From assembly GCA_029243025.1 (NCBI GenBank), contig JAQWSU010000030.1, forward strand, positions 62,001-126,000: a stretch of DNA of 64,000 nt, written 5' to 3'. The notes under the pieces were generated by a model. That model made no database searches. It saw only the letters and a program-made list of their open reading frames with translations, and was not told the origin of the DNA. Numbering within the stretch: the stretch's first letter is position 1; each line of letters opens with the position of its first letter. A program made the translations under genes and the position numbers. Positions 1 to 64,000 of this stretch are shown here, in pieces. This DNA comes from Pirellulaceae bacterium (GTDB taxonomy: Bacteria; Planctomycetota; Planctomycetia; Pirellulales; Pirellulaceae).

Positions 1-1
1 C

Positions 2-592
2 GGGTTGTTTGAGGATATCGTCGACCAAGCCATATTCCTTCGACTCCGCAGCGTTCATGTAATAGTCGCGATCGGTATCCTTCGCAACTTGCTCAACGGT
101 TTGACCCGTGTGCTCTGCGAGGATGGTGTTCAGCATGTCGCGGGTTTTTAGAATTTCGTTGGCTTGGATTTCAATATCACTCACCTGTCCTCCCACACCC
201 CCGTAGGGTTGGTGGATCATCACCTTTGAGTGGGGCAGGGCAAATCGCTTTCCTTGTGTGCCGCCGGCAAGTAGCACCGCACCGCCACTGGCGGCCAATC
301 CGACGCAATAGGTCGAGACAGGGCAGGTAAGGATTTGCATGGTGTCGTAGACCGCCAAGGTGGCCGAAACACTGCCGCCGGGTGAGTTAATGTAAAAATG
401 GATGTCTTTACGTCGGTTTTCGCTTTGTAGATAAAGCAGCTTCATCACTAATTCGTTCGCGTTACCGTCGTAAATTTCACCCTGCAAGAAGACGATACGG
501 TTTTCGAGCAGGAGATCACCCAGCGTCAGCTGGCGTTGACGTTGGTAGTCGCGATACGAATTGGCCTGAAGTGGCGAGACTTGAGTCATCAT
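2..592 (-). CDS. clpP: ATP-dependent Clp protease proteolytic subunit ClpP (C-terminus cut by window edge)
   Basis: Serine peptidase that forms the barrel of the cytoplasmic Clp protease and degrades proteins unfolded by ClpX or ClpA/C. The frame read on the minus strand starts at ATG 592 (a second ATG is at 589) and stays open for 197 codons to the window edge. ClpP is usually about 195-215 residues, so little is missing. Visible motifs are the NSPGGSV segment, the catalytic Ser in GLAASGGA, the catalytic His in MIHQP and an Asp in the KDTDRDYYM segment. The Ser is followed by Gly, where the common form is GQAASMGA, so this may be a divergent ClpP paralogue. It lies downstream of tig on the same strand, the usual tig-clpP arrangement. 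The three catalytic residues seem intact, so I expect an active enzyme. Confidence 0.93.
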
Positions 593-768
593 CTTCGCTT
601 TCACCTAAGGGGTTGGCGCATTACAACAAAGGTTCGTCGCACGCCGCGTCAAGAGTCCCATATCCGTTGGTCTAGCTAATCGAACTGTGGAAGGGTGACT
701 TTCACCCATTTCGATTCCGCAATTCGAGGCTTGCTTCTGTCGCACTCTCAATCACACACTGCCACCAA

Positions 769-2253
769 TCAATCTCGATCGACAGGCTGTTGCAGCGATT
801 GAGCATCCCCTCCGTGTTTTGCTTCAGGGATTTCTGAGTCGGCCTGACCACACAGGGCCAAGTCGACTGCTTCGGTTTCGTTGACTTCAGGATTGTAATC
901 TACATCCTGGAAGTCAGCATGTTCTGTGATCAGTTCGATGACCTTACGCTCGATGATTTGATTGCGCAAGGCATCCATCAAGCCTTTCTTCTCGATTCGA
1001 GCACGAACTCGTCGTATGGGTTCGTTGCTTTGATTCGCGATCATCTTGATCTCTGTTTCAAAGTCATCGGGTTCTGCGTCAAACTCTTCGTCTTCGGCAA
1101 TTCGTTCCAAGATGAAGTGTTCGTGCAGGGCCGTTTTGGTGGATTCGAGGCTGTTTTGTCGCAGTTCATTCTCGTAGGCTTTGATCTCTTCTTCACCAAA
1201 ACCATTCGATCGAAGCTCGAGTACCGCTCGTTCCAATTCGCGTTTGCTCTGTCGTTGGAGCAGTTCGGGAGGTAAATCCCAATCGGCTGTTTCCGTCAAT
1301 AACGATGTGATCTGTTGGCGGGTGCGACGCTGTTGTTGATAAGTTGCTCGCCGTTCGAGCACCTCTTTGATGCTGTCCCGCAAGTCACCTTCTGTCGCGA
1401 CTCCCAAGTTGCTCAGCAGCTCCTCGTCCAATTCAGGTAACTCGAGCTTCTTGACCTCCAAGACTTCGAACTCGACGTCTACGGTCTTGCCCTGTAATTC
1501 TTCTGATTCGGAATTGTGGCTGATGACGGCCTGTGTGGTTTTTTTCTCACCCGCTTTGGCTCCTTTCATCAGTTTGCCGAAGCCTTCGATGCGAGCGTCG
1601 TGGAAGCTCAGGGTTGGACGAATGCGAACCGTTTGCTCCTCCGTCACCGAAACTTCCTTGCCCTCGTCGGCACAGTGGATGTTGACGACCACGAAATCAT
1701 TTTCGGCCGCTGCACCATCAAATGGCACAATTTGGCCCTGCCGACCAAGCATGGTCTCGATTTCGCGGTTCGTATCGGTCTTCGAAATCTCGTGTTTCAG
1801 CCGCTCAAGCTTCAGCCCTTTCCACTTGGGCATCTCAAACTCGGGCCGAACTTCCAAGTCAAATTCGAAGGTTAACGGGCCTTCCTCCGGTATTTCGATC
1901 GCGTCAAAATTGAAATCCGGCTCGCTAATTGCCGAGAAATCTTGCTGTTCGGTGACCTGGGTCATGCTGTCCATCAACAGCGAACCCTTCACTTGATCCC
2001 CAATTTGTTCCTGGAAACGCTGTTCGACCAGCTTCCGCGGGGCGCGGCCTGAACGGAAACCAGGCACACTGGCGCTCGGCATAAGCTCCGAATAGGCCTC
2101 GTTCAGATAACGATCAACGTCCTCACGCGAAATGGTAACCGTCACGTGACGCTGACATGCGTTCGGCTCGCCAACTTTGATTTCAAGTGAAAGTTTGGCT
2201 TTTTCTTCGGACGCTTCATTTACTGCGTCATTTTCCAGCTCAGGCGAACTCAT
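769..2253 (-). CDS. tig: Trigger factor, ribosome-associated chaperone and peptidyl-prolyl isomerase
   Basis: Chaperone that binds the ribosome exit tunnel and folds nascent chains. The protein is 494 residues, somewhat longer than the usual 430-450. The N-terminal ribosome-binding domain carries the signature GFRSGRAPRKLVEQRF (around residues 65-80). The middle segment (about 165-260) matches the FKBP-like domain position, although it is divergent. The C-terminal part is helical and charged, as expected for the substrate-binding arms. A Glu/Asp-rich tail of about 40 residues (after DFQDVDYNP) has no motif I recognise. The gene is directly upstream of clpP on the same strand, a 176-base gap apart. 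No strong Shine-Dalgarno is visible before ATG 2253. Confidence 0.95.
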   Translation of the reverse strand: MSSPELENDAVNEASEEKAKLSLEIKVGEPNACQRHVTVTISREDVDRYLNEAYSELMPSASVPGFRSGRAPRKLVEQRFQEQIGDQVKGSLLMDSMTQVTEQQDFSAISEPDFNFDAIEIPEEGPLTFEFDLEVRPEFEMPKWKGLKLERLKHEISKTDTNREIETMLGRQGQIVPFDGAAAENDFVVVNIHCADEGKEVSVTEEQTVRIRPTLSFHDARIEGFGKLMKGAKAGEKKTTQAVISHNSESEELQGKTVDVEFEVLEVKKLELPELDEELLSNLGVATEGDLRDSIKEVLERRATYQQQRRTRQQITSLLTETADWDLPPELLQRQSKRELERAVLELRSNGFGEEEIKAYENELRQNSLESTKTALHEHFILERIAEDEEFDAEPDDFETEIKMIANQSNEPIRRVRARIEKKGLMDALRNQIIERKVIELITEHADFQDVDYNPEVNETEAVDLALCGQADSEIPEAKHGGDAQSLQQPVDRD

Positions 2254-2359
2254 ACGGGGACCCGCGTGTCAACTAAGGTTTTTTGAAAGAACGAACCAAA
2301 AAGAAGAGCGATCCTGACCGCCCACGACGGACTCAACCGTCTTTCTCATCGTGTGGAAG

Positions 2360-2432
2360 AGCGGGTGATGGGATTCGAACCCACGACAACAACGTTGGCA
2401 ACGTTGTGCTCTGCCAGCTGAGCTACACCCGC
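2360..2432 (-). tRNA. tRNA-Gly (anticodon GCC)
   Basis: Read on the minus strand this 73-base segment folds as a cloverleaf. The acceptor stem is GCGGGTG pairing with CACCCGC, the D arm starts GCTC and ends GAGC, and the anticodon stem CAACG/CGTTG encloses the loop TTGCCAA, giving anticodon GCC. The T arm is GTGGG-TTCGAAT-CCCAT. The discriminator is T. The CCA end is not encoded. It sits just upstream of tig on the same strand. Confidence 0.96.
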
Positions 2433-2932
2433 AACAAAACTACTTTCCTCTCAATCTCGAGTCCCACGACCCGAAATCCGGAATAGGGATTATATTTTGG
2501 ACGATGATAGGTTCAAGGGCAATTACCACCCCTGAAAAAAGTTGCTTGCGACGGGTTCGCCGTTCATGAGTTTGCCAAACAGTCCGGCTCGCGTCCGATT
2601 CCCAATTACCGTACCTAGCAGCTTAGGTCATTCTCAGCTCTGTCGCCAGCCCGGTGCCTGATGATTTGCAGGGGGCGGGGAGGGCACGATAAAAGGGTTG
2701 TTTGGGATGATGGGGCGGAAGGGGGGTTTGACCGCTTTTTCCCCGGGAAAATGCCAATCTTGTCCTGAGACGCTGCGTCCCTTGCATGTTTCAATCAGTC
2801 TGATGTGAGACGTTGCGAATCATCCAGTTAGCGGATAAAGTTGGGGCTCGCGAGCCACGGTTGGCCGGGCAAATTGTTAAGAAATTTGCTCTTTGAGCTT
2901 AATTCCTTATTCAAAATCGAACCTAACGATTT
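2433..2932. other. 500-base intergenic region between tRNA-Gly and the FHA gene
   Basis: No open frame with convincing codon use and no recognisable RNA was found. The tRNA-Gly promoter (read leftward) and the promoter of the FHA gene (read rightward) must lie here, but no clear -35/-10 pair could be picked by eye. G-rich runs occur near 2670-2740. Confidence 0.5.
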
Positions 2933-3397
2933 ATGAAGAGAATCAAGTTAGTGGTTGTTGGCGGTGACGTTGATACCAAAGAAATGGAGGTCGATTTGCC
3001 GGCGACCATTGGCCGTGGTCGTGAGGCTTCGATTAGCCTCACCCATCCGCTAGTTAGCCGACAACACTGTGAAATAGTCGCCTCTCAAGGACGAATCTTG
3101 GTGCGAGATTTGGACTCGCTCAACGGCACCTTTATCGGCAGTGAGCGGATCAAGGAGGCCACAATTGGTCCCGGCGACTTATTGACCGTGGGAACCGTCA
3201 CTTTTCGAGCGGTATACGAAAAAGCAACTGCCGAAGCCTCTGATGCTGACGATTCGGGGAATGATTCCAGTGGCAAGCGAACGGCCAATCTGGCGAATTC
3301 GATGCATGACACCTTCAGGGTAGATCCACCCGAAGAATCTCGGGAAGTGCGATCGGAACCTAGCGACACTCCCCGCGCGGCGGAGTACGATAGCTAG
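2933..3397 (+). CDS. FHA-domain protein
   Basis: A 154-residue cytoplasmic protein that is essentially one forkhead-associated domain with a short polar tail. FHA domains bind phosphothreonine peptides, usually in Ser/Thr kinase signalling. The conserved residues are visible: GRGREASI (residues 27-34), the SRQH motif (about 43-46) and LNGTFIG (about 62-68). The last 50 residues are rich in Ser, Asp and Glu and look disordered. The start is the first ATG of the frame; there is no strong Shine-Dalgarno. The gene stands alone, with no kinase next to it, so its partner cannot be named from context. Confidence 0.9.
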   Translation: MKRIKLVVVGGDVDTKEMEVDLPATIGRGREASISLTHPLVSRQHCEIVASQGRILVRDLDSLNGTFIGSERIKEATIGPGDLLTVGTVTFRAVYEKATAEASDADDSGNDSSGKRTANLANSMHDTFRVDPPEESREVRSEPSDTPRAAEYDS

Positions 3398-3431
3398 GGC
3401 AAAGATCAAAGAAATACGGTGTCCCCCCTGT

Positions 3432-3469
3432 TTCGCTGTAGCATTGCAGGTTCGCTGTAGCATTGCAGG
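3432..3469. repeat. Perfect tandem duplication of a 19-base unit
   Basis: Two adjacent identical copies of ttcgctgtagcattgcagg (3432-3450 and 3451-3469). They lie between the FHA gene and the DUF255 gene, upstream of the preferred start at 3532. Confidence 0.9.
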
Positions 3470-3531
3470 GGTGTCGCCATCCCCGATTTTTTTCCTGCGC
3501 TTCGTCCCAATCCCCTGTTGAGATCGATCAG

Positions 3532-5925
3532 ATGCTCCACGCAAATCTACCGAAGCAAGTCGACCCCAGTGAAAATCGAACCGTATCAAAATACTGTTTT
3601 GCCTGTTTTGTTGTGTGCTTCGTGCTTGCGGGGTTAAGTGGCTGTGCGCCGAAAGCCAGCAAGACCGGTAGCGGTGCAACCAGCGAAGCCGACGGTGCAA
3701 GCAGCGAAGCCGACGGTGCAACCAGCGAAGCCAACGGTGCAACCAGCGAAGCCAACGGTGCAACCAGCGAAGCCGACGGTGCAACCAGCGAAGCCAACGG
3801 TGCAACCAGCGAAGCCGACGGTGCAACCAGCGAAGCCAACGGTACAACCAGTGAAGCCAACGGTACAACCAGCGAAGCCAACGGTACAACCAGCGAAGCC
3901 AACGGTACAACCAGCGAAGCCGAAAGCCATACCCAGCATGTGAATCGTTTGGTGGATGAGACAAGTCCGTACTTGCGCATGCACGCGCACAATCCGGTGG
4001 ATTGGTATCCGTGGGGTGAAGAGGCGTTGAAGAAAGCCAAGGATGAAAACAAGCTAATCTTTTTATCTGTGGGCTACAGCAGTTGTCATTGGTGTCATGT
4101 GATGGAACGTGAGTCCTTCATGGACAAGGAGATTGCAAAGATTCTCAACGACAACTTCGTTTGCATCAAAGTGGATCGAGAAGAACGTCCCGACGTCGAC
4201 ACGATCTACATGATGGCGGTGCAGTTGTTGACGCGTCGCGGTGGATGGCCAATGTCAGTGTTTCTCACGCCGGATGCAGAACCGTTTTTTGGCGGTACCT
4301 ATTTCCCCGCGAGATCTGGGGATCGTCCCGGCGCGATCGGTTTTCTTTCGATTTTAGAGCGGATTCAGGAGCTCTGGAAAACAAAGCCTCAAGATGTGTC
4401 TCGAAGCGCCGCCGATTTGACCAGGGCGATTCAGCAGGAGTTGCAAGGTCAGCCTATTTTGGTGCCGTTCAAGTTGAGTGCTGAATTGCTTGATCGTCAA
4501 AACGAAGGCATTACAACGCAGTTTGATCCGGAGTTCGGCGGTTTTGGTTTTGACCCGAATGATGCCCAACGTCCTAAGTTTCCCGAGCCCTCAAACCTCG
4601 TGTTTCTGTTGGACCGTTGGCAAGATTCCGATGATGAATCCGCAAAGAAGATGGCTCTGTCCACTCTTGATCACATGGCGCGAGGCGGTATTTGGGATCA
4701 TCTTGGCGGTGGCTTTCATCGTTACAGCGTTGATCGTTCCTGGCAAATACCGCATTTCGAAAAGATGTTGTACGACAACGGTCAGCTGTTGTCAGTTTAC
4801 AGTAATGCCTACAAGTTGACGGGCGACGAGAATCTGAAATGGATTGTCGATGACACGGTTGCGTACATGTTACGAGACGCACGCGATCCGGGAGGCGCTT
4901 TTTACGCAGCCATGGATGCGGATTCGGAAAACGTCGAGGGAAAGTACTACCGTTGGGAGATTGACGAAGTGAAAGAGTTGCTGGGTGAGGATTTTGAATT
5001 CTTCGCCAGCGTGTACGGATTGGATGGAGCTCCCAACTTCGAAGAACATTTTTACGTGCTGCAGCTGCCCAAATCCTTTGCGGAAATTGCCTCGGAAAAA
5101 AATCTGTCTCCGCAAGAATTGCGTGATAAGCTTCGTCCGATGCAACAAAAACTGTTGGCGGTTCGGGCAAAGCGAGTTCCACCGTTGACTGATTCCAAGA
5201 TCCTTTGCAGCTGGAATGGTCTGGCAATTCGTGGTTTGGCAGATGCGGGTCGGAATTGTGACAACCCAGCTTACGTGGATGCAGCCGTTCAAGCGGCGGA
5301 GTTTATTCTCGCAAATTTGCGAGATGAAAACGGTAATTTGCTGCGGACTTACAGCAGTGGCAAGGCAAAGCTCAATGCCTATCTCGATGATTACGCGTTT
5401 TTGATTGACGGTCTCATCGCCTTGCATCAGGCTACGGGCGATGTGCGTTGGCTGAATCAGGCAGACGCACTGATGCAGCTGCAAATCGACGGGTTTTGGG
5501 ATGACTCAGCGGGAGGATTTTTCTTTACGGCGAATGATCACGAAAAACTGATCGCACGTTCCAAGCAAGTGACCGATGGGGCGCGACCTGCGGGTAACTC
5601 GATTTCGGCTGCAAATCTAATTTATTTGGGCGTGCATCTTGATAAGGTGGATTACTTGGAAAAAGCTCGGGAGACCGCTAGGAATACTGCGCTAGTGATG
5701 GAACGCGTGCCAACGATTGCGCCCCGGATGGCGGTGGTCATCGACTCAATCATCGACTCAATGATCCTCGTGGGTGATGAGAATGCAGAGGGGGCACCAG
5801 AGGCTGATGTGCCCTTGCCGTCGGCTGATCCTCCAGCCGAAGAGAATGTTGCACCCGCCGACGCTTCGTCCGATGATCGTCCCGCCGACCCTCTTAGTTT
5901 GGACGATCCGGCAGAAAATCAGTAG
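3532..5925 (+). CDS. DUF255 (thioredoxin-like, YyaL/SPATA20-type) lipoprotein with a 12-copy repeat
   Basis: About 797 residues from ATG 3532. That start is preferred to the upstream 3463 because it gives a lipoprotein signal: a hydrophobic stretch followed by the lipobox LSGC with Cys at residue 38. Next comes a low-complexity region of twelve GATSEAN-type heptapeptides. The catalytic part opens with [14 protein letters not shown] and [11 protein letters not shown], the CxxC thioredoxin-like motif of the DUF255 family. The rest resembles the (alpha/alpha)6-barrel part of YyaL/SPATA20 proteins ([19 protein letters not shown]). The last 50 residues are rich in Pro, Asp and Ala. The biochemical role of the family is poorly known. 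Membrane anchoring through the repeat linker is inferred. Confidence 0.88.
3673..3924 (+). repeat. Twelve tandem 21-base units encoding G(A/T)(T/S)SEA(N/D/E)
   Basis: The units run from 3673 to 3924 in frame with the DUF255 lipoprotein. The first eight are mostly GATSEAD or GATSEAN, and the last four start GTTSEA. The A-to-T change is shared only by the last four units, as expected for local unit duplication. The array explains the long repetitive frames on the other strand here (Arg-Trp-Leu and Val-Gly-Phe-Ala repeats), which are shadows. Confidence 0.97.
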
Positions 5926-6127
5926 GCTGCAGCTGCTTGTTTTCTGCGGGTTAGGCTTCTTTCGCGAAACTTTGTTGTGGAAGTGGCTTTGACGAAATTA
6001 GCGCCATGCGAAATCATAGGGAGTGTTGCTCGTTTTGCGCTGACACAGCTTTTGTTTGTCAACGGCAGCTGGGTGAATGGCTGGCTTCGGCCTGTTTTGT
6101 TTCAAGAACCTGTTGAATGCAGAGATC

Positions 6128-7348
6128 ATGAAGATTGCCGTAGTGAAAGAGACGTTTCCGGGGGAGCGTCGAGTTGCGCTGATTCCCAGTGCGTTGGCGC
6201 CTTTGCAAAAAGCGGGTTGCGAGGTGTTGGTGCAAGCTGGAGCTGGAGAAGCAGCCGGATTTCCAGATGAATCCTATCAGGAACGAGACGGCCGAATTGT
6301 CCCCGATCGGGCAGCTGCTCTGGAGGCCGACGTTGTGGTTGGCGTCCGATTAGCCGGTGCGGATCAAGCGGCGATGGATGCCGATCTTGGTCGCGTTCGA
6401 GAAGGGCAAGTGTTCGTGGGGGCTTGCGATCCTTTGGGGCATCCCAAAGTCGTTGCTAAGTTTGCAGAAAGCGGAGCTCGGCTGTTCGGTCTGGAGCTTA
6501 TTCCTCGCATTACGCGTGCACAAAGTATGGACGTGCTTTCGTCGATGGCGACGATTGCCGGATACCGAGCCGTCTTGTTAGCGGCGGTCGAATTGCCCAA
6601 GATGTTTCCCTTAATGATGACTGCAGCAGGAACTCTTTCGCCCGCTCGCGTCTTCGTGATTGGAGCAGGAGTGGCCGGTTTGCAAGCGATTGCTACCGCT
6701 CGTCGCTTGGGCGCGGTGGTGCATGCTTATGATGTGCGTCCTGCCGTTCGCGAGCAGTGTGAAAGTTTGGGAGCCAAGTTTGTAGAATTGCCTCTCGAAA
6801 CTGGCGATGCTGAAGGTCAGGGAGGCTATGCCAAAGCGATGGACGATTCGTTCTACGAACGACAGCGTCAACTGATGGCGGAAGTGGTTGCGGAAAGCGA
6901 TGTGGTGATTACGACGGCTGCCATACCGGGTAAGACATCTCCTCGACTAATTACCGCTGATGCTGTGCAGGGCATGCAGCCAGGTTCAGTCATTGTTGAT
7001 TTGGCTGCTGAACGTGGCGGTAATTGTGAATTGTCCGAGCCCGACCAGAAAATTGTTGTGCATGGTGTCTCGATTTTGGGTCCCACCAATCTGCCGGCTG
7101 AAATCCCTCACCACGCCAGCCAGATGTTCGCGAAAAATGTGATCACCTTTCTCGGTCACTTAATTAGCGATGGTGCCATCCAACTGGATTTCGAAGATGA
7201 AATTACACGCGACACCTTGTTGACCTCGGAACACCAAGTTATTCAAGCTCGATTACGCGAAATTCTTGGCTTACCGCCACAAGCGGAAAACCAAGAGTCG
7301 GCGGTGGCCGAGGCAGAAGCTGATGAACCGACTTCGGACAACTCCTGA
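6128..7348 (+). CDS. pntAA: NAD(P) transhydrogenase subunit alpha, part 1
   Basis: About 406 residues from ATG 6128 (MKIAVVKETFPGERRVALIP, the usual N-terminus of the family; the frame is open further upstream). This is the NAD(H)-binding dI component of the proton-translocating transhydrogenase, which uses the proton gradient to reduce NADP+ with NADH. The dinucleotide-binding motif is GAGVAGLQAIATARRLGAVV, and RAQSMDVLSSMATIAGYRA is the conserved substrate segment. It stays separate from the transmembrane part, as in split-alpha bacteria. The operon order pntAA-pntAB-pntB is intact, with gaps of 17 and 20 bases. The C-terminal 25 residues are acidic and probably form the linker to the membrane part. 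Confidence 0.96.
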   Translation: MKIAVVKETFPGERRVALIPSALAPLQKAGCEVLVQAGAGEAAGFPDESYQERDGRIVPDRAAALEADVVVGVRLAGADQAAMDADLGRVREGQVFVGACDPLGHPKVVAKFAESGARLFGLELIPRITRAQSMDVLSSMATIAGYRAVLLAAVELPKMFPLMMTAAGTLSPARVFVIGAGVAGLQAIATARRLGAVVHAYDVRPAVREQCESLGAKFVELPLETGDAEGQGGYAKAMDDSFYERQRQLMAEVVAESDVVITTAAIPGKTSPRLITADAVQGMQPGSVIVDLAAERGGNCELSEPDQKIVVHGVSILGPTNLPAEIPHHASQMFAKNVITFLGHLISDGAIQLDFEDEITRDTLLTSEHQVIQARLREILGLPPQAENQESAVAEAEADEPTSDNS

Positions 7349-7365
7349 GTTTAGGAGGACGCAGT

Positions 7366-7842
7366 ATGCGTTCAGGAAATCATTGTCAAACTCAAGCTCG
7401 ACCGCTGCGATCAATCTTGTTCCCGATCTGCTGTGCGGTATTGCTGGGTGGAATCTTTGTTGGCCTTCCATCGATTCGACTGCAGGCGGCTGAACAGCCT
7501 CTGACGCAAGTCGAAACGGCAGAGGAAACGATCGCCAATGAATTCGATTTAGGCTTCAATCGCCGCGATGCTTTGATTGCAAGTGTCACGATTTTTGTGC
7601 TGTCAATCTTTGTCGGTTTTGAATTGATTACAAAGGTACCTCCAACCTTGCATACTCCGCTTATGTCAGGTTCGAATGCAATCAGCGGTATTACCGTCGT
7701 CGGCGCCCTGCTGGCCGCGGGACTCACGGGTGGAAAGCTCGCGGGTTGGTTAGGCATGTTGGCCGTGATGATGGCCACAATCAATGTTGTGGGAGGCTTT
7801 TTGGTGACTCATCGAATGCTTTCCATGTTCCGACGACGCTAA
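7366..7842 (+). CDS. pntAB: NAD(P) transhydrogenase subunit alpha, part 2 (transmembrane), with an N-terminal extension
   Basis: 158 residues; a strong AGGAGG lies 7 bases before ATG 7366. The C-terminal ~90 residues carry the family's membrane segments (IASVTIFVLSIFVGFELI, then the LHTPLMSGSNAISGITVVGA stretch and a last helix ending in FLVTHRMLSMFRRR). This is the dII proton-channel part contributed by the alpha side. The subunit in other split-alpha systems is about 95-110 residues. Here roughly 60 extra residues precede it, including a hydrophobic stretch and LQAAEQ, which looks like a signal-peptidase site. The extension could therefore be a cleaved export signal or an extra membrane helix. 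Confidence 0.92.
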   Translation: MRSGNHCQTQARPLRSILFPICCAVLLGGIFVGLPSIRLQAAEQPLTQVETAEETIANEFDLGFNRRDALIASVTIFVLSIFVGFELITKVPPTLHTPLMSGSNAISGITVVGALLAAGLTGGKLAGWLGMLAVMMATINVVGGFLVTHRMLSMFRRR

Positions 7843-7862
7843 CCGCCACAGGAAGAAGGCGA

Positions 7863-9239
7863 TTGCAAGTGGATACTCTGGCTATTGTCAAACTTTGTTA
7901 TTTAGTTGCAGCCTCCCTATTTATTTTGGGGCTCAAGAATATGTCGCATCCGCGTACTGCGGTGCGCGGCAACATCTTGGGTGCGATTGGGATGTTACTG
8001 GCTATTGTTGTGACGCTCACTACAGTGGATCACTATGGATTGATTGTGATTGGGATCCTTGTCGGTGGCGCCATTGGCGCCGTCCTGGCGGCCCGAATTC
8101 CAATGACCGAAATGCCTCAGTTGGTTGCGCTGTTTAATGGTCTGGGCGGTATCGCGTCGACCTTAGTGGCTGCTGCCGAATTTTCGCGGATGGACTTCGA
8201 AACCATCGATGTGTTGGTCGCGACCGCAGTCTCTGGGATGATCGGTACGGTCACCTTTTGGGGCAGTTTTGTTGCCTTTGGGAAACTTCAAGGCCTGAAG
8301 ATCTTCAGTAAGAATTGGTCCTTTTCTGGACAACAAATCGTCAATGGGTTGCTGCTGTTGCTGATCCTGGCTTGCGCTGCTTGGATGATTGCCGAACAGT
8401 CCTTTCCTGCCTTTGTGGCTTTAGTGATTGTCTCCTCCGTGTTGGGCTTCTTTTTGGTGACCCCCATTGGCGGCGCTGATATGCCGGTTGTGATCGCACT
8501 GCTGAATTCTTACTCAGGAATTGCAGCTGCCGCGACAGGATTTGTGATTGATAATAACGTGTTGATCATTGCTGGATCCTTGGTAGGAGCTTCCGGCATT
8601 ATTTTGACAAAGATTATGTGCAAGGCGATGAACCGCTCACTGACCAATGTGCTGTTCGGTGGAATCGACGCGGGGTCATCGGTCGGTGATGCTGACGAAA
8701 TTTACGCAACTGTCCGCAGTACCTCGCCTGACGATGTCGCGATGATTCTGGAAACTGCTCAGCGCGTTGTCGTGGTTCCCGGTTATGGGATGGCGGTTGC
8801 TCAAGCACAGCATGTTGTTCGCGATCTGGCGAATCTGTTAGAGAGCAACGGAACCGAAGTTCTCTATGCGATCCATCCTGTTGCGGGGAGAATGCCCGGA
8901 CATATGAATGTGTTGTTGGCGGAGGCAGATATTTCCTACGATAAACTCAAGGAAATGGATGAAATCAATCCGACGATGGTCACGACGGATGTGGCGATCG
9001 TGATCGGGGCGAACGATGTGGTCAATCCGGTTGCTCGAACGGACCCCAATAGCCCGATTGCCGGTATGCCGATCATTGATGTCGATAAAGCTCGGACCGT
9101 GATTGTGATCAAACGGAGTCTCAGCCCTGGGTTCGCTGGAATTCCTAATCCGCTCTTTGCTGCTGAGAATACGCTGATGTTGTTCGGAGACGGAAAGCAA
9201 GCTTTGCTGGAGTTGGTCACCGCTGTGAAAGAGTCCTAG
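7863..9239 (+). CDS. pntB: NAD(P) transhydrogenase subunit beta
   Basis: 458 residues from TTG 7863. An AGGAAG lies about 8 bases upstream of it, and starting further upstream would overlap pntAB and add a non-family N-terminus. The N-terminal half is a bundle of membrane helices (dII), including GLGGIASTLVAAAEF and ADMPVVIALLNSYSGIAAAATGF. The C-terminal half is the NADP(H)-binding dIII domain with VVVPGYGMAVAQAQHVVRDL, HPVAGRMPGHMNVLLAEA and TDVAIVIGANDVVNPVA. Together with pntAA and pntAB this is a complete transhydrogenase. Confidence 0.96.
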   Translation: MQVDTLAIVKLCYLVAASLFILGLKNMSHPRTAVRGNILGAIGMLLAIVVTLTTVDHYGLIVIGILVGGAIGAVLAARIPMTEMPQLVALFNGLGGIASTLVAAAEFSRMDFETIDVLVATAVSGMIGTVTFWGSFVAFGKLQGLKIFSKNWSFSGQQIVNGLLLLLILACAAWMIAEQSFPAFVALVIVSSVLGFFLVTPIGGADMPVVIALLNSYSGIAAAATGFVIDNNVLIIAGSLVGASGIILTKIMCKAMNRSLTNVLFGGIDAGSSVGDADEIYATVRSTSPDDVAMILETAQRVVVVPGYGMAVAQAQHVVRDLANLLESNGTEVLYAIHPVAGRMPGHMNVLLAEADISYDKLKEMDEINPTMVTTDVAIVIGANDVVNPVARTDPNSPIAGMPIIDVDKARTVIVIKRSLSPGFAGIPNPLFAAENTLMLFGDGKQALLELVTAVKES

Positions 9240-9360
9240 TGGACGTCCTCGCTGCGGACGCTTGTGGGAACGACTTCAAGAAACGATCGCCCCGCTTATT
9301 TCAATGCTTTACTGATTTTGCGTGCTTGCCGTGATTCACCACACGGTCGCAGTTTTTGAC

Positions 9361-10992
9361 TTAGCAAGAACCGCGTCGGGCTCGTCCCCATAGTCCGCCG
9401 AGGGCGATCAGCAACAACAGCCCGCTGGATGGTTCAGGAACGGTATTGATGTGGGTGCGGGGGCCTCGCTCGAATCCGCCATCGCTGAATGCGGTCACCA
9501 GATCACCGCTATTGAAATCCCCATCGCCGTTCCAGTCACCCGTTTTCCAGCTTGAGTTCTCCAGCAGATCATCTTCATATTCACCAGCCTGGAAAACAGC
9601 GACCAAATCTCGGGTGTCAAATTCACCGTCCAGCGTTGAGTCACCAAAGTAGGTCTGCTGGACATCGTACACCCAGATTTTACGATCGTCGAAGTCGATG
9701 TCGCCATCGTTGTCTAAATCGCCATGGACGCCATCGGATCCGACGACTTCCGTCACATCCTCGGTCAAATCAACAACGATCGAGCCATTGCCATTTTCGA
9801 AGTCACGAAAATCAAAGTGCACTCGTTCAAAAAAACCGTAAGGTGAGCCATCAGCGCCTACGCCGAGGCCGCCTAGCCCGTCGAGTAGATCGCCCAGATT
9901 GGCGTCGTCCAGCAGGTCGGACAAATCACCCAGGTCGCCTCCCAGCAATGATCCCGTCCAGCCACTGGCGAGAAAGTTCATGCCAAAGATGCCATCGATG
10001 GTGGGGTCGATATCGACGATCGCCACATTCAAATCGGTGAAGACCAATTCCACGCCCTGTTCGGTCGGCACTCGAAGTTCATCGACCAGCATCAGCGGTG
10101 CGTTGATTTGGCCTCCAACGCCGCCAAGCGCTTGCGAGCCGACGGCATTGTCTTCCAGTCGTCCGTCACCGTTGGCGTCCAGTCCCAAATCGAATGCCAT
10201 GTCAGTTGACAGGATACTCATCTGGGCACCCGTATCGAGCACCATATTACCGTTCACGCGAGTTGTCCCTTGAACCGCATCTGCCGATACAAAGGGAAGG
10301 TCGACCCAAACAGGAATCGGACCCTCGGATTCCGGGTCGAAGGCGACCGGCGTTACCGGGATGTTGTAACGTCTAAGGTTGGTCGTTGGCAGTTGGTTGG
10401 AAAAGGTTGTCGACAGAAAGTCGACGCCCAAAAGCGAATCGAAGATGTCCCCGAAAATGTCGCCATCGCCGTTGTTACCACCGCCTAGGCTTGACAAGTC
10501 CATGGTTGTGACTCGTTCGTTCATCAGGGGCATGCCGGCAATTCCGTAGAACGAACAGAGTCCGGGAATCGGACAGAAACTCTCGGTGGTGCTCGACAGG
10601 ATTCTCGCATCAGTAATTGTACTGGGGATACCGTCGCTGCCTGCGAAGTTGATGTTGTACTCAGCTGACACATCGAACTCAGTAAAACCACCGATCCCAC
10701 GCTCGAAAAACGTACCTTCGGTGCGGTAGCCGTTTTGGTTGAGCTCTGCAATTGCGTCGTCAACGGCCAAGATGCTGTTGGCTCCGGTGTCCAATAGAAA
10801 CGTATTCGCAAAAGCAGGACCCAGAATCTGGCCTGTATCCGGATCCTGGAACTCGATGGCAATGCGTGGCTGATCCAACGCGAGCTGATCGGCGGGTCCC
10901 AGCAGAATGTAGGGAGATTCAGCCGATACCGTTTGCAGAGTCGAGAAAAAAAGAACGATGGCAATGGATTGCCAAGAGGTGATCTGCTTCAT
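9361..10992 (-). CDS. Exported aspartyl-protease-like protein with dockerin-like repeats and PEP-CTERM sorting tag
   Basis: 543 residues from ATG 10992, which gives a clean signal peptide (hydrophobic core, then TVSAES); the frame extends upstream without one. Two retropepsin-like active-site motifs are visible, LLDTGANSIL at residues 66-75 and VLDTGAQMSIL at 251-261, each Asp-Thr-Gly. The C-terminal third holds Asp/Asn-rich calcium-binding segments (DLDNDGDIDFDD, DSTLDGEFDTRDLV, DWNGDGDFNSGDLV) like dockerin type I repeats. The last 25 residues are VPEPSSGLLLLIALGGLWGRARR, a PEP-CTERM signal processed by an exosortase. Whether it is a protease is inferred. Nothing nearby on this strand forms an operon with it. 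Confidence 0.85.
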   Translation of the reverse strand: MKQITSWQSIAIVLFFSTLQTVSAESPYILLGPADQLALDQPRIAIEFQDPDTGQILGPAFANTFLLDTGANSILAVDDAIAELNQNGYRTEGTFFERGIGGFTEFDVSAEYNINFAGSDGIPSTITDARILSSTTESFCPIPGLCSFYGIAGMPLMNERVTTMDLSSLGGGNNGDGDIFGDIFDSLLGVDFLSTTFSNQLPTTNLRRYNIPVTPVAFDPESEGPIPVWVDLPFVSADAVQGTTRVNGNMVLDTGAQMSILSTDMAFDLGLDANGDGRLEDNAVGSQALGGVGGQINAPLMLVDELRVPTEQGVELVFTDLNVAIVDIDPTIDGIFGMNFLASGWTGSLLGGDLGDLSDLLDDANLGDLLDGLGGLGVGADGSPYGFFERVHFDFRDFENGNGSIVVDLTEDVTEVVGSDGVHGDLDNDGDIDFDDRKIWVYDVQQTYFGDSTLDGEFDTRDLVAVFQAGEYEDDLLENSSWKTGDWNGDGDFNSGDLVTAFSDGGFERGPRTHINTVPEPSSGLLLLIALGGLWGRARRGSC

Positions 10993-11338
10993 GAAACCGG
11001 TAACTCCCCATGATCTCTCGCGGTTCTGCCCCAGAAACGGAGACGCCCCGATTATAAGCCGACACGCGAGATTTTGGAAAGCGAAAGCCAGCAAGCCGTT
11101 TGAGAACCCGTTTTAACCCGTCAAACTCAGTGAATAGGCGCTTTTTACGGCCCCATTGGGGTCGCCGGGCCCGCAGGCAGCTTGTTTTCCCGGCAATGGG
11201 TGGCGATCATCGGCATCGTGTCAGGGGCGGGTAACGTCTCTTGGCAGTGAGTCCATAAAATCGATAACTTACGGACCTTCGATGTTCGAGTTAAAACAAC
11301 AAGGCAGCAAGCTTGCTGGCCCTACCGAGTAATCGACT
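10993..11338. other. Divergent intergenic region
   Basis: 346 bases between the start of the PEP-CTERM protein (leftward) and the start of the transporter (rightward). It should contain both promoters. I found no reliable -35/-10 pair, RNA or repeat. Confidence 0.4.
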
Positions 11339-12625
11339 ATGCTGACTTACCTCACACGACGTTTCTTGCCACCGATCGAAGCGGATGAGTGGCGGCCGCT
11401 GTTGCTGGCCTTTGCGTGGTTCTTTTGTGTGTTGCTGAGTTATTACCTGATTCGTCCGGTCCGCGAGACGTTGGGGAGTGTGTTAGGGCGCAATGAGTTG
11501 TTGCCGCTGTTCACCGCGACGTTCACGGTGATGGTGCTCGCCAATCCGATCTATAGCTTTCTAATTGCAAAGTTGCCACGGCGAGTTTTGGCACTGATTG
11601 TCTATGCGTTCTTCGCTCTCTGCCTGTTCGTCTTTTGGTTGTTCATGAACACCACGATTAGCACTTGGACAGCTCGAGCTTTCTTTGTTTGGGTCAGCGT
11701 CTTCAATTTGTTTGCCGTGTCGTTGTTCTGGAGTTTCTTGGCAGACACCTTCAGTAGCGAGCAAGCAAAACGACTCTTTGGATTTGTGGCGGCCGGAGGC
11801 ACGCTAGGCGGATTGACCGGATCGTTCCTCGCACAAGAATTGGTCGGCCGTGTTGGCATGGCTCAGCTGTTGCTGGTTCCAATTGGTGCGATTGGCGTCG
11901 TCGCAATCTTGATGCTTTGCTTTGATCGAGCCGCTCGTCAAATGAAAGCGAAAACGGAGGTTGCTGTTTCCGACGAGGATCAGCCGACGGGGGGCACTTT
12001 TTGGGAAGGCATCACGCATGTGATGCAATCGCCCTATTTGATCGGCATCTGCGGTGCTTTGATTCTGGCAAAGTTGTGCGGGACAACCGGTTATTTTCAG
12101 CAGACGGAGATTGTGAGCGAGACGCTGGCCGATAATGAGATGCGAATTCGGTTATTCGCCAGAATGAATATTGCCGTCCAAGTGGTGACCATTATTTTGC
12201 AGACACTGTTTGTGGGTCGGTTGATGCGCTGGTGGGGCTTGTCGGCCGTGTTGTGCATTTTGCCTTTAACTTATGCGGCCAGCTTTCTCGGCTTAGGCAT
12301 GACCTCGACGCTTGCGATGTTGGTTATCGGTCGGGTTGCTCAGCGCGGAATGGCTTATGGCTTGATGGTGCCGGCCCAGGAAACCCTGTTTACGGTTGTC
12401 TCGCGTGAGGATAAATACAAGTCAAAGGGCTTTATTGACACCGCCATCGCGCGTGGAGGTGATGTGTTGGCCAGCCTGATCAATGATTGGCTGTTTCGGC
12501 TGGGACTTGCACTCCCAGCGGTGGCCTTTGGCATGATTCCCGCCACCCTGGTCTGGTGTGGCATCTCCTGGTGGCTGGGCAGACAGCAGGCGTTGCGTGC
12601 CAAATACTTCGAAGCGAAAGGCTAA
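11339..12625 (+). CDS. MFS-type transporter of the NTP/NDP exchange (COG3202) family
   Basis: 428 residues with about twelve hydrophobic helices. Loops such as YYLIRPVRETLGSVLG near the N-terminus and FFWSFLADTFSSEQAKRLFGFVAAGGTLGGLTGS in the middle are typical of the ATP/ADP translocase-like family. These proteins were described first as nucleotide parasites' importers but also occur in free-living bacteria, where the substrate is unknown. Here I would not claim nucleotide exchange. The start at 11339 puts a basic segment before helix 1. No Shine-Dalgarno is obvious. The gene stands alone, with 91 bases to the convergent GspK-like gene. Confidence 0.8.
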   Translation: MLTYLTRRFLPPIEADEWRPLLLAFAWFFCVLLSYYLIRPVRETLGSVLGRNELLPLFTATFTVMVLANPIYSFLIAKLPRRVLALIVYAFFALCLFVFWLFMNTTISTWTARAFFVWVSVFNLFAVSLFWSFLADTFSSEQAKRLFGFVAAGGTLGGLTGSFLAQELVGRVGMAQLLLVPIGAIGVVAILMLCFDRAARQMKAKTEVAVSDEDQPTGGTFWEGITHVMQSPYLIGICGALILAKLCGTTGYFQQTEIVSETLADNEMRIRLFARMNIAVQVVTIILQTLFVGRLMRWWGLSAVLCILPLTYAASFLGLGMTSTLAMLVIGRVAQRGMAYGLMVPAQETLFTVVSREDKYKSKGFIDTAIARGGDVLASLINDWLFRLGLALPAVAFGMIPATLVWCGISWWLGRQQALRAKYFEAKG

Positions 12626-12717
12626 CCCTTCTTGCGATTGACAACCGCTTGAAGTCAATTTCCGGCGGTTATTGCCTTTTGCGACAGGTGCGGCTTCTTT
12701 CGGATGGCCTGGGAGAA

Positions 12718-15700
12718 TCACTCCAGCATGCGTCGCAGGAGCACCGCGCGATCCACGTTGTGGTTTTCACCCGGTTGGAAACCAACAGGAAGCGATCGAT
12801 CGATCATGTAAAATGCACGATGTCGCTTGGTCTCGCCCGTGTCGCTGCCGAGTTCCAAGCCAAGTTGGTAGCCATCGGGATGGGCCGGATCACGAATGGG
12901 TGGCAGACTAAGATTGGTCGGATCGTTTGGGTTCCAGGGATGTACTTCGAAGTAGCCCACCGTGATCCAAACCGCATAGACATTCGAATGCGACGTCAAA
13001 AGGTTGCCGAGTCGTTGCAGCCTGTGGTAGCGGAAGTACGAGTTGTGCTGGGAGGCTTGGATCGGCTGCGCGACCCCAGATTCGAATCCAAATAGTTGTT
13101 CTTCGTTACCGTCGAGCGATCTCAGCAACGTTGCCTCGGAAGAATTCTTCTCAAGGTCACGCGTTGGCATCAGATCGGCACTCGCGGCAGAACGCAGTGG
13201 ATTTCCATAGAACGCGGGTCGGTCAGAGATATTCTGATTGGGCTCATTGCCTTTGAGACTCGTCTGGATTCTATTCCAGCTGCTGGCTCGTGTTGGGCCG
13301 AGAGTTGGATCGATACCGGTCCAGACTTCTCGATCCGGAATGGTATTCAGATTCACTCGGCCCGGTTCACGGAAACGTGAAACACGATTGAATGGCGGTA
13401 GGAAAGAACGCATTTGTGGAGTTGTCGAAGAAATCGTTTGCTGCGGGTTCAACCATTGTTGAGTCCCTGCAAAACGAGATGGCACCTCCAAATAGTCAAA
13501 CAGTTGATTGAAATTTGCGGGTTGGTTCGGTGCTGCTGCGGCGTTTTGGAAGAAATTCAACAGGTGAGAATATTCAGCCTGGTAGATACCGTTGCCCGTT
13601 CCGTAGGGATCGCCATCATTGTTATTTATGTTTCTACCACGGAACTCGTACAGCAGACGCCAAGGTGAACCACTGGGCACCTGCATCAATTCGAGTTGAC
13701 TGACGTAGGGTCGATCGTTCCAGACGAGCCATGGTGACTTGTGGATGGCCGGATCACCCACGTAGGGTAGGGGGCTGCTCAGTCGTGTCGTCGCTGTGAT
13801 GGGATCGCCGTACTTGGGTCGCTCTGGCAGAGGAACGGATCCGTAGGTCGAATTCAAATAGCCGAAGGAACTTTTGAATTCATAGTTCCAGTACAGGCTG
13901 CCATCTCCAGCCGGTGCAGGGGCGTCGCCGTCTTCTGGGGGTGCACCTCGCGGAGCGTTCGGTTCGGCACCTGGGCTCGTGCTGATCGGGTTCAACAGGA
14001 CCGCGGCTTTGAGTGTCTGTGTTTCAAAAGCGTTGCCCCGTTCGCGGGATTCAAAATAGATCCCTACCGGATCATCGGCGAGTGGGTTGTTGGGTGGATC
14101 GAAACGGAAATTCTCATCGTCGATGTCGCCTTGAACTTTTTGGACGAGCTCTTCCCATCGTGTTTCCTCTTCGCTTTCCTCCTCACCATTAAACACGTTC
14201 AGGTCGATCGCTTGGCTATCCACGGGGATGTAAGGATTGGTTCTTTGGTTGAATGGGGCCGTTGGATCTGCCAATCGCTCTAGCACGGCGACGCGGAACA
14301 TTCGATGGGTTCCTGTCAGGCGATCTTCAGGATCGCTCAAAGGTCGTCCTGGCATCGAGATCTCGTCGAGTGGTACGTCAGGAAGCATGCCGGTCTTGTA
14401 GAAGCTACGGTCGTGACCGCCGTCATGTCCATCGTGGGTTGGAAGCTTCTCCGGATCCACGGTGCCATCCGTGGACATGTGGTAGTAGGTTGGCCCGGGT
14501 AGTGGTTCAGAGACACTGACGCCGATTGGATCGACCCAACCGAACGGGTCGGCTTGAGCGACGATTGCCAGGATCCGTTTGGTGTTGGCGATTCCCGTTC
14601 GTCCACCAGCGACTGGCGGCGAAAAAATGCCCCGAGTTTGTAGCTCGATCGTGGGTGCGTAAAGTTCAATTTTTTGCGGCGACGGTGCGGGTGTGCCGTC
14701 TGGATTGGTATTGTTGCGAGACGATCCAAAGTGGGTTGTTTCTCGCGGGCCAATGACCGCGTAGTGTCCGGGACGCAATAAGGCTTTTTGGTTCGGTGGA
14801 TTGCGATTGTAGAAGTTGGGTTCGGCATTTGGATTGCGATGAGTGAAATAAATGAATCGCTCGTAATTGACTTGCGGTACCCCGTTTCCGATCGAGTCCT
14901 TGTTGGTGATGCCCGAAGATAAACCTCGCATTAGTCCCATGTCATTGGGGTCGAAGATATTCAGGTCGGGGGGATTTTGATCGATGCCCAATGTGAGGCC
15001 GGGTAAGGCAGGAAGTAGCAAAGCAGTGTCGCTGCGAGTGTCAGGATCGCTGCCTGCGGGCGGGCGGCGGGCAATGGCAATTCTCCAGACGGGCGTATTG
15101 CCGGGTGCCATTTTTTCCAGGTCAAGAAAAGACGACCCATTGACGCTCTGGTACAGCTCGTTGGGTACGACGTTGTTATTGGAAGGTTTATTCCGCGTGC
15201 AATAGAGTTCCAGGAATAAAGATCCTTGTGGCACTCGGAATTGGTCCAGGTCCTCGTCAAGATCTTCGGCGTTGATCTCGTTGTTGGGGTCGTCGAGTTC
15301 TGCATCTTCGGGCAATCGTTTTCTTGCCACCTGTCCTTCGACGGGCTTTTCCTGATTCGTATCTTTGACCCGTCGGTCGTGGAAAGCTGCGGTTTCCGTG
15401 ATGATGAGTTCCGGCGTTTCACAGCCCCAGACCACAGCTCGATCAGGCACGGAATCTGTCGAATTGTCGTTCGAAGTACGAATGTCGTCATCCACTGACC
15501 AGCCATTGGCGTCAAAAGGTTCCAAGTCGAATTCGAATGGGGTCATGATCGAATCGGGATCACGGAAGTCGACAACGTTGATGGCCCATTGAGCGATTCG
15601 CAAGGCGGTCAGTTTCCGACGCCTGGCCTCCGGTTCGTTATAAACGGGTGAAGGAAACGTGAAGCCCGGATTTTGAATCCCCGCGTCGTTGATGCGCGTA

Positions 15701-18084
15701 TTCAGCAACATCATCAGGCAATAGAGGTGGCGAGCGTACTGCTGACGGGAAAAGAAGACATTGCTGGCGTCCACATAATGAGGGTCATCCATCGCGAAAG
15801 CAGTGGCTGATTCGAATGGAGTTCCAGTCCAAACCAAGCCTTCTGTTTCGGTCGGTTCATCGATCACGCCATTTGAATTGTCGTCACGTGCGTTTCCCAG
15901 CCAACGGTTGATGTCCATCCGTTGGCCCTTCCGTAACTCGGTCGGAACCATCAGATGGACCTGTTTCTCTAGATCCTGTGGTGTTCCTGCAAAGCCTTTC
16001 GCGAGCAGCAAGGCACGAACCATGTCACTTACTGTTGCTCTGCCAATAGGAAGATTGGCATTGCTTTGATATTGATGCACGAGTTGGCGAAACTCCGGAC
16101 TCGGCGGCTGAATGTTGGGCGATGGAACATCAAAGGAGTGGGTGGTAAATCGACGCGAACGGGTGTCGATGCCATTTAAATTAGTAGCCCCGGGCACGTA
16201 ATACGAACCCAGCAAGATGGAACGCAAGCGATTGCCATTCAGCGTGGGCGAATATTCATTACTGATGGAAGCGGTGTCGACGTCGAAGGCACGCAGCAAC
16301 TGCTCTTGATCCGAAACTGAAAATAGATTGTCACCTGCGTTTGGTGATACGAGATTACTTTCGTAGGGATCGTCGACCGTTTCAATGGGGCCCATTCTGT
16401 CCTGGAAATCTTTGCCCATTAGCGCAAAGCGGGGTTGTCCGGCCAGATCGAGATAGACGCCGCCGATTCCCCGTAGGTCGGAGGGCGAGTGGTAGGCACT
16501 GCCGTAGCCGTTTGTATCGGATTGCGTGACGTAGTTAGCGGGCATGTTCCATTCCCGCAGCTTATTTTCCCAGTCGATTCCTTGGGTGGCATTGTTGTCT
16601 GGATAGCCAGGTGTCCGGGTGGTGCGGGTTGCGTCTTCGGAGCGGCTGGCAAGCAGCATTTGAACGTTGGGTATCCTCAGCTCCGGGTTGGAAAGTCGGA
16701 TCTCGGCGGGACCATATCCGGAGCCTCGGGTGATGCCCGTCAGCGGCCCTGCGCCACCTGCGGCGAATCCCTGAGCGTCTTGAAGCGGCGTTGAAATTAA
16801 CCTTTCCGATTCGTTGTTGTCGTGGGCGTTAACATTCAAGCGGCCGTCAAGGTCCACGCAAAGAACAGCAAACAGTGGCTTATACATGCGACCATCGGGA
16901 GACGTCTTGGCCGGGATTCCCAAGTCGACCCAGATGCTGTCGGCGATGCCGTCGTTGTCATTGTCGACGTCCCAGGGGCCACGGGTAATGGGGCGATCGA
17001 TGAAGCCATCGCCATTGGGGTCGACGTTGCCATTTCCCATGGCGTCCATGCGAAAACTGCGCGGATCAGCAAAGGCTGGGTTGCTGCCAGTGAATAATGG
17101 GTGGTCCGGCCACATGGGTCGGGAAATTACAAAGCGACGGAAATGATTCGAAGTGGGGTTCAATGCATCCCATTCCCCGTCGGGTAATTCCTGCATCCAG
17201 TAGTTCACCAGGAAAGGGCGATGAAATGAAGGAATCAGCGGGTCACGAAGAAACTGATTCGCATTGGTCATTTGACCATTGGGGTCCAACGGTGGATTCA
17301 ACGGATTGGGGCGGATCTTGGAGGGGATTCGTGCGAGGAAATAGTTTTGATAATCGGCCGCGTCCCAACTCTCGTCGCTACCGCCAATCATCGACCCGGG
17401 GTATTCTGCCTCGCGCAGGTTTGGCATCAGAGCTGGGTTGTCGGTGGGGAAATTATTGGTAATCCAATTGTTGTTGCGGTCTAACGCTCCTGACAGGCGA
17501 CCGCTGTTTGGGTCATAGCCGTCTCCCGTTCCGTTGAACGCTTTTCCATTGACCAGAAAACGATCTCCCGGTCGCATCACCGTAGGTCCTGCATCTTCAA
17601 AGCCGGCGATGAAGAGCGATCCACCATCCACACTTGGAGCGTAACGCACGATTCGTGTACTGTGTCCCCGTCCATTCCCGTCTAGCAGAGTCAGCACGCA
17701 GCCGGCGTAGTAGTTGTCGGTACGCGGGAAGCCATCAACCAGTTTGAAGGGGATCTGGATCAGCGCACCCGCGGCTTGCGGCTGAATCGGATTGGCAATG
17801 CTGCCCACAAAATGATCATCGTGACCGTAAACATCACTCAATAGGTTGTGTCGATGGGTCAGATTCAGCGGATCTTGACTGCCACGCAGAATCAGATAGA
17901 GAGCGCTATCCAGCTCTTTGGCCGGCGCATCCCCAGTCAACTCGGCCTGAGCTGAGACGCGAGCGGCTCGACTGTATTGAGTCGCAACAACGACGAATGT
18001 CAAGCCGATCAGGACAAACAGAACCAACAGGCTCAAGACAATCAGCAACAGGATGCCGCGACGTGGTGGATGGCGACGTGTCAT
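12718..18084 (-). CDS. Giant GspK-like protein with pseudopilin-type N-terminus
   Basis: About 1,788 residues from ATG 18084 (or 1,818 from 18174, two bases after the previous stop). The preferred start gives a class III leader, MTRRHPPRRG, followed by the hydrophobic helix ILLLIVLSLLVLFVLIGLTFVVVA, as in pseudopilins. GspK is normally 300-350 residues, so most of this protein is extra. Calcium-type Asp/Asn segments are visible (DVDNDNDGIADSIWVDLG, NARDDNSNGVIDEPTE, VDLDGRLNVNAHDN). No enzyme motif was recognised in the rest, which is rich in Asn, Pro and Arg and looks exported. It is the last gene of the pilin operon and ends 92 bases from the convergent transporter. Helical-tip function of GspK is known from other systems; here it is inferred. 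Confidence 0.8.
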   Translation of the reverse strand: MTRRHPPRRGILLLIVLSLLVLFVLIGLTFVVVATQYSRAARVSAQAELTGDAPAKELDSALYLILRGSQDPLNLTHRHNLLSDVYGHDDHFVGSIANPIQPQAAGALIQIPFKLVDGFPRTDNYYAGCVLTLLDGNGRGHSTRIVRYAPSVDGGSLFIAGFEDAGPTVMRPGDRFLVNGKAFNGTGDGYDPNSGRLSGALDRNNNWITNNFPTDNPALMPNLREAEYPGSMIGGSDESWDAADYQNYFLARIPSKIRPNPLNPPLDPNGQMTNANQFLRDPLIPSFHRPFLVNYWMQELPDGEWDALNPTSNHFRRFVISRPMWPDHPLFTGSNPAFADPRSFRMDAMGNGNVDPNGDGFIDRPITRGPWDVDNDNDGIADSIWVDLGIPAKTSPDGRMYKPLFAVLCVDLDGRLNVNAHDNNESERLISTPLQDAQGFAAGGAGPLTGITRGSGYGPAEIRLSNPELRIPNVQMLLASRSEDATRTTRTPGYPDNNATQGIDWENKLREWNMPANYVTQSDTNGYGSAYHSPSDLRGIGGVYLDLAGQPRFALMGKDFQDRMGPIETVDDPYESNLVSPNAGDNLFSVSDQEQLLRAFDVDTASISNEYSPTLNGNRLRSILLGSYYVPGATNLNGIDTRSRRFTTHSFDVPSPNIQPPSPEFRQLVHQYQSNANLPIGRATVSDMVRALLLAKGFAGTPQDLEKQVHLMVPTELRKGQRMDINRWLGNARDDNSNGVIDEPTETEGLVWTGTPFESATAFAMDDPHYVDASNVFFSRQQYARHLYCLMMLLNTRINDAGIQNPGFTFPSPVYNEPEARRRKLTALRIAQWAINVVDFRDPDSIMTPFEFDLEPFDANGWSVDDDIRTSNDNSTDSVPDRAVVWGCETPELIITETAAFHDRRVKDTNQEKPVEGQVARKRLPEDAELDDPNNEINAEDLDEDLDQFRVPQGSLFLELYCTRNKPSNNNVVPNELYQSVNGSSFLDLEKMAPGNTPVWRIAIARRPPAGSDPDTRSDTALLLPALPGLTLGIDQNPPDLNIFDPNDMGLMRGLSSGITNKDSIGNGVPQVNYERFIYFTHRNPNAEPNFYNRNPPNQKALLRPGHYAVIGPRETTHFGSSRNNTNPDGTPAPSPQKIELYAPTIELQTRGIFSPPVAGGRTGIANTKRILAIVAQADPFGWVDPIGVSVSEPLPGPTYYHMSTDGTVDPEKLPTHDGHDGGHDRSFYKTGMLPDVPLDEISMPGRPLSDPEDRLTGTHRMFRVAVLERLADPTAPFNQRTNPYIPVDSQAIDLNVFNGEEESEEETRWEELVQKVQGDIDDENFRFDPPNNPLADDPVGIYFESRERGNAFETQTLKAAVLLNPISTSPGAEPNAPRGAPPEDGDAPAPAGDGSLYWNYEFKSSFGYLNSTYGSVPLPERPKYGDPITATTRLSSPLPYVGDPAIHKSPWLVWNDRPYVSQLELMQVPSGSPWRLLYEFRGRNINNNDGDPYGTGNGIYQAEYSHLLNFFQNAAAAPNQPANFNQLFDYLEVPSRFAGTQQWLNPQQTISSTTPQMRSFLPPFNRVSRFREPGRVNLNTIPDREVWTGIDPTLGPTRASSWNRIQTSLKGNEPNQNISDRPAFYGNPLRSAASADLMPTRDLEKNSSEATLLRSLDGNEEQLFGFESGVAQPIQASQHNSYFRYHRLQRLGNLLTSHSNVYAVWITVGYFEVHPWNPNDPTNLSLPPIRDPAHPDGYQLGLELGSDTGETKRHRAFYMIDRSLPVGFQPGENHNVDRAVLLRRMLE

Positions 18085-18176
18085 AGGAATCGTTTCTCGA
18101 TGGCGGTAATGAAAGCCCCTAATTCGCAGCTCAGTCAGTGCGGCCCAGGCACCAACGTCGCTCCTCTTCTTCATTC

Positions 18177-19337
18177 TTAATACGCGTAGAGATTATTGTC
18201 TTGTAAACGGATCGACTTCTCGTAAACGGCGATTATGTTACGTGCGTAAACCGCATAAATGGGTTGATTCGAAGTCACGGACCAATCAGGCCCCGACAAA
18301 CTTAGCTCACGGTTGTTATCGAGATCATTATCGACCTCATCGGCAGCCAGGATTCGATACCAACGTAGAGTGATTGTGTTTGAGTAATTGGGATCCACCT
18401 GTTGCATCAACGCAACCCATTCGCCCGTCTTCATGTCACGAACCGTTGCCGCTTCGGGCGGCGCGTGCTGCTGTGATTCAACAGCGACTGTCTTTACGCC
18501 TGTCAATTCCCGAAACCCATTCTGGTTCATTGGAATGTTGACCGCGGCAATCGTCTCCTGCGGGGGAGTGATTGTCAGGTTTCGGCGATAGTAGACAACG
18601 ATTGACAACGTGTAGCGATCGGATGTTGGAATGGGATCTGGAACCAAAGTTGCCATCCAACTGTAACTGCCGGTGGCGTAACGTTTGTTGTTTTCTAAGT
18701 AGCGTTGAAACGGTGGTTGCGTTGCATCATCCGGTTGATCGAAAACTAATTCGTCACGCAGTAAAAACATTTCTTCGGCTTGTGCCAGCGACATAATTGG
18801 CGGATTGTTCAGCAACTGGTTGTTGATCGCTCCTGGCGGCCCTTGTCGCCGTAAGTCGCCGGGGCGGGCACTAATCAGGGTTACGCGTGGGATCGCAATC
18901 GGTGCATTCAGTGGAAAGGCAGCGACACTACTACTGGTGCCTGCTAAGTCGGCGAAACCGATCATCATCGGGTCCAAGCAGTAAGCCTGACGTACCAGTT
19001 TGCCATCGCCGGCCAGATTGTAAATCGCGTAGGGGTTTCCGGGCGATGGCCAGTACCAAAAAGGATTGGGCGCATCACTTGGGTTGGACATGTCCCCCGG
19101 GCGATCCAAGTCACGAATTCGAAATTCGCGAAAGGCACGACGCCCCATCATGGATTTACGATCGTCGCGAATTCCTTGAGCTGCCTTGTAGTGAGCGAGT
19201 GGAATTAGAGAGGCCACGCCGATTAAACCGATGCCGACCACTCCAATCGAAATCATCACCTCTAGCAGGCTGATTCCGGAATGTTGTGACCACGTCGCGG
19301 CAGTTGTGGCACGACCTTTGAGGGTGAAACGATTCAA
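18177..19337 (-). CDS. Prepilin-type protein (PilV/GspI-like)
   Basis: About 386 residues from TTG 19337. This start is chosen because GGGAGG lies just upstream of TTG and the upstream ATG (19385) would overlap the preceding gene by 46 bases. The leader ends in SG and is followed by ISLLEVMISIGVVGIGLIGVASLIPLA, a class III hydrophobic helix with Glu at +5, which suits a minor pseudopilin. The remaining 300 residues are soluble and carry no motif I recognise. The gene follows the 19340 frame with a two-base gap and precedes the giant GspK-like gene by two bases or about 90, depending on that gene's start. Confidence 0.82.
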   Translation of the reverse strand: MNRFTLKGRATTAATWSQHSGISLLEVMISIGVVGIGLIGVASLIPLAHYKAAQGIRDDRKSMMGRRAFREFRIRDLDRPGDMSNPSDAPNPFWYWPSPGNPYAIYNLAGDGKLVRQAYCLDPMMIGFADLAGTSSSVAAFPLNAPIAIPRVTLISARPGDLRRQGPPGAINNQLLNNPPIMSLAQAEEMFLLRDELVFDQPDDATQPPFQRYLENNKRYATGSYSWMATLVPDPIPTSDRYTLSIVVYYRRNLTITPPQETIAAVNIPMNQNGFRELTGVKTVAVESQQHAPPEAATVRDMKTGEWVALMQQVDPNYSNTITLRWYRILAADEVDNDLDNNRELSLSGPDWSVTSNQPIYAVYARNIIAVYEKSIRLQDNNLYAY

Positions 19338-19339
19338 AA

Positions 19340-20461
19340 CTAACGGCCTCCCATACTCTGCCCCGTGTCGGCGTATTGGCGGCATTCACCGATTAGGTTC
19401 CTGGCGTCGAAGGCGCCGGGATTTGTTAAGATGGTGTTCATCGTCGCAAGCGAGATGCCTGCATTTTCGGCACTGGAAACACGGCCAGAATGATTGGCGA
19501 TTGTTAACCAGATGTTTGCCTTTTCTTCCAGACTGGCCAGGCCCATGGGGCCAGTCACATTTTGAACAGCATCGTTGGTAATGTTTGTGGCTTTTTGCAA
19601 GTCGCGGCCAACTTTGTCAGAGCGGCCGATGAGCAAACTGATGTTGCTGGCGGGTCGGACTGCGAAAGTCGGTATGTTGGGTTCGTGGGAGATGAAATAA
19701 ACGTGGTCGATGCCGCCGTCCGGACCGAACATGATCGCAATGTCATACTCGGGACTCATTTCGCGGAATTTGGTCAGGCTTGGGGTGCCGGTATTCAAAT
19801 CGGCAAATCCCGAAACGGATAGATCGATGGCCGTGTTATTTGGCATCTCAATGGGCGAACTGACTGATTTCATCGGTTGCCGGAAGATCTCGAATGTTGT
19901 GCCCGTTATCGAATTGACATAACGAGCCGGTGTCAAAGGTCGCGGGGTTTGTGGAGGGACAGTAAAACTGATCTTTCTCGTGTCCATTCCCACGATTGGA
20001 TAGCGAGGACCGCGTTGATTTAAACGGATGAAGTCACCGATCTGAACTAATGTGGCAGCCGATTGACAACAGCTGATATCAGGAAGAAAGTTGGCTTCCC
20101 AAACGCCGGCGTTGCCTTGCGTGACGGCAACACGTGAGTCATCAAAGTCGCCCGAATAGGGTACCGGTTCTTCCGCCAAATAAACCTTGTAGACCGAATA
20201 CCAAAGTTCAGGTGGATCGTTCGGTTCGTGAGCGGCTCGTTCCAACCAGATGCCAACGGAGCGGCCGGTGGCCATGGCACGGGCTTGAGCGCCGGCGATC
20301 ATGACGTTCAGTTGCCGGGCTGCCTCCCGTGGATTGCGTCCTTTGAGGAGAGGCTGCACCATGGGCACGAGGGCGCCTGCGACGATCACCATGATGCTGA
20401 CGACGACCAATAGTTCGGTCAGCGTCAGTCCTCGTCGAGCTGTTGCCTGCTTCTCAACCAT
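19340..20461 (-). CDS. Prepilin-type protein (GspH-like)
   Basis: 373 residues. The N-terminus is MVEKQATARRG followed by LTLTELLVVVSIMVIVAGALVPM, a prepilin leader and helix with Glu at +5. The soluble part has no motif I recognise, although several segments (for example GRSVGIWLERAAHEPNDPPEL) look like a folded periplasmic domain. It is four bases after the previous prepilin gene's stop (20466) in the same operon. Placement among GspH-type minor pseudopilins is a guess based on length and position. Confidence 0.83.
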   Translation of the reverse strand: MVEKQATARRGLTLTELLVVVSIMVIVAGALVPMVQPLLKGRNPREAARQLNVMIAGAQARAMATGRSVGIWLERAAHEPNDPPELWYSVYKVYLAEEPVPYSGDFDDSRVAVTQGNAGVWEANFLPDISCCQSAATLVQIGDFIRLNQRGPRYPIVGMDTRKISFTVPPQTPRPLTPARYVNSITGTTFEIFRQPMKSVSSPIEMPNNTAIDLSVSGFADLNTGTPSLTKFREMSPEYDIAIMFGPDGGIDHVYFISHEPNIPTFAVRPASNISLLIGRSDKVGRDLQKATNITNDAVQNVTGPMGLASLEEKANIWLTIANHSGRVSSAENAGISLATMNTILTNPGAFDARNLIGECRQYADTGQSMGGR

Positions 20462-20465
20462 GTTG

Positions 20466-21512
20466 CTAGTTACCTGTGATCAACAGATGATTGTGGAGGT
20501 TGTCGATCGAATCATTCTGCCCATTACTATTCGTATCGACCCAAGCGCCCGCTGGTAAATCATCGCTTACGGCATAATTCCCCAACCCGACATAGGGATT
20601 GTTCGGTGGAATTGAGCTGCTGAAGTTCCGATTTGGTGAAATGTTTATTTCGTAAAGTTTGTCCGGTCCTGCGGAAAACACCAACGGATACATGGCAAAG
20701 GTGCCCTGGATCGCATACACACCGGCTGGATCGAACGCGTCGTTTGATTCGCGGTCTTGTATCGTGCCCGCAAGGTAGGCGATGGGTTGTTGGGGACTCA
20801 TGTCGTTCCAGCCGAATCCGGGAGCCCAACGCAAGAAAGCGATCGGATTGCCCCAGGCATCGAGGATTTCGGGCATGCCATCGGCATCCACATCCCCAAT
20901 TTCGGTGTCGGAAAAATATCGTAAAGCACTCGATTCTTCGTCAATCATTTGCGAAAGAATTAAGTACAAACACTCCGCCCCCTGATGCGTGGTTGACCAG
21001 CGACTATTGATTTCCGATTCACTGCTGAGCGGCGTGCCTTTCCGCTTAGCCAACATTTTTGCAGCCTTGGACAGGTAGGCTCGGGCCAGGAAGGGGGATT
21101 CACGCAGGACCACAGGCGGGAGTAGAAGATCACTCTTTCGTGCTGGGAGTTCCATCCGCATCAGCTCACGAATACCGTCGACTCGTGCGACCGTTGAGGC
21201 AGTGCGGAAGCGTGGATCGCCGCGTTGAATTTCCCTGCCGTTGTTACCCATGGGGCCGTCGGTGTGCGGCTGATACCGGCGGACGAAGGGGCTGACGCGT
21301 CGCGTGGCGTAGGATTCCCACTTTTCGGCAAGCAGCGCGTCGATACGTGCGATTTGAGCTCGAGTTCGATCACGTTTCGCGGACTCCTGGGCGCCGGCCA
21401 TCGCAAACAAAACGAACGATGCCAGCAGCCCAATGATGGAGATCGTCACGAGCAACTCGACTAACGTGAAGCCGTGTTTACAAGCGCGGGATCGATTCAA
21501 GCGATGCGTCAT
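20466..21512 (-). CDS. Prepilin-type protein (GspG/GspH-like)
   Basis: 348 residues. The leader MTHRLNRSRACKHG is followed by FTLVELLVTISIIGLLASFVLFAM, with Phe at +1 and Glu at +5, the classic prepilin peptidase signal and N-terminal helix. The rest is a soluble domain with Asp-rich stretches (GDVDADGMPEILDAWGNP) that may bind calcium. Its start overlaps the end of the preceding prepilin gene by four bases (21509-21512), which indicates translational coupling. Confidence 0.86.
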   Translation of the reverse strand: MTHRLNRSRACKHGFTLVELLVTISIIGLLASFVLFAMAGAQESAKRDRTRAQIARIDALLAEKWESYATRRVSPFVRRYQPHTDGPMGNNGREIQRGDPRFRTASTVARVDGIRELMRMELPARKSDLLLPPVVLRESPFLARAYLSKAAKMLAKRKGTPLSSESEINSRWSTTHQGAECLYLILSQMIDEESSALRYFSDTEIGDVDADGMPEILDAWGNPIAFLRWAPGFGWNDMSPQQPIAYLAGTIQDRESNDAFDPAGVYAIQGTFAMYPLVFSAGPDKLYEINISPNRNFSSSIPPNNPYVGLGNYAVSDDLPAGAWVDTNSNGQNDSIDNLHNHLLITGN

Positions 21513-22477
21513 GGCAATTTGCCCTCGAGCGACCCTTCGGCAAAGTTGGTGATGTTGTCTTGGTGAGGTCTGTTGGGATAGGGGCCGAGCGGATAAGTAA
21601 AGCCATTGTAGTTGGAGTTGTCTTGCTGAATCCCGAAGTCATTGTCCAGGCCAGCGGCAAGCACTTGGAACTTTTGTGCAGCGGCGTAGTCGTTGACTTG
21701 GTTGATATCGACAATTTCCTCCGCGTTCTGTTTGGCCAGATAAGGACGAGGGCAAGGGAAGGCCGCGTTGGTGTCAACGCCCGTGCGGCATACAAGCGAT
21801 GGTTGTTGAAACGCGCCCACATAGTTGTAGTGCGCCAGATAGACGTAGGGTAAATCCGAGGCGAAGCGAGGATAGTATTCCATGAAGCCATCGCCGTCTT
21901 TGTCAATCAGGCGTGTTGGGTCGAACTCAAAGATCGGCGTGCGTTGCACGGTGTCTGGTCGTACGCCGACGGGGCCGAACAATGGGTTCGCCGGATCGTC
22001 AGTGAAACCTCGTAACCAAAAGACCAACGCTTCGGATGGGTCGAGCGAAGCAAATAGATTGGCGCCGTTTGGGAGCGGCATGCCCGTCGCTGGATCACGC
22101 GGTACGTCAGTCGCCCGGTTGCGATATCGGAACAAACGAGTCAGGAACTGGTCGACTGCTTGGGCGTCGGGTGCCACCAGTTGCCGTGGGCCATTCACGA
22201 TAATCGGACCACTGAAGTCCGGAGGATAGCCGGCGTTGAATTCCGTGTTAAACGCTTCCAGCCCTTGCGAGAGGGTGGCAACTTCTGTCGTGATGCCGGC
22301 TTCCTGCACACTGGCGCGTGCAATACCTAAGACCGGGATCAGTAACGCGATCAAGATGCCGATAATGACAATCACCACTAGCAACTCAACCAGCGAAAAA
22401 CCAGCCGATGGTCGTGCCTCCGATGGTCGTGCCTCCGATGGTCGTTCGCGTTGAATTCCGCCCTGCGTCATCTGCAT
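21509..22477 (-). CDS. Prepilin-type protein, probably the major pseudopilin (GspG-like)
   Basis: 322 residues from ATG 22477, which has GGGAG six bases upstream; the longer frame upstream is not supported. A second ATG at 22471 follows. The leader is unusually long, about 26 residues including a RPSEARPSEARPS repeat, and ends in AG before FSLVELLVVIVIIGILIALLIP, a strong type IV helix. The soluble part includes PPDFSG and DKDGDGFMEYYP, again calcium-type. It is the first prepilin gene of the operon, 131 bases after the GspF gene. Calling it the major pseudopilin is inference from order. Confidence 0.85.
   Translation of the reverse strand: MQMTQGGIQRERPSEARPSEARPSAGFSLVELLVVIVIIGILIALLIPVLGIARASVQEAGITTEVATLSQGLEAFNTEFNAGYPPDFSGPIIVNGPRQLVAPDAQAVDQFLTRLFRYRNRATDVPRDPATGMPLPNGANLFASLDPSEALVFWLRGFTDDPANPLFGPVGVRPDTVQRTPIFEFDPTRLIDKDGDGFMEYYPRFASDLPYVYLAHYNYVGAFQQPSLVCRTGVDTNAAFPCPRPYLAKQNAEEIVDINQVNDYAAAQKFQVLAAGLDNDFGIQQDNSNYNGFTYPLGPYPNRPHQDNITNFAEGSLEGKLP
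22405..22449 (-). repeat. Three tandem 15-base units in the prepilin leader
   Basis: Two identical 15-base units and a third that differs at its end encode the repeating residues RPSEA in the leader just before the prepilin peptidase site. The mature pilin is unaffected by unit number. Confidence 0.9.
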
Positions 22478-22608
22478 GTCTCCCTTCGTGATTCCTTGGT
22501 CACCTCGGCAACTGCATTGCCTTGTCAGCTGTCGTGGCGGTTTCATCGCGGTGTTGCGACTTCTATTCGTTCGTGGTCTCAACGGACCGTTGCCCTGCTG
22601 GCGATGGC

Positions 22609-24006
22609 CTATTGGGACAGATTGGTGATTAAGCTGACGAGTGGCATGAAGAGCGAAATCACGATGAAACCTACGGCTCCACCGAGAAATACGATCATCA
22701 GCGGTTCCAGTAAGCTCATCAAACTGTCGGTGATCACAGCCACTTCTTCGTCGTACGTATCAGCGACTTTGTATAGCATCGTGTCAAGCTCGCCCGTTTC
22801 TTCACCGACGTCGACCATATTAACGACGAGGTCATCGGCGACGCGTGCTCGCATGGTGACTAAGTAATAAAGGCCCGCAGCGACCCCCACCATGGCGACG
22901 AGCGGAAACGCGAACACGGCGGCACCTTCCACCATGAACAGGCTCGCGCATGGCAGGGCGAGTGAAAGCCAGAGCCCGAAAGCGACCGGATGAAAGCCGG
23001 GGCTCGAATTTTCCTTCATCGGTTTGGCGATCGTTTCGCCTTCGCGAATTGAATCAGCGACTTGGCCGTATAAACGTTCGAACATCGCGTTGCCGCAAGT
23101 CTCGCGGGTGATGGTCAGTCCTTCTAGGATTGGCACACCGCTGGCCACCAGCGTTCCCAGGGTTCGTGTCGAGCGCGCCATCGAATTCTTTTCGATCAAG
23201 CGTCCGAAGACGGGCCACTTCAGGGAGAATAGGTCCCAGCCCATTCGGCCCGCTTTGAACTTGCGCACCATTTTTACGATGAGAACCAACCCAATCGGAA
23301 TGCCAGGGATTAAGAACCAGAAGTTTGCTACACCATGAGATATGGTGACCAACAACTTAGTCATCGCCGGTAACTCTGTATCGAAGTCGATAAAGATTTG
23401 TTCAAAGGTCGGCACAATATAAATCATGATACCCGACAGAATACTGACTGCGACCATCACGACGACGGATGGGTAAACCATGGCGCCTTTGACTTTGCGC
23501 TTTAATGCCTCGGATCGCTCCTTGAAGTCGGCGAGTCGCTGTAGGATGAGTTCCAGTGCACCGCCAGCTTCGCCGGCTTTGATCATGTTCACGTACAACC
23601 GATCGAAGGCTTTGGGGGATTTCGCCATCGCTTCGGATAAGGTCGATCCGCCTTCGATTTCATCACAGACGTCCATCAAGGAATTCTTGAGTCGACCCGG
23701 TTTGGACTGCTCTTCAAGAATTCTGAGGCTGCGCAGGATCGGCAAACCAGCATCTTGCAGAATTGACAACTGACGAGTAAACGTGCAGAGGTCTTTGCTT
23801 TTGACGCCGCCAATCGCAAAACCACGCTTGCGACCATCGGCTGACTTTTTCTCAGCCGTTTTGCGACCTTTTTTGACATGGATCTTCGTGACGAAATAAC
23901 CCATGTCTCGAATATACGTCTGGGCTTCGTCTTCGTTTTCCGCCTCGACGACGTCGCGGATCTCTTGACCCTTGGCATCCATAGCCTCAAATTGATACGT
24001 CGGCAT
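22609..24006 (-). CDS. gspF: GspF/PilC-family inner-membrane platform protein with an internal insertion
   Basis: 465 residues; the family is usually about 400. The N-terminal TYQFEAMDAKGQE segment (residues 3-15) and the paired domains starting at about 70 and 275 are recognisable (TFTRQLSILQDAGLPILRSL and TLGTLVASGVPILEGLTI). An additional stretch of about 55-60 residues (roughly 333-391) with two hydrophobic helices sits just before VVNMVDVGEETGELDTML, where the family normally continues directly. The last helix (about 430-455) is standard. The protein is the inner-membrane platform that links the ATPase to pilin assembly. The gene lies between the ATPase gene (70 bases) and the prepilins (131 bases), all on one strand. 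Confidence 0.92.
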   Translation of the reverse strand: MPTYQFEAMDAKGQEIRDVVEAENEDEAQTYIRDMGYFVTKIHVKKGRKTAEKKSADGRKRGFAIGGVKSKDLCTFTRQLSILQDAGLPILRSLRILEEQSKPGRLKNSLMDVCDEIEGGSTLSEAMAKSPKAFDRLYVNMIKAGEAGGALELILQRLADFKERSEALKRKVKGAMVYPSVVVMVAVSILSGIMIYIVPTFEQIFIDFDTELPAMTKLLVTISHGVANFWFLIPGIPIGLVLIVKMVRKFKAGRMGWDLFSLKWPVFGRLIEKNSMARSTRTLGTLVASGVPILEGLTITRETCGNAMFERLYGQVADSIREGETIAKPMKENSSPGFHPVAFGLWLSLALPCASLFMVEGAAVFAFPLVAMVGVAAGLYYLVTMRARVADDLVVNMVDVGEETGELDTMLYKVADTYDEEVAVITDSLMSLLEPLMIVFLGGAVGFIVISLFMPLVSLITNLSQ

Positions 24007-24076
24007 TGTGATCCCCCGCCACAGTTACGGGCAGTTACTCAAAATTGATAAAGTTGGAAGTGTTCTTGAATGGACT

Positions 24077-25801
24077 CTATGCATCCAGGATGGTTTCTCG
24101 CACGATTTCGTCGGCCGAGGTGACTCCTTCGTAGGCGAAATTCATGCCGTAGTCACGCAAGGTAATCATGCCATATTCTTGTGCCTTGTCGCGTAACTCA
24201 TCGGTGGATGATCCTTTGAGCACCATTTCTCTCAATTCGTCATTCATGACCATGAGTTCAAATAGTCCGACGCGGCCCTTGTAACCTGTATTATTGCAAG
24301 TGTCGCAGCCTTTACCGCGATAGAATTTGCGATCTTTTGCCTCTAATTCTTCTCGCGTGATCGCCAGTTGGGACAGTAAATCATCGGAAAGGCCGACTTC
24401 TTCCCGGCATTTTTCACAAACTCGTCGCACTAATCGTTGGGCCAGAATGGCTTCAACGGTTGCGGTGATCAGAAACGGTGGAATGCCCATGTCACGCAAT
24501 CGGGTGACGGTGCCGGGGGCGTCATTCGTGTGCAAGGTGCTGAATACCAAGTGACCCGTCAGGGAGGCCTGGACGGCGATTTCGGCCGTCTCCGTGTCGC
24601 GGATCTCACCAACGAGAATCGTGTCCGGGTCTTGTCGAAGAATGGCACGCAAACACTGAGCGAACGTGTTGCCAATATCGGCGTCGATCGGGATTTGGAT
24701 GATTCCATCGATGTCGTATTCGACCGGTTCTTCCGTCGTAATGATCTTTTCTTTGATGTCGTTCAGCTCGCTGAGGGCTGAATAAAGAGTCGTTGTTTTC
24801 CCCGAGCCGGTTGGTCCAGTCACCAGTACGATGCCGTTCGGCTTGTGCATGACCTCGCGGAAGCCAGCAATCGTCACTTCATTCATGCCGACCTTGTTCA
24901 GATCGAGCGAAACGACGGTCCGGTCGAGAACTCGCATGACGACACTCTCACCGAACATGGTTGGCATCACGCTAACGCGCAAGTCGACAGGGTGACCGCC
25001 CAGCGTCAGCTCAATGCGCCCGTCTTGAGGAAGTCGTCGTTCGGCAATGTCCAGATTTGCCATCACTTTGACGCGGGTCGTAATCGCGAACGCCAAGTGT
25101 CGTGGGGGAGGAACCATTTCGTACAAGACGCCATCTGACTTGATGCGGATGCGGAACTCTTCTTCAAATGGCTCCAAATGGATGTCGCTCGCGTGATCCT
25201 TGATCGCTAGTAGCAGTACCATGTTCAGCAGCTTACGAACCGGAGCACTGTCGGCCAAAGCCTCCGCACCCGTGATGTCGATGGGACCATCCTTGGTGAG
25301 CGATTCGGCTGCGGCTTCCAGTTCATCGTCTGTTTCCAGATCCGTTACGATGCTCTCGAACGTTTCCGACGAGCTGGCATAATGGCGTTCTAAGGCGGCG
25401 TTCAAGTCGCGTTCGGTGGCGACGAGCAATTTGATGTCGTAACCCAAGAACGTTCGCAACTCGTCTTGAATCGAAAGGTTTTGCGGATCGCAAGTTGCCA
25501 GCGTGAATTCGTTCCCTTCCAGCTTGACCGGAATGACCCGGTAGAGCTGAGCCATCGCTTCGGTAATCAACTCCATGACTTCCGGTGCAATTTGCACTTC
25601 GCCTAACTTGACGACCTGCATGCTCATCTGCTCGGCTAACGCCAGTGCAATCTGCTCGTCGGTGACCAGCCCCATCTCCTCTGCGATCTTGCCAAGAAGT
25701 TCGCCAGGATGGCGACGCTGTTCTTCTAACAGCATCTCCAGCTGTTCATCGTTGATGAAACCGAGGTCAACCAGGATTTGTCCGATTCGTCGAATGGCCA
25801 T
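24077..25801 (-). CDS. gspE: GspE/PilB-type secretion ATPase
   Basis: 574 residues. The N-terminal ~150 residues form the MshEN-type domain (QILVDLGFINDEQL, then LATCDPQNLSIQDELRTFLG). The ATPase core has Walker A GPTGSGKTTTLYSAL at about 329-343, the Asp box (EEPVEYDIDG), Walker B ILVGEIRD near 395-402 and the His box (STLHTNDAPG). Two CxxC pairs, at residues 462/465 and 499/502, form the tetracysteine zinc site typical of GspE. It hydrolyses ATP to drive pseudopilus assembly. It is the second such ATPase in this locus, next to PilT and followed by gspF. Confidence 0.93.
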   Translation of the reverse strand: MAIRRIGQILVDLGFINDEQLEMLLEEQRRHPGELLGKIAEEMGLVTDEQIALALAEQMSMQVVKLGEVQIAPEVMELITEAMAQLYRVIPVKLEGNEFTLATCDPQNLSIQDELRTFLGYDIKLLVATERDLNAALERHYASSSETFESIVTDLETDDELEAAAESLTKDGPIDITGAEALADSAPVRKLLNMVLLLAIKDHASDIHLEPFEEEFRIRIKSDGVLYEMVPPPRHLAFAITTRVKVMANLDIAERRLPQDGRIELTLGGHPVDLRVSVMPTMFGESVVMRVLDRTVVSLDLNKVGMNEVTIAGFREVMHKPNGIVLVTGPTGSGKTTTLYSALSELNDIKEKIITTEEPVEYDIDGIIQIPIDADIGNTFAQCLRAILRQDPDTILVGEIRDTETAEIAVQASLTGHLVFSTLHTNDAPGTVTRLRDMGIPPFLITATVEAILAQRLVRRVCEKCREEVGLSDDLLSQLAITREELEAKDRKFYRGKGCDTCNNTGYKGRVGLFELMVMNDELREMVLKGSSTDELRDKAQEYGMITLRDYGMNFAYEGVTSADEIVRETILDA

Positions 25802-25935
25802 AGGAACTTTGCGTTTGGGGTATTCTCTGGGAATTAAATGTTTGGGAATTAAATTAAATGGATCGAGCTGTCTGGAACCTTTTTCGTTCCTGCTGGATCG
25901 ATGTCGTCTAATGTCGCAACGAAGTTCAAACTCTT

Positions 25936-27048
25936 TTACTTCGTCGAATCACTGACATCTTCTTCGTCGTCGAACATTCCTTTTTGAGCGTTACTAATGC
26001 GTTTGGCTAAATCGTCTGGCGATTGGGCTTTTGCCAGTGCGTCTTCAATGCTGACCTTTTCCGCCTCCCACAGTTTGAATAGCGAATCGTCCATCAATAT
26101 CATGCCGTGTTTGTATCCAGTTTGAATCGCCGATGTGATGCGGTAGGTCTTGTTCTCACGAATCAAGTTGGCAATACCGGGTGTCACCGTGAGCAGTTCG
26201 TAAGCAGCGACTCGTCCGCCGCCCAATCTTGGCAGCAAGGTTTGAGCAAGCACGCCGATGATTGAGGTTGAAAGTTGGGTGCGAATCTGGTCCTGCTGGT
26301 TCGTGGGGAATACGTCGATAATACGGTTGACCGTGCCTTGTGCACTGTTCGTATGTAACGTTCCAAACACAACGTGACCTGTTTCCGCAGCGGTGATCGC
26401 TGCTTCGATCGTTTCCAAGTCACGCAATTCACCGACGAGAATCACATCCGGATCCTGACGCAGAGCTCGCTTGATCGCCTCCGCAAAACTGGGCACATCG
26501 TTGCCAACTTCGCGTTGATTGACGGTTGACTTCTTGTGGTAGTGATAAAACTCGATCGGGTCTTCAATCGTAATGATATGGTGATCCGCTTCGCGATTGA
26601 TGTAATCAATCATGCTCGCAAGCGTGGTGCTCTTGCCCGATCCGGTCGGACCGGTGACCAGGAACAAGCCTCGAGGTCGCATGCAAAGCTCGGAGATTTT
26701 CGGCGGTGTTCCCAACTGCTCAAAGCTGAGCATGTCGTTCGGGATTTGCCGCAATACCATCCCAATGTTGCCGCGTTGTTTGAAGATCGACACGCGAAAG
26801 CGCGCCTGATCCCCAAAAGCAAAGCCAAAGTCACTTCCGCCTTTTTCAGCCAATTCCTGTTGGCATCGGTCGGGGGTGATACTTTTCATCAACCCTTGCG
26901 TGTCCTCGGGCTCGAGAACCTTGGTTTCAAGCTTTCGCATTCGCCCATGCAGACGAAACACTGGCGGCTGTCCGACAGCGATATGAATATCGCTCGCACC
27001 CTGCTTCACGCAGGCAGCTAGCAATTTGTCAATTAGAATCGTGGCCAT
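25936..27048 (-). CDS. pilT: PilT-type retraction ATPase
   Basis: 370 residues, the usual PilT length. Walker A is GPTGSGKS (133-140), Walker B LVGELRD (204-210), and the His box is GTLHTNSAQGT (229-239). GIANLIRE at 291-298 corresponds to the AIRNLIRE motif that marks PilT rather than PilB. No zinc-binding cysteines are present, also as in PilT. PilT depolymerises type IV pili. It suggests that the locus makes a retractable fibre, or that pili and secretion share parts. Confidence 0.93.
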   Translation of the reverse strand: MATILIDKLLAACVKQGASDIHIAVGQPPVFRLHGRMRKLETKVLEPEDTQGLMKSITPDRCQQELAEKGGSDFGFAFGDQARFRVSIFKQRGNIGMVLRQIPNDMLSFEQLGTPPKISELCMRPRGLFLVTGPTGSGKSTTLASMIDYINREADHHIITIEDPIEFYHYHKKSTVNQREVGNDVPSFAEAIKRALRQDPDVILVGELRDLETIEAAITAAETGHVVFGTLHTNSAQGTVNRIIDVFPTNQQDQIRTQLSTSIIGVLAQTLLPRLGGGRVAAYELLTVTPGIANLIRENKTYRITSAIQTGYKHGMILMDDSLFKLWEAEKVSIEDALAKAQSPDDLAKRISNAQKGMFDDEEDVSDSTK

Positions 27049-27509
27049 GATCGTTTTCCCGCGACGGGGCCGAGCTCACACCACCGACGATCGTGACTCT
27101 AGAACCTCTCCTCTGTTCGTGGGCCCCCCACAGGATCTGTAGGTGTGCACCAAGAGCCGGTTCTCGAATTAGATCCCAGAAATGCAAGATGTGGATCGAC
27201 AAGAACGCCACCGGCCCCTATTCAATGGCGTTGCAGTTGCCGAAGATTATTCACATTCTGTGGCGATGAAACAAGTTTATCTCCGGTTATTCGTTGATTT
27301 GATCGCTCAACTGCGATCGTGTTGACATGATACGGTCTGTCGTTGGCAGCGGCCCCCACCCGTTGCCAACTGCCCCGCAGGGCAATCTCCATTGTATCCG
27401 CTTTGGCGAAGTAACGAACTTGTTTCTGCTTGCCGAATTGAAGTTCCGCCCCCCCCCCTGCCGGCCATCAGTTGGCTCGATCGGCCGCCCATTTGATCGT
27501 TTCAACTAT
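27049..27509. other. 461-base gap between pilT and the first gspE, with a C10 tract
   Basis: No gene-like frame was found. The segment includes a run of ten C at 27449-27458 on the plus strand and an inverted repeat at about 27343-27371 (GTTGGCA...TGCCAAC arms) downstream of the 27510 stop. It has no T-run to make it a clear terminator. The pilT promoter is probably here. Confidence 0.5.
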
Positions 27510-29228
27510 TTAGCCTGCCGCGACATCCGATTCGGTTCGCTTGGCGACCCGATAGACCTCGTCCAAGGTGGTCACGCCACGCAAAACTTTATCAAGTCCA
27601 TCGCGGTAAAGTGTTGTCATACCTTCACTAATCGCCACCTCACGGATGTCGACCGCCGACGCATTTTCGAATACCAGTTCGCGAACTCGACTGGTCATGA
27701 TCATGAGTTCGTAGATACCAATTCGGCCTCGATACCCCCCATTATTACAGGCCGCACAGCCGGCTCCTTTCATGAAGGTGGCCTCAGCGGCTGCCTCAGC
27801 CGAAATGCCCGAATCTGCTAATTCTGCGTCGGAAATTGTATGGGGTTGTTTACATTTGGAGCAGACAACGCGTACCAGACGTTGGGCAAGAACGGCGATC
27901 ACACTGCTTGCCACCAGATAATTCGGCACTCCGATGTCGACCATGCGTGTCATCGCACTGGGCGCATCGTTCGTATGGAGTGTACTGAATACCAAGTGTC
28001 CAGTTAAAGACGCTTGGATACCCATCGATGCGGTCTCCATGTCTCGCATTTCACCCACCAGGATGATGTTGGGCGCTTGACGCAGCATGGAGCGAATGAT
28101 GCGGGCAAAGTCGAGTCCGATGCTGTGACGGACTTCCACCTGATTGATCCCCGGTAAGTAATATTCCACCGGATCTTCTGCCGTGATGATTTTTCGATCC
28201 GGTCGATTGAGCTCATTTAAGGCCGCATACAAAGTGGTGGTCTTGCCAGAGCCGGTCGGGCCGGTGACCAACACAATCCCATTTGGCCGTCGGATCAGTC
28301 CTGTGAACTGATCATAGGTTGCTTCGTTCAAGCCCAGCTGTCGGACGCCGACTTTAATGTTGTCCTTGTCGAGCAGTCGCATCACGACCGATTGGCCGTG
28401 ATTGGTTGGAATCACGCTGACGCGGAGGTCCAGTTCCTTGTCCCCGGTGGTGATTTTGATTCGACCATCTTGGGTGCGACGACGCTCAGCGATGTCCATT
28501 TTGGCGAGAATCTTGATGCGGCTGAGCAAAGCGCCCAGCAAGCGGCGGGGTGGGCTATCCCGTTCGACCAGGACGCCGTCGATGCGATATCGAACCCGAA
28601 CGCGGTCTTCGAACGGCTCAATGTGAATGTCAGAGGCTCGCAACTGTACGGCCTCGGCAATCATCAGTTGGACTAGCTTGACGATCGGGGCACTGTGTTC
28701 GTCGACGACCTCGGAATTGTCGCTAGAAGCCTCCTCGGTTTCGGTGAAATCGATCGCCGTATCGGTAAATTCCTGCAGCATCGAGTCGGCACTTTCACCC
28801 TCGATCTGGCCATAATACCGGTTGATCGCTTCCAGGATGCTCTCGCGAGTCGCCAAAGCGATTTCGATTTGACAATTGAGGATGAAACGCAGTTTGTCGA
28901 ATGTTTCCAGGTCAAGCGGATCGCTGACGATCACGCGTAACGCGTCATCACTCGCTTCATCGAGTGGCAGAATCGTGTTTTCGCGGGCAACTGACTCAGG
29001 CACAAGTTCAACGACAGTGGGCGAAATGGAGGTTTCGTTCAAATCGATGAATTCTAAGTTGTGCTCTTCAGCGATGGTGCGCATCACTTGTTCAGCCGTT
29101 GCGTAACCTAGGCTGACGAGCGCCTCGCCGACGCTCGTGGCCTGATCGCGAGAGACCTGGTCAGCGTGGGTGAGTTGTTCTTTACTGATGACGCCATTGC
29201 GAATCAGGATGTCGGTAAACATCGCCAT
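27510..29228 (-). CDS. gspE: GspE/PilB-type secretion ATPase, second copy
   Basis: 572 residues from ATG 29228, which has AAGGA about 7 bases upstream; the frame opens at 29273 without a Shine-Dalgarno. The N-terminal MshEN-type domain (FTDILIRNGVISKEQLTHAD) precedes the ATPase core. Walker A is GPTGSGKTTTLYAAL (about 323-337), the Asp box EDPVEYYLPG, Walker B ILVGEMRD (about 389-396), and CSKC and CAAC are the zinc-binding pairs. It resembles the 24077 protein closely but differs throughout, so they are paralogues rather than a recent duplication. It opens the ATPase block of the locus. Confidence 0.93.
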   Translation of the reverse strand: MAMFTDILIRNGVISKEQLTHADQVSRDQATSVGEALVSLGYATAEQVMRTIAEEHNLEFIDLNETSISPTVVELVPESVARENTILPLDEASDDALRVIVSDPLDLETFDKLRFILNCQIEIALATRESILEAINRYYGQIEGESADSMLQEFTDTAIDFTETEEASSDNSEVVDEHSAPIVKLVQLMIAEAVQLRASDIHIEPFEDRVRVRYRIDGVLVERDSPPRRLLGALLSRIKILAKMDIAERRRTQDGRIKITTGDKELDLRVSVIPTNHGQSVVMRLLDKDNIKVGVRQLGLNEATYDQFTGLIRRPNGIVLVTGPTGSGKTTTLYAALNELNRPDRKIITAEDPVEYYLPGINQVEVRHSIGLDFARIIRSMLRQAPNIILVGEMRDMETASMGIQASLTGHLVFSTLHTNDAPSAMTRMVDIGVPNYLVASSVIAVLAQRLVRVVCSKCKQPHTISDAELADSGISAEAAAEATFMKGAGCAACNNGGYRGRIGIYELMIMTSRVRELVFENASAVDIREVAISEGMTTLYRDGLDKVLRGVTTLDEVYRVAKRTESDVAAG

Positions 29229-29637
29229 CGAATTGTCCTTCTCTGCTTCAGCTAAAACAGGCCGCCCTACCACGTTCCGGATTGCAGCTCAGGGCGGGCA
29301 AAAGCAAAAGACGGTCAGAAGATTCGAGACCGCCAAGCGGCAGAATTGCCCTAACTTGCTTAATGGCCCAGAGTAGTGGCCCCTCCAATGATTGTCAATC
29401 TACGCGGGTCACGAGGCTAGGACGTTTCGACAGTCTGAGACAGTTGGGCGTTCTGTTACCACGATCGTGCCGGATTGGAGGTGTGCAGGTTGAGGTGTGC
29501 AGGTTGAGGCTTTGATCAACCCTTTTTCGTGGGTTGACGATGGCCAAGCTTCTCGACGGTCGTGTCAAGCTTACCTAACATCTGTCGGCCGCGGGGCCCC
29601 AGAGCTCCCCGCCCCAGAGCTCCCGATCCTCGTTTCT
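29229..29637. other. 409-base gap with two short tandem duplications
   Basis: Holds the upstream region of the 27510-29228 ATPase gene. Two short tandem duplications are visible: gaggtgtgcaggtt twice (29478-29505) and a 15-base unit containing ccccagagctccc (29596-29624). No frame looks like a gene, and no RNA was recognised. Confidence 0.5.
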
Positions 29638-30108
29638 TCAGCGCTTTCTGGCAAGCTGCCGCAATTGCTGGGCGAGGGCCCGTAGTTCATCGGCCGTTTC
29701 ATACAGTTGACGTCGCTCAAGCCGATTGGCGGCTGCATCCAAATTTTCGCCAACTTGTCGTAACTCGCGCGTCTGCAGTTCACCCGTCTGTTCCGGCGGT
29801 GAAACCGATGCGGGCTCGATGGGCGGAGCATCCCGTGGATGTTGCGAAAATAAGTGGGTGCGGAATTCAGTCGAGTCGCCGCCGAGAAAATGCGAATCGG
29901 CCAACGGCCGATGTTGTGACGAGATCGTCTGGCGAATCTTACAGATTTGTTCAAATTCCGCTGGGCTGAGCGGCGGTGAATTCATGACGGGCTCTTGTGA
30001 CACGCTCATCGGCCGATTCAACGATTGAATTGCCTGGGGAGCTGCCGCATGACCGGGCCAAATCACGGGCAGAGCGGCAGCCAACTGAATCAAAGTTTGA
30101 GCCAGCAT
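29638..30108 (-). CDS. Small exported protein of unknown function
   Basis: 156 residues. The first 22 residues (MLAQTLIQLAAALPVIWPGHAAA) look like a signal peptide ending in an AXA-type site. The C-terminal half contains a probable helix rich in Arg, Leu, Gln and Glu (ENLDAAANRLERRQLYETADELRALAQQLRQLARKR), possibly a coiled coil. I recognise no family. It lies on the strand of the ATPase/pilin genes with a 409-base gap to the ATPase, so a link to secretion is only a guess. The frame is the only sizeable one here and the signal peptide supports it. Confidence 0.6.
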   Translation of the reverse strand: MLAQTLIQLAAALPVIWPGHAAAPQAIQSLNRPMSVSQEPVMNSPPLSPAEFEQICKIRQTISSQHRPLADSHFLGGDSTEFRTHLFSQHPRDAPPIEPASVSPPEQTGELQTRELRQVGENLDAAANRLERRQLYETADELRALAQQLRQLARKR

Positions 30109-30453
30109 CGTTTGCTTCCTTGCCTTCGGGGTTTCAAACCATCGCTGGCCAACTATAGGCGAAAACTACTCGTTGGGACCAGCTCAACCTGGCCGAGGCC
30201 GAGTGAAGGAAAAAAGGCTTGAAATTCTTGAGGAGGCTGGCGTGCACCTTTTCCCGCCAACCGTCCGGAGAGCGGTTCAGCCGAAGATCGATTGTGATTG
30301 CGAAGTAAATTGCCATAACAAAATCTAATTGATACACTTTCGTAGCTTAATGATCCCTAATCTGTTGGCGCCCCCTCTTCGAGACCGGCTCATTGCCCTT
30401 TGGACTGCCGCAGGACGTGATTGGCAGGACAGAATTTTTTGTGAGGAATAGTT
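30109..30453. other. 345-base divergent intergenic region
   Basis: Lies between the leftward small exported protein and the rightward molybdoenzyme operon. Both promoters should be here. No motif could be assigned by eye. Confidence 0.4.
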
Positions 30454-31314
30454 TTGAAAGAAGACAACTTGAGCACACGTAATACGAACGGCGATAAGTC
30501 GGATCGACGAGAGTTTTTAAAGGAGGCATCTGCGGCGTTGCCAGTGATCTCGCTCGCTGTGACGAGCGAGGAGGCGACTGCCAGTGAGGTGGAGCAAAAA
30601 TTCCAGCCAGAAGAGTTTTGGCGCGACAGAATGAAAGCGCCCGATGACGGTAAACGACATGGTTGGTTCATCGACACGCGAAGATGTTTCGGGTGTCATG
30701 CCTGCGAAGTCAGTTGCAAATCTGAAAACGACGTGCCGCTTGGGAATTACATTCGGCAGACGTTCTACAAGGATGTTGGCAGCTATCCCAAGGTGGCCCG
30801 ATTGTTCATGCCAATGTCCTGCCAGCATTGCGAAGATGCGCCCTGTATCAAAGCCTGTCCCTGCGGTGCGCTTCATAAGGAAGCGGGTGGAACCGTTGCC
30901 GTCAATTACAACACTTGTTGTGGGCATGGAACTTGTGCTGAAGTTTGTCCCTATGGGGCGATCTATCTCGATCCGGTCGCGAAGCAAGCCGTCAAATGTC
31001 ACAACTGTTATCACCGGACAGAGAACGGAATGGAGCCTGCTTGTGTGCCAACATGTCCATCGGAAGCGCTTTACTTTGGTGATTTGAACGACCCCGATTC
31101 CAAAGTGTCCCTTGCCATGGCCGAAGCCGAGGCCGCCGAAGGAGTCGGACAGTTACGTCCCGAGAAAAACACGAAGCCTCGCATGTGGTTCTCGGGGCGG
31201 GCGTTGGTGGAAGCCGAACCAGACATTCCTCGTGAGGGCGAATCATACAATCCGAAGAGCTACGACATCTATCGATGGAGGAAAAAGCCCGTTGGAGAAG
31301 AAAATCATGAATGA
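30454..31314 (+). CDS. DMSO-reductase-family iron-sulfur subunit (DmsB/PsrB-type)
   Basis: 286 residues from TTG 30454, which has GAGGAA five to six bases upstream. The N-terminus DRREFLKEASAALPVISLAV resembles a Tat signal. Four cysteine clusters follow: CFGCHACEVSC, CQHCEDAPCIKAC, CCGHGTCAEVC and CHNCYHRTENGMEPACVPTC, enough for four [4Fe-4S] centres. Such subunits carry electrons between a quinol-side anchor and the molybdenum subunit. It is the first gene of the operon and overlaps the start of the molybdopterin gene by 8 bases. No NrfD/PsrC/DmsC membrane anchor is next to it. Confidence 0.92.
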   Translation: MKEDNLSTRNTNGDKSDRREFLKEASAALPVISLAVTSEEATASEVEQKFQPEEFWRDRMKAPDDGKRHGWFIDTRRCFGCHACEVSCKSENDVPLGNYIRQTFYKDVGSYPKVARLFMPMSCQHCEDAPCIKACPCGALHKEAGGTVAVNYNTCCGHGTCAEVCPYGAIYLDPVAKQAVKCHNCYHRTENGMEPACVPTCPSEALYFGDLNDPDSKVSLAMAEAEAAEGVGQLRPEKNTKPRMWFSGRALVEAEPDIPREGESYNPKSYDIYRWRKKPVGEENHE

Positions 31315-34129
31315 TCGACGCGAATCGAGACGTGCATTCTTGAAGCTCGGCGTCGCCGCCAACGGAGGTCTGGCTGCTCTAGGACTGCTTGGATGTGCAA
31401 CCTCTGCCAAGGGACAAGAGCGGGAAAGTCAAACAAAGAATTCTGGCAAGCAACTACTTCCGCAAGGGATCGATTTAGAAAAGTGGAATCGAATCAAAGG
31501 TTTGCCTTATGAGTTAGGAGGCGTGGGTGCCGCACCGGGTGTTTGCCAGCTTCCGGGACCTCTCGCAAAACGTAATTGGCCGGATCGAGACAAATACAAG
31601 AATGTGAAGCAGGTGCCAGGAATGTGCCAGCTGTGCAGCACGGTTTGCGGCATTGTCGGCCATGTGAAGGACGGCCGTTTGATCAAGATTGAAGGCAATC
31701 CCAACGATCCTAACAGCCGAGGACATCTTTGTGCACGCGGTCATGCAGGCTTGAATCACCTTTATCATCCCGAGCGATTGCTCTACCCGATCAAACGAGT
31801 CGGTGAACGCGGAGAGGGGAAATGGCGACGAATCACCTGGGATGAGGCGCTGGACGAAATCGCCGCGAAGCTGAAGGCCGTGCGAGAGAGTGGCCATCCC
31901 GAGGAGTTTGCCTTTCATCAAGGACGACAGCGCAGTAAGGATGCCCTGAAGCGGTTTTTGGATGCTTACGGGACCAAGACACAACTGAGTCATCGGGCTT
32001 TATGCTCCGGAAATCGACGCGCTGCGAATTTGACCTATTTGTGGGAGAGTGATTGGGATCTTAACGATGTTGAACACTCGAAGTACATCTTGAACTTTGG
32101 CAGTAATGCGTTTGAGGCTCATCAAGGGCATGTCCCCTTTGCGACTCGTATTCAAAACGGTCGATTTAAGAATGGCGCGAAACTGGTTACTTTTGATGTG
32201 CGATTGTCGAATACGGCCGGTGGAAGTGACGAATGGTTTGCACCTTTTCCGGGAACTGATGGCGCCGTGGCTTTGGCCATGTGCCACACGATCTTGAAAG
32301 AAAACCTGCACGATGCTGAATTTATTCGTCGTTGGACAAATGTCACCGTTGACGAGTTACGAGAACATGTCAAATCGTATACCGCCGATTGGGCGGAAGG
32401 GTTGAGTGGAATCCCTGCCGCAGATATTCGCCGAATCGCGATTGAATTTGCCAACGCGGCGCCGGCTTGTACGACCATGTGCAATCGAGGCAGTTCGGCA
32501 CACATCAACGGTTTTTATAACGATCGTGCGATCCAACTTCTTAACGCGCTCGTTGGTAGTGTTGGGAAAAAAGGTGGTTGGTGTTGGTCGCCTTGGGGTG
32601 GGTTAGACCCGGTTGTGAAGACGCCCAAAATGCCGCCAGGAGCAAAAACGTGGAGCGTTCTCGAAGACCCTCCGGAGTATCCGTTGGCGAATGTCTGGCG
32701 CAGGATGCGGGTTGGTGAATTGGTGTACCTGTATCTGTTACAGGGGCGTACCAAGCTACAAGCTTACATGACCTATAATCTTGACTCGCCGCTGACTTGG
32801 CCAGAGGAAAGCCTCACGCAGCAAGTGCTTACTAACGAGAAGATGATTGAGTTCCACGTTTGTATTAACTGCTTCTATAACGAAACGGCTCATTACGCCG
32901 ACATCGTTCTGCCTTGGGCAACCTATTTGGAGCGGTGGGACCTCGACGCTCGCGGAGCCTACAATCTGCGACCTTATGTGGGCTTACGCACACCCATGAT
33001 TGAGCCACTTGGTGAATCAAAAGACGTGCGAGAATTCTTTCCTGAATTGGCCAAACGAATCGGCGGAGGAATGGAGGAATGGTATAAGGAATCGATCGAA
33101 GAATATATGGAAGAGTGGGCGTCCAACGTGCCGGAGAATCCCGAAACGGGTAAGCAAGGACTCGAGCGATTGTTGGATGAGGGGGCCTGGGAAGCTGAAC
33201 GCGAGCCCTTCTACGAACCGTATAACATTCCGCTTGCCGATGATGAAATGCAGGGAGCCGTGGTGGATCCAACTTCTGGCGTCATTTTGAAAGACGAAGT
33301 TGGGATTGGCATTATGCAGGATGGAAAGCCCTTGCGCGGATTTAAAACCCCCAGCCGTAAATTCGAGATTCGGAGTCTGTTTGTACAAAAAATCGGCAGA
33401 AATGAGGATTGCTCAGAACTCATCGCTCGGAGTGGAGTTTCCAAAACAAAAAGTCGACCCGCCAGTCATCAAGGCCATGATGTGGAGGTTGATCCCATGC
33501 CAACTTGGTTTCAACCTGTGGAACATCAGCACTTGGCCGACGATGAAATGATCATGACAAGCTTCAAGTGGAATGTGCACAATCATGGTCGCACGATGAA
33601 CCTAAAATGGTTGGCTGAAATTGTGCATTCCAATCCTGCTTGGATTAATCCTCAAACAGCTTCAAAGCTCGGTTTGAAAGATGGGGATTGGATTGAACTC
33701 ACTTCGTATTATTCGACTGAGTTGGAAAAACAGTCGCCGCACCTCAAACGTGACGATTTGCCGACGACCGATGGGCGTCGGTCGGTCGCCACGATGCGCG
33801 TGCCGATTGTGACGATGGAAGGCATTCATCCACGCGCCTTGGCTATGAGCAATAGTTGTGGGCATTGGCAGTATACGAGCGTGGCACAGGCTCGTAAGGA
33901 ACCAGTAAGCGATGGACATCTTGTCGGCAGTGATGGGCAAGCTTATCGGGATGCCGATTGGGAACGTAATATGTGGTGGGAGGATGAATCGGGTAACGAC
34001 CCAAAACAGTGGAAGCCGAATACGGGGAACGGTTGGAATCAAAATCGTTTGATGCCGATTTCACCTGACCCTGTCAGCGGCCAGCAATCATTTCATGACA
34101 CCGTCGTTAAAGTAACCAAGGTTGGATGA
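31307..34129 (+). CDS. Molybdopterin oxidoreductase (DMSO reductase superfamily), Tat lipoprotein
   Basis: 940 residues from ATG 31307, which overlaps the previous stop; the frame is open upstream but this start gives the Tat signal. The signal is SRRAFLKLGVAANGG followed by LLGC, a lipobox with Cys at residue 30. A [4Fe-4S] site follows: CQLC (107-110), STVC (114) and LCARGH (Cys 142). SHRALCSGNRRA probably includes the molybdenum-binding Cys, as in the polysulfide/thiosulfate reductase (PsrA/PhsA) group. The C-terminal part (GIHPRALAMSNSCGHWQYT) binds the cofactor. Substrate cannot be told from sequence; tetrathionate, polysulfide or arsenic compounds are alternatives. Cofactor insertion is expected to use the TorD-like protein downstream. 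Confidence 0.92.
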   Translation: MNDRRESRRAFLKLGVAANGGLAALGLLGCATSAKGQERESQTKNSGKQLLPQGIDLEKWNRIKGLPYELGGVGAAPGVCQLPGPLAKRNWPDRDKYKNVKQVPGMCQLCSTVCGIVGHVKDGRLIKIEGNPNDPNSRGHLCARGHAGLNHLYHPERLLYPIKRVGERGEGKWRRITWDEALDEIAAKLKAVRESGHPEEFAFHQGRQRSKDALKRFLDAYGTKTQLSHRALCSGNRRAANLTYLWESDWDLNDVEHSKYILNFGSNAFEAHQGHVPFATRIQNGRFKNGAKLVTFDVRLSNTAGGSDEWFAPFPGTDGAVALAMCHTILKENLHDAEFIRRWTNVTVDELREHVKSYTADWAEGLSGIPAADIRRIAIEFANAAPACTTMCNRGSSAHINGFYNDRAIQLLNALVGSVGKKGGWCWSPWGGLDPVVKTPKMPPGAKTWSVLEDPPEYPLANVWRRMRVGELVYLYLLQGRTKLQAYMTYNLDSPLTWPEESLTQQVLTNEKMIEFHVCINCFYNETAHYADIVLPWATYLERWDLDARGAYNLRPYVGLRTPMIEPLGESKDVREFFPELAKRIGGGMEEWYKESIEEYMEEWASNVPENPETGKQGLERLLDEGAWEAEREPFYEPYNIPLADDEMQGAVVDPTSGVILKDEVGIGIMQDGKPLRGFKTPSRKFEIRSLFVQKIGRNEDCSELIARSGVSKTKSRPASHQGHDVEVDPMPTWFQPVEHQHLADDEMIMTSFKWNVHNHGRTMNLKWLAEIVHSNPAWINPQTASKLGLKDGDWIELTSYYSTELEKQSPHLKRDDLPTTDGRRSVATMRVPIVTMEGIHPRALAMSNSCGHWQYTSVAQARKEPVSDGHLVGSDGQAYRDADWERNMWWEDESGNDPKQWKPNTGNGWNQNRLMPISPDPVSGQQSFHDTVVKVTKVG

Positions 34130-34132
34130 CCC

Positions 34133-34753
34133 TTGAGCCAAAATAAGATACCGTTGTCGTCTGCCCGCGATGCGAGCGCCAGAAGTAACACCTATCGGTT
34201 GTTGGCCAGACTCTGGCAACGCGAGTTGGACGCGAAACTATTGGAGGTTTTGCAAGATCCATCCCTCAGTGAATCGTTTTTGGCTGCGGGCGGTGTTCTG
34301 CCAACGAATGATGCGGATACGGTCGAACAGTTGGCGATTGACTTCTGCCAGTTGTTTGTTGGTCCGAAAAACCATCTGCCACCGTATCAATCGGTCTGGG
34401 AGAGTGGTCAACTTGATGGCGAGGCAACGGTCTCAATGCGTCAGTTTTGCGAAGTAGTCCGCTTTGAACCGGCGGAATCTGCCAGCGGAATGCTGCTAGA
34501 TCATCTGGGAGTCCAACTCGACGTGATGGCCCACATTCTGCAACTCGTCGCGGAGTCAGAAGGCGACTCGTTGGATCATCTGCTCGAAATTGGCCGCTGT
34601 TACGCAGTTCGCCATTTGCTGTGGCCCGGCGAACTGCTTGCCGCGTCAGCATCGCGAGCGACGACCGACTTCTATCGCTCCTTGCCAAAACTGACTCGCC
34701 AGTTCTTGGAATTGGAAACGGTTGGCTTGAATGAGGTTTCAGCCCCTGAGTGA
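34133..34753 (+). CDS. TorD/DmsD-family chaperone
   Basis: 206 residues from TTG 34133, four bases after the molybdopterin subunit's stop. The PYQSVWESG segment (about residues 83-91), the FCQLFVGP before it and the all-helical pattern fit the TorD/DmsD family, which binds the Tat signal and inserts molybdenum cofactor. Position downstream of the catalytic subunit supports a dedicated role. No ATG is available in frame near the start, and the Shine-Dalgarno is weak, so coupling to the upstream gene is likely. Confidence 0.88.
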   Translation: MSQNKIPLSSARDASARSNTYRLLARLWQRELDAKLLEVLQDPSLSESFLAAGGVLPTNDADTVEQLAIDFCQLFVGPKNHLPPYQSVWESGQLDGEATVSMRQFCEVVRFEPAESASGMLLDHLGVQLDVMAHILQLVAESEGDSLDHLLEIGRCYAVRHLLWPGELLAASASRATTDFYRSLPKLTRQFLELETVGLNEVSAPE

Positions 34754-34803
34754 ATTGACTTTTGTGAGTGGGCCAACATCGTTTTGCCCGCTCTGAATGT
34801 GAC

Positions 34804-36813
34804 TCAGCTCTGTTTCTGAGTCGGTTGTTTTTGACTGCCTGGACGCTTGAAGCTGGCATTCAAGGATTTCCAGTCAATGACCAGCGACCCACCTTTCTTC
34901 GTGTGCTGTTTTTCCCAATTCATGAGTAGGTCGAGACAGGCATGATCGATGTAACTTAAGTGCTCGAAATCGATGTGCAGTTCGTAGCCTTCGGGGACTT
35001 CATCCAGGGCGGATGCCAGGAAAGGCAAGCGGATGAAGGTGGCAGCGCCCTGCAAACGTAGCGTGGATTTCTCGTTTGCTGGATCTGTTTTGAGATCAGT
35101 TGATAGACGAGAAAATGTGTGAAGCAGTTTTACTGCCGCTAGCGCAATTCCCGTCAAGACACCCGTGAGCAGATCGGTACATACGATTGTGCCGAGCGTT
35201 GCAAAGTAAATTCCGACTTCACCCCAACCGCATTTTCGTAGATCTCGAATCGCTTTAAAGTTGATTAGCTTGTAGCCCGTATAGACCAACATCGCAGCCA
35301 GGGTTGCCGTGGGAATCATTCTTAGCACAAAAGCCAGTAGCGAAACAAATACGAGTAACCAGACGCCGTGCAGGATAGCTGATAATCTCGTTCGCCCTCC
35401 GGCATCAACATTGGCTGAGCTTCGCACGATGACGCCTGTCATCGGTAACGCGCCCAAGAAGCCGCAGATCATGTTGCCGATGCCTTGAGCAGCCAACTCA
35501 CGGTCATATTTTGTGCGGCAGATGGTTTGCATTTGATCTACCGCGGTGGCGCAGAGCAGGGTTTCCGCACTGGCGACGATCGCCAGCACGATACCGGCCT
35601 GCAAGATGACGCTGAAGGGAACGGACTGGATGACGACCAGCGAAGGGAAATGGATTTCACTCCATAGGTTGTCCGGCACTTCTACGTAGAGCACGGGCAG
35701 TACCAGGAATACGGTGAGTGCTGTGGCGATCACGACTGCCACCAACGGAGCAGGAATGAGCTTGAATTTTTCAGGAATGCAGGCTTTCCAGAGTATCAAC
35801 AAACAAATCGTGAGCATGCCGATCTTCGCCGCCCAGTCATGATTCTTAAGTTGGGTCAGTACATTTTCCAAGCTAAGTTGAATCTGTTTTTGCGTTGTAC
35901 GAATCTTTTCAGCACTGCCGGCCGCTAGCTCACTCGTCGAGATCTGCATCTGCTTCAGCGACTCACGAGTTGCTTTACTTAATTGTTCAGGATTGCGGAC
36001 GGAGTTCAGGATGTTGGTCGATTCAATCTGTTTGATGAGTTTGTTGAGTTGATCTGTTAGTTTTTGCTGTGTTGCAGCAAGCGGTTCAAGTTGCTTTATG
36101 TCAGCTGATACAGGGGCTGAATCATGATCCGTGGTTGCACTCGTCCCAGCTTCTTCCGGACTGATTGGAATTCGTTCTGAAATCCGTTCCCGAAGCTGGA
36201 CTTGTTGCTCATGTAACGACCCAAATTCTTGTAAAAGATCTCGTCGTACGGTTCGTTCCTCGACAGAACCAAGCTCCGGTATCGGCAGCCCTTTTTTGAT
36301 CGCGGACGGTATCGACAATAGGTTTTGAAGGCCGCTCCCTTTGGGCGCATCGTCAACCATGACATGGAACTGACTCGCCAGAATCAAAACGCCAATACCG
36401 GCTAGCATCCCATGGATGACCGCCGGGGAAACCGCTCGAAACCAGCGACCATATCGGAGCAAACCGGCGATTAGTTGGAGCAAACCACCGACTAAGACGG
36501 CAAGACCAAGAACCTCGTAGCCATGTTCTTTGACTAATTCGTAAACGATCACAGTAAGTCCGGCAGCGGGTCCGCTCACTTGTAATGGTGCGCCTGCTAG
36601 TAAGCCGACAACAATGCCACCGACGATACCGGTGATGAGTCCGGCAGCCACCGGGACACCTGATGCAATCGCGATGCCCATGCAGAGTGGTAAGGCGACC
36701 AGAAAGACAACGATTGAGGCCAATAAATCCTGCTTGGGGGCGGAAAACATGCCAGTATCAGCAGTTGGCGTGGGTTGCGAAGTTTCGGGGGAAGTTTTTG
36801 AGTCGCCTGTCAT
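34804..36813 (-). CDS. SulP-family anion transporter with a long soluble insertion
   Basis: 669 residues. The N-terminal half has SulP helices (LLASIVVFLVALPLCMGIAIASG, then QVSGPAAGLTVIVYELV). The C-terminal 120 residues form the STAS domain, with SYIDHACLDLLMNWEKQ near its end. A region of about 140-150 residues (about 175-325), rich in Gln, Glu, Lys and Leu and predicted helical, sits between early helices where family members normally have a short loop. SulP proteins move bicarbonate or sulfate. Because the next gene on the strand is a beta-carbonic anhydrase, bicarbonate is the better guess. ATG 36813 has AAGGA nine bases upstream. Confidence 0.9.
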   Translation of the reverse strand: MTGDSKTSPETSQPTPTADTGMFSAPKQDLLASIVVFLVALPLCMGIAIASGVPVAAGLITGIVGGIVVGLLAGAPLQVSGPAAGLTVIVYELVKEHGYEVLGLAVLVGGLLQLIAGLLRYGRWFRAVSPAVIHGMLAGIGVLILASQFHVMVDDAPKGSGLQNLLSIPSAIKKGLPIPELGSVEERTVRRDLLQEFGSLHEQQVQLRERISERIPISPEEAGTSATTDHDSAPVSADIKQLEPLAATQQKLTDQLNKLIKQIESTNILNSVRNPEQLSKATRESLKQMQISTSELAAGSAEKIRTTQKQIQLSLENVLTQLKNHDWAAKIGMLTICLLILWKACIPEKFKLIPAPLVAVVIATALTVFLVLPVLYVEVPDNLWSEIHFPSLVVIQSVPFSVILQAGIVLAIVASAETLLCATAVDQMQTICRTKYDRELAAQGIGNMICGFLGALPMTGVIVRSSANVDAGGRTRLSAILHGVWLLVFVSLLAFVLRMIPTATLAAMLVYTGYKLINFKAIRDLRKCGWGEVGIYFATLGTIVCTDLLTGVLTGIALAAVKLLHTFSRLSTDLKTDPANEKSTLRLQGAATFIRLPFLASALDEVPEGYELHIDFEHLSYIDHACLDLLMNWEKQHTKKGGSLVIDWKSLNASFKRPGSQKQPTQKQS

Positions 36814-36897
36814 GCTCTTTATCCTTAGTTTCCGTCAAACAGATGCTCCGTTGCTCTGACGAACTACGGCGCGAAAGGGTCGGTCGGAGTTCAACGT

Positions 36898-37521
36898 TCA
36901 ACTTAGTTTGATGGGGAGGAAGCTACCTTCTTCGGTTTGATAACTGCTGATTTGGCCCGTTTCGAACTCGTAAACCCAGCCGTGCAAGCCTAATTCTTCT
37001 CGCTCGATGGCCGCAGCTACTGAGGGATGAGTACGCAGGTTCTCAAGTTGAACCAGCACATTTTCTTCCACGGTTGCCGACAATCGGGCTGCCGGGTCAG
37101 TGATTTGAGCATGATTTGTTTCCATCATCTCAAGCGTGGATTCCGCGTGCTTGAGCCAGGAACGGACGGCAGGGAGTTGCTGCAGTTGTTCTTGATGGAG
37201 CAAGCCGTTCATCGCTCCGCAATGAGAATGGCCACAAATGACGATGTCTTTGACTCCCAGTACGCTGACTGCATATTCAATGGTGGCAGCTTCGCCGCTG
37301 TCGCCCAAACCATATCGAGGAACGAGGTTGCCAGCGTTTCTCAAAATAAACAATTCACCTGGCTCGGTCTGAGTCACTAGATTCGGATCGATGCGAGAAT
37401 CCGAACAAGTAATGAATAAGGCTAAGGGATTTTGCCCTCTTACCAGATCCGTAAATAGACCTTGCTTGGTGACAAAAACTTCTTTTTGAAACTTGTCCAT
37501 GCCCGCGATAAGTTTTTGCAT
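36898..37521 (-). CDS. can: Beta-carbonic anhydrase
   Basis: 207 residues. The zinc ligands are in ITCSDSR (Cys and the Asp/Arg pair) and in GHSHCGAM (His and Cys), the beta-class pattern. The enzyme interconverts CO2 and bicarbonate in the cytoplasm. A second ATG (residue 8) could be the start. The gene precedes the SulP transporter gene by 84 bases on the same strand, an arrangement seen for bicarbonate uptake pairs. It has no signal peptide. Confidence 0.95.
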
Positions 37522-37696
37522 GATGGAAACACTTCCAATCTTTGAGTCTTTTGATTTCAGTCGATGGTTTGTTCAAAACAAACTGACGATAACGGACGTT
37601 TGGCGAGACTATCGGCCGGGCGCATTTGCCAGAATTGACCGTAGTAATGGAGACTTGCTAGGTGTTAGCATATGCACCCATCGCGAGACAGTTAAA

Positions 37697-37993
37697 CTAA
37701 ACCACCAATGGCGCAAGACAGCCGTTCGAATATCGATGGCCCGTAGGGTGGAGTAGATTTGATAGATGCTGGAGAGGTTGTTGACTCAGTGCGGGACGCT
37801 GTCTGCCTTGTGGCGGACGCTCCTTAAGGTACCAGGCTCGTCGTGGGCGGCTGGCATGAAATTCTTCAGAAATCACTTCCGCTTCCAGTGGTTCAGAACT
37901 GCTCAATGAAGGGATTTCTGACACTGGTATGAAAGCAAACAGACTGAGGCAAAGGGCACCCATCAGCTGAAATGATCGGTGGATCGGACTCAT
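37697..37993 (-). CDS. Possible small exported protein
   Basis: About 98 residues from ATG 37993. A hydrophobic run (FQLMGALCLSLFAFIPVSEIPS) near the start looks like a signal peptide. The rest is basic and Pro/Gln rich and resembles nothing I know. The stretch lies in a gene-poor region and the codon pattern is not convincing. Confidence 0.3.
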   Translation of the reverse strand: MSPIHRSFQLMGALCLSLFAFIPVSEIPSLSSSEPLEAEVISEEFHASRPRRAWYLKERPPQGRQRPALSQQPLQHLSNLLHPTGHRYSNGCLAPLVV

Positions 37994-39095
37994 GTGCAAT
38001 CAAGATTTCCAAAAACAACGTTGTTCAACCACATCTTCTCTCCAGTTCACAACCGTACGAAAGACCGGAAAGTACGAAACGCTGCGACAAATTACAAGTT
38101 TATTCGCGCTGGATTAATATAGGTTACCAGGAGGCAAAATGACAAGGTATCGATTGTTGCTAAGTCAAAACGCAAGCAAAATGTCCGCCAACGAAGCGGC
38201 TAAGCTTTTGGCCCTGAGATTTTAAAGTCTCTTGACCACCGCGTTTTGTACGGCTACTCGGCGAACGTTGCCATGAACTGCATGCACTTATTCATTTGGG
38301 GCAGGGGGTGAGTTTTTGTCCAGCCCGCACGTCTTCATTGTATCTTCATATTGAAGCAAACGCGGATGCAGGTTCGGAATGGCTGTCAACATGTGAACGG
38401 CTGGTCGTACGCAGTTATTGCGCCGAAGCTTCTTTGAGCAAATAGCACGATGTCGTGGTGAAATCGGTGAAAGGAGGTGAACTGGCAGCCAAGAAAATCA
38501 AATTCAACGCGCTGGTCGTGCTAGCATACTTGCGATTGATCGGCTGTTTGACAATTGGCCTGAAACTCGCAACAGGCCGGTTGGTTACGAAGCAGCTTTT
38601 CAGCGTTCGTGTTTCCCGTCGTTGCCGTATTTTGGAATGGTCGCTGGATTACTTTAAATGGCGCACTAATGAGCGTTGTCGTGAAGCCTTGGGGCAAGCG
38701 GATGCCGTTCGGAATCTAGCGGCGAGAGTTCGCGACCGTCTTTGGCTCGTTCTTGTTCTTCGGCACCGTAAAAGTGGAAAGCTGGGCGCTGCCGAAAAGA
38801 TTTAGTCTTTTTGCGGAAAGCACCGAATGTTTTGCCGTGTTCGATGCTGGCAAGTTGTATGGATTAAGCTTTTTTTGGCGAGGATCAAGTCGGTAGAGGT
38901 TGTATCAAAGAATTGATTTGCTCGTGTCGTGATAGCACCGGAATAGGTTGAATCTTAATGTTTAATCCTATTAGGACTCGCCGATGTTTGATTTGCAACG
39001 CCTTTTCGAAGGTTACATCGGAACTCTGCTCGGCGAACAGCACTTAGCAGCAGTACATTTTTACCCAGCAGGCCTAAATTTGCCGGAGTCATATC
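37994..39095. other. Gene-poor region of about 1.1 kb upstream of the porin
   Basis: No confident gene. It includes a short frame (38139-38225, listed separately), a 116-codon frame at 38455-38805 (GTG start, KSVKGGELAAKK..., no family recognised) and a frame (38984-39172) that overlaps the porin start. I call the last two unlikely. The porin promoter should lie in the right-hand end. No RNA gene was recognised. Confidence 0.5.
38139..38225 (+). CDS. Possible 28-residue small ORF with a strong ribosome-binding site
   Basis: ATG 38139 follows CAGGAGG with a five-base gap, one of the better Shine-Dalgarno sites in the window. It encodes 28 residues ending in AAKLLALRF and a TAA at 38223. Coding status is uncertain because short frames can have a good site by chance. 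Confidence 0.3.
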   Translation: MTRYRLLLSQNASKMSANEAAKLLALRF

Positions 39096-40496
39096 ATGGA
39101 TCGATATGGGTGCAGTCGAGCGCTACTGATCTTGTTGTTTTCGACGTTTGTGTCGAGTCATTCGATAAGTAGTGAACTCGGTTTTTCAGGTGAGTTTGAT
39201 GATTCGCCAGCAGAGACAATGACCGTTTCAAAAACCTCTTTTGATCATTTGCTGCGACGTCTTGACGAGTTGGAAGCAACTGTCCTCGAAGACAAGGTTG
39301 CTGAGGAAGCTTGCCAGGAAGTCAAGATTATTAGCAAGCCCACGCAGAAGTGGTTTGGACGTCTGCATCTCGACTATTGGGGTTTCCCCAATGAGTCACC
39401 CTTGGCGAACGAGTTAGAGACAGGGGATCCGAATACACAGCCTGGCGACTTCATTGGTTTCCGCCGCCTGAGATTTGGTGTGTCGGGCAAGGTCAATGAG
39501 ACCATGAGATACAAAATTGAAATGGAGTGGGCGGTTCCTAGTGAGCCGACGATGAAGGATGCTTTTTTCGGATGGACCGAGTTGCCATTTTTGCAAACAG
39601 TTTTGCTCGGTAATCAAAAACGACCTTATGGATTGGATACGTTGAACTCCAGTCGTTACAACGTCTTTATGGAACGTCCTTTTGTCGTTGAAGCGTACAA
39701 CCAAGATGCTCGACGGATTGGTCTTCAGTCCTACGGCGTGTCGGAAAACGAGCGTTGGAATTGGCGATACGGTACGTTCTTGATGGATGATCTTCAAGGC
39801 TTAGGTCATCAACGAACTAACAACTACCAGCCGGAAGTTGCCGCGCGTCTAGCGAACACGATTTGGTATGACGAAGTTTCCGGTGGCCGTGGATACGCTC
39901 ATTGGGCCATTTCGGGTGCAGCCTGCTTTCCGGGTGGAGGCGATGATGGGCGATTTCGCACACGACCTGAAGCTCGAAGTAAGAACCGTTGGCTTGATAC
40001 GGGTAATTTTAATGCCAACAGTTACCAACTATGTGGCCTCGAGGGTGTAGGCAACTTCGGTTCGCTTTCCGTCGTCGGTGAGTATATGTTTTCCCAAGCT
40101 CAGCGGTTCAATCAAGCGGACGTTAATTTCGGTGGTGGATACGTCTACGTCGCCTACTGGCTGACCGGTGAATATACGCCCTGGGATCGACGGACTGGAT
40201 GTATTGGTCGCACGAAACCCCTCGAGAACTTTTTCTTGGTTCGTAACTGTGACGGTGGCTGCAGTTGTGGATGGGGAGCATGGCAGATCGCTGGACGTTA
40301 CTCGTATGGTGATTACACGGATGAGAACGTATTGGGCGGGATCGGTGAAAGCTTCACCTTTGGCTTGAATTGGTGGTGGAATCCTAACGCTCGGATGCAG
40401 TTTAACTACCTCAATGGTCAAATCAGTGACCGACTCGTTGCCGGTGACGCTGGGGACTACAACATCTTCGGTGCTCGTTTCATGGTCGATTTCTAG
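39096..40496 (+). CDS. Outer-membrane porin, OprO/OprP-like
   Basis: 466 residues with a signal peptide (RALLILLFSTFVSSHSISSE). A short coiled-coil-like segment (DHLLRRLDELEATVLEDKV) is followed by a beta-rich domain with many Tyr, Trp and Gly, ending in FMVDF, as outer-membrane barrels do. FIGFRRLRFGVSGKVNETMRYKIEMEWA resembles phosphate-selective porins O/P. In the later part are four Cys (CIGRTKPLENFFLVRNCDGGCSCGWG), not usual for a porin. GGAG lies about 8 bases before ATG 39096. It is followed by the Cys-rich gene, 92 bases downstream on the same strand. Confidence 0.85.
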   Translation: MDRYGCSRALLILLFSTFVSSHSISSELGFSGEFDDSPAETMTVSKTSFDHLLRRLDELEATVLEDKVAEEACQEVKIISKPTQKWFGRLHLDYWGFPNESPLANELETGDPNTQPGDFIGFRRLRFGVSGKVNETMRYKIEMEWAVPSEPTMKDAFFGWTELPFLQTVLLGNQKRPYGLDTLNSSRYNVFMERPFVVEAYNQDARRIGLQSYGVSENERWNWRYGTFLMDDLQGLGHQRTNNYQPEVAARLANTIWYDEVSGGRGYAHWAISGAACFPGGGDDGRFRTRPEARSKNRWLDTGNFNANSYQLCGLEGVGNFGSLSVVGEYMFSQAQRFNQADVNFGGGYVYVAYWLTGEYTPWDRRTGCIGRTKPLENFFLVRNCDGGCSCGWGAWQIAGRYSYGDYTDENVLGGIGESFTFGLNWWWNPNARMQFNYLNGQISDRLVAGDAGDYNIFGARFMVDF

Positions 40497-40588
40497 ACCG
40501 GATTACAGGAGGCTCGTCCTTCCGAGGCGGCCATTACCGCTAGAGATATTCAGCCAGAAAAAGGTTAAATTCATTAAGAGGCTTAACG

Positions 40589-41242
40589 ATGAAAAATATT
40601 TCTCGCCTGATCCCTGTGATCCTATTGCTTTGTTTCGTCACGTCCATTTGGGCGGGTAAGCATGCAAGCAACAACCCCTGTTGTTGCAAGACGGAGTGTC
40701 CACGCTGCGATCACGTTTGTGAGCTCTCTGTCGATTTAGAGGACGTAGCGAAGAACTGTTATTGCGTCGAGGAGAAAGCCGTCTGTATTCCTCGTATCGT
40801 GTTCCCGTGGCAGAAAAGGGCTTGCTGTGGAAGCCCCAGTTGTGATGGAAGTTGCGACGGTGTCTGCGACGATTACTGTGACGGGAATTGCAATGGCAAT
40901 TGTGGAGTCAAGTGTTGCCGTTACAACAATGGCGCTTGCACCAAATATGTACGCGTACTGAAAAAATTCGAGTACAAGTGTAAGGTCTGCAAGTACGAAT
41001 GGAACGCGGAGCTTCCCCAATGCGGTGCAGATGGTTGTTGTGGCAATGGTTGTGATGTGAGCGTGGAAAAACATCACGAGCATGAATCGGAAGGTGAAGG
41101 GCATCACGTTCCCAAGGCTCCGCCAGAAGCGACTGCTAAGAACGCAGCACCGAAGGCATTACTTTTGGGGAAAAGCACTCCGTCGGGTGTCAAGCAACGT
41201 ACCAAGGCTTTGAAGTCAGCTTTTAAGATTTGGTCGAAATAA
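40589..41242 (+). CDS. Cys-rich exported protein of unknown function
   Basis: 217 residues with a signal peptide (LIPVILLLCFVTSIWAGK). The mature part holds about 26 Cys, including CCCKTECPRCDHVC, a Cys/Asp/Gly ladder (SCDGSCDGVCDDYCDGNCNGNC), and KCKVCKYEW. The C-terminal third is poor in Cys and rich in His, Lys and Ala. The pattern suggests disulfide-rich or metal-binding segments on the cell surface. It follows the porin on the same strand and is followed by a good terminator. I recognise no family. Confidence 0.8.
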   Translation: MKNISRLIPVILLLCFVTSIWAGKHASNNPCCCKTECPRCDHVCELSVDLEDVAKNCYCVEEKAVCIPRIVFPWQKRACCGSPSCDGSCDGVCDDYCDGNCNGNCGVKCCRYNNGACTKYVRVLKKFEYKCKVCKYEWNAELPQCGADGCCGNGCDVSVEKHHEHESEGEGHHVPKAPPEATAKNAAPKALLLGKSTPSGVKQRTKALKSAFKIWSK

Positions 41243-41311
41243 CATGAGGTCGCAACCCGCTCGAATTCTGTTTGCGAGGTGAGTGGAATTCCACCGTTTT
41301 TGACTTTTGTT

Positions 41312-41346
41312 GGCCCGCACGCGTTTATCGCCTGCGGGCCTTTTTT
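41312..41346 (+). terminator. Rho-independent terminator
   Basis: GGCCCGCA and TGCGGGCC pair around a 13-base loop, followed by six T. It ends the porin/Cys-rich transcript. Confidence 0.85.
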
Positions 41347-41695
41347 GGCTAGAGAATCACGTTCTGCTGCTTCGACCCATGCTGTTGGCCGATCCAAGGG
41401 CGATTAATCAAGCTGAACATCTGGGTGGGAATCCGCTGGCTGAAGAAGGAAAACGGTGAACTCAGGCTACTGGAGTCAGGCTTCGGCAGCTTAACTTGGT
41501 AACGAATCTAGCGACGTTTATGGCTCGGAGTTACCATAGAAACTACGGTATCTGTCGGTCAGGGCGCCTTTCAAAAAGGTCTGCCAGCGGATATTCACCA
41601 AAAAATCTCGGCACCGAATGCGAAACAATCGCTGGTTATCGCGGGTAGTAGTCTTCGGGATCGTCTGCTTTTCGTTACGAGTCAAATTGAATCAT
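41347..41695. other. Intergenic region upstream of the secretin-like gene
   Basis: About 350 bases without a supported gene. It may contain the promoter of the 41696 gene. An alternative upstream start for that gene lies at 41618. Confidence 0.4.
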
Positions 41696-44600
41696 ATGAG
41701 TATTTCTGAGTTGTCTAATTCTCTGACCTTTTCGTGTCGGTTTGTCGTGTTGGTCGCCTGTCTGATGATGGACCCATCAACGACCGCGATGGCTGCAGAC
41801 CCCACGTTTGTGGGTCAGCTTTCCACCATGGTTCGTCCTGAGATCGCCAGGGAGATTGAGCTTTCGCCTCGTCAACTGGATCAATTGAATCGACTGATCG
41901 ATCGTCGCGAATCCGAGGCACTCGAGCTGGCCATTTCATCGCGAGGGCTCGAAGCGGCTGCCCGAAAACAGAAACTTGCCGATTTTGTGACTGAATCTGA
42001 GCGACAAGGATTCAAGCTGTTAAGTTCTCGCCAAGCAGCCGCGTTCCGAGTCACGCAGTTAAAGGAAAAAGGCTTGGGCGCATTAGGTGATGCGGACGTT
42101 GCCACTAAGCTTGATTTGAAAAAGGAACAAAAGCAACAAGTTCAGCAATTGCTGCAAGCGCGTGATCAAGAATTGACGGGAGCCGACTCGTCGCGCCGAG
42201 CAACCGTGCGAGCTGAATATGAACGGCAACTCAACAAAATTCTGAATGAAACGCAACGGCAAAACTGGGGCCGCATGACGACGGTCGATCGTGATTTGGC
42301 AGCCTCCGAAGGAAGTAAAGGGGAGCAAGTCGTTGACAAGGTCGCCACTGGCGACCCCGATCGGTCTGTTGGCACTGACGATCAACGCCAAGCGGGACCG
42401 GCCTCGGGCAATGGACAGTTGCGATTTAATTTTCGTTACGCACCCTGGAGCGACGTGCTGGACTGGTTCGCCGAGCGAGCCGATTTATCCTTGGTATTGG
42501 ACGCGCCACCGCCGGGAACCTTCAATTACACCGATAATCAGAGCTACACTCCGGCCCAAGCGATCGATCTCATTAACAGTGTCTTATTGACGAAGGGCTA
42601 TGTTCTGGTTCGTCGCGAGAGAATGTTGTTGCTGATCAATTTAGAAGATGGCATTCCGCCCAATCTAGTCACGACGGTGCCGGTCAGCGAACTGGATCGT
42701 CGTGGTGAATTTGAGTTGGTGAGTTGCTTGTTCCCATTGGAACGTGTGGCTCCGGAAGAGGCCGAAGAGGAAATTAGTGCCTTGATCGGACCGCAGGGAG
42801 CGGTCCAAGTCCTCTCCAAGGCAAAACAGTTGTTGGTGACTGAAACGGCTGGACGCTTGCGGACCATCCGGGATGTGTTGCAGGCGGTGGAAGATCCAGA
42901 TGACCTGCGCAGTCGGCAAGTAACCTTGGTCGATCTGAAACATGTGCGACCGACGGAAGCGTTGCCCGTCATTCGCCAAATGATGGGATTTCCCGAGGAG
43001 ATGGATGCTGCGCCGGATGGATCGTTTCGGATGACGGTGGATCCCTCGGGCAGGCGGTTAATGCTGAAGGGAAAGGCCGATTTGATTTCGCAAGTGGAAA
43101 ATATCATCGAGTTAGTTGATGTGCCTCCGAGTCAGGGCATTCTGGACACCCCGCAGATCGAGTTTTACAGCGTTCAGTCCGCTGATCCAGAGTCCGTGTT
43201 ACAGGTCGTCGAGACCTTGTTGGCAGACGAACCCGACGTGCGTTTGGCGTCGGATCCGAAAACGGGCAACCTAGTGGCCATGGGCCTTCCTTCTCACCAT
43301 GCGACGATTCGGGCGACGCTTGACCAGATGGAACGAGATGGTCAGTCGATTGAAGTTTTGAAATTGCGCTATATCGATCCGCAACTTGCGATGCTATCGA
43401 TCAACAAGCTGTTTGGTTCGGGGGAGGAAGGTGGCCGAGCGGCACCTCGTGTTGATGCGGACATCACAACTGGACAATTGATGGTTCGTGGAACCAAATC
43501 GCAGATTGAACAGATCCGCGCACTGATGGAGAAAATGGGGGAAATGGATGCGGACGAATCGAGCGATCTCCAAAGGTCACGAAACGTTCGACTCCTGTCG
43601 ATGTCACCCGGTGAAGCCAGCTCTTTATTAGAGAAAGCGGGACAAATCTGGCCGACCATGCGCAAGAATCGGATTCGTGCCTTCGTACCTGCCGAAGGTC
43701 GCTCGATTGTCCCCAGCGACAACCCGACCGATTCAGACGGCGATGCTTCGAATACCCCCGATGGTCCGCCAGAAAAACGTCGCATCTCCGTGCCGGGGAC
43801 CTTGCGAAGTGGTCAGCATGATCGATTCCAGGAGATTTGGGCAATGGATGATTCTCCGATTCCGACTGCCCGGAAGGAGGCTCCCGAAATCGACCAAGCA
43901 AGCCTGCCATGGCTGGGTATGACCCCTATCTCTCAACTCATGGTGCTTTCACCTCAATCGGATTCCACTCAGCCGAGTCGTTCGACCCAGGAGAATGCGG
44001 ATGTGATGAGCGATTTGGCTGCAATCGCGAAGGACAATCGCGAAAGTGTTCCTGGTGCCGATATCGTGGTAGCCGAGAGTCCGCAAGGATTGATGATTGC
44101 TTCTCGTGATCTTGAGGCATTGAACGAGTTTGAACAACTGTTACTGTCATTGTCAGAACGCGAGATGGCGGGCAGCGAATTTGCTGTCTTTTATCTGCGG
44201 CACGCGACGGCGGAATCTGCCGCTGCTGTCCTGATGGATGTGCTGGGAGGAGGCGGTGCATCGTCGGCGAACAGTGCACCCGCGGGCGGGGGCCTGTTGG
44301 GCAGTCTCGCCGGTGCGGCTTTGGGAGATGCGGGCGGCGGGCTTGTTGGATCATTGTTAGGCCTCGATGGCGATGGGGGGGCTGCGTCTTATTCATCATC
44401 CGGATCCTTCAAAATTATCTCTGAACCACGTCTGAACTTTCTCATCGTGCAAGCCAATCTTCAAGACATGCAGTTAATCGAAGCGATGTTGGAAGTGATC
44501 GATCAACGCAAAAGCACGGTCGTTGTAGAGACCATCCCGGCTCCGAGATTAATTCCTGTTCGTAACACGAGTGCAGAAGAAATCGCGGGGATTGTGCGGG

Positions 44601-45151
44601 AAGTTTATGCGAACCGACTTGCCAATGGTGGCGGGTCACAACGGCAGCCGTCACCGGAGGAGTTCATCAAGGCTCTGCGTGGTGGCGGAGGCAAAGGTGG
44701 CGGAGATCGTGCTGCGGAAGAACAAAATAAATTGACAATCGGTGTGGATAAACGGCGGAATTCATTGGTTGTTGCTGCTCCTGATGCTCTGTTTGAAGAA
44801 GTGAAAGTGTTAGTTGGGCATTTGGATCAAGTAGATAATGCGGTGATGGAAATGACACGCGTGATCACGTTGCGGAAGGCCGATCCGGAGTTGGTGCGGC
44901 AGGCCCTGGCTCAGTTGGTCGGCGAAGCGCCCTCCGCCTCTACGAATCAAATTCCGACGTCGACCGCTTCGGGCGGTGGTAGTTTATCCTCCAGCAAATC
45001 GGCGGATTCCGCCTCACAGTCGCAAAAAAAACGGGGCGGATCCCGACCCGGTAACGATTTGAACGAGATGCGCCGCGGCCTGGAATTCATGCGAGCTCTC
45101 CAGCAATCAGGCTCTGGCGGTGGTAAGCGATCGGGCCGTGGTAGACGGTAA
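41696..45151 (+). CDS. Secretin-like N-domain protein without a secretin barrel
   Basis: About 1,151 residues from ATG 41696, chosen because it gives a signal peptide (RFVVLVACLMMDPSTTAMAA); an upstream ATG at 41618 would add 26 residues. After a charged helical segment come several repeats of the secretin N1/N2 type: for example LRFNFRYAPWSDVLDWFAER (N0-like), VTLVDLKHVRPTEALPVIRQMM, IEVLKLRYIDPQLAMLSINKLF, FAVFYLRHATAESAAAVLMDVL and MTRVITLRKADPELVRQAL. Gly-rich linkers (GGGGASSANSAPAGGG, GGGGKGGGDR) lie between late repeats. The C-terminus is Ser/Gly/Lys rich and shows no secretin barrel motif. It may form a periplasmic ring or scaffold and not the outer-membrane channel. It is transcribed alone. 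Confidence 0.82.
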   Translation: MSISELSNSLTFSCRFVVLVACLMMDPSTTAMAADPTFVGQLSTMVRPEIAREIELSPRQLDQLNRLIDRRESEALELAISSRGLEAAARKQKLADFVTESERQGFKLLSSRQAAAFRVTQLKEKGLGALGDADVATKLDLKKEQKQQVQQLLQARDQELTGADSSRRATVRAEYERQLNKILNETQRQNWGRMTTVDRDLAASEGSKGEQVVDKVATGDPDRSVGTDDQRQAGPASGNGQLRFNFRYAPWSDVLDWFAERADLSLVLDAPPPGTFNYTDNQSYTPAQAIDLINSVLLTKGYVLVRRERMLLLINLEDGIPPNLVTTVPVSELDRRGEFELVSCLFPLERVAPEEAEEEISALIGPQGAVQVLSKAKQLLVTETAGRLRTIRDVLQAVEDPDDLRSRQVTLVDLKHVRPTEALPVIRQMMGFPEEMDAAPDGSFRMTVDPSGRRLMLKGKADLISQVENIIELVDVPPSQGILDTPQIEFYSVQSADPESVLQVVETLLADEPDVRLASDPKTGNLVAMGLPSHHATIRATLDQMERDGQSIEVLKLRYIDPQLAMLSINKLFGSGEEGGRAAPRVDADITTGQLMVRGTKSQIEQIRALMEKMGEMDADESSDLQRSRNVRLLSMSPGEASSLLEKAGQIWPTMRKNRIRAFVPAEGRSIVPSDNPTDSDGDASNTPDGPPEKRRISVPGTLRSGQHDRFQEIWAMDDSPIPTARKEAPEIDQASLPWLGMTPISQLMVLSPQSDSTQPSRSTQENADVMSDLAAIAKDNRESVPGADIVVAESPQGLMIASRDLEALNEFEQLLLSLSEREMAGSEFAVFYLRHATAESAAAVLMDVLGGGGASSANSAPAGGGLLGSLAGAALGDAGGGLVGSLLGLDGDGGAASYSSSGSFKIISEPRLNFLIVQANLQDMQLIEAMLEVIDQRKSTVVVETIPAPRLIPVRNTSAEEIAGIVREVYANRLANGGGSQRQPSPEEFIKALRGGGGKGGGDRAAEEQNKLTIGVDKRRNSLVVAAPDALFEEVKVLVGHLDQVDNAVMEMTRVITLRKADPELVRQALAQLVGEAPSASTNQIPTSTASGGGSLSSSKSADSASQSQKKRGGSRPGNDLNEMRRGLEFMRALQQSGSGGGKRSGRGRR

Positions 45152-45258
45152 TCACGGGGCGTTAAAGGTCCCGTGAATCCGAGCGCGAACGGTGTCTGTT
45201 CACGACTTTTTCGGCGCTAGGATGTTCCGAGCTTCTCTTGTCATGTATCCTGCTGGTC

Positions 45259-47133
45259 ATGACTCTTAATTATCTTGATTGGTTGATCATCGTCGCCTAC
45301 TTTGGCGTTACCTTGTCGATTGGCCTCGGGTTCAGCAAGCGTGCCGGGCGGAGCCTGACCGATTATTTCATCTCGGGCCGTTCGTTGCCCTGGTGGATCG
45401 CGGGCACCTCGATGGTCGCCACGACATTTGCCGCCGATACTCCGTTGGCTGTCACGGGACTGGTTGCCAAGAACGGGCTCGCTGGTAATTGGTTTTGGTG
45501 GTCATTTGCATTGGGTGGCATGTTCACCGTCTTTGTCTACGCTCGGATGTGGCGCCGTGCCGAAGTCTTGACCGACGTTGAATTGGTTGAATTGCGTTAT
45601 GCAGGGAAACCAGCAGCCAGTTTACGTTTTGTCCGTGCACTCTACATCGCGCTCGTGGTGAACCCGATCATCATTGGTTGGGTGACCGGTGCGATGTTGA
45701 CCATCTTGAAAGAAACAGTGCTTTCCGGGGCCGGGCCGATCCTTGGAGACGGTCGTTGGGATGACTGGTTGATCATCATCGCCTGTTTGACGGTGGTGGG
45801 TATCTATTGCAGCCTGTCGGGTTTATGGGGCGTCGCAATTACCGACTTCATTCAGTTTTTTGTCGCCATGGCTGGGTGCATCATGTTGGCCTATGTGGCG
45901 GTCGAGCACATTGGTGGCATGGAGGCTTTGCAGACGAAAGTGGCGGCGAATTTTGGCGATGGACAAGCTTTTCGATTCTTGCCCGATTTCCAAGTAGCCG
46001 ATCCTTGGATGCCACTTCACATCTTCATGATTTTCTTGTTTGTGCAGTGGTGGGCAACCTGGTATCCAGGTGCTGAACCGGGTGGCGGAGGATACATCGT
46101 TCAGCGGATGGCGGCTTGTAAGGATGAACGCCATGCATTGTTGGCGACCCTTTGGTATCAGGTCGCCCATTATTGCATCCGTCCATGGCCCTGGTTGCTC
46201 GTCGCCTTTGTGGCACTGGCCGCCTATCCGGAAATTCGCCAGGCGGGACTCGGGCAGCCTGTGCCAGGATATGACGGATTAAAACCTGAGAGCGGTTTCG
46301 CTTGGGTGATTCGAGATATGAGCCCTCATGGTTTGCGAGGCTTGATGCTGGTAACCTTCTTCGCTGCTTTCATGTCAACCATTAGCACGCAGATGAATTG
46401 GGGGGCCTCGTATCTGATGCGTGATGTTTATCAGCGTTTCGTTGCACCGACCGCCAGCGATCGCCAGTTGACGAACGTTTCACGCATCGTTTCGCTGGGC
46501 GTTTTGTTCATCGGTGGATTTGTGGCATATCAAATGCGAGACGTATCCGTCGATGATGCTTGGAAACTTTTGGTTGCATTAGGTGCTGGGACGGGAGCTG
46601 TTTTCATGCTGCGTTGGTTCTGGTGGAGGATTAACGCGTGGTCTGAGATCGTCGCCATGATTGCTTCGTTGGGCTATTTTCTCATCATCAGTCGTTGGTT
46701 CCCTCAGTGGGTGACAGATGATCCGAGTGGCGAAACCGCTTTGGGACGATTCGCGAAATTTGTCGAACCGTCAGAAGTGCAAGGTTTCGTGGTGGCTATC
46801 TTGACGATTGTTACTTGGTTGATTGTCACCTTTTTGACTCCGCCTGAAAGTGACCAAACGCTCTTAGCATTTTTCAAAAAAGTTCGCCCGGGTGGCCCCG
46901 GTTGGAAACCGATCGCCGCACAAGCGCCAGACGTCCAAGTCGATCGTCATCTTGGTTGGGCCATTTTGGCGGCGATTATCGCGGCAGGCATGGTCTATTT
47001 GACGATTCCAGCAATTGGGATGTTGCTGTTTGGACAAAATCTGCGCGGCATCGTCTGTTTGCTGGCGGCTGCCGGTTGTGCGGTGTTGGTCATTTTGCTG
47101 ACCCGACGTATCGGCTGGAAGAACATCGTTTAA
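45259..47133 (+). CDS. Sodium:solute symporter (SSS family)
   Basis: 624 residues from ATG 45259; a TTG at 45238 would add seven. The first helices contain LDWLIIVAYFGVTLSIGLGFSK and SLTDYFISGRSLPWWIAGTSMVATTFAADTPL, the family signature. About 13-14 helices follow (for example WGASYLMRDVYQRFV in a conserved late loop). SSS transporters import a solute with sodium. The substrate is not evident. No Shine-Dalgarno stands out at either start. The next gene on the strand is a small polyQ frame, 79 bases downstream. Confidence 0.9.
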   Translation: MTLNYLDWLIIVAYFGVTLSIGLGFSKRAGRSLTDYFISGRSLPWWIAGTSMVATTFAADTPLAVTGLVAKNGLAGNWFWWSFALGGMFTVFVYARMWRRAEVLTDVELVELRYAGKPAASLRFVRALYIALVVNPIIIGWVTGAMLTILKETVLSGAGPILGDGRWDDWLIIIACLTVVGIYCSLSGLWGVAITDFIQFFVAMAGCIMLAYVAVEHIGGMEALQTKVAANFGDGQAFRFLPDFQVADPWMPLHIFMIFLFVQWWATWYPGAEPGGGGYIVQRMAACKDERHALLATLWYQVAHYCIRPWPWLLVAFVALAAYPEIRQAGLGQPVPGYDGLKPESGFAWVIRDMSPHGLRGLMLVTFFAAFMSTISTQMNWGASYLMRDVYQRFVAPTASDRQLTNVSRIVSLGVLFIGGFVAYQMRDVSVDDAWKLLVALGAGTGAVFMLRWFWWRINAWSEIVAMIASLGYFLIISRWFPQWVTDDPSGETALGRFAKFVEPSEVQGFVVAILTIVTWLIVTFLTPPESDQTLLAFFKKVRPGGPGWKPIAAQAPDVQVDRHLGWAILAAIIAAGMVYLTIPAIGMLLFGQNLRGIVCLLAAAGCAVLVILLTRRIGWKNIV

Positions 47134-47212
47134 GGGATCGGGTGGGTTGAGGCAACTGAGCTGAATGACGGTCCCCGTCGACAGGATGCAATAGACGCCA
47201 AAGGAAATGAAA

Positions 47213-47386
47213 ATGAAAGCGAAGAGCCAACTTGCGCCACTCGTGCAGCAAATCAGTGATGCGGAAAGCCCCGTCGGGATGGATGCCGTTTATGTGCATG
47301 CCCTCATTCTCGACAAATTGACACAGATTGAGGAGCGTTTGCAGCGACTCGAACAACAGCAACAACAGCAACAACAGCAACAGTGA
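47213..47386 (+). CDS. 57-residue protein with C-terminal polyglutamine
   Basis: Not picked up by length cut-offs. AAGGA lies seven bases before ATG 47213 (another ATG is at 47207, too close to the site). The product is MKAKSQLAPLVQQ... with a likely amphipathic helix (ILDKLTQIEERLQRLE) that leads into ten glutamines and TGA at 47384. The dihydroorotase ATG is six bases beyond the stop and has no Shine-Dalgarno of its own, which suggests translational coupling. No family is known to me. The gene is supported by the site, helix pattern and spacing. Confidence 0.65.
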   Translation: MKAKSQLAPLVQQISDAESPVGMDAVYVHALILDKLTQIEERLQRLEQQQQQQQQQQ

Positions 47387-47392
47387 TACACG

Positions 47393-48715
47393 ATGTCGAC
47401 ACTTATCAAAAACGCAACCGTAGTTCTACCCAATGAAATGGCCCAGGTGTCCGTCTTGATGGAAGGTCATCAGATCGCGCGGATTGACCCGGCAGTCCAG
47501 CAGACGGCCGATCAAGTAATCGATGCAACCGGACTGCATTTGTTGCCTGGTGTGATTGACGATCAGGTGCATTTTCGCGAGCCTGGTCTGACTCACAAAG
47601 AGGATCTGTCGCATGCCACAGCGGCCTGCGCGAAAGGGGGTGTAACGACGTTTTTTGATATGCCCAATACGGTTCCGCCGACGACAAGTTGTGATGCGTT
47701 GCAAGCCAAGCTGCAGTTGGGAGCTCAGCATAGTATCGTCAATTACGGTTTTTATATCGGTGCAACCGTTGATAATGTGTCGGAACTCAAAAAAGCAAAG
47801 CGAACGCCTGGAATCAAAATCTTTATCGGCTCAAGCACTGGCAATATGTTGGTTGATGAGCAGGCTGCGCTCGAAGCGATCTTCGCGGAAACGACGTTGC
47901 CGATCACAGCTCACTGCGAGGATGAGACAACTGTTCGCGCTAATGCGGCTCGCCTGGCTGGGTCAAACGATGTGGCTGTCCATTCTCAAGTTCGCGATCA
48001 CGAGGCAGCATTCATCGCAACGGGTCGCGCTGTCGATTTGGCGAAACGACACCGACATCGCTTTCATGTATTGCACGTGTCGACGGCGGCTGAGATCGAC
48101 TTGTTCCGGGAGCATGATTCATTGTTAACGGCCGAGGCTTGTCCCCACCATTTACTGTTCAACGTTAATGATTACCCCCGGTTGGGAACATTGGTGCAAA
48201 TGAATCCCTCGGTGAAGAATCCGGCTGACAATGAGGGGATTTGGCAAGCGTTGTTGGAAGGGGCGATCCAGGTGATTGCGACCGATCATGCACCTCACAC
48301 AATGACTGAGAAACAAACACGCTATCCCGATTCCCCCTCAGGATTACCCGCCGTGGAAAACTCGTTGGCATTGATGCTCGATCAAGTCAATCACGGTCGC
48401 TGTACATTGCAACAAGTGGTTCACTGGATGTGCGATGCACCGGCCAGGGTTTGGGATGTGGTCAACAAAGGTCGAATTGAAGAGGGATATGATGCCGATT
48501 TGGTCTTGGTTGATTTGGAAAAACGTCAACCTGTTTTGAATGAACACCAGTTGACGAAGTGTGGATGGAGCCCTTGGCACGAGCAAGTTCTGCAGGGTTG
48601 GCCGGTCGCTACGTGGGTGCGGGGCCATCAAGTATTTGGGGCCAATGGAGTCGATCGATCGCACCGAGGTGACGAGGTTCAGTTCGATCACCAAAGAGGT
48701 GGTTATTGGGCGTAA
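47393..48715 (+). CDS. pyrC: Dihydroorotase
   Basis: 440 residues. Cyclises N-carbamoyl-aspartate to dihydroorotate in pyrimidine synthesis. Motifs: [17 protein letters not shown] (residues 55-71), the carboxylated Lys in [16 protein letters not shown] (about Lys 142), [18 protein letters not shown] and TDHAPHT with the catalytic Asp. The first zinc His of HxH is replaced by Gln (QVH), which I recall also in Bacteroidetes-type enzymes. The rest of the site is intact. Start at ATG 47393, six bases after the polyQ frame's stop. Confidence 0.93.
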
Positions 48716-48733
48716 CCAGTCGGTCGGTTTTAA

Positions 48734-49069
48734 CTATTCGATCTCCACGCCGATCTTGGCTGCTCGCAACACCATCGCTCGCTGAAAGTAGGGGAATGGA
48801 TACGGCTTTTTGCGGCGAGCCCAACCGAATGTGCTTCGTACGAGAGGTGAGGGCAGACGCCCAGCGTCGACCAAGGCAACCACTCTGTCGACAAAGGCAA
48901 ATTCTGAGGGTAAGCGAGCTTTAAGTCCCTTTTGGAGTTCATCTTTGAGCGAAGGGCCCCGTTGGGCGATCGTGTCGCTTGCCCAGGTGGATGGCAAGGA
49001 GAGCGCGACGGGTGCTGCATAGACCAGTAGCAACGCAATGACAGCGACGGTCGACAGCGTGATCCGCAT
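48734..49069 (-). CDS. Small exported or membrane protein of unknown function
   Basis: About 111 residues from ATG 49069, which has GGAG eight bases upstream; an ATG at 49084 has none. A hydrophobic N-terminus (ITLSTVAVIALLLVYAAPVALSLPSTWAS) is a signal peptide or helix. The rest is charged (KDELQKGLKARLPSEFAFVDRVVALVDAGRLPSPLV...). The frame has no motif I recognise. It lies convergent to pyrC, 18 bases away. Confidence 0.65.
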   Translation of the reverse strand: MRITLSTVAVIALLLVYAAPVALSLPSTWASDTIAQRGPSLKDELQKGLKARLPSEFAFVDRVVALVDAGRLPSPLVRSTFGWARRKKPYPFPYFQRAMVLRAAKIGVEIE

Positions 49070-49412
49070 GTTTGACGACTCCATTTCCGAGAACGGCCGT
49101 TTTTTGAGCCAGACAAGTTACTCATGCCAGGAAGGGACGGCGGGTTGTAACGGATGCACGTCGATGGGCCAAGATGAATTTGCAATCAGAAGGTCGAATT
49201 AAGAGCGAATAGGCAAAAATCGGCACGAATTTCGGCCGTTTGACGAATTTTAGCGGTGGAATGGCGATTCGATTGTAAAGATTGGCCGGAACGGGTACGA
49301 CAAGATTTGACACTGCCGTTAGATCAGATCTATACTCGGTTCTGCCTCAAATCGACTTTGTTTGATTTGTTCCTGGCAATCGTGTTTGGCTTCACTCGAA
49401 GGAGATAATCGA
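49070..49412. other. 343-base divergent intergenic region
   Basis: Contains the promoter regions of the leftward small gene and the rightward DUF1501 gene. No motif or RNA was recognised. Confidence 0.4.
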
Positions 49413-50885
49413 ATGCTCGTCATTCCTGGACAGCGTGGAAAAGATCTTTGTGATTCGAACGATGGTGTTTCACGGCGCGAATTGTTGCGAGTGGGCGGAT
49501 CGGCGTTGCTTGGATTGAATTTGGCAGGGATTCTCAAGTCGGAAAAAGAGGTTCGCGGCAACGAGACGTATGCTGGCGGACCAGGCTTTGGTCAAGCCAA
49601 GAGCGTGATCATGGTTTATCTCCAAGGTGGACCCAGCCATTTGGATCTCTGGGACCCGAAGGATGATGTGCCGGATAATGTTCGCAGCGTCTTCAAGCGA
49701 ATTCCTTCCAAAGTGCCCGGTATTGATGTCACGGAAAACATGCCGAAGCTTGCTGAGATCACCGACAAGCTAACTTTGATTCGTTCGATGAGTTACACGC
49801 CAAATGGTCTGTTTAACCACACGGCGGCCATCTACCAGATGCATACCGGATACACGGCGGACAAGGTCAGTCCTTCCGGCCAGCTCGAACCACCGACGCC
49901 GAAAGACTTTCCTACCTTCGGGTCAAACATCATTCGAATGAAGCCGCCTGAAGTGCCGATGCTGCCATTCGTAATGATGCCACGACCGTTGCAGGAAAGT
50001 AATGTGGTCGGGAAAGGCGGTACGGCCGGATTCTTGGGGCGTGCTTTTGATCCGTACACCCTGTTCCCGTCCGGTGGGGATATGGACATGGCAAAGATGG
50101 ATCGTGTCAATGTTGACGATTTGAAGTTACGATCCGAAGTAACACCCACTCGATTGCAGCGCCGGGCCCGTTTGCGCGACTTAATCAATGCCGGAATGCC
50201 CGACATTGACCGGGCTGTTGCCAAGTATGATTTAGATGCTTATTACGATACGGCGTTGAGTTTAATCGTTTCCGGTCGAGCTCGTGAGGCGTTTGATTTG
50301 AGATTGGAGCCGGATGCGACGCGTGATACCTACGGACGGACCACATTCGGTCAGAGTTGCCTGCTGGCTCGTCGATTGGTCGAAGCCGGGACACGAGTCG
50401 TCGAAGTCATTTGGCCCAAGGTTGCCAACTCCGACAACCATTCCTGGGATCATCACGTCGATCTTTCCAAACGGATGAAGACGCAGTCCGCTCCTATGTT
50501 GGATTCAGGGCTCTCGGCATTGATCGCCGACTTGGATGAGCGCGGTTTGCTTGACGAGACCTTAGTCGTCGCAGTGGGCGAGTTCGGTCGCAGTCCACAG
50601 CGCGGTTTAAGTACCTCAGGTAACGGGAATTCCGATGACGGACGTGATCATTGGCCTTACTGTTACACCGCATGCCTCGCCGGTGCAGGTATCAAGCGGG
50701 GTGCTGTTTACGGTCAATCGGACAAGACGGCCTCCGCGCCGTTGGAAAAGCCGGTTCATCCGACTGAGTTGTTAGCGACGATTTATCACGCTGTCGGCCT
50801 CAATCCGCAAATGATTGTTTACAATCACCTGAATCAGCCTCGTGAAATGGTGAAGTCCGCGGCGGTCACGTCACTCTACGGCTAA
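49413..50885 (+). CDS. DUF1501 protein (sulfatase-like fold) with Tat signal
   Basis: 490 residues from ATG 49413, which follows AAGGAGA. Tat-type signal: [20 protein letters not shown]. The body shows the family pattern, [28 protein letters not shown] near residues 65-95, then a His-rich segment [17 protein letters not shown] and [21 protein letters not shown]1501 proteins are abundant in planctomycetes and resemble alkaline phosphatase/sulfatase folds; their substrates are unknown. The gene precedes a sulfatase by 90 bases on the same strand. Confidence 0.9.
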
Positions 50886-50975
50886 CTGTAAGAATCGTTT
50901 CACCGCCGGTGCTTGCTGCACGATCTTGAGCAGGGTGACGCTGCGCGCTGCTCAATTCCATCAAAAGGATGCAAC

Positions 50976-52529
50976 ATGAAGAGATCAGTCAATGGGCGAA
51001 TGGTTCAGACGCTTGGTCTATTTTTCTTGTTCACTTTTTCCGCTTTTTGTTTTGCGGATGAGCGACCTAACATCTTATTCATTATGTCGGATGACCATGC
51101 CTTCCAAGCGTTGGGATGTTATGGAAGTCGGGTCAACGAGACGCCCAACCTTGATCGAATCGCGAATGAGGGCATGCGGTTTGATCGCTGCTTCGTCACC
51201 AATTCGATTTGCGGGCCGGCTCGGGCAACGATCTTAACCGGAAAGTATAGCCACTTGAACGGTTTCGCGCGCAATGGCAACCGGTTTGACGGGTCTCAGC
51301 AAACAGTTGCCAAACTCTTGCGCCAGGCCGGATACGAAACGGCCGTTGTCGGCAAATGGCATCTCCGCACCGAACCCACTGGCTTTGATTACTGGAACGT
51401 CTTGATCGGTCAAGGACCGTACTACAACCCACCGATGAAAACAGCGACGAATGATGGACCGTCGCAGGTCATCAAGCATACGGGTTACACGACCGATCTG
51501 ATCACCGATTTCGCCTTAGAGTGGTTGCAGGGTCGCGAGACTGACAAGCCATTTTTTTTGATGTATCAACACAAGGCACCTCATCGTAATTGGCAGCCCG
51601 GCCCGAAGTATCTAACAAAATACGATGATGTGACCATACCCGAGCCTGCTACGCTTTACGATGACTACTCAGGGCGAGCTTCACCGGCGAGCCAGCAAAC
51701 GATGACGATTCAGCGACACTTGTCGCCGAATGATTTGAAGTTAGTGCCACAACGAGGTTTGAATGCGGAACAAACGGCAGCTTGGAATGAGGCCTACGGT
51801 CCGAAAAATCGTGCTTTTGAGGCAGCCGATTTGCAAGGCAAGCAGTTGATGCAATGGAAATACCAACGCTATGTCAAAGACTATCTGCGCTGTGTGGCCT
51901 CCGTCGATGAAAATGTCGGACGAATGCTCGATTACCTCGATCAATCAGGTCTCGCTGATAACACGATTGTGATTTACACGTCGGATCAAGGTTGGTATCT
52001 GGGTGAGCACGGTTGGTATGACAAGCGGTGGATGTACGAGGAGTCATTTCGTACGCCGCTGATGGTGCGTTGGCCAAATAAGATTCAGCCCGGCTCCGTG
52101 AACGAAGATATGGTGATGAATTTGGATTTTGCCGAAACGTTTTTGGAGGCGGCCGGAGAATCGATTCCCGAGGATATGCAGGGACGCAGTTTATTGCCGA
52201 TTTTAGCAGGTGCGACTCCCAGCGATTGGCGGCAGTCGGTTTACTACCACTACTACGAATTTCCGGGTGCTCATTCCGTGCGACGTCACTACGGAGTGCG
52301 GACAGATCGCCACAAACTAATCCATTACTATCACGTGGGCGAGTGGGAGCTCTTTGATCTCCAAGAAGATCCCCAGGAACTGCGTAGCGTTTACCTGAAT
52401 CCAGAATATGCGAGCGTTAAAGCGGGGCTGCAGAAAGAACTAGACCGCCTGCGAAGCAAATACCAGGACGACGGGAAGATTCGCGGAAAAGTGGATCCGC
52501 CGCCGAAACCGCGGAAGGCTCGTAAGTAG
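50976..52529 (+). CDS. Sulfatase (Cys-type, formylglycine-dependent)
   Basis: 517 residues from ATG 50976, which has AAAAGGA upstream. A signal peptide ([20 protein letters not shown]) is followed by [22 protein letters not shown], with the metal-binding Asp pair. The active-site motif is [10 protein letters not shown], where Cys is converted to formylglycine. Later motifs include GKWHL and [19 protein letters not shown]. It should hydrolyse a sulfate ester, probably from algal polysaccharide, outside the cytoplasm. The specific substrate is not evident. No sulfatase-modifying enzyme lies in the window. Confidence 0.93.
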
Positions 52530-52539
52530 CTTGAGCTGC

Positions 52540-53526
52540 TTAGGAGCTGTTGCTCTGTAGATTGCCGGCGCGAAATGCGTCGGCCATCGCTTGCGGAACT
52601 TCTGCCTCCGCTAACACAAGACCCGCTTGGTTCTCTGCCACCTTCGCCTTCATCTCCTGTTCGAAGGCGACTGCTTCGGCTCGTCGTTGCTCCGCTTCCG
52701 CTCGTGCAACACGCGTGTCCGCTTCCGCTTGGTCTGCCTGTAGCCGAGCACCGATGTTTTCCCCCACATCAATGTCTGCGATGTCGATCGATACGATCTC
52801 AAATGCGGTGTGAGCATCCAGACCTCGATCGAGTACCGCTCGCGATATGCGATCAGGATTCTCCAGCACCTCTAAGTGGGTCGCCGAGGATCCGATCGAA
52901 GAAATGATGCTCTCGCCCACACGTGCAATAATCGTTTCTTCCGTTGCACCACCGATGAGCTGTTCCAAGTTTGTTCGCACCGTAACGCGAGCGCGAATTC
53001 GCAATTCCACACCGTTCTTGGCGATGGCGCTCAAGGTCGTTTTTCCGCTACGCTCCGGGTCCGGGCAGTCGATTACTTTGGGATGCACACTGGTGCGAAC
53101 CGCATCTAAAACGTCGCGTCCGGCTAAGTCGATGGCAGCGGCGCGGTCGAAATCCAAATCAATGCCAGCGCGGTGTGCCGCGATGATGGCGTTAATGACG
53201 CCCATGATGTTTCCGCCAGCGAGGTAGTGAGCTTCCAGACGCGGTGTCGAGATACCATCGGTGCGGTCAATGTCCAAACCGGCTTGGGATGCCATCACCT
53301 TGGCGGTGACCATCGTTCGAGGAGCAACCTGGCGGAAAGTCATTCCGATCAGGCTGCTGAGCGAAATGTCGGCACCGGACATGTAGGCCTGGAACCAAAG
53401 CTTGCCGTAAGATGTAAAAACTATGAACACGATCAGACCCAGGATTCCCAGCCCGATCCCCCAATACAAAGCGGCACCAAGTATTACGCTTGAGGCAACG
53501 AAGTCTTGTGCCAGATGATCAAACAT
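52540..53526 (-). CDS. floA: Flotillin-like protein FloA
   Basis: 328 residues. Two N-terminal membrane segments ([15 protein letters not shown] and [16 protein letters not shown]) are followed by a FloA/UPF0365-type body ([58 protein letters not shown]). The C-terminal third is an alanine/glutamate helix ([30 protein letters not shown]) as in SPFH proteins. FloA organises membrane microdomains. The gene is 10 bases from the convergent sulfatase gene and 120 bases after mnmA's stop on the same strand. Confidence 0.9.
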
Positions 53527-53646
53527 CTTGATTCCTTTTGCTCGCTTTTCGACACCAGTAAGTCATGCAAACATCATAGCGGCAAGCACAACGGAAGGGT
53601 ATTGATCCCCTGCAAGTTTTGCTCCCTGCCCGGCAGATGACGGCCG

Positions 53647-54762
53647 TTAAACAATCCAACCTCCGCCCAAAACACGGTTGCCATCGTAGCAAACAACCGC
53701 TTGTCCGGGAGCTACGCCGAAGCACGGGGCGTCGAATTCAACCCGAAAATGGGCGTCGTCGATCGGAATTAACTCGGCCGCCTGGGCTCGACTATTGTAC
53801 CTGATTTGAGCTTCACAACGCTGCCGTTGCTGCGGGATCGGCTGGCAGAGCCAATTTGCCTGTTGGGCTTCGAGCGACTGACGAGCCAGTTCTTCGTGTC
53901 TCCCAATGACGACCCGACGACTTTCCGGCTCGATCGAAACCACGAAGTAGGGCTCTCCCATCGCGACGCCAAGTCCCTTGCGTTGGCCGATTGTGAAGCG
54001 TTCAATTCCGTCGTGTTGACCGACTGTTTTACCGTCGGTGGTGACGATTTCACCCGCTTGGGCGGCTGTCGGGTCGCGCTGCCTGACGAAATCGGCGTGG
54101 TGGCCGGACGTCACAAAGCAAATCTCTTGGCTATCTCGCTTGTCAGCGACACGCATTCCCAGTTGGCCAGCGAGTTCCCGGATTTCAGTTTTTTGGTAGC
54201 CACCGACCGGTAGCAGCATTCTTTTCAAGCGGTCACGGCGGACCCCGAACAAGACGTAGGATTGATCCTTGCTGGGGTCCAGTCCCCGCAGGAGACGAGG
54301 AAAGCCGGTCGCATCCAGATCTGCCAGCCGGGCGTAGTGGCCAGTGGCCACAAAATCCGCACCCACGCTGTCAGCGTAGTCAAAAAGTTTGCCAAACTTC
54401 AACCAGTTATTGCACATGACGCAGGGATTGGGCGTGCGTCCCGAGACATATTCATCGACAAAATAGTCCATGATCTTGTCAAAGTCGTTTTGCAGATTCA
54501 AGGCATAGAAGGCGATCCCCAGTCGATCAGCGATTCGGCGGGCATCGAGCGCATCGGCCGCCGTGCAGCAGCCTTGTTTGTGATCCATGCGTTGGTTCAC
54601 GACCGGCAGCAGCTTCGAGGGCGAGGTTTCTGCTGAACAGGCGAGCGGTTCTTCGCCGTGCCGCATAAAAACTCCGATCACCTCATGCCCCTGCTGCAGC
54701 AGCAGATGCGCCGCTACGCTGCTGTCAACGCCGCCCGACATGGCAAGTACCACTCGCTTCAC
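53647..54762 (-). CDS. mnmA: tRNA-specific 2-thiouridylase MnmA
   Basis: About 371 residues from GTG 54762; a GTG at 54771 gives three more. GGGGAG lies eight bases before the shorter start. The P-loop is SGGVDSSVAAHLLL, the catalytic Cys is in NPCVMCNNWLKF, the second Cys is in SQEICFVTSGHHADFVR and the RGLDPSKDQSYVLF substrate segment is present. MnmA forms the 2-thiouridine at position 34 of some tRNAs. The C-terminal domain (PCFGVAPGQAVVCYDG) is standard. A possible small upstream frame ends seven bases before it. Confidence 0.94.
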   Translation of the reverse strand: MKRVVLAMSGGVDSSVAAHLLLQQGHEVIGVFMRHGEEPLACSAETSPSKLLPVVNQRMDHKQGCCTAADALDARRIADRLGIAFYALNLQNDFDKIMDYFVDEYVSGRTPNPCVMCNNWLKFGKLFDYADSVGADFVATGHYARLADLDATGFPRLLRGLDPSKDQSYVLFGVRRDRLKRMLLPVGGYQKTEIRELAGQLGMRVADKRDSQEICFVTSGHHADFVRQRDPTAAQAGEIVTTDGKTVGQHDGIERFTIGQRKGLGVAMGEPYFVVSIEPESRRVVIGRHEELARQSLEAQQANWLCQPIPQQRQRCEAQIRYNSRAQAAELIPIDDAHFRVEFDAPCFGVAPGQAVVCYDGNRVLGGGWIV

Positions 54763-54777
54763 CTTTTTCACTCCCCG

Positions 54778-54960
54778 TTATTTTTCTAATTCTTCTTTAA
54801 CGTCTGTGGACTCAATCGATTGTTGATGATGCGAACGTCGAATGACCAAACGGCCTCCGACAAATTCTAGTGCAAGAACGGTTTGCAGCAATGGAAATAG
54901 CTCCGCCGGCGGCTTGGCCCTGCATCTCAACAGCAGTTGGATTAGCCTCTTCGTCCGCAC
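54778..54960 (-). CDS. Possible small protein upstream of mnmA
   Basis: 60 residues, GTG start at 54960. The centre (ELFPLLQTVLALEFVGGRLVIRR) reads like a folded or hydrophobic segment and the end (STDVKEELEK) is charged. It stops seven bases before the long mnmA start, so coupling is possible. No family is recognised and codon use is not decisive. Confidence 0.4.
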   Translation of the reverse strand: MRTKRLIQLLLRCRAKPPAELFPLLQTVLALEFVGGRLVIRRSHHQQSIESTDVKEELEK

Positions 54961-55113
54961 AGGCTCTCATTTTTGTGCGAATCGACTTGGGGCCCTTGCA
55001 GTTGTCTTTGCTGGTCTTATATTACCTAGATCGCCTGATGGGAATAGCTTTCCAGGCGGTTTCAACGCCTATGTTTTGTATTTTCTGACGCTCTAGGAAG
55101 GGGGTGAACACTC
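54961..55113. promoter_or_regulatory. Promoter-proximal region of the YTV-repeat gene
   Basis: Contains a strong Shine-Dalgarno (AGGAAGGGGGTG, near 55095-55106) just before ATG 55114. No -35/-10 pair could be assigned. Confidence 0.5.
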
Positions 55114-56865
55114 ATGAATCGTGTTGTACTACTCGGCAGTTTGGTATTCTTCGCCGCAACCCAAGGTCTTGTTCGTGCTGACTGCTCATGCGGTTACGAA
55201 CATCAACCGTCAGCTGATTGCGCATCGGTGGCGACTGGCTGCGGCACTGTGGCAAAAACAATTATGGTCCCGTCCTGGGTCACCGATACGAAAATGGTAA
55301 CTTGCACCGAGTATCGTCCGGAGAAGCGGGAGCGAAAAGTTACGACCTACAAAATGGTGCCGGAACAGAAGGAAGTCACGAGAAAGTGTATCGTGATGAC
55401 TCCTGAGCAGCACACGCGGACGGTCAATTACACTGTCTGTGTTCCGACGACCCGCAAGGTGACGAAGCAGTACAAGGTTCAAGTACCTTACTGGAAAGAA
55501 GTCACTCGGGATTGCACAGTGCGCGTTCCGATTTGGAAAGAGGTGAAGGAAGAGTACACGGTCCGTGTACCGGTGATGACCGAAGTCCAAGAGACTTATA
55601 CCGTGAATGTGCCGAAAAAGCGGACTGTTAGTCGTGAGGTGCAAGTCCGAGTTCCTGTTAAAAAGCAGGTTGCTCAGACCTACACCGCTTGTGTTCCCGT
55701 GACGGAACAAAAAGAAGTCACCTATGAGGTTTGTACGCCTGTCAAGAGTTTCCGAGAGGAGTCATGCCAGGTCATGGTGCCGGTGACTGAGGAGCAAGAA
55801 CAAAGCTACTGTGTTCGCGTTCCAATCAAGACAGAACGAGAGGAAACCTACACGGTTCGCGTGCCCGTTCATTCGACTCGTGAAGTGAAGTGCACGGTCA
55901 TGGTTCCTCATCAAGAGGAAAAGCAATGCACGCGAACCGTCTGCAAAATGGTTCCGGTCCAAAAGACCTGCACTGTGACGGTGGATCGTGGGCATTGGGA
56001 AACTCAAGTTGCCAAAGCCCATCAGTCGTCTTCGGCGTGTAATGACTGCAAGCCTTGCTCCAAGAAGGTCTGGGTGGCAAAGCCGGTTAAGGAAGAGCGG
56101 ACTTACACGACTTACGAACGGCAGGTTGAGAAAGTTCCTTACACGCGGACAGTCACCGTTTGCCGACCTGAGACCCAAACGCGTACCGTGAAGGTGGTCA
56201 ACTACGAGTGTCAGACAAAGACCCGCAAGGTGCCGTGCACGGAATGGAAGACGGAGACCCACACACGTAAGGTTCCGGTGACACGCATGGTTGCACAAAC
56301 CAAAACGCGTAAAGTTCCGGTCGTGACTTACAAGACCGAAAAGAAAACGAAGACCGTTCCGGTGACCCGGATGGTCAATGAAACCAAAACACGGATGGTC
56401 AACGTGTGTGAGTGGGAAACGCAAACCAAGACGGTCAACCAGACGGTCGTGGAATGTGTGGCTGAGCAAAAGACTCGAACTCGTAAGGTTTGCAAATATC
56501 AGCCGGAGACCCGCACCAGAACCCGTAAGGTTTGCGAATGGAAGACGGAAACTCGGAAAAAGGTGGATCGTGTCCGTGCCTGTCGTACGGAAGTTCGCGA
56601 AAAAACCTACGACGTGACCGACTACAAGAAGGAAACGCGAACTAAGGAAGTCACTTGCACGAAGATGGTTCCGAAGACGGAAATGAGAACGCATACCGTC
56701 ACGGTCAACAAGTGTGTTCCTGTCGAAACGACCAGGGAAGTCACGGTGATGGTCCCGCATCAGGTGCAAAAGGAAGTTCCCGTGCGACGATGTGTGATGG
56801 TTCCAAAGACCATCCACGTTCGAGCCCGACCCTGCAATACGGGTTGCTCGTCATGCTGCAACTAA
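55114..56865 (+). CDS. YTV-family repeat protein, exported
   Basis: 583 residues. A short signal peptide (LGSLVFFAATQGLVRADCS) is followed by tandem repeats of about 10-16 residues with patterns like EETYTVRVPV, VTYEVCTPV, KTRKVPVTRMV. YTV repeats are a planctomycete-specific family first noted in Rhodopirellula. The protein is rich in Thr, Val, Lys, Arg and Cys. The first half is mostly YTVxVP repeats and the second KTRKVP repeats, so it may be a two-part array. It ends in CNTGCSSCCN, Cys-rich. A wall or surface structural role is inferred. It is followed by a strong terminator. Confidence 0.9.
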   Translation: MNRVVLLGSLVFFAATQGLVRADCSCGYEHQPSADCASVATGCGTVAKTIMVPSWVTDTKMVTCTEYRPEKRERKVTTYKMVPEQKEVTRKCIVMTPEQHTRTVNYTVCVPTTRKVTKQYKVQVPYWKEVTRDCTVRVPIWKEVKEEYTVRVPVMTEVQETYTVNVPKKRTVSREVQVRVPVKKQVAQTYTACVPVTEQKEVTYEVCTPVKSFREESCQVMVPVTEEQEQSYCVRVPIKTEREETYTVRVPVHSTREVKCTVMVPHQEEKQCTRTVCKMVPVQKTCTVTVDRGHWETQVAKAHQSSSACNDCKPCSKKVWVAKPVKEERTYTTYERQVEKVPYTRTVTVCRPETQTRTVKVVNYECQTKTRKVPCTEWKTETHTRKVPVTRMVAQTKTRKVPVVTYKTEKKTKTVPVTRMVNETKTRMVNVCEWETQTKTVNQTVVECVAEQKTRTRKVCKYQPETRTRTRKVCEWKTETRKKVDRVRACRTEVREKTYDVTDYKKETRTKEVTCTKMVPKTEMRTHTVTVNKCVPVETTREVTVMVPHQVQKEVPVRRCVMVPKTIHVRARPCNTGCSSCCN

Positions 56866-56895
56866 GTTGATGAGTGAAATTCGAAAACGACCCGA

Positions 56896-56930
56896 GACGA
56901 GTCCTCTTGGCGGAGGACTCGTCTTTTTTT
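56896..56930 (+). terminator. Rho-independent terminator
   Basis: Perfect 11-base stem GACGAGTCCTC / GAGGACTCGTC with a 6-base loop, followed by seven T. It separates the YTV gene from prfB. The remaining sequence to the prfB start (56931-57171) contains no supported gene. Confidence 0.93.
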
Positions 56931-57171
56931 GCGAAAATTACACCGGTCGTTGGCTGAATCCTCTGAGAGGGGGATCTTCGCGGTCACCCCAGGAATCGTT
57001 ATACTCAACGACACCCGTTTGCTCACCTTGGGCCAGTTCGCTGCTTCTGACTTTAGCGTAGCGTCGTTGCGAGGCCCGAGCGGGTGGTCGATGTTTCTGG
57101 AATATCTCTCCCGGAACTGTTCGTCCCACGTTTTGACTAGTCATGGAAAGTGTGATTGGCGGAGTTTAACC

Positions 57172-58270
57172 ATGGATCGAGAAATTCATCACCGCATCGA
57201 CCAAATTCGGCAACAGATTGTCCAGTTGCGAGACGGTCTTTGACTTGGATCAAAATGTTGAAAAAATCAAGGGAATCGAAGCTCGAATGTCCGAAGCTGG
57301 TTTCTGGGATGACCAAGAAGCGGCTCAACAACACGTAGGCGACTTGAAGTCGCTGAAAGCGCTCGTTACGCCGTTGACCGAGGCGATCGGTACTGCGGAA
57401 GATCTAGTGGCCATGGCCGAAATGGCCGAAGAAGATTCGTCTTTTGAGTCGGAGGTGATTGCGGAAGTCGACCGACTAGAGACCGAAGTTGAGGCGCTGC
57501 AACTCAAGACGCTGCTCAGCGGAACGCACGATGGGAGTGGGGCTATATTGACCATCAACGCGCGCGATGGCGGAACCGATGCGAATGATTGGGCCGACAT
57601 GCTGCTGAGGATGTATGCACAATGGGCGCAAAAAAATGGGTATTCCGTTGCCCTGATCGACCGGAATGATAATGATGAGGCCGGCATTAATAGCGCCTCG
57701 GTTGCAGTTCGTGGTCCGATGGCTTACGGCTATCTGAAGGGCGAGACGGGTTTGCATCGTTTGGTGCGAATTAGTCCTTTTAATTCGGAAGGAAAGCGGC
57801 AGACGAGCTTTGCTGCTGTCGATGTTTCCCCTGAAATTGCTGATAGTGTTGAAGTCGAAATCAACGACAGCGATGTTCGCGAAGATACTTATCGGGCAAG
57901 TGGTGCCGGTGGACAGCATGTCAATAAGACGGATAGTGCAATCCGCTTGACTCACATGCCGTCAGGTATTGTCGCTCAGTGCCAGAATGAACGAAGCCAA
58001 CATAAGAATCGTGCGTCAGCCTGGAAAATGTTGCGGTCTCGGTTGGCACGTGTGGAAGAAGAAAAACGCGAAGCAGAGTCGGCTCAAAAATATAAGGATC
58101 AGGCTCGTGTCGGATTTGGATCCCAGATTCGAAACTATTTCTTGCATCCCGATCAACGTGTCAAAGACGCTCGCACAGGGCATTCAGTTGGGAATTTCCA
58201 CCACGTCTTGGATGGTAATATTCAATCATTTCTCGAATCTTACATGCGATGGCGGGTGAAAGAGGACTGA
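57172..58270 (+). CDS. prfB: Peptide chain release factor 2, read by programmed +1 frameshift
   Basis: Begins at ATG 57172 (GGAG seven bases upstream), which encodes 23 residues and reaches an in-frame TGA at 57241. A +1 shift there (join 57172-57240, 57242-58270) gives a product of about 366 residues. The second frame carries the SPF tripeptide (RISPFNSEGKRQ) that marks RF2 and the GAGGQHVNKTD motif. RF2 terminates at UGA and UAA, so the in-frame UGA creates autoregulation. The E. coli-type sequence (CTT TGA C) is present at the site. Confidence 0.95.
57238..57244 (+). promoter_or_regulatory. RF2 programmed +1 frameshift site
   Basis: CTT TGA C: Leu codon, stop in frame 1, with C after the stop as in other prfB genes. 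The upstream Shine-Dalgarno-like element of E. coli (AGGGGG) is not obvious; AGACGG lies close by. Confidence 0.9.
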
Positions 58271-58413
58271 GATTTCGACGTTGAGCAATCGATGGTAGAG
58301 CTGGTTGCGTGGTGAAAAGGTAGCTTTCGACCACTGACGCGGAAATGATGGTTGCTCATGTAAGCCGTATTGCGTGATGGTCTCTTCGACATGTTGTCCA
58401 CAAAGGATGCCTT

Positions 58414-58983
58414 GTGAATCAGTCGCTATGGATACCCTACCCATCTTGTCCCGTTGGGGTTCAATTTGATTCGGTACGGGAACGTCACAGCCATCAACTG
58501 TTGATGCGTCACGATTCCGATGTGCTGGAAATGGCCCAATCGATCGAAGGAGCGGGCGACGAAGCTTGGCCCGATAGCCCCGTTTTCCAGCAAGTCGAGC
58601 CTTGCGAATTGGGAGAGGGTCGCCAAGGCATCGTTGCCGTGGGCTTGGGGGGGACGAGCCACTGGTCGATGGCGATTGACGGCGACTTGGCCGTTGGCTT
58701 GAAATTCGATGTGGCTTGTCGCGTGAGTGAATCCCCCTCTTTTTTGGGGTCCAGTTACCGCATGCGCCAGCCGATCAACACGATTAACGATTCTCGCGTG
58801 GAATGGAATTCTTCGGTGAATTCGGGGGGGCGAGTGGCTCTTGAGCTCCTTCAGGGCAGCCTGACCGTTACCGAGAACAATCGGCGACTCGTGATCCTGG
58901 CCGATCCGGTTGCGACTGGCTTTCCAGCGACGATTCGCTGGGGCTATCGGCTCTTTTTCGTTGGAAATCTGGCTTCTGCCTGA
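58414..58983 (+). CDS. Conserved-looking protein of unknown function
   Basis: 189 residues from GTG 58414, with AAGGA seven bases upstream. The body is compact with mixed strand and helix. Segments such as VGLGGTSHWSMAIDGDLAVGLKFDVACRVSE and MRQPINTINDSRVEWNS look like a folded domain, with no signal peptide or motif I know. The opposite-strand frame of 231 residues here is very Arg/Pro/Ser rich and looks like a shadow. It stands 143 bases after prfB on the same strand. Confidence 0.65.
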   Translation: MNQSLWIPYPSCPVGVQFDSVRERHSHQLLMRHDSDVLEMAQSIEGAGDEAWPDSPVFQQVEPCELGEGRQGIVAVGLGGTSHWSMAIDGDLAVGLKFDVACRVSESPSFLGSSYRMRQPINTINDSRVEWNSSVNSGGRVALELLQGSLTVTENNRRLVILADPVATGFPATIRWGYRLFFVGNLASA

Positions 58984-59183
58984 GTTGGATGGGCGGTGTG
59001 CGATCTCTGCTGTCGTCGTTTGGTGGTTATTGCGTGGGGAAGGTCGGGCTGATTCTGGCCGACTCCGAACGATTTGGCCAAAATCTGCTGCCAGTTCAGT
59101 CGGTTGCCCGCTTGATTTCAAACGGCTGTTCTTGGAAACTTAGGGGTTCCACGTCTGCCGGCCAAGCAAGGAAATGATCCCCG

Positions 59184-59891
59184 ATGGTTTTCCAAGAAAT
59201 CGATAAGTTAAAGAAAGACTACACCGACAAATACGTGGTCGTTGACGATCATCGTCCCGAGCTCAAACGGTTCCAAGGGATGACTGGTTTGATCAAGACT
59301 GTCAACATGAACGGTCGCGCGTTGGTCGAATTTGATGCTTACCAAAATATTGGTTGGTTCGACATCGAGCTGGATTTTCTGAAAGTCGTCGACAAGCCGG
59401 CTCCCGAGGAAAAAGAGGAAAAAGCGGCCAAGAAACCGGCAGCCAAGAAACCGGCAGCCGAGAAACCGGCAGCCGAGAAACCGGCGGGCAAGCCGGAGAA
59501 AAAAGCGGATGCGGGTATGTCAGTAGCCGACATCCTTTCCGCGGCACGCGGTGGCGAAGCGTCCAAGCCGAAGGCGGCCGCGAGCACGGACGATATTTTG
59601 GCTGCTGCTCGAGGTGAAGCCAAGCCCGCCGCCGAGAAGGCCAAGCCCGCGGATGGCTCCAATCTGTCGGTCGAGGATATCTTGGCCGCCGCTCGAGGTG
59701 GAGGAGCGGCTTCCGCTCCTGCGGAAGCGACAGCGGAGCAATCAGCGACGGAAGTCGAGGCTGTGGAAGAAGAAGCGGTTGCTGAAGACGCCGTCGAGGA
59801 GGCCGCTGCCGAACCGGCAAAGTCGGCCTCAGGGCCGCTGCCTACCGACATTGATGAGATTGTCGCGTTTTGTCGAGAACGGGACGGCTAA
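59184..59891 (+). CDS. Protein with SH3-like N-terminal domain and three DILAAARG motifs
   Basis: 235 residues. The N-terminal 70 residues (KYVVVDDHRPELKRFQGMTGLIKTVN, ALVEFDAYQNIGWFDIELDFLKVVD) look like a small KOW/SH3-type barrel. A Lys/Ala/Pro/Glu-rich linker follows with a 15-base DNA repeat. Three short motifs come next: MSVADILSAARGG (112-124), STDDILAAARGE (about 134-145), LSVEDILAAARGG (161-173). An acidic stretch leads to the C-terminal LPTDIDEIVAFCRERDG. The motifs look like repeated binding sites for one partner. No catalytic residues. I recognise no named family. The protein has no signal peptide, so it is probably cytoplasmic. Confidence 0.75.
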   Translation: MVFQEIDKLKKDYTDKYVVVDDHRPELKRFQGMTGLIKTVNMNGRALVEFDAYQNIGWFDIELDFLKVVDKPAPEEKEEKAAKKPAAKKPAAEKPAAEKPAGKPEKKADAGMSVADILSAARGGEASKPKAAASTDDILAAARGEAKPAAEKAKPADGSNLSVEDILAAARGGGAASAPAEATAEQSATEVEAVEEEAVAEDAVEEAAAEPAKSASGPLPTDIDEIVAFCRERDG

Positions 59892-60180
59892 TTGCCCCGG
59901 ATCGGGCTGTCATGGCTTCGATCGAAAAAGCTGAAATATTCGGTCGTTTATTGCTTCTCCTAGTTGCATTCTGTCAGTTTTCCCCAAACAATTTAAAAAG
60001 TCCCGATTGGCTGTCGCGGAGTTTGGTTTGCTCTGCGACCGCAGGCTGGAGTGCGACGCCTCCATCATCGAATTGGGCAACCCCACCCGCATTGCCCCAA
60101 GATTTCCCACCTAGAATCGTTTCGCGATTGACCCGTTGCACATCGTCACCCCAGCGATTGTCCGTTTGCAGAGGAATGAA

Positions 60181-60891
60181 GTGTTGATGCAGTCGAGGCT
60201 GACACTGGTTGTCGTTTTGCCATTTATGGTTCTGGTGACTTCAGGACTTCATGCAGCCACACCGTTGATTGCTCCGAAGTCGGCCGACTGGAAGTATCGG
60301 GATCAAGGGCTCGAGCGGGACCAGAGTAACTGGCGGACCGCGGCGTATGAAGACAGTGAATGGCGTGAAGGTCAAGCTCTGTTGGGCTATGGCGATCGGG
60401 ACATTCGCACAGAACTGTCGTTTGGTGGCAATCCGCAAAACAAAAGGCGAGTTGCTTTTTTCCGGCGTCGATTTTTTTCAGCCCGGAAACATCGGCAGTA
60501 TCTCGGTCGAATTTGCTGCGATGACGGTGCGGTTGTCTATCTCAATGGAAAAGAAGTCCAGCGTTTCAATATGCCGGGTGGGGTGATTACCGAGCATACC
60601 CAAGCGCTGACTGCTGTTGGGTCAGACGCAGTGGAGGAGCGACAGTTGCGTCCCTTCTTAATTGAAGAGCAATTGATTCAAGACGGCGAAAACCTGATCG
60701 CAGTGAGTGTTCATCAAGCGAACCCCACTAGCAGTGATTTGGCTTTTGATCTGGAACTGGTTGGGTTGGATGCGAAGGGTGAGATTCAACAGGCCGAATC
60801 TGAAGTCGCGGCTCATGCCCAGTCAGAACGAATGCGTGAAGCAAATGTGGGAGTGAATCCGGTCTTCCATCTCAAGGTCAAGCCACGTTAA
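60181..60891 (+). CDS. Exported protein of unknown function, possible beta-sandwich domain
   Basis: About 236 residues from GTG 60181 (GAGGA upstream) or 234 from ATG 60187. A signal peptide (LTLVVVLPFMVLVTSGLHAAT) leads to a domain with W and G patterns (KSADWKYRDQG, DSEWREGQALLGYGD, RRRFFSARKHR, CDDGAVVYLNGKEVQRFNM). The pattern resembles the carbohydrate/galactose-binding-like domains found in other secreted planctomycete proteins, but this is a weak match. No catalytic site is seen. Convergent with nadA, 14 bases away. Confidence 0.65.
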   Translation: MLMQSRLTLVVVLPFMVLVTSGLHAATPLIAPKSADWKYRDQGLERDQSNWRTAAYEDSEWREGQALLGYGDRDIRTELSFGGNPQNKRRVAFFRRRFFSARKHRQYLGRICCDDGAVVYLNGKEVQRFNMPGGVITEHTQALTAVGSDAVEERQLRPFLIEEQLIQDGENLIAVSVHQANPTSSDLAFDLELVGLDAKGEIQQAESEVAAHAQSERMREANVGVNPVFHLKVKPR

Positions 60892-60905
60892 AACTGGCGA
60901 TCGAT

Positions 60906-62045
60906 CTACTTGACGTTGAGCATTCGTTCCAGTGCGACCAGCGACCAACGACTGGTCTCTTCGTCAACTTTGATGCTGTTAACGGGCGTCCCAGAGTGCA
61001 GATTTTCCAGGCTCCAGCAGAGATGAGCCAGGTCGATCCGATACATCGTGGCGCACATGCAGACGACGGGTGAAAGAAAGTGGATTTCTTGTTCGGGGTG
61101 TTCGGCCTTGAGCCGATTCACCAAGTGGAGTTCGGTTCCGATGGCCCACCGTGTGCCGGCTGCTGCCGCTTTTACCGACTCGATGATCTTACCGGTCGAG
61201 CCTGAGATATCGGCAAGATCGTTGACTTCTTGCGGGCACTCGGGATGTACTAGGATTTGGATGTCTGAGTATTTATCACGAAATTGGTGCACATGCTCGG
61301 CGCGAAACATTTGATGAACGCTGCAGTGCCCTTTCCAGAGGATAACCCGACTGGTTTGAATCGAGGATGGAGTGTTTCCGCCGTATTCATCATGGTACGG
61401 ATCCCAGACTGGCATTTGATCGTTGCTGATCCCCATCTTTAAAGAGGTGTTTCTGCCAAGGTGTTGATCCGGGAAAAATAAGACCCGATCACCTCGGTCA
61501 AAAGCCCACTCCAAGACGGCTGCCGCATTACTTGAGGTACATACAATGCCACCGTTGCGACCGCAAAACGACTTCAAGCTGGCCGCCGAATTGATGTAGG
61601 TCACTGGGATTACCCGCGAGGTGTCGATCAATTCTCCCATGTCTTCCCAAGCTGTTTCGACTTGTTCGATGGCAGCCATGTCCGCCATTGAGCAACCTGC
61701 AGCCATGTCGGGGAGAATGACGGTGACACGCTCTTGGTTGCGTTCCATCAGTTTCTCGGGGCGATTGGCCAGAATGTCAGCTGTCTCGGCCATAAAGTGA
61801 ACGCCGCAAAAGACGATCGAACGGCAATCAGTACTGGAGGCTGCCAGTTGGCTGAGCTGGTAACTGTCGCCCCGCAAGTCGCTGTGCTTGATCACCTCAT
61901 CCTGTTGGTAATGATGTCCCAAGATCAACAACTCTGACCCGAGTTGTTTGCGGACCTTCTCGATTCGCGCCGATAATTCGGTGTTATCGAGCGATTTGAA
62001 AGGTGGTAATTCAAAAGAAGATGCTTGATCTACGGTCGTATTCAT
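60906..62045 (-). CDS. nadA: Quinolinate synthase A
   Basis: 379 residues from ATG 62045, which has GGAAGG about five bases upstream; the frame opens at 62159 without such a site. Makes quinolinate from iminoaspartate and dihydroxyacetone phosphate in NAD synthesis. The iron-sulfur ligand Cys are visible in VFCGVHFM, IVCTSSNAA and CMCATMYR. LILGHHYQQDEVIKHSDLRGDSYQLS is the substrate segment. The gene is divergent from trpG (192 bases between starts). Confidence 0.93.
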   Translation of the reverse strand: MNTTVDQASSFELPPFKSLDNTELSARIEKVRKQLGSELLILGHHYQQDEVIKHSDLRGDSYQLSQLAASSTDCRSIVFCGVHFMAETADILANRPEKLMERNQERVTVILPDMAAGCSMADMAAIEQVETAWEDMGELIDTSRVIPVTYINSAASLKSFCGRNGGIVCTSSNAAAVLEWAFDRGDRVLFFPDQHLGRNTSLKMGISNDQMPVWDPYHDEYGGNTPSSIQTSRVILWKGHCSVHQMFRAEHVHQFRDKYSDIQILVHPECPQEVNDLADISGSTGKIIESVKAAAAGTRWAIGTELHLVNRLKAEHPEQEIHFLSPVVCMCATMYRIDLAHLCWSLENLHSGTPVNSIKVDEETSRWSLVALERMLNVK

Positions 62046-62237
62046 GCATGCCTTCCCCGCGTAGTAAAACGTCTGTCCAGACTGATTATACAAGAGCCAT
62101 CGATTGTCGACAGGCACTGTTTCAAGATCTGTCGCTTGACGCTCGATCTGCGCGAACACATCCTGATCAATTTAACCAGGTGTGTTATGCTGATGTTGGG
62201 CATCTGGCAAGTTAAGGCTGCAAGCTAAGTTGGATTA

Positions 62238-62831
62238 ATGATACTTCTACTCGATAATTACGATTCATTCACCTACAACCTCGTTCAGAGGTTTGGGGAA
62301 CTTGACCCTTCGCTCGAACTGCAGGTTTATCGTAACGATCAAATCTCAGTGGATGAAATCGCTGCAAAACGGCCGACACATTTGATCATCTCGCCGGGGC
62401 CGTGCACGCCCGATCAGGCAGGGATCAGCGTTGACTGCGTTTCGCATTTCGCCGGTAAGCTGCCGATCTTGGGTGTTTGTTTGGGCCATCAATCGATCGG
62501 GCAAGCGACGGGTGGTGTGGTTAGTCGAGCGAAGCGATTAATGCATGGGAAGACGGATCAGATTCATCATGACGGTAAAGGTTTGTTTCGGGGATTACCG
62601 AATCCTTTCGTAGCAACTCGTTATCACAGCCTGATTGTCGAACCCCAAACGATCAGTGATCAATTTGAGATTTCGGCATGGTCCGACGCGCCAGACGGAA
62701 CACGAGAGGTCATGGGGATTCGGCACACGGAGTATCCGTTGATTGGCTGGCAGTTTCATCCGGAGAGTTTTCTGACGGAGTGCGGACCGGAAATGTTGCA
62801 AAACTTTCTCAAAATCCAATGGCCGAACTGA
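62238..62831 (+). CDS. trpG: Anthranilate/aminodeoxychorismate synthase glutamine amidotransferase
   Basis: 197 residues, the usual length. The N-terminus MILLLDNYDSFTYNLVQ and ISPGPCTPDQAGIS lead to the catalytic triad: Cys in GVCLGHQSIGQATGG and His/Glu in GWQFHPESFLTE. It supplies ammonia to anthranilate or aminodeoxychorismate synthase. The sequence does not separate TrpG from PabA. It overlaps moeA by 13 bases, so co-expression is expected. No synthase large subunit is in the window. Confidence 0.93.
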   Translation: MILLLDNYDSFTYNLVQRFGELDPSLELQVYRNDQISVDEIAAKRPTHLIISPGPCTPDQAGISVDCVSHFAGKLPILGVCLGHQSIGQATGGVVSRAKRLMHGKTDQIHHDGKGLFRGLPNPFVATRYHSLIVEPQTISDQFEISAWSDAPDGTREVMGIRHTEYPLIGWQFHPESFLTECGPEMLQNFLKIQWPN

Positions 62832-64000
62832 TTGGCATCGATGCGGCACGTGATTTGATTCGATCACGGGTCTGCCAGAACAAAGAGATTCGCGTGTCGC
62901 TGACCGATGCGATTGGCAATGTTCTTGCAGAAGATGTCGTGAGCGATACGGATTCTCCTCCGTACGACAAAGCGCTGATGGATGGATATGCAGTTCGGTC
63001 TAACGATATCGTGGGCCCGTCGGTTTGCCTTCGTGTGTTGGAGGAAGTGACTGCTGGAAATCTGCCCCAGCATCGGATTGTGCCCGGTACGGCGACTCGT
63101 ATCATGACGGGTGCGCCATTACCCGACGGGGCGGACGCAGTCGTGATGGTGGAAAAGACATTGTCGGGTGCTGATCCGTCGAGGGTCGAAATACGTGTGG
63201 ATACGATCAGTCCGGAGACGGCTGTCATGCGACAGGCTGCCTGCTTGCGTCGAGGACAGGCGGTGGTCACGCGCGGATGTCGTCTGAGTGCTGTCGAGGT
63301 GGGACTGTTGGCGGAGGTAGGTCGTGATTCCGTCAATGTCGTCCGGAAACCGCAGGTTGCGTTGGTGCAGACTGGTGACGAGCTGGTGTTGGCAGGTCAG
63401 GCGCTGCTGCCAGGGCAGATTCGCAATAGCAATGGGCCAATGCTGCGAGCTTTCGTCGAGCAAGCCGGAGCCCAGCCAGACGATTGTGGGATTGCTCGAG
63501 ATAATGAAGCATCACTGTCAGCCGCCGTTAAGCAGGGGCTCGGCTCCGATATTTTGCTTTTGTCCGGGGGAGTATCTGCCGGTGTGCTCGATCTTGTCCC
63601 GCAGGTGCTTGAGCAAGCGGGTGTCGAGCAAGTATTCCACAAAGTGAATATTCGTCCCGGAAAACCCATCTGGTTCGGAGTTGTAGAAGCAGATGGCGAG
63701 CGTTGTTTGGTTTTCGGCTTGCCAGGCAACCCGGTCAGTAGTCTCGTTTGTTTTTGTGTGTTTGTTGCGCCGGCAATCGCCGCCTGTGCTGGGCATCAAT
63801 TTCCTGATTCTGGCGATCCGAAAAGGCTCGCTCAGTCATTTGAATTGCGAGGTGCTCGACCTACCTATTGGCCCGCTCGGAGCCAGCCTGATGGATCGGT
63901 CATGCCATTGGATTGGCAAGGATCTGCCGATTTATATGCCATGATGCAAGCCGATTGTTTGTTGTTTTTTCCGCAAGGAAATCATCGGTACGCGGTCGAC
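62819..64000 (+). CDS. moeA: Molybdopterin molybdenumtransferase MoeA (3' end cut by the window)
   Basis: 394 codons are visible without a stop; the family is about 400-410 residues, so little is missing. Start ATG 62819 lies inside the end of trpG. The N-terminal segment has SDTDSPPYDKALMDGYAVRS, the middle IMTGAPLPDGADAVVMVE, and QTGDELV, IRNSNGPMLRAF and LSGGVSAGVLDLVPQVL are typical of MoeA. PGKPIWFGV and VFGLPGNPVSS follow. The enzyme inserts molybdate into adenylated molybdopterin. It would serve the molybdoenzyme at 31307-34129. Confidence 0.93.
   Translation, partial: MAELIGIDAARDLIRSRVCQNKEIRVSLTDAIGNVLAEDVVSDTDSPPYDKALMDGYAVRSNDIVGPSVCLRVLEEVTAGNLPQHRIVPGTATRIMTGAPLPDGADAVVMVEKTLSGADPSRVEIRVDTISPETAVMRQAACLRRGQAVVTRGCRLSAVEVGLLAEVGRDSVNVVRKPQVALVQTGDELVLAGQALLPGQIRNSNGPMLRAFVEQAGAQPDDCGIARDNEASLSAAVKQGLGSDILLLSGGVSAGVLDLVPQVLEQAGVEQVFHKVNIRPGKPIWFGVVEADGERCLVFGLPGNPVSSLVCFCVFVAPAIAACAGHQFPDSGDPKRLAQSFELRGARPTYWPARSQPDGSVMPLDWQGSADLYAMMQADCLLFFPQGNHRYAVD

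What the first reader, a model, noticed from the sequence alone, without database searches (positions are those of the whole stretch)
41696..45151. Secretin-like N-domain array without an outer-membrane barrel
At least five repeated N0/N1-like modules and Gly-rich linkers are visible, but no secretin barrel motif occurs in the C-terminus, which is Ser/Gly/Lys rich. The T2SS-like locus in the same window has no secretin of its own. The protein may be a periplasmic scaffold that replaces or completes a channel formed by another protein.
Basis: partly seen in the sequence, partly recalled or inferred. Interest (0 to 1): 0.75.

Follow-up and report, generated by a model that had tools for sequence, protein, structure and literature searches.

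The report
Inner half of a split secretin
This planctomycete gene appears to encode the inner, pore-less half of a secretion channel that other bacteria make as a single protein; the outer half, with the membrane pore, is encoded elsewhere in the genome, and some relatives carry both halves in one protein of up to about 5,000 amino acids.

Summary
ORF 41618-45151 carries a signal peptide, a helical Spy-like region, one N0 domain, seven Secretin_N-type modules (one split by an insert), a half-module and a Ser/Gly/Arg tail, and no secretin barrel by Pfam, custom HMM or AlphaFold2. It is a family, not an artefact: 120 related arrays (104 with a stop in view) have N0 and no barrel. The genome does have secretins; the large T2SS-type ones carry the barrel but show no N0 (0 of 33 sampled). 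Arrays often head T2SS operons in relatives, though not in the window gene's own nine-row clade. Array and secretin paralogues co-occur (an exact 9-versus-12 split of 21 genomes). In other classes of the phylum 23 of 30 N0 hits carry N0 and barrel in one ORF, including seven giants of 3,580-5,073 aa with 36-51 modules, whose barrels group with the N0-less ones. Best reading (0.55): the window protein is the inner-membrane-facing half of a split secretin, probably partner of the 1353-aa secretin of a T2SS on contig C6. Ring formation, stacking and docking are inferred. I saw no description of it in ten literature searches.

The parts
41618..45151 (+). Barrel-less N0/Secretin_N array protein, 1177 aa; probable start at 41696 (Met27)
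41696..41794 (+). Signal peptide, assigned by eye (AMA-AD junction, conserved as A-ADPTFVG in near relatives)
   Evidence: sequence; alignment
41801..42301 (+). Helical region, probably two LTXXQ/Spy-like repeats (residues 62-228)
   Evidence: AF2 helices; family profile matches Spy 3oeo (profile positions 136-220, E 0.0022) and 3o39 (58-123, E 0.0078); HMMs of this region also hit separate LTXXQ-type genes near some arrays
42413..42643 (+). N0 domain (residues 266-342)
   Evidence: VIA-align: GspD N0 4jtm Z 11.5, rmsd 2.5 over 80; GspD in the GspC-GspD complex 3oss_D Z 10.6, rmsd 1.8 over 77
42716..42898 (+). N1 module (residues 367-427)
42923..43126 (+). N2 module (436-503)
43154..43342 (+). 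N3 module (513-575)
43346..43537 (+). N4 module (577-640)
43586..44164 (+). N5 module split by a low-complexity insert (657-689 and 816-849)
   Evidence: AF2 secondary structure; not hit by the module HMM
44177..44506 (+). N6 module (854-963) with Gly-rich hydrophobic loop (about 44249-44407)
44546..44830 (+). N7 module (977-1071) with an insert holding QPSPEEFIKALRGGG
44858..44941 (+). Half module (1081-1108): first strand and helix only
   Evidence: HMM positions 1-28, E 8e-5; helix 1090-1100; recurrence in other arrays
44942..45148 (+). Ser/Gly/Arg/Lys-rich tail, mostly low confidence in the model
12718..29273 (-). T2SS/T4P-like locus without secretin: GspE-like and PilT-like ATPases (three T2SSE-type genes), GspF, four N-methyl pseudopilin-like proteins (two above and two just below the Pfam cut-off) and an 1818-aa protein; near neighbour, membership of the same system unproven
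   Evidence: the labels PilT-like and GspK-like (1818 aa) are my reading of the sequences

Best explanation
The window protein is the inner-membrane-facing half of a split type II secretion secretin. Its N0 domain docks to the inner-membrane platform, its seven N-modules stack as periplasmic rings, and the conduit is continued to the outer membrane by a separate, N0-less secretin that carries the barrel. The likeliest partner in this genome is the 1353-aa secretin of a T2SS on contig C6 (about 505-521 kb), whose operon has GspE, GspF, pseudopilins, GspK, a PilM-like and a GspM-like protein and a lipoprotein, but no array. Shown: domain content, absence of barrel, separation of N0 and barrel in the sampled T2SS-type proteins, operon context in relatives, fused forms in other classes. 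Inferred: ring formation, stacking, docking by N0, the exact partner (by exclusion: the other large secretin shares an operon with the 2070-aa array), and the role of the Spy-like region.
For: Custom N0 HMM: 120 of 120 arrays, 0 of 33 large T2SS-type secretins (best domain E 1.1-1.3); 40 of those 120 were retrieved by whole-protein search, 40 of 40 with N0. Barrel HMM: 0 of 120 arrays (104 with a stop inside the locus), 28 of 28 large secretins and the 5 added. In L036 and L038 the first module starts just after the apparent signal peptide. On NCBI's GspD profile the best stretch of the window protein covers positions 31-331 of 600, that of the C6 secretin 160-597. GspE and GspF follow the array, directly or after one gene, in 19 of 40 loci; GspE is directly downstream in 25 of 57 named loci with room. 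Array and N0-less secretin lie in one cluster in five genomes: own T2SS-1, G001, G004, G011, G037. Long arrays (frame 1590 aa or more, cut set after seeing the list) occur in 9 of 21 genomes, exactly the 9 that hold the L036-type secretin clade (Fisher p 3.4e-6, not corrected for descent). One array clade and one secretin clade hold the same eight genomes. In other classes 23 of 30 N0 hits are N0 plus barrel in one ORF, and the giants' barrels group with the N0-less ones against ten ordinary secretins (99/91, midpoint root). Precedent: the XcpQ N-domain forms rings without its C-terminal domain (PMC5646246, abstract).
Against: The window gene is not in a T2SS operon (neighbours: porin O/P, Cys-rich protein, sodium:solute symporter), and in its own nine-row clade of the array tree (window, L071-L073, L076, L078, L079, L082, L087) 0 of 9 have GspE next to the array. 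In 32 of 57 named loci with room GspE is not directly downstream. A third class of arrays goes with EF-hand genes, in this genome also with LTXXQ, ECF sigma and kinase genes, and I saw no third N0-less secretin for it. In G021, G023 and G059 no secretin was labelled in the fetched stretch after the operon. No HR/PilP domain was identified by sequence. The other kinds of secretin in these genomes were not sampled for N0; the 1204-aa one of this genome (C22) has, by eye, an N0-like stretch together with its barrel, and a weak N0 HMM piece (domain E 0.21). The N0 HMM was built from 57 of the arrays, and the 80 named loci were found through N0 motifs, so their N0 count is partly circular. Congruent trees can reflect species descent alone.
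Confidence: 0.55

Rival explanations
1. A free-standing periplasmic scaffold or chaperone-like ring, no longer tied to a secretion channel: the Spy-like region binds clients, the N-modules form a ring.
For: Spy-like region; the window gene and its nine-row clade stand outside T2SS operons; a paralogue class goes with EF-hand genes.
Against: N0 is retained (40 of 40 rows not chosen by N0 motif); the next-closest relatives L074, L075 and L080 head T2SS operons; array and secretin types co-occur.
Confidence: 0.23
2. It serves the T2SS/T4P-like locus in the window itself (12718-29273) rather than the T2SS on C6, as inner ring or alignment complex of that machine.
For: Same window; in the sister genome G004 the array is about 4 kb from the nearest T2SSE-type gene of a similar locus (L071).
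Against: No secretin, PilM-like or GspM-like gene was found in that locus; related arrays elsewhere sit with full T2SS operons.
Confidence: 0.15
3. Truncated or decaying secretin, or an assembly or frame error that removed the barrel.
For: The protein stops inside a module (half module).
Against: Intact ORF; a 59-60% identical copy of 1173 aa in the sister genome; no barrel in 120 arrays; no PF00263 match on C30 in six frames; the last module hit is a first-half module in 67 of 104 arrays.
Confidence: 0.02
4. Regulator or assembly factor that caps or competes with the secretin N-rings instead of extending them.
For: Shares N-domains but has no pore; not tested here.
Against: Fused N0-to-barrel proteins of the same phylum place N0 near one end of one continuous chain.
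Confidence: 0.05

Closest known systems
GspD / XcpQ / PulD T2SS secretins (N0-N1-N2 part)
   Same: Same N0 and N-module folds in the same order; T2SS operon context in many relatives
   Different: No barrel; more modules; pore half apparently a separate gene; Spy-like region in front; split and half modules
Thermus PilQ (six stacked N-rings plus secretin, 350 A long; PMC5745081, passages read) and the Deinococcus protein DR_0774 (8co1, best PDB profile match, E 1.4e-17)
   Same: Extra stacked N-domains in a long periplasmic part
   Different: PilQ is one protein with a barrel and six rings; the array has no barrel, and fused relatives reach 36-51 modules
RcpC of the Tad pilus (PMC12307814, abstract and outline seen)
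   Same: A separate protein forms a periplasmic ring that joins an outer-membrane secretin, as proposed here
   Different: RcpC is an inner-membrane-anchored dodecamer; the abstract does not describe an N0/Secretin_N array
DotD (PMC2951367, abstract and outline seen) and Xanthomonas VirB7 (PMC3093366, search listing only)
   Same: N0-like domain carried by a protein other than the pore-forming one
   Different: Small type IV secretion lipoproteins with one such domain

Membership tests
Secretin (PF00263) / GspD (TIGR02517) | C-terminal secretin barrel domain | tested here: not met
   No PF00263 in the window protein nor in any of 40 arrays; custom barrel HMM 0 of 120 arrays; no strands in the C-terminal tail of the model
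Secretin (PF00263) / GspD (TIGR02517) | N0 domain | tested here: met
   4jtm Z 11.5, rmsd 2.5, 80 aligned; 3oss_D Z 10.6, rmsd 1.8, 77 aligned. Pfam's own N0 model is below cut-off (E 0.045)
Secretin (PF00263) / GspD (TIGR02517) | Secretin_N (N1-N3) modules | tested here: met
   PF03958 E 1.4e-52, six stretches
Secretin (PF00263) / GspD (TIGR02517) | Score above NCBI's GspD cut-off | tested here: not met
   151 bits against 351.35; the C6 secretin L038 passes with 358.7
Secretin (PF00263) / GspD (TIGR02517) | Gene in a T2SS operon | tested here: inconclusive
   Not for the window gene nor its nine-row clade; yes in 19 of 40 array loci and 25 of 57 named loci
Secretin (PF00263) / GspD (TIGR02517) | Forms a 12-15-fold ring | not testable with these tools
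   No multimer prediction or biochemistry available
LTXXQ / Spy-CpxP family | LTXXQ helical domain | tested here: inconclusive
   Pfam LTXXQ matches 2 of 40 arrays at E 0.01, not the window protein; family profile hits Spy at E 0.002-0.008
Tad RcpC alignment complex | RcpC-type domains and inner-membrane helix | not tested
   Compared with the published abstract and outline only

The most novel reading that the evidence does not exclude
Planctomycetota build the longest known secretin conduits. In some classes one chain of up to 5,073 aa holds N0, 36-51 N-modules and the barrel; in the class of the window the same conduit is delivered as two proteins, an N0-bearing ring stack and an N0-less pore, that join end to end across the periplasm. 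The window protein is the first half of such a pair. At 2.5-3 nm a ring (my own estimate) this means roughly 20-25 nm for the window array and over 100 nm for the giants.
Probability: 0.48. Interest if true: 0.92.

Novelty: new variant of a known kind. Interest (0 to 1): 0.8.

Why it matters
Secretins are usually treated as single proteins that both dock to the inner membrane and form the outer-membrane pore. If planctomycetes split the two tasks between genes, or stretch the protein to about 50 modules, secretin assembly could be studied in separable halves. It would also bear on how these bacteria, known (from recall) for a wide and folded periplasm, move proteins outside, and would help annotate T2SS loci there that seem to lack a complete GspD.

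Tried and rejected
Hidden barrel, frameshift or missing piece: rejected. 'No true secretin in the genome': rejected. Completion of the array's half module by a free half module at the secretin's start: looked at by eye in L036 and L038, not supported; both begin with a near-full module. Half module as universal: the last hit is a first-half module in 67 of 104 arrays, reaches the HMM end in 13, and is neither in the remaining 24. Gly-rich hydrophobic loop as a shared membrane hairpin: found by my rule in 57 of 104 arrays, not in the two other arrays of this genome, and in 6 of 33 large secretins, so not a defining part. Arg at the C-terminus: 83 of 104; unexplained; the 2070-aa array lacks the tail. 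HR/PilP domain in the GspM-like partner: not identified by sequence. AlphaFold2 of the first 700 residues of one N0-less secretin used two sequences and gave mean pLDDT 47.7; it shows a strand-helix-strand-strand-helix module soon after the N-terminal helix, but is too weak to count. 'No room for N0' was seen in L036 and L038 only as a clear case; over the 33 secretins the first module hit starts anywhere from residue 31 to 356, several in over-extended stop-to-stop frames. Scans of the genome collection with the single protein found nothing. Literature: ten searches of an open-access library; in the listings I saw no description of barrel-less, split or giant secretins in planctomycetes. Two listings were cut (20 of 44 and 20 of 136 shown), few hits were opened, and closed journals and preprints are not held.

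Rows dropped, capped or repeated: the search for related loci returns at most 80 loci and returned 80. A4 left out L144, L148, L150 and L167 of the 59 complete named arrays. The 33 large secretins were picked for a strong PF00263 match and a frame of about 1100 aa or more; the shorter kinds and a weaker-scoring kind of similar length were left out. Of the 30 N0 hits outside the class, 23 have N0 and barrel in one ORF, 1 is a closed barrel-less array, 5 run off a contig end and 1 has N0 and barrel in two overlapping frames. In one search, 169 of the 189 genomes without a match are not listed, so misses inside the class cannot be counted. In one search the printed barrel column shows the first, not the best, match for some rows; replace it.
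Full report
What is there. The window is G000:C30:62001-126000 of a genome of 8.35 Mb in 60 contigs; its relatives are planctomycetes. Pfam sees six Secretin_N stretches (E 1.4e-52), a sub-threshold N0 (E 0.045) and no secretin barrel. AlphaFold2 with 57 sequences gives a helical region 62-228, an N0 domain and seven N-modules, the fifth split by about 120 residues, the sixth and seventh with Gly-rich inserts, then half a module and a mostly low-confidence tail. Foldseek's best matches are the N0-N1-N2 structures of XcpQ and GspD. VIA-align puts residues 263-342 on GspD N0 (4jtm Z 11.5, rmsd 2.5 over 80) and 266-342 on GspD of the GspC-GspD complex (3oss_D Z 10.6, rmsd 1.8 over 77), and 269-575 on PulD (Z 14.9, rmsd 18.1 over 287, so domain by domain only). 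The helical region resembles two Spy/LTXXQ repeats, weakly.

It is a family, not an accident. In 60 genomes drawn from the same family, the own one included, 59 have a match, one of them (G014) only at E 7.2e-4. A pattern scan returned 80 named loci (its cap); 78 titles name planctomycetes, two say only 'bacterium'. I compared 120 array rows with a few repeats of the same genome. Pfam on 40 of them: Secretin_N in 40, PF00263 in 0. Custom HMMs on all 120: N0 in 120, barrel in 0; 104 have a stop inside the locus. The N0 HMM was made from 57 of these rows and the 80 named loci were found by N0 motifs, so the fair N0 count is 40 of 40 for the rows found by whole-protein search. Module counts by HMM are mostly 6-8, with six rows of 19-31. 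This genome holds three arrays: the window protein, a 1017-aa one and a 2070-aa one.

True secretins exist; the large T2SS-type ones show no N0. The genome has four PF00263 proteins. Two (1290 and 1353 aa) end T2SS-type operons. The other two are of other kinds: a 556-aa one with pilus-type N-terminal and BON domains and a 1204-aa one; the latter has, by eye, an N0-like stretch, and a weak N0 HMM piece (domain E 0.21). I collected 33 large T2SS-type secretins: 2 own, 2 from named loci, 29 from relatives. All carry the barrel; the best N0 domain E is 1.1-1.3. In L036 and L038 the first N-module follows directly on the apparent signal peptide. Over 21 genomes, none of the 55 N0 places shares an ORF with a PF00263 place (compared by coordinates). 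NCBI's GspD profile shows the same division: best stretch 31-331 of 600 and 151 bits for the window protein (cut-off 351.35), 160-597 and 358.7 bits for the 1353-aa secretin.

Context. In 19 of 40 array loci the array is followed, directly or after one gene, by GspE and GspF. Among 57 named loci with at least 1.5 kb of room, GspE is directly downstream in 25 and not in 32. The fullest clusters run array, GspE, GspF, pseudopilins, GspK, PilM-like, GspM-like, and in five genomes also the N0-less secretin and a lipoprotein (own T2SS-1, G001, G004, G011, and G037, where the secretin is on the other strand). In G021, G023 and G059 no secretin was labelled in the stretch fetched after the operon. 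Against this, the window gene stands between a Cys-rich protein and a symporter, and none of the nine rows of its own clade has GspE next to it; the next-closest rows L074, L075 and L080 do. In the sister genome G004 the array lies about 4 kb from a T2SSE-type gene of a locus like the window's.

Pairing. Long arrays (frame 1590 aa or more; cut chosen after seeing the list) occur in 9 of 21 genomes, the same nine that hold the secretin clade of L036 (100/100); Fisher p 3.4e-6, without correction for descent. An array group (L084-L086, L089, L090, L095-L097; SH-aLRT 100, quick tree) holds the same eight genomes as a secretin group (100/100). The window and G004 arrays are sisters, as are their L038/L204 secretins, but so are L036/L197, so this pair does not decide. 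The choice of L038 as partner rests on exclusion: the 1290-aa secretin shares its operon with the 2070-aa array, while the operon of the 1353-aa secretin has the other T2SS parts but no array. Species descent could produce part of the agreement.

Fused forms. In a sample of 244 genomes of the phylum the N0 profile hits 55; 25 are in the class of the window (I take it to be Planctomycetia from the locus titles). Of the 30 others, 23 carry N0 and barrel in one ORF, 1 is barrel-less (G197, 2117 aa, 26 modules), 5 are cut by contig ends and 1 is split over two frames. Seven of the 23 are giants of 3,580 to 5,073 aa with 36 to 51 modules; in G156 the giant ends a run from GspE to a GspM-like gene and is followed by what looks by eye like a lipoprotein gene. 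In the barrel tree the 33 N0-less secretins form one group (100/100), the seven giants another (99/93), and the two lie together against ten ordinary-sized secretins (99/91; midpoint root). So barrel-less arrays are not strictly confined to the class.

Mechanism. From the literature: in GspD, N0 binds the HR domain of inner-membrane GspC (PMC3169554, passages read), N-modules stack as rings (PMC5745081, passages read), and the N-part of XcpQ forms rings without the pore part (PMC5646246, abstract). From this and the data above I infer that the window protein is the inner half of a two-protein secretin. What the Spy-like region, the half module, the Gly-rich loop and the Arg-ending tail do is open. 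The third array class, which goes with EF-hand genes, shows that arrays may also have work outside T2SS.

Verdict. The protein is not a member of the secretin family by its defining barrel, but it looks built like the periplasmic half of one. I saw no account of it in the ten searches of the paper library listed under Tried and rejected.

Noticed in passing
G091, G263, G156, G141, G061, G207, G289 (loci L231-L234, L237-L244): Giant single-ORF secretins, 3,580-5,073 aa, N0 + 36-51 Secretin_N modules + barrel.
   Followed up: partly
L035:9482-19247 (own genome C6): 1017-aa array overlapping an EF-hand gene, next to an LTXXQ-type gene, with a divergent ECF sigma factor and Ser/Thr kinase.
   Followed up: partly
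L037:5335-11547 and L036 (own genome C6): 2070-aa array with 24 modules and a half heading a T2SS operon that ends with the 1290-aa secretin.
   Followed up: yes
L038:16539-17759, L203, L204, L207: GspM-like proteins of T2SS-type operons carry an Ig/cadherin-like domain (He_PIG).
   Followed up: no
L039:4346-7957 (own genome C22): A 1204-aa secretin of another kind with, by eye, an N0-like stretch before its barrel.
   Followed up: partly
window:12718-29273: T2SS/T4P-like locus with three T2SSE-type ATPases, GspF, four pseudopilin-like proteins and an 1818-aa protein, without a secretin.
   Followed up: partly
L260 (G197): Closed 2117-aa barrel-less array with 26 modules outside the class, ending by eye in a half module.
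   Followed up: no
L236 (G279): N0 and barrel lie in two overlapping frames, perhaps a frameshift or sequencing error.
   Followed up: no
window:44942-45148 and other arrays: Gly/Ser/Arg-rich tail; 83 of 104 arrays end in Arg.
   Followed up: partly
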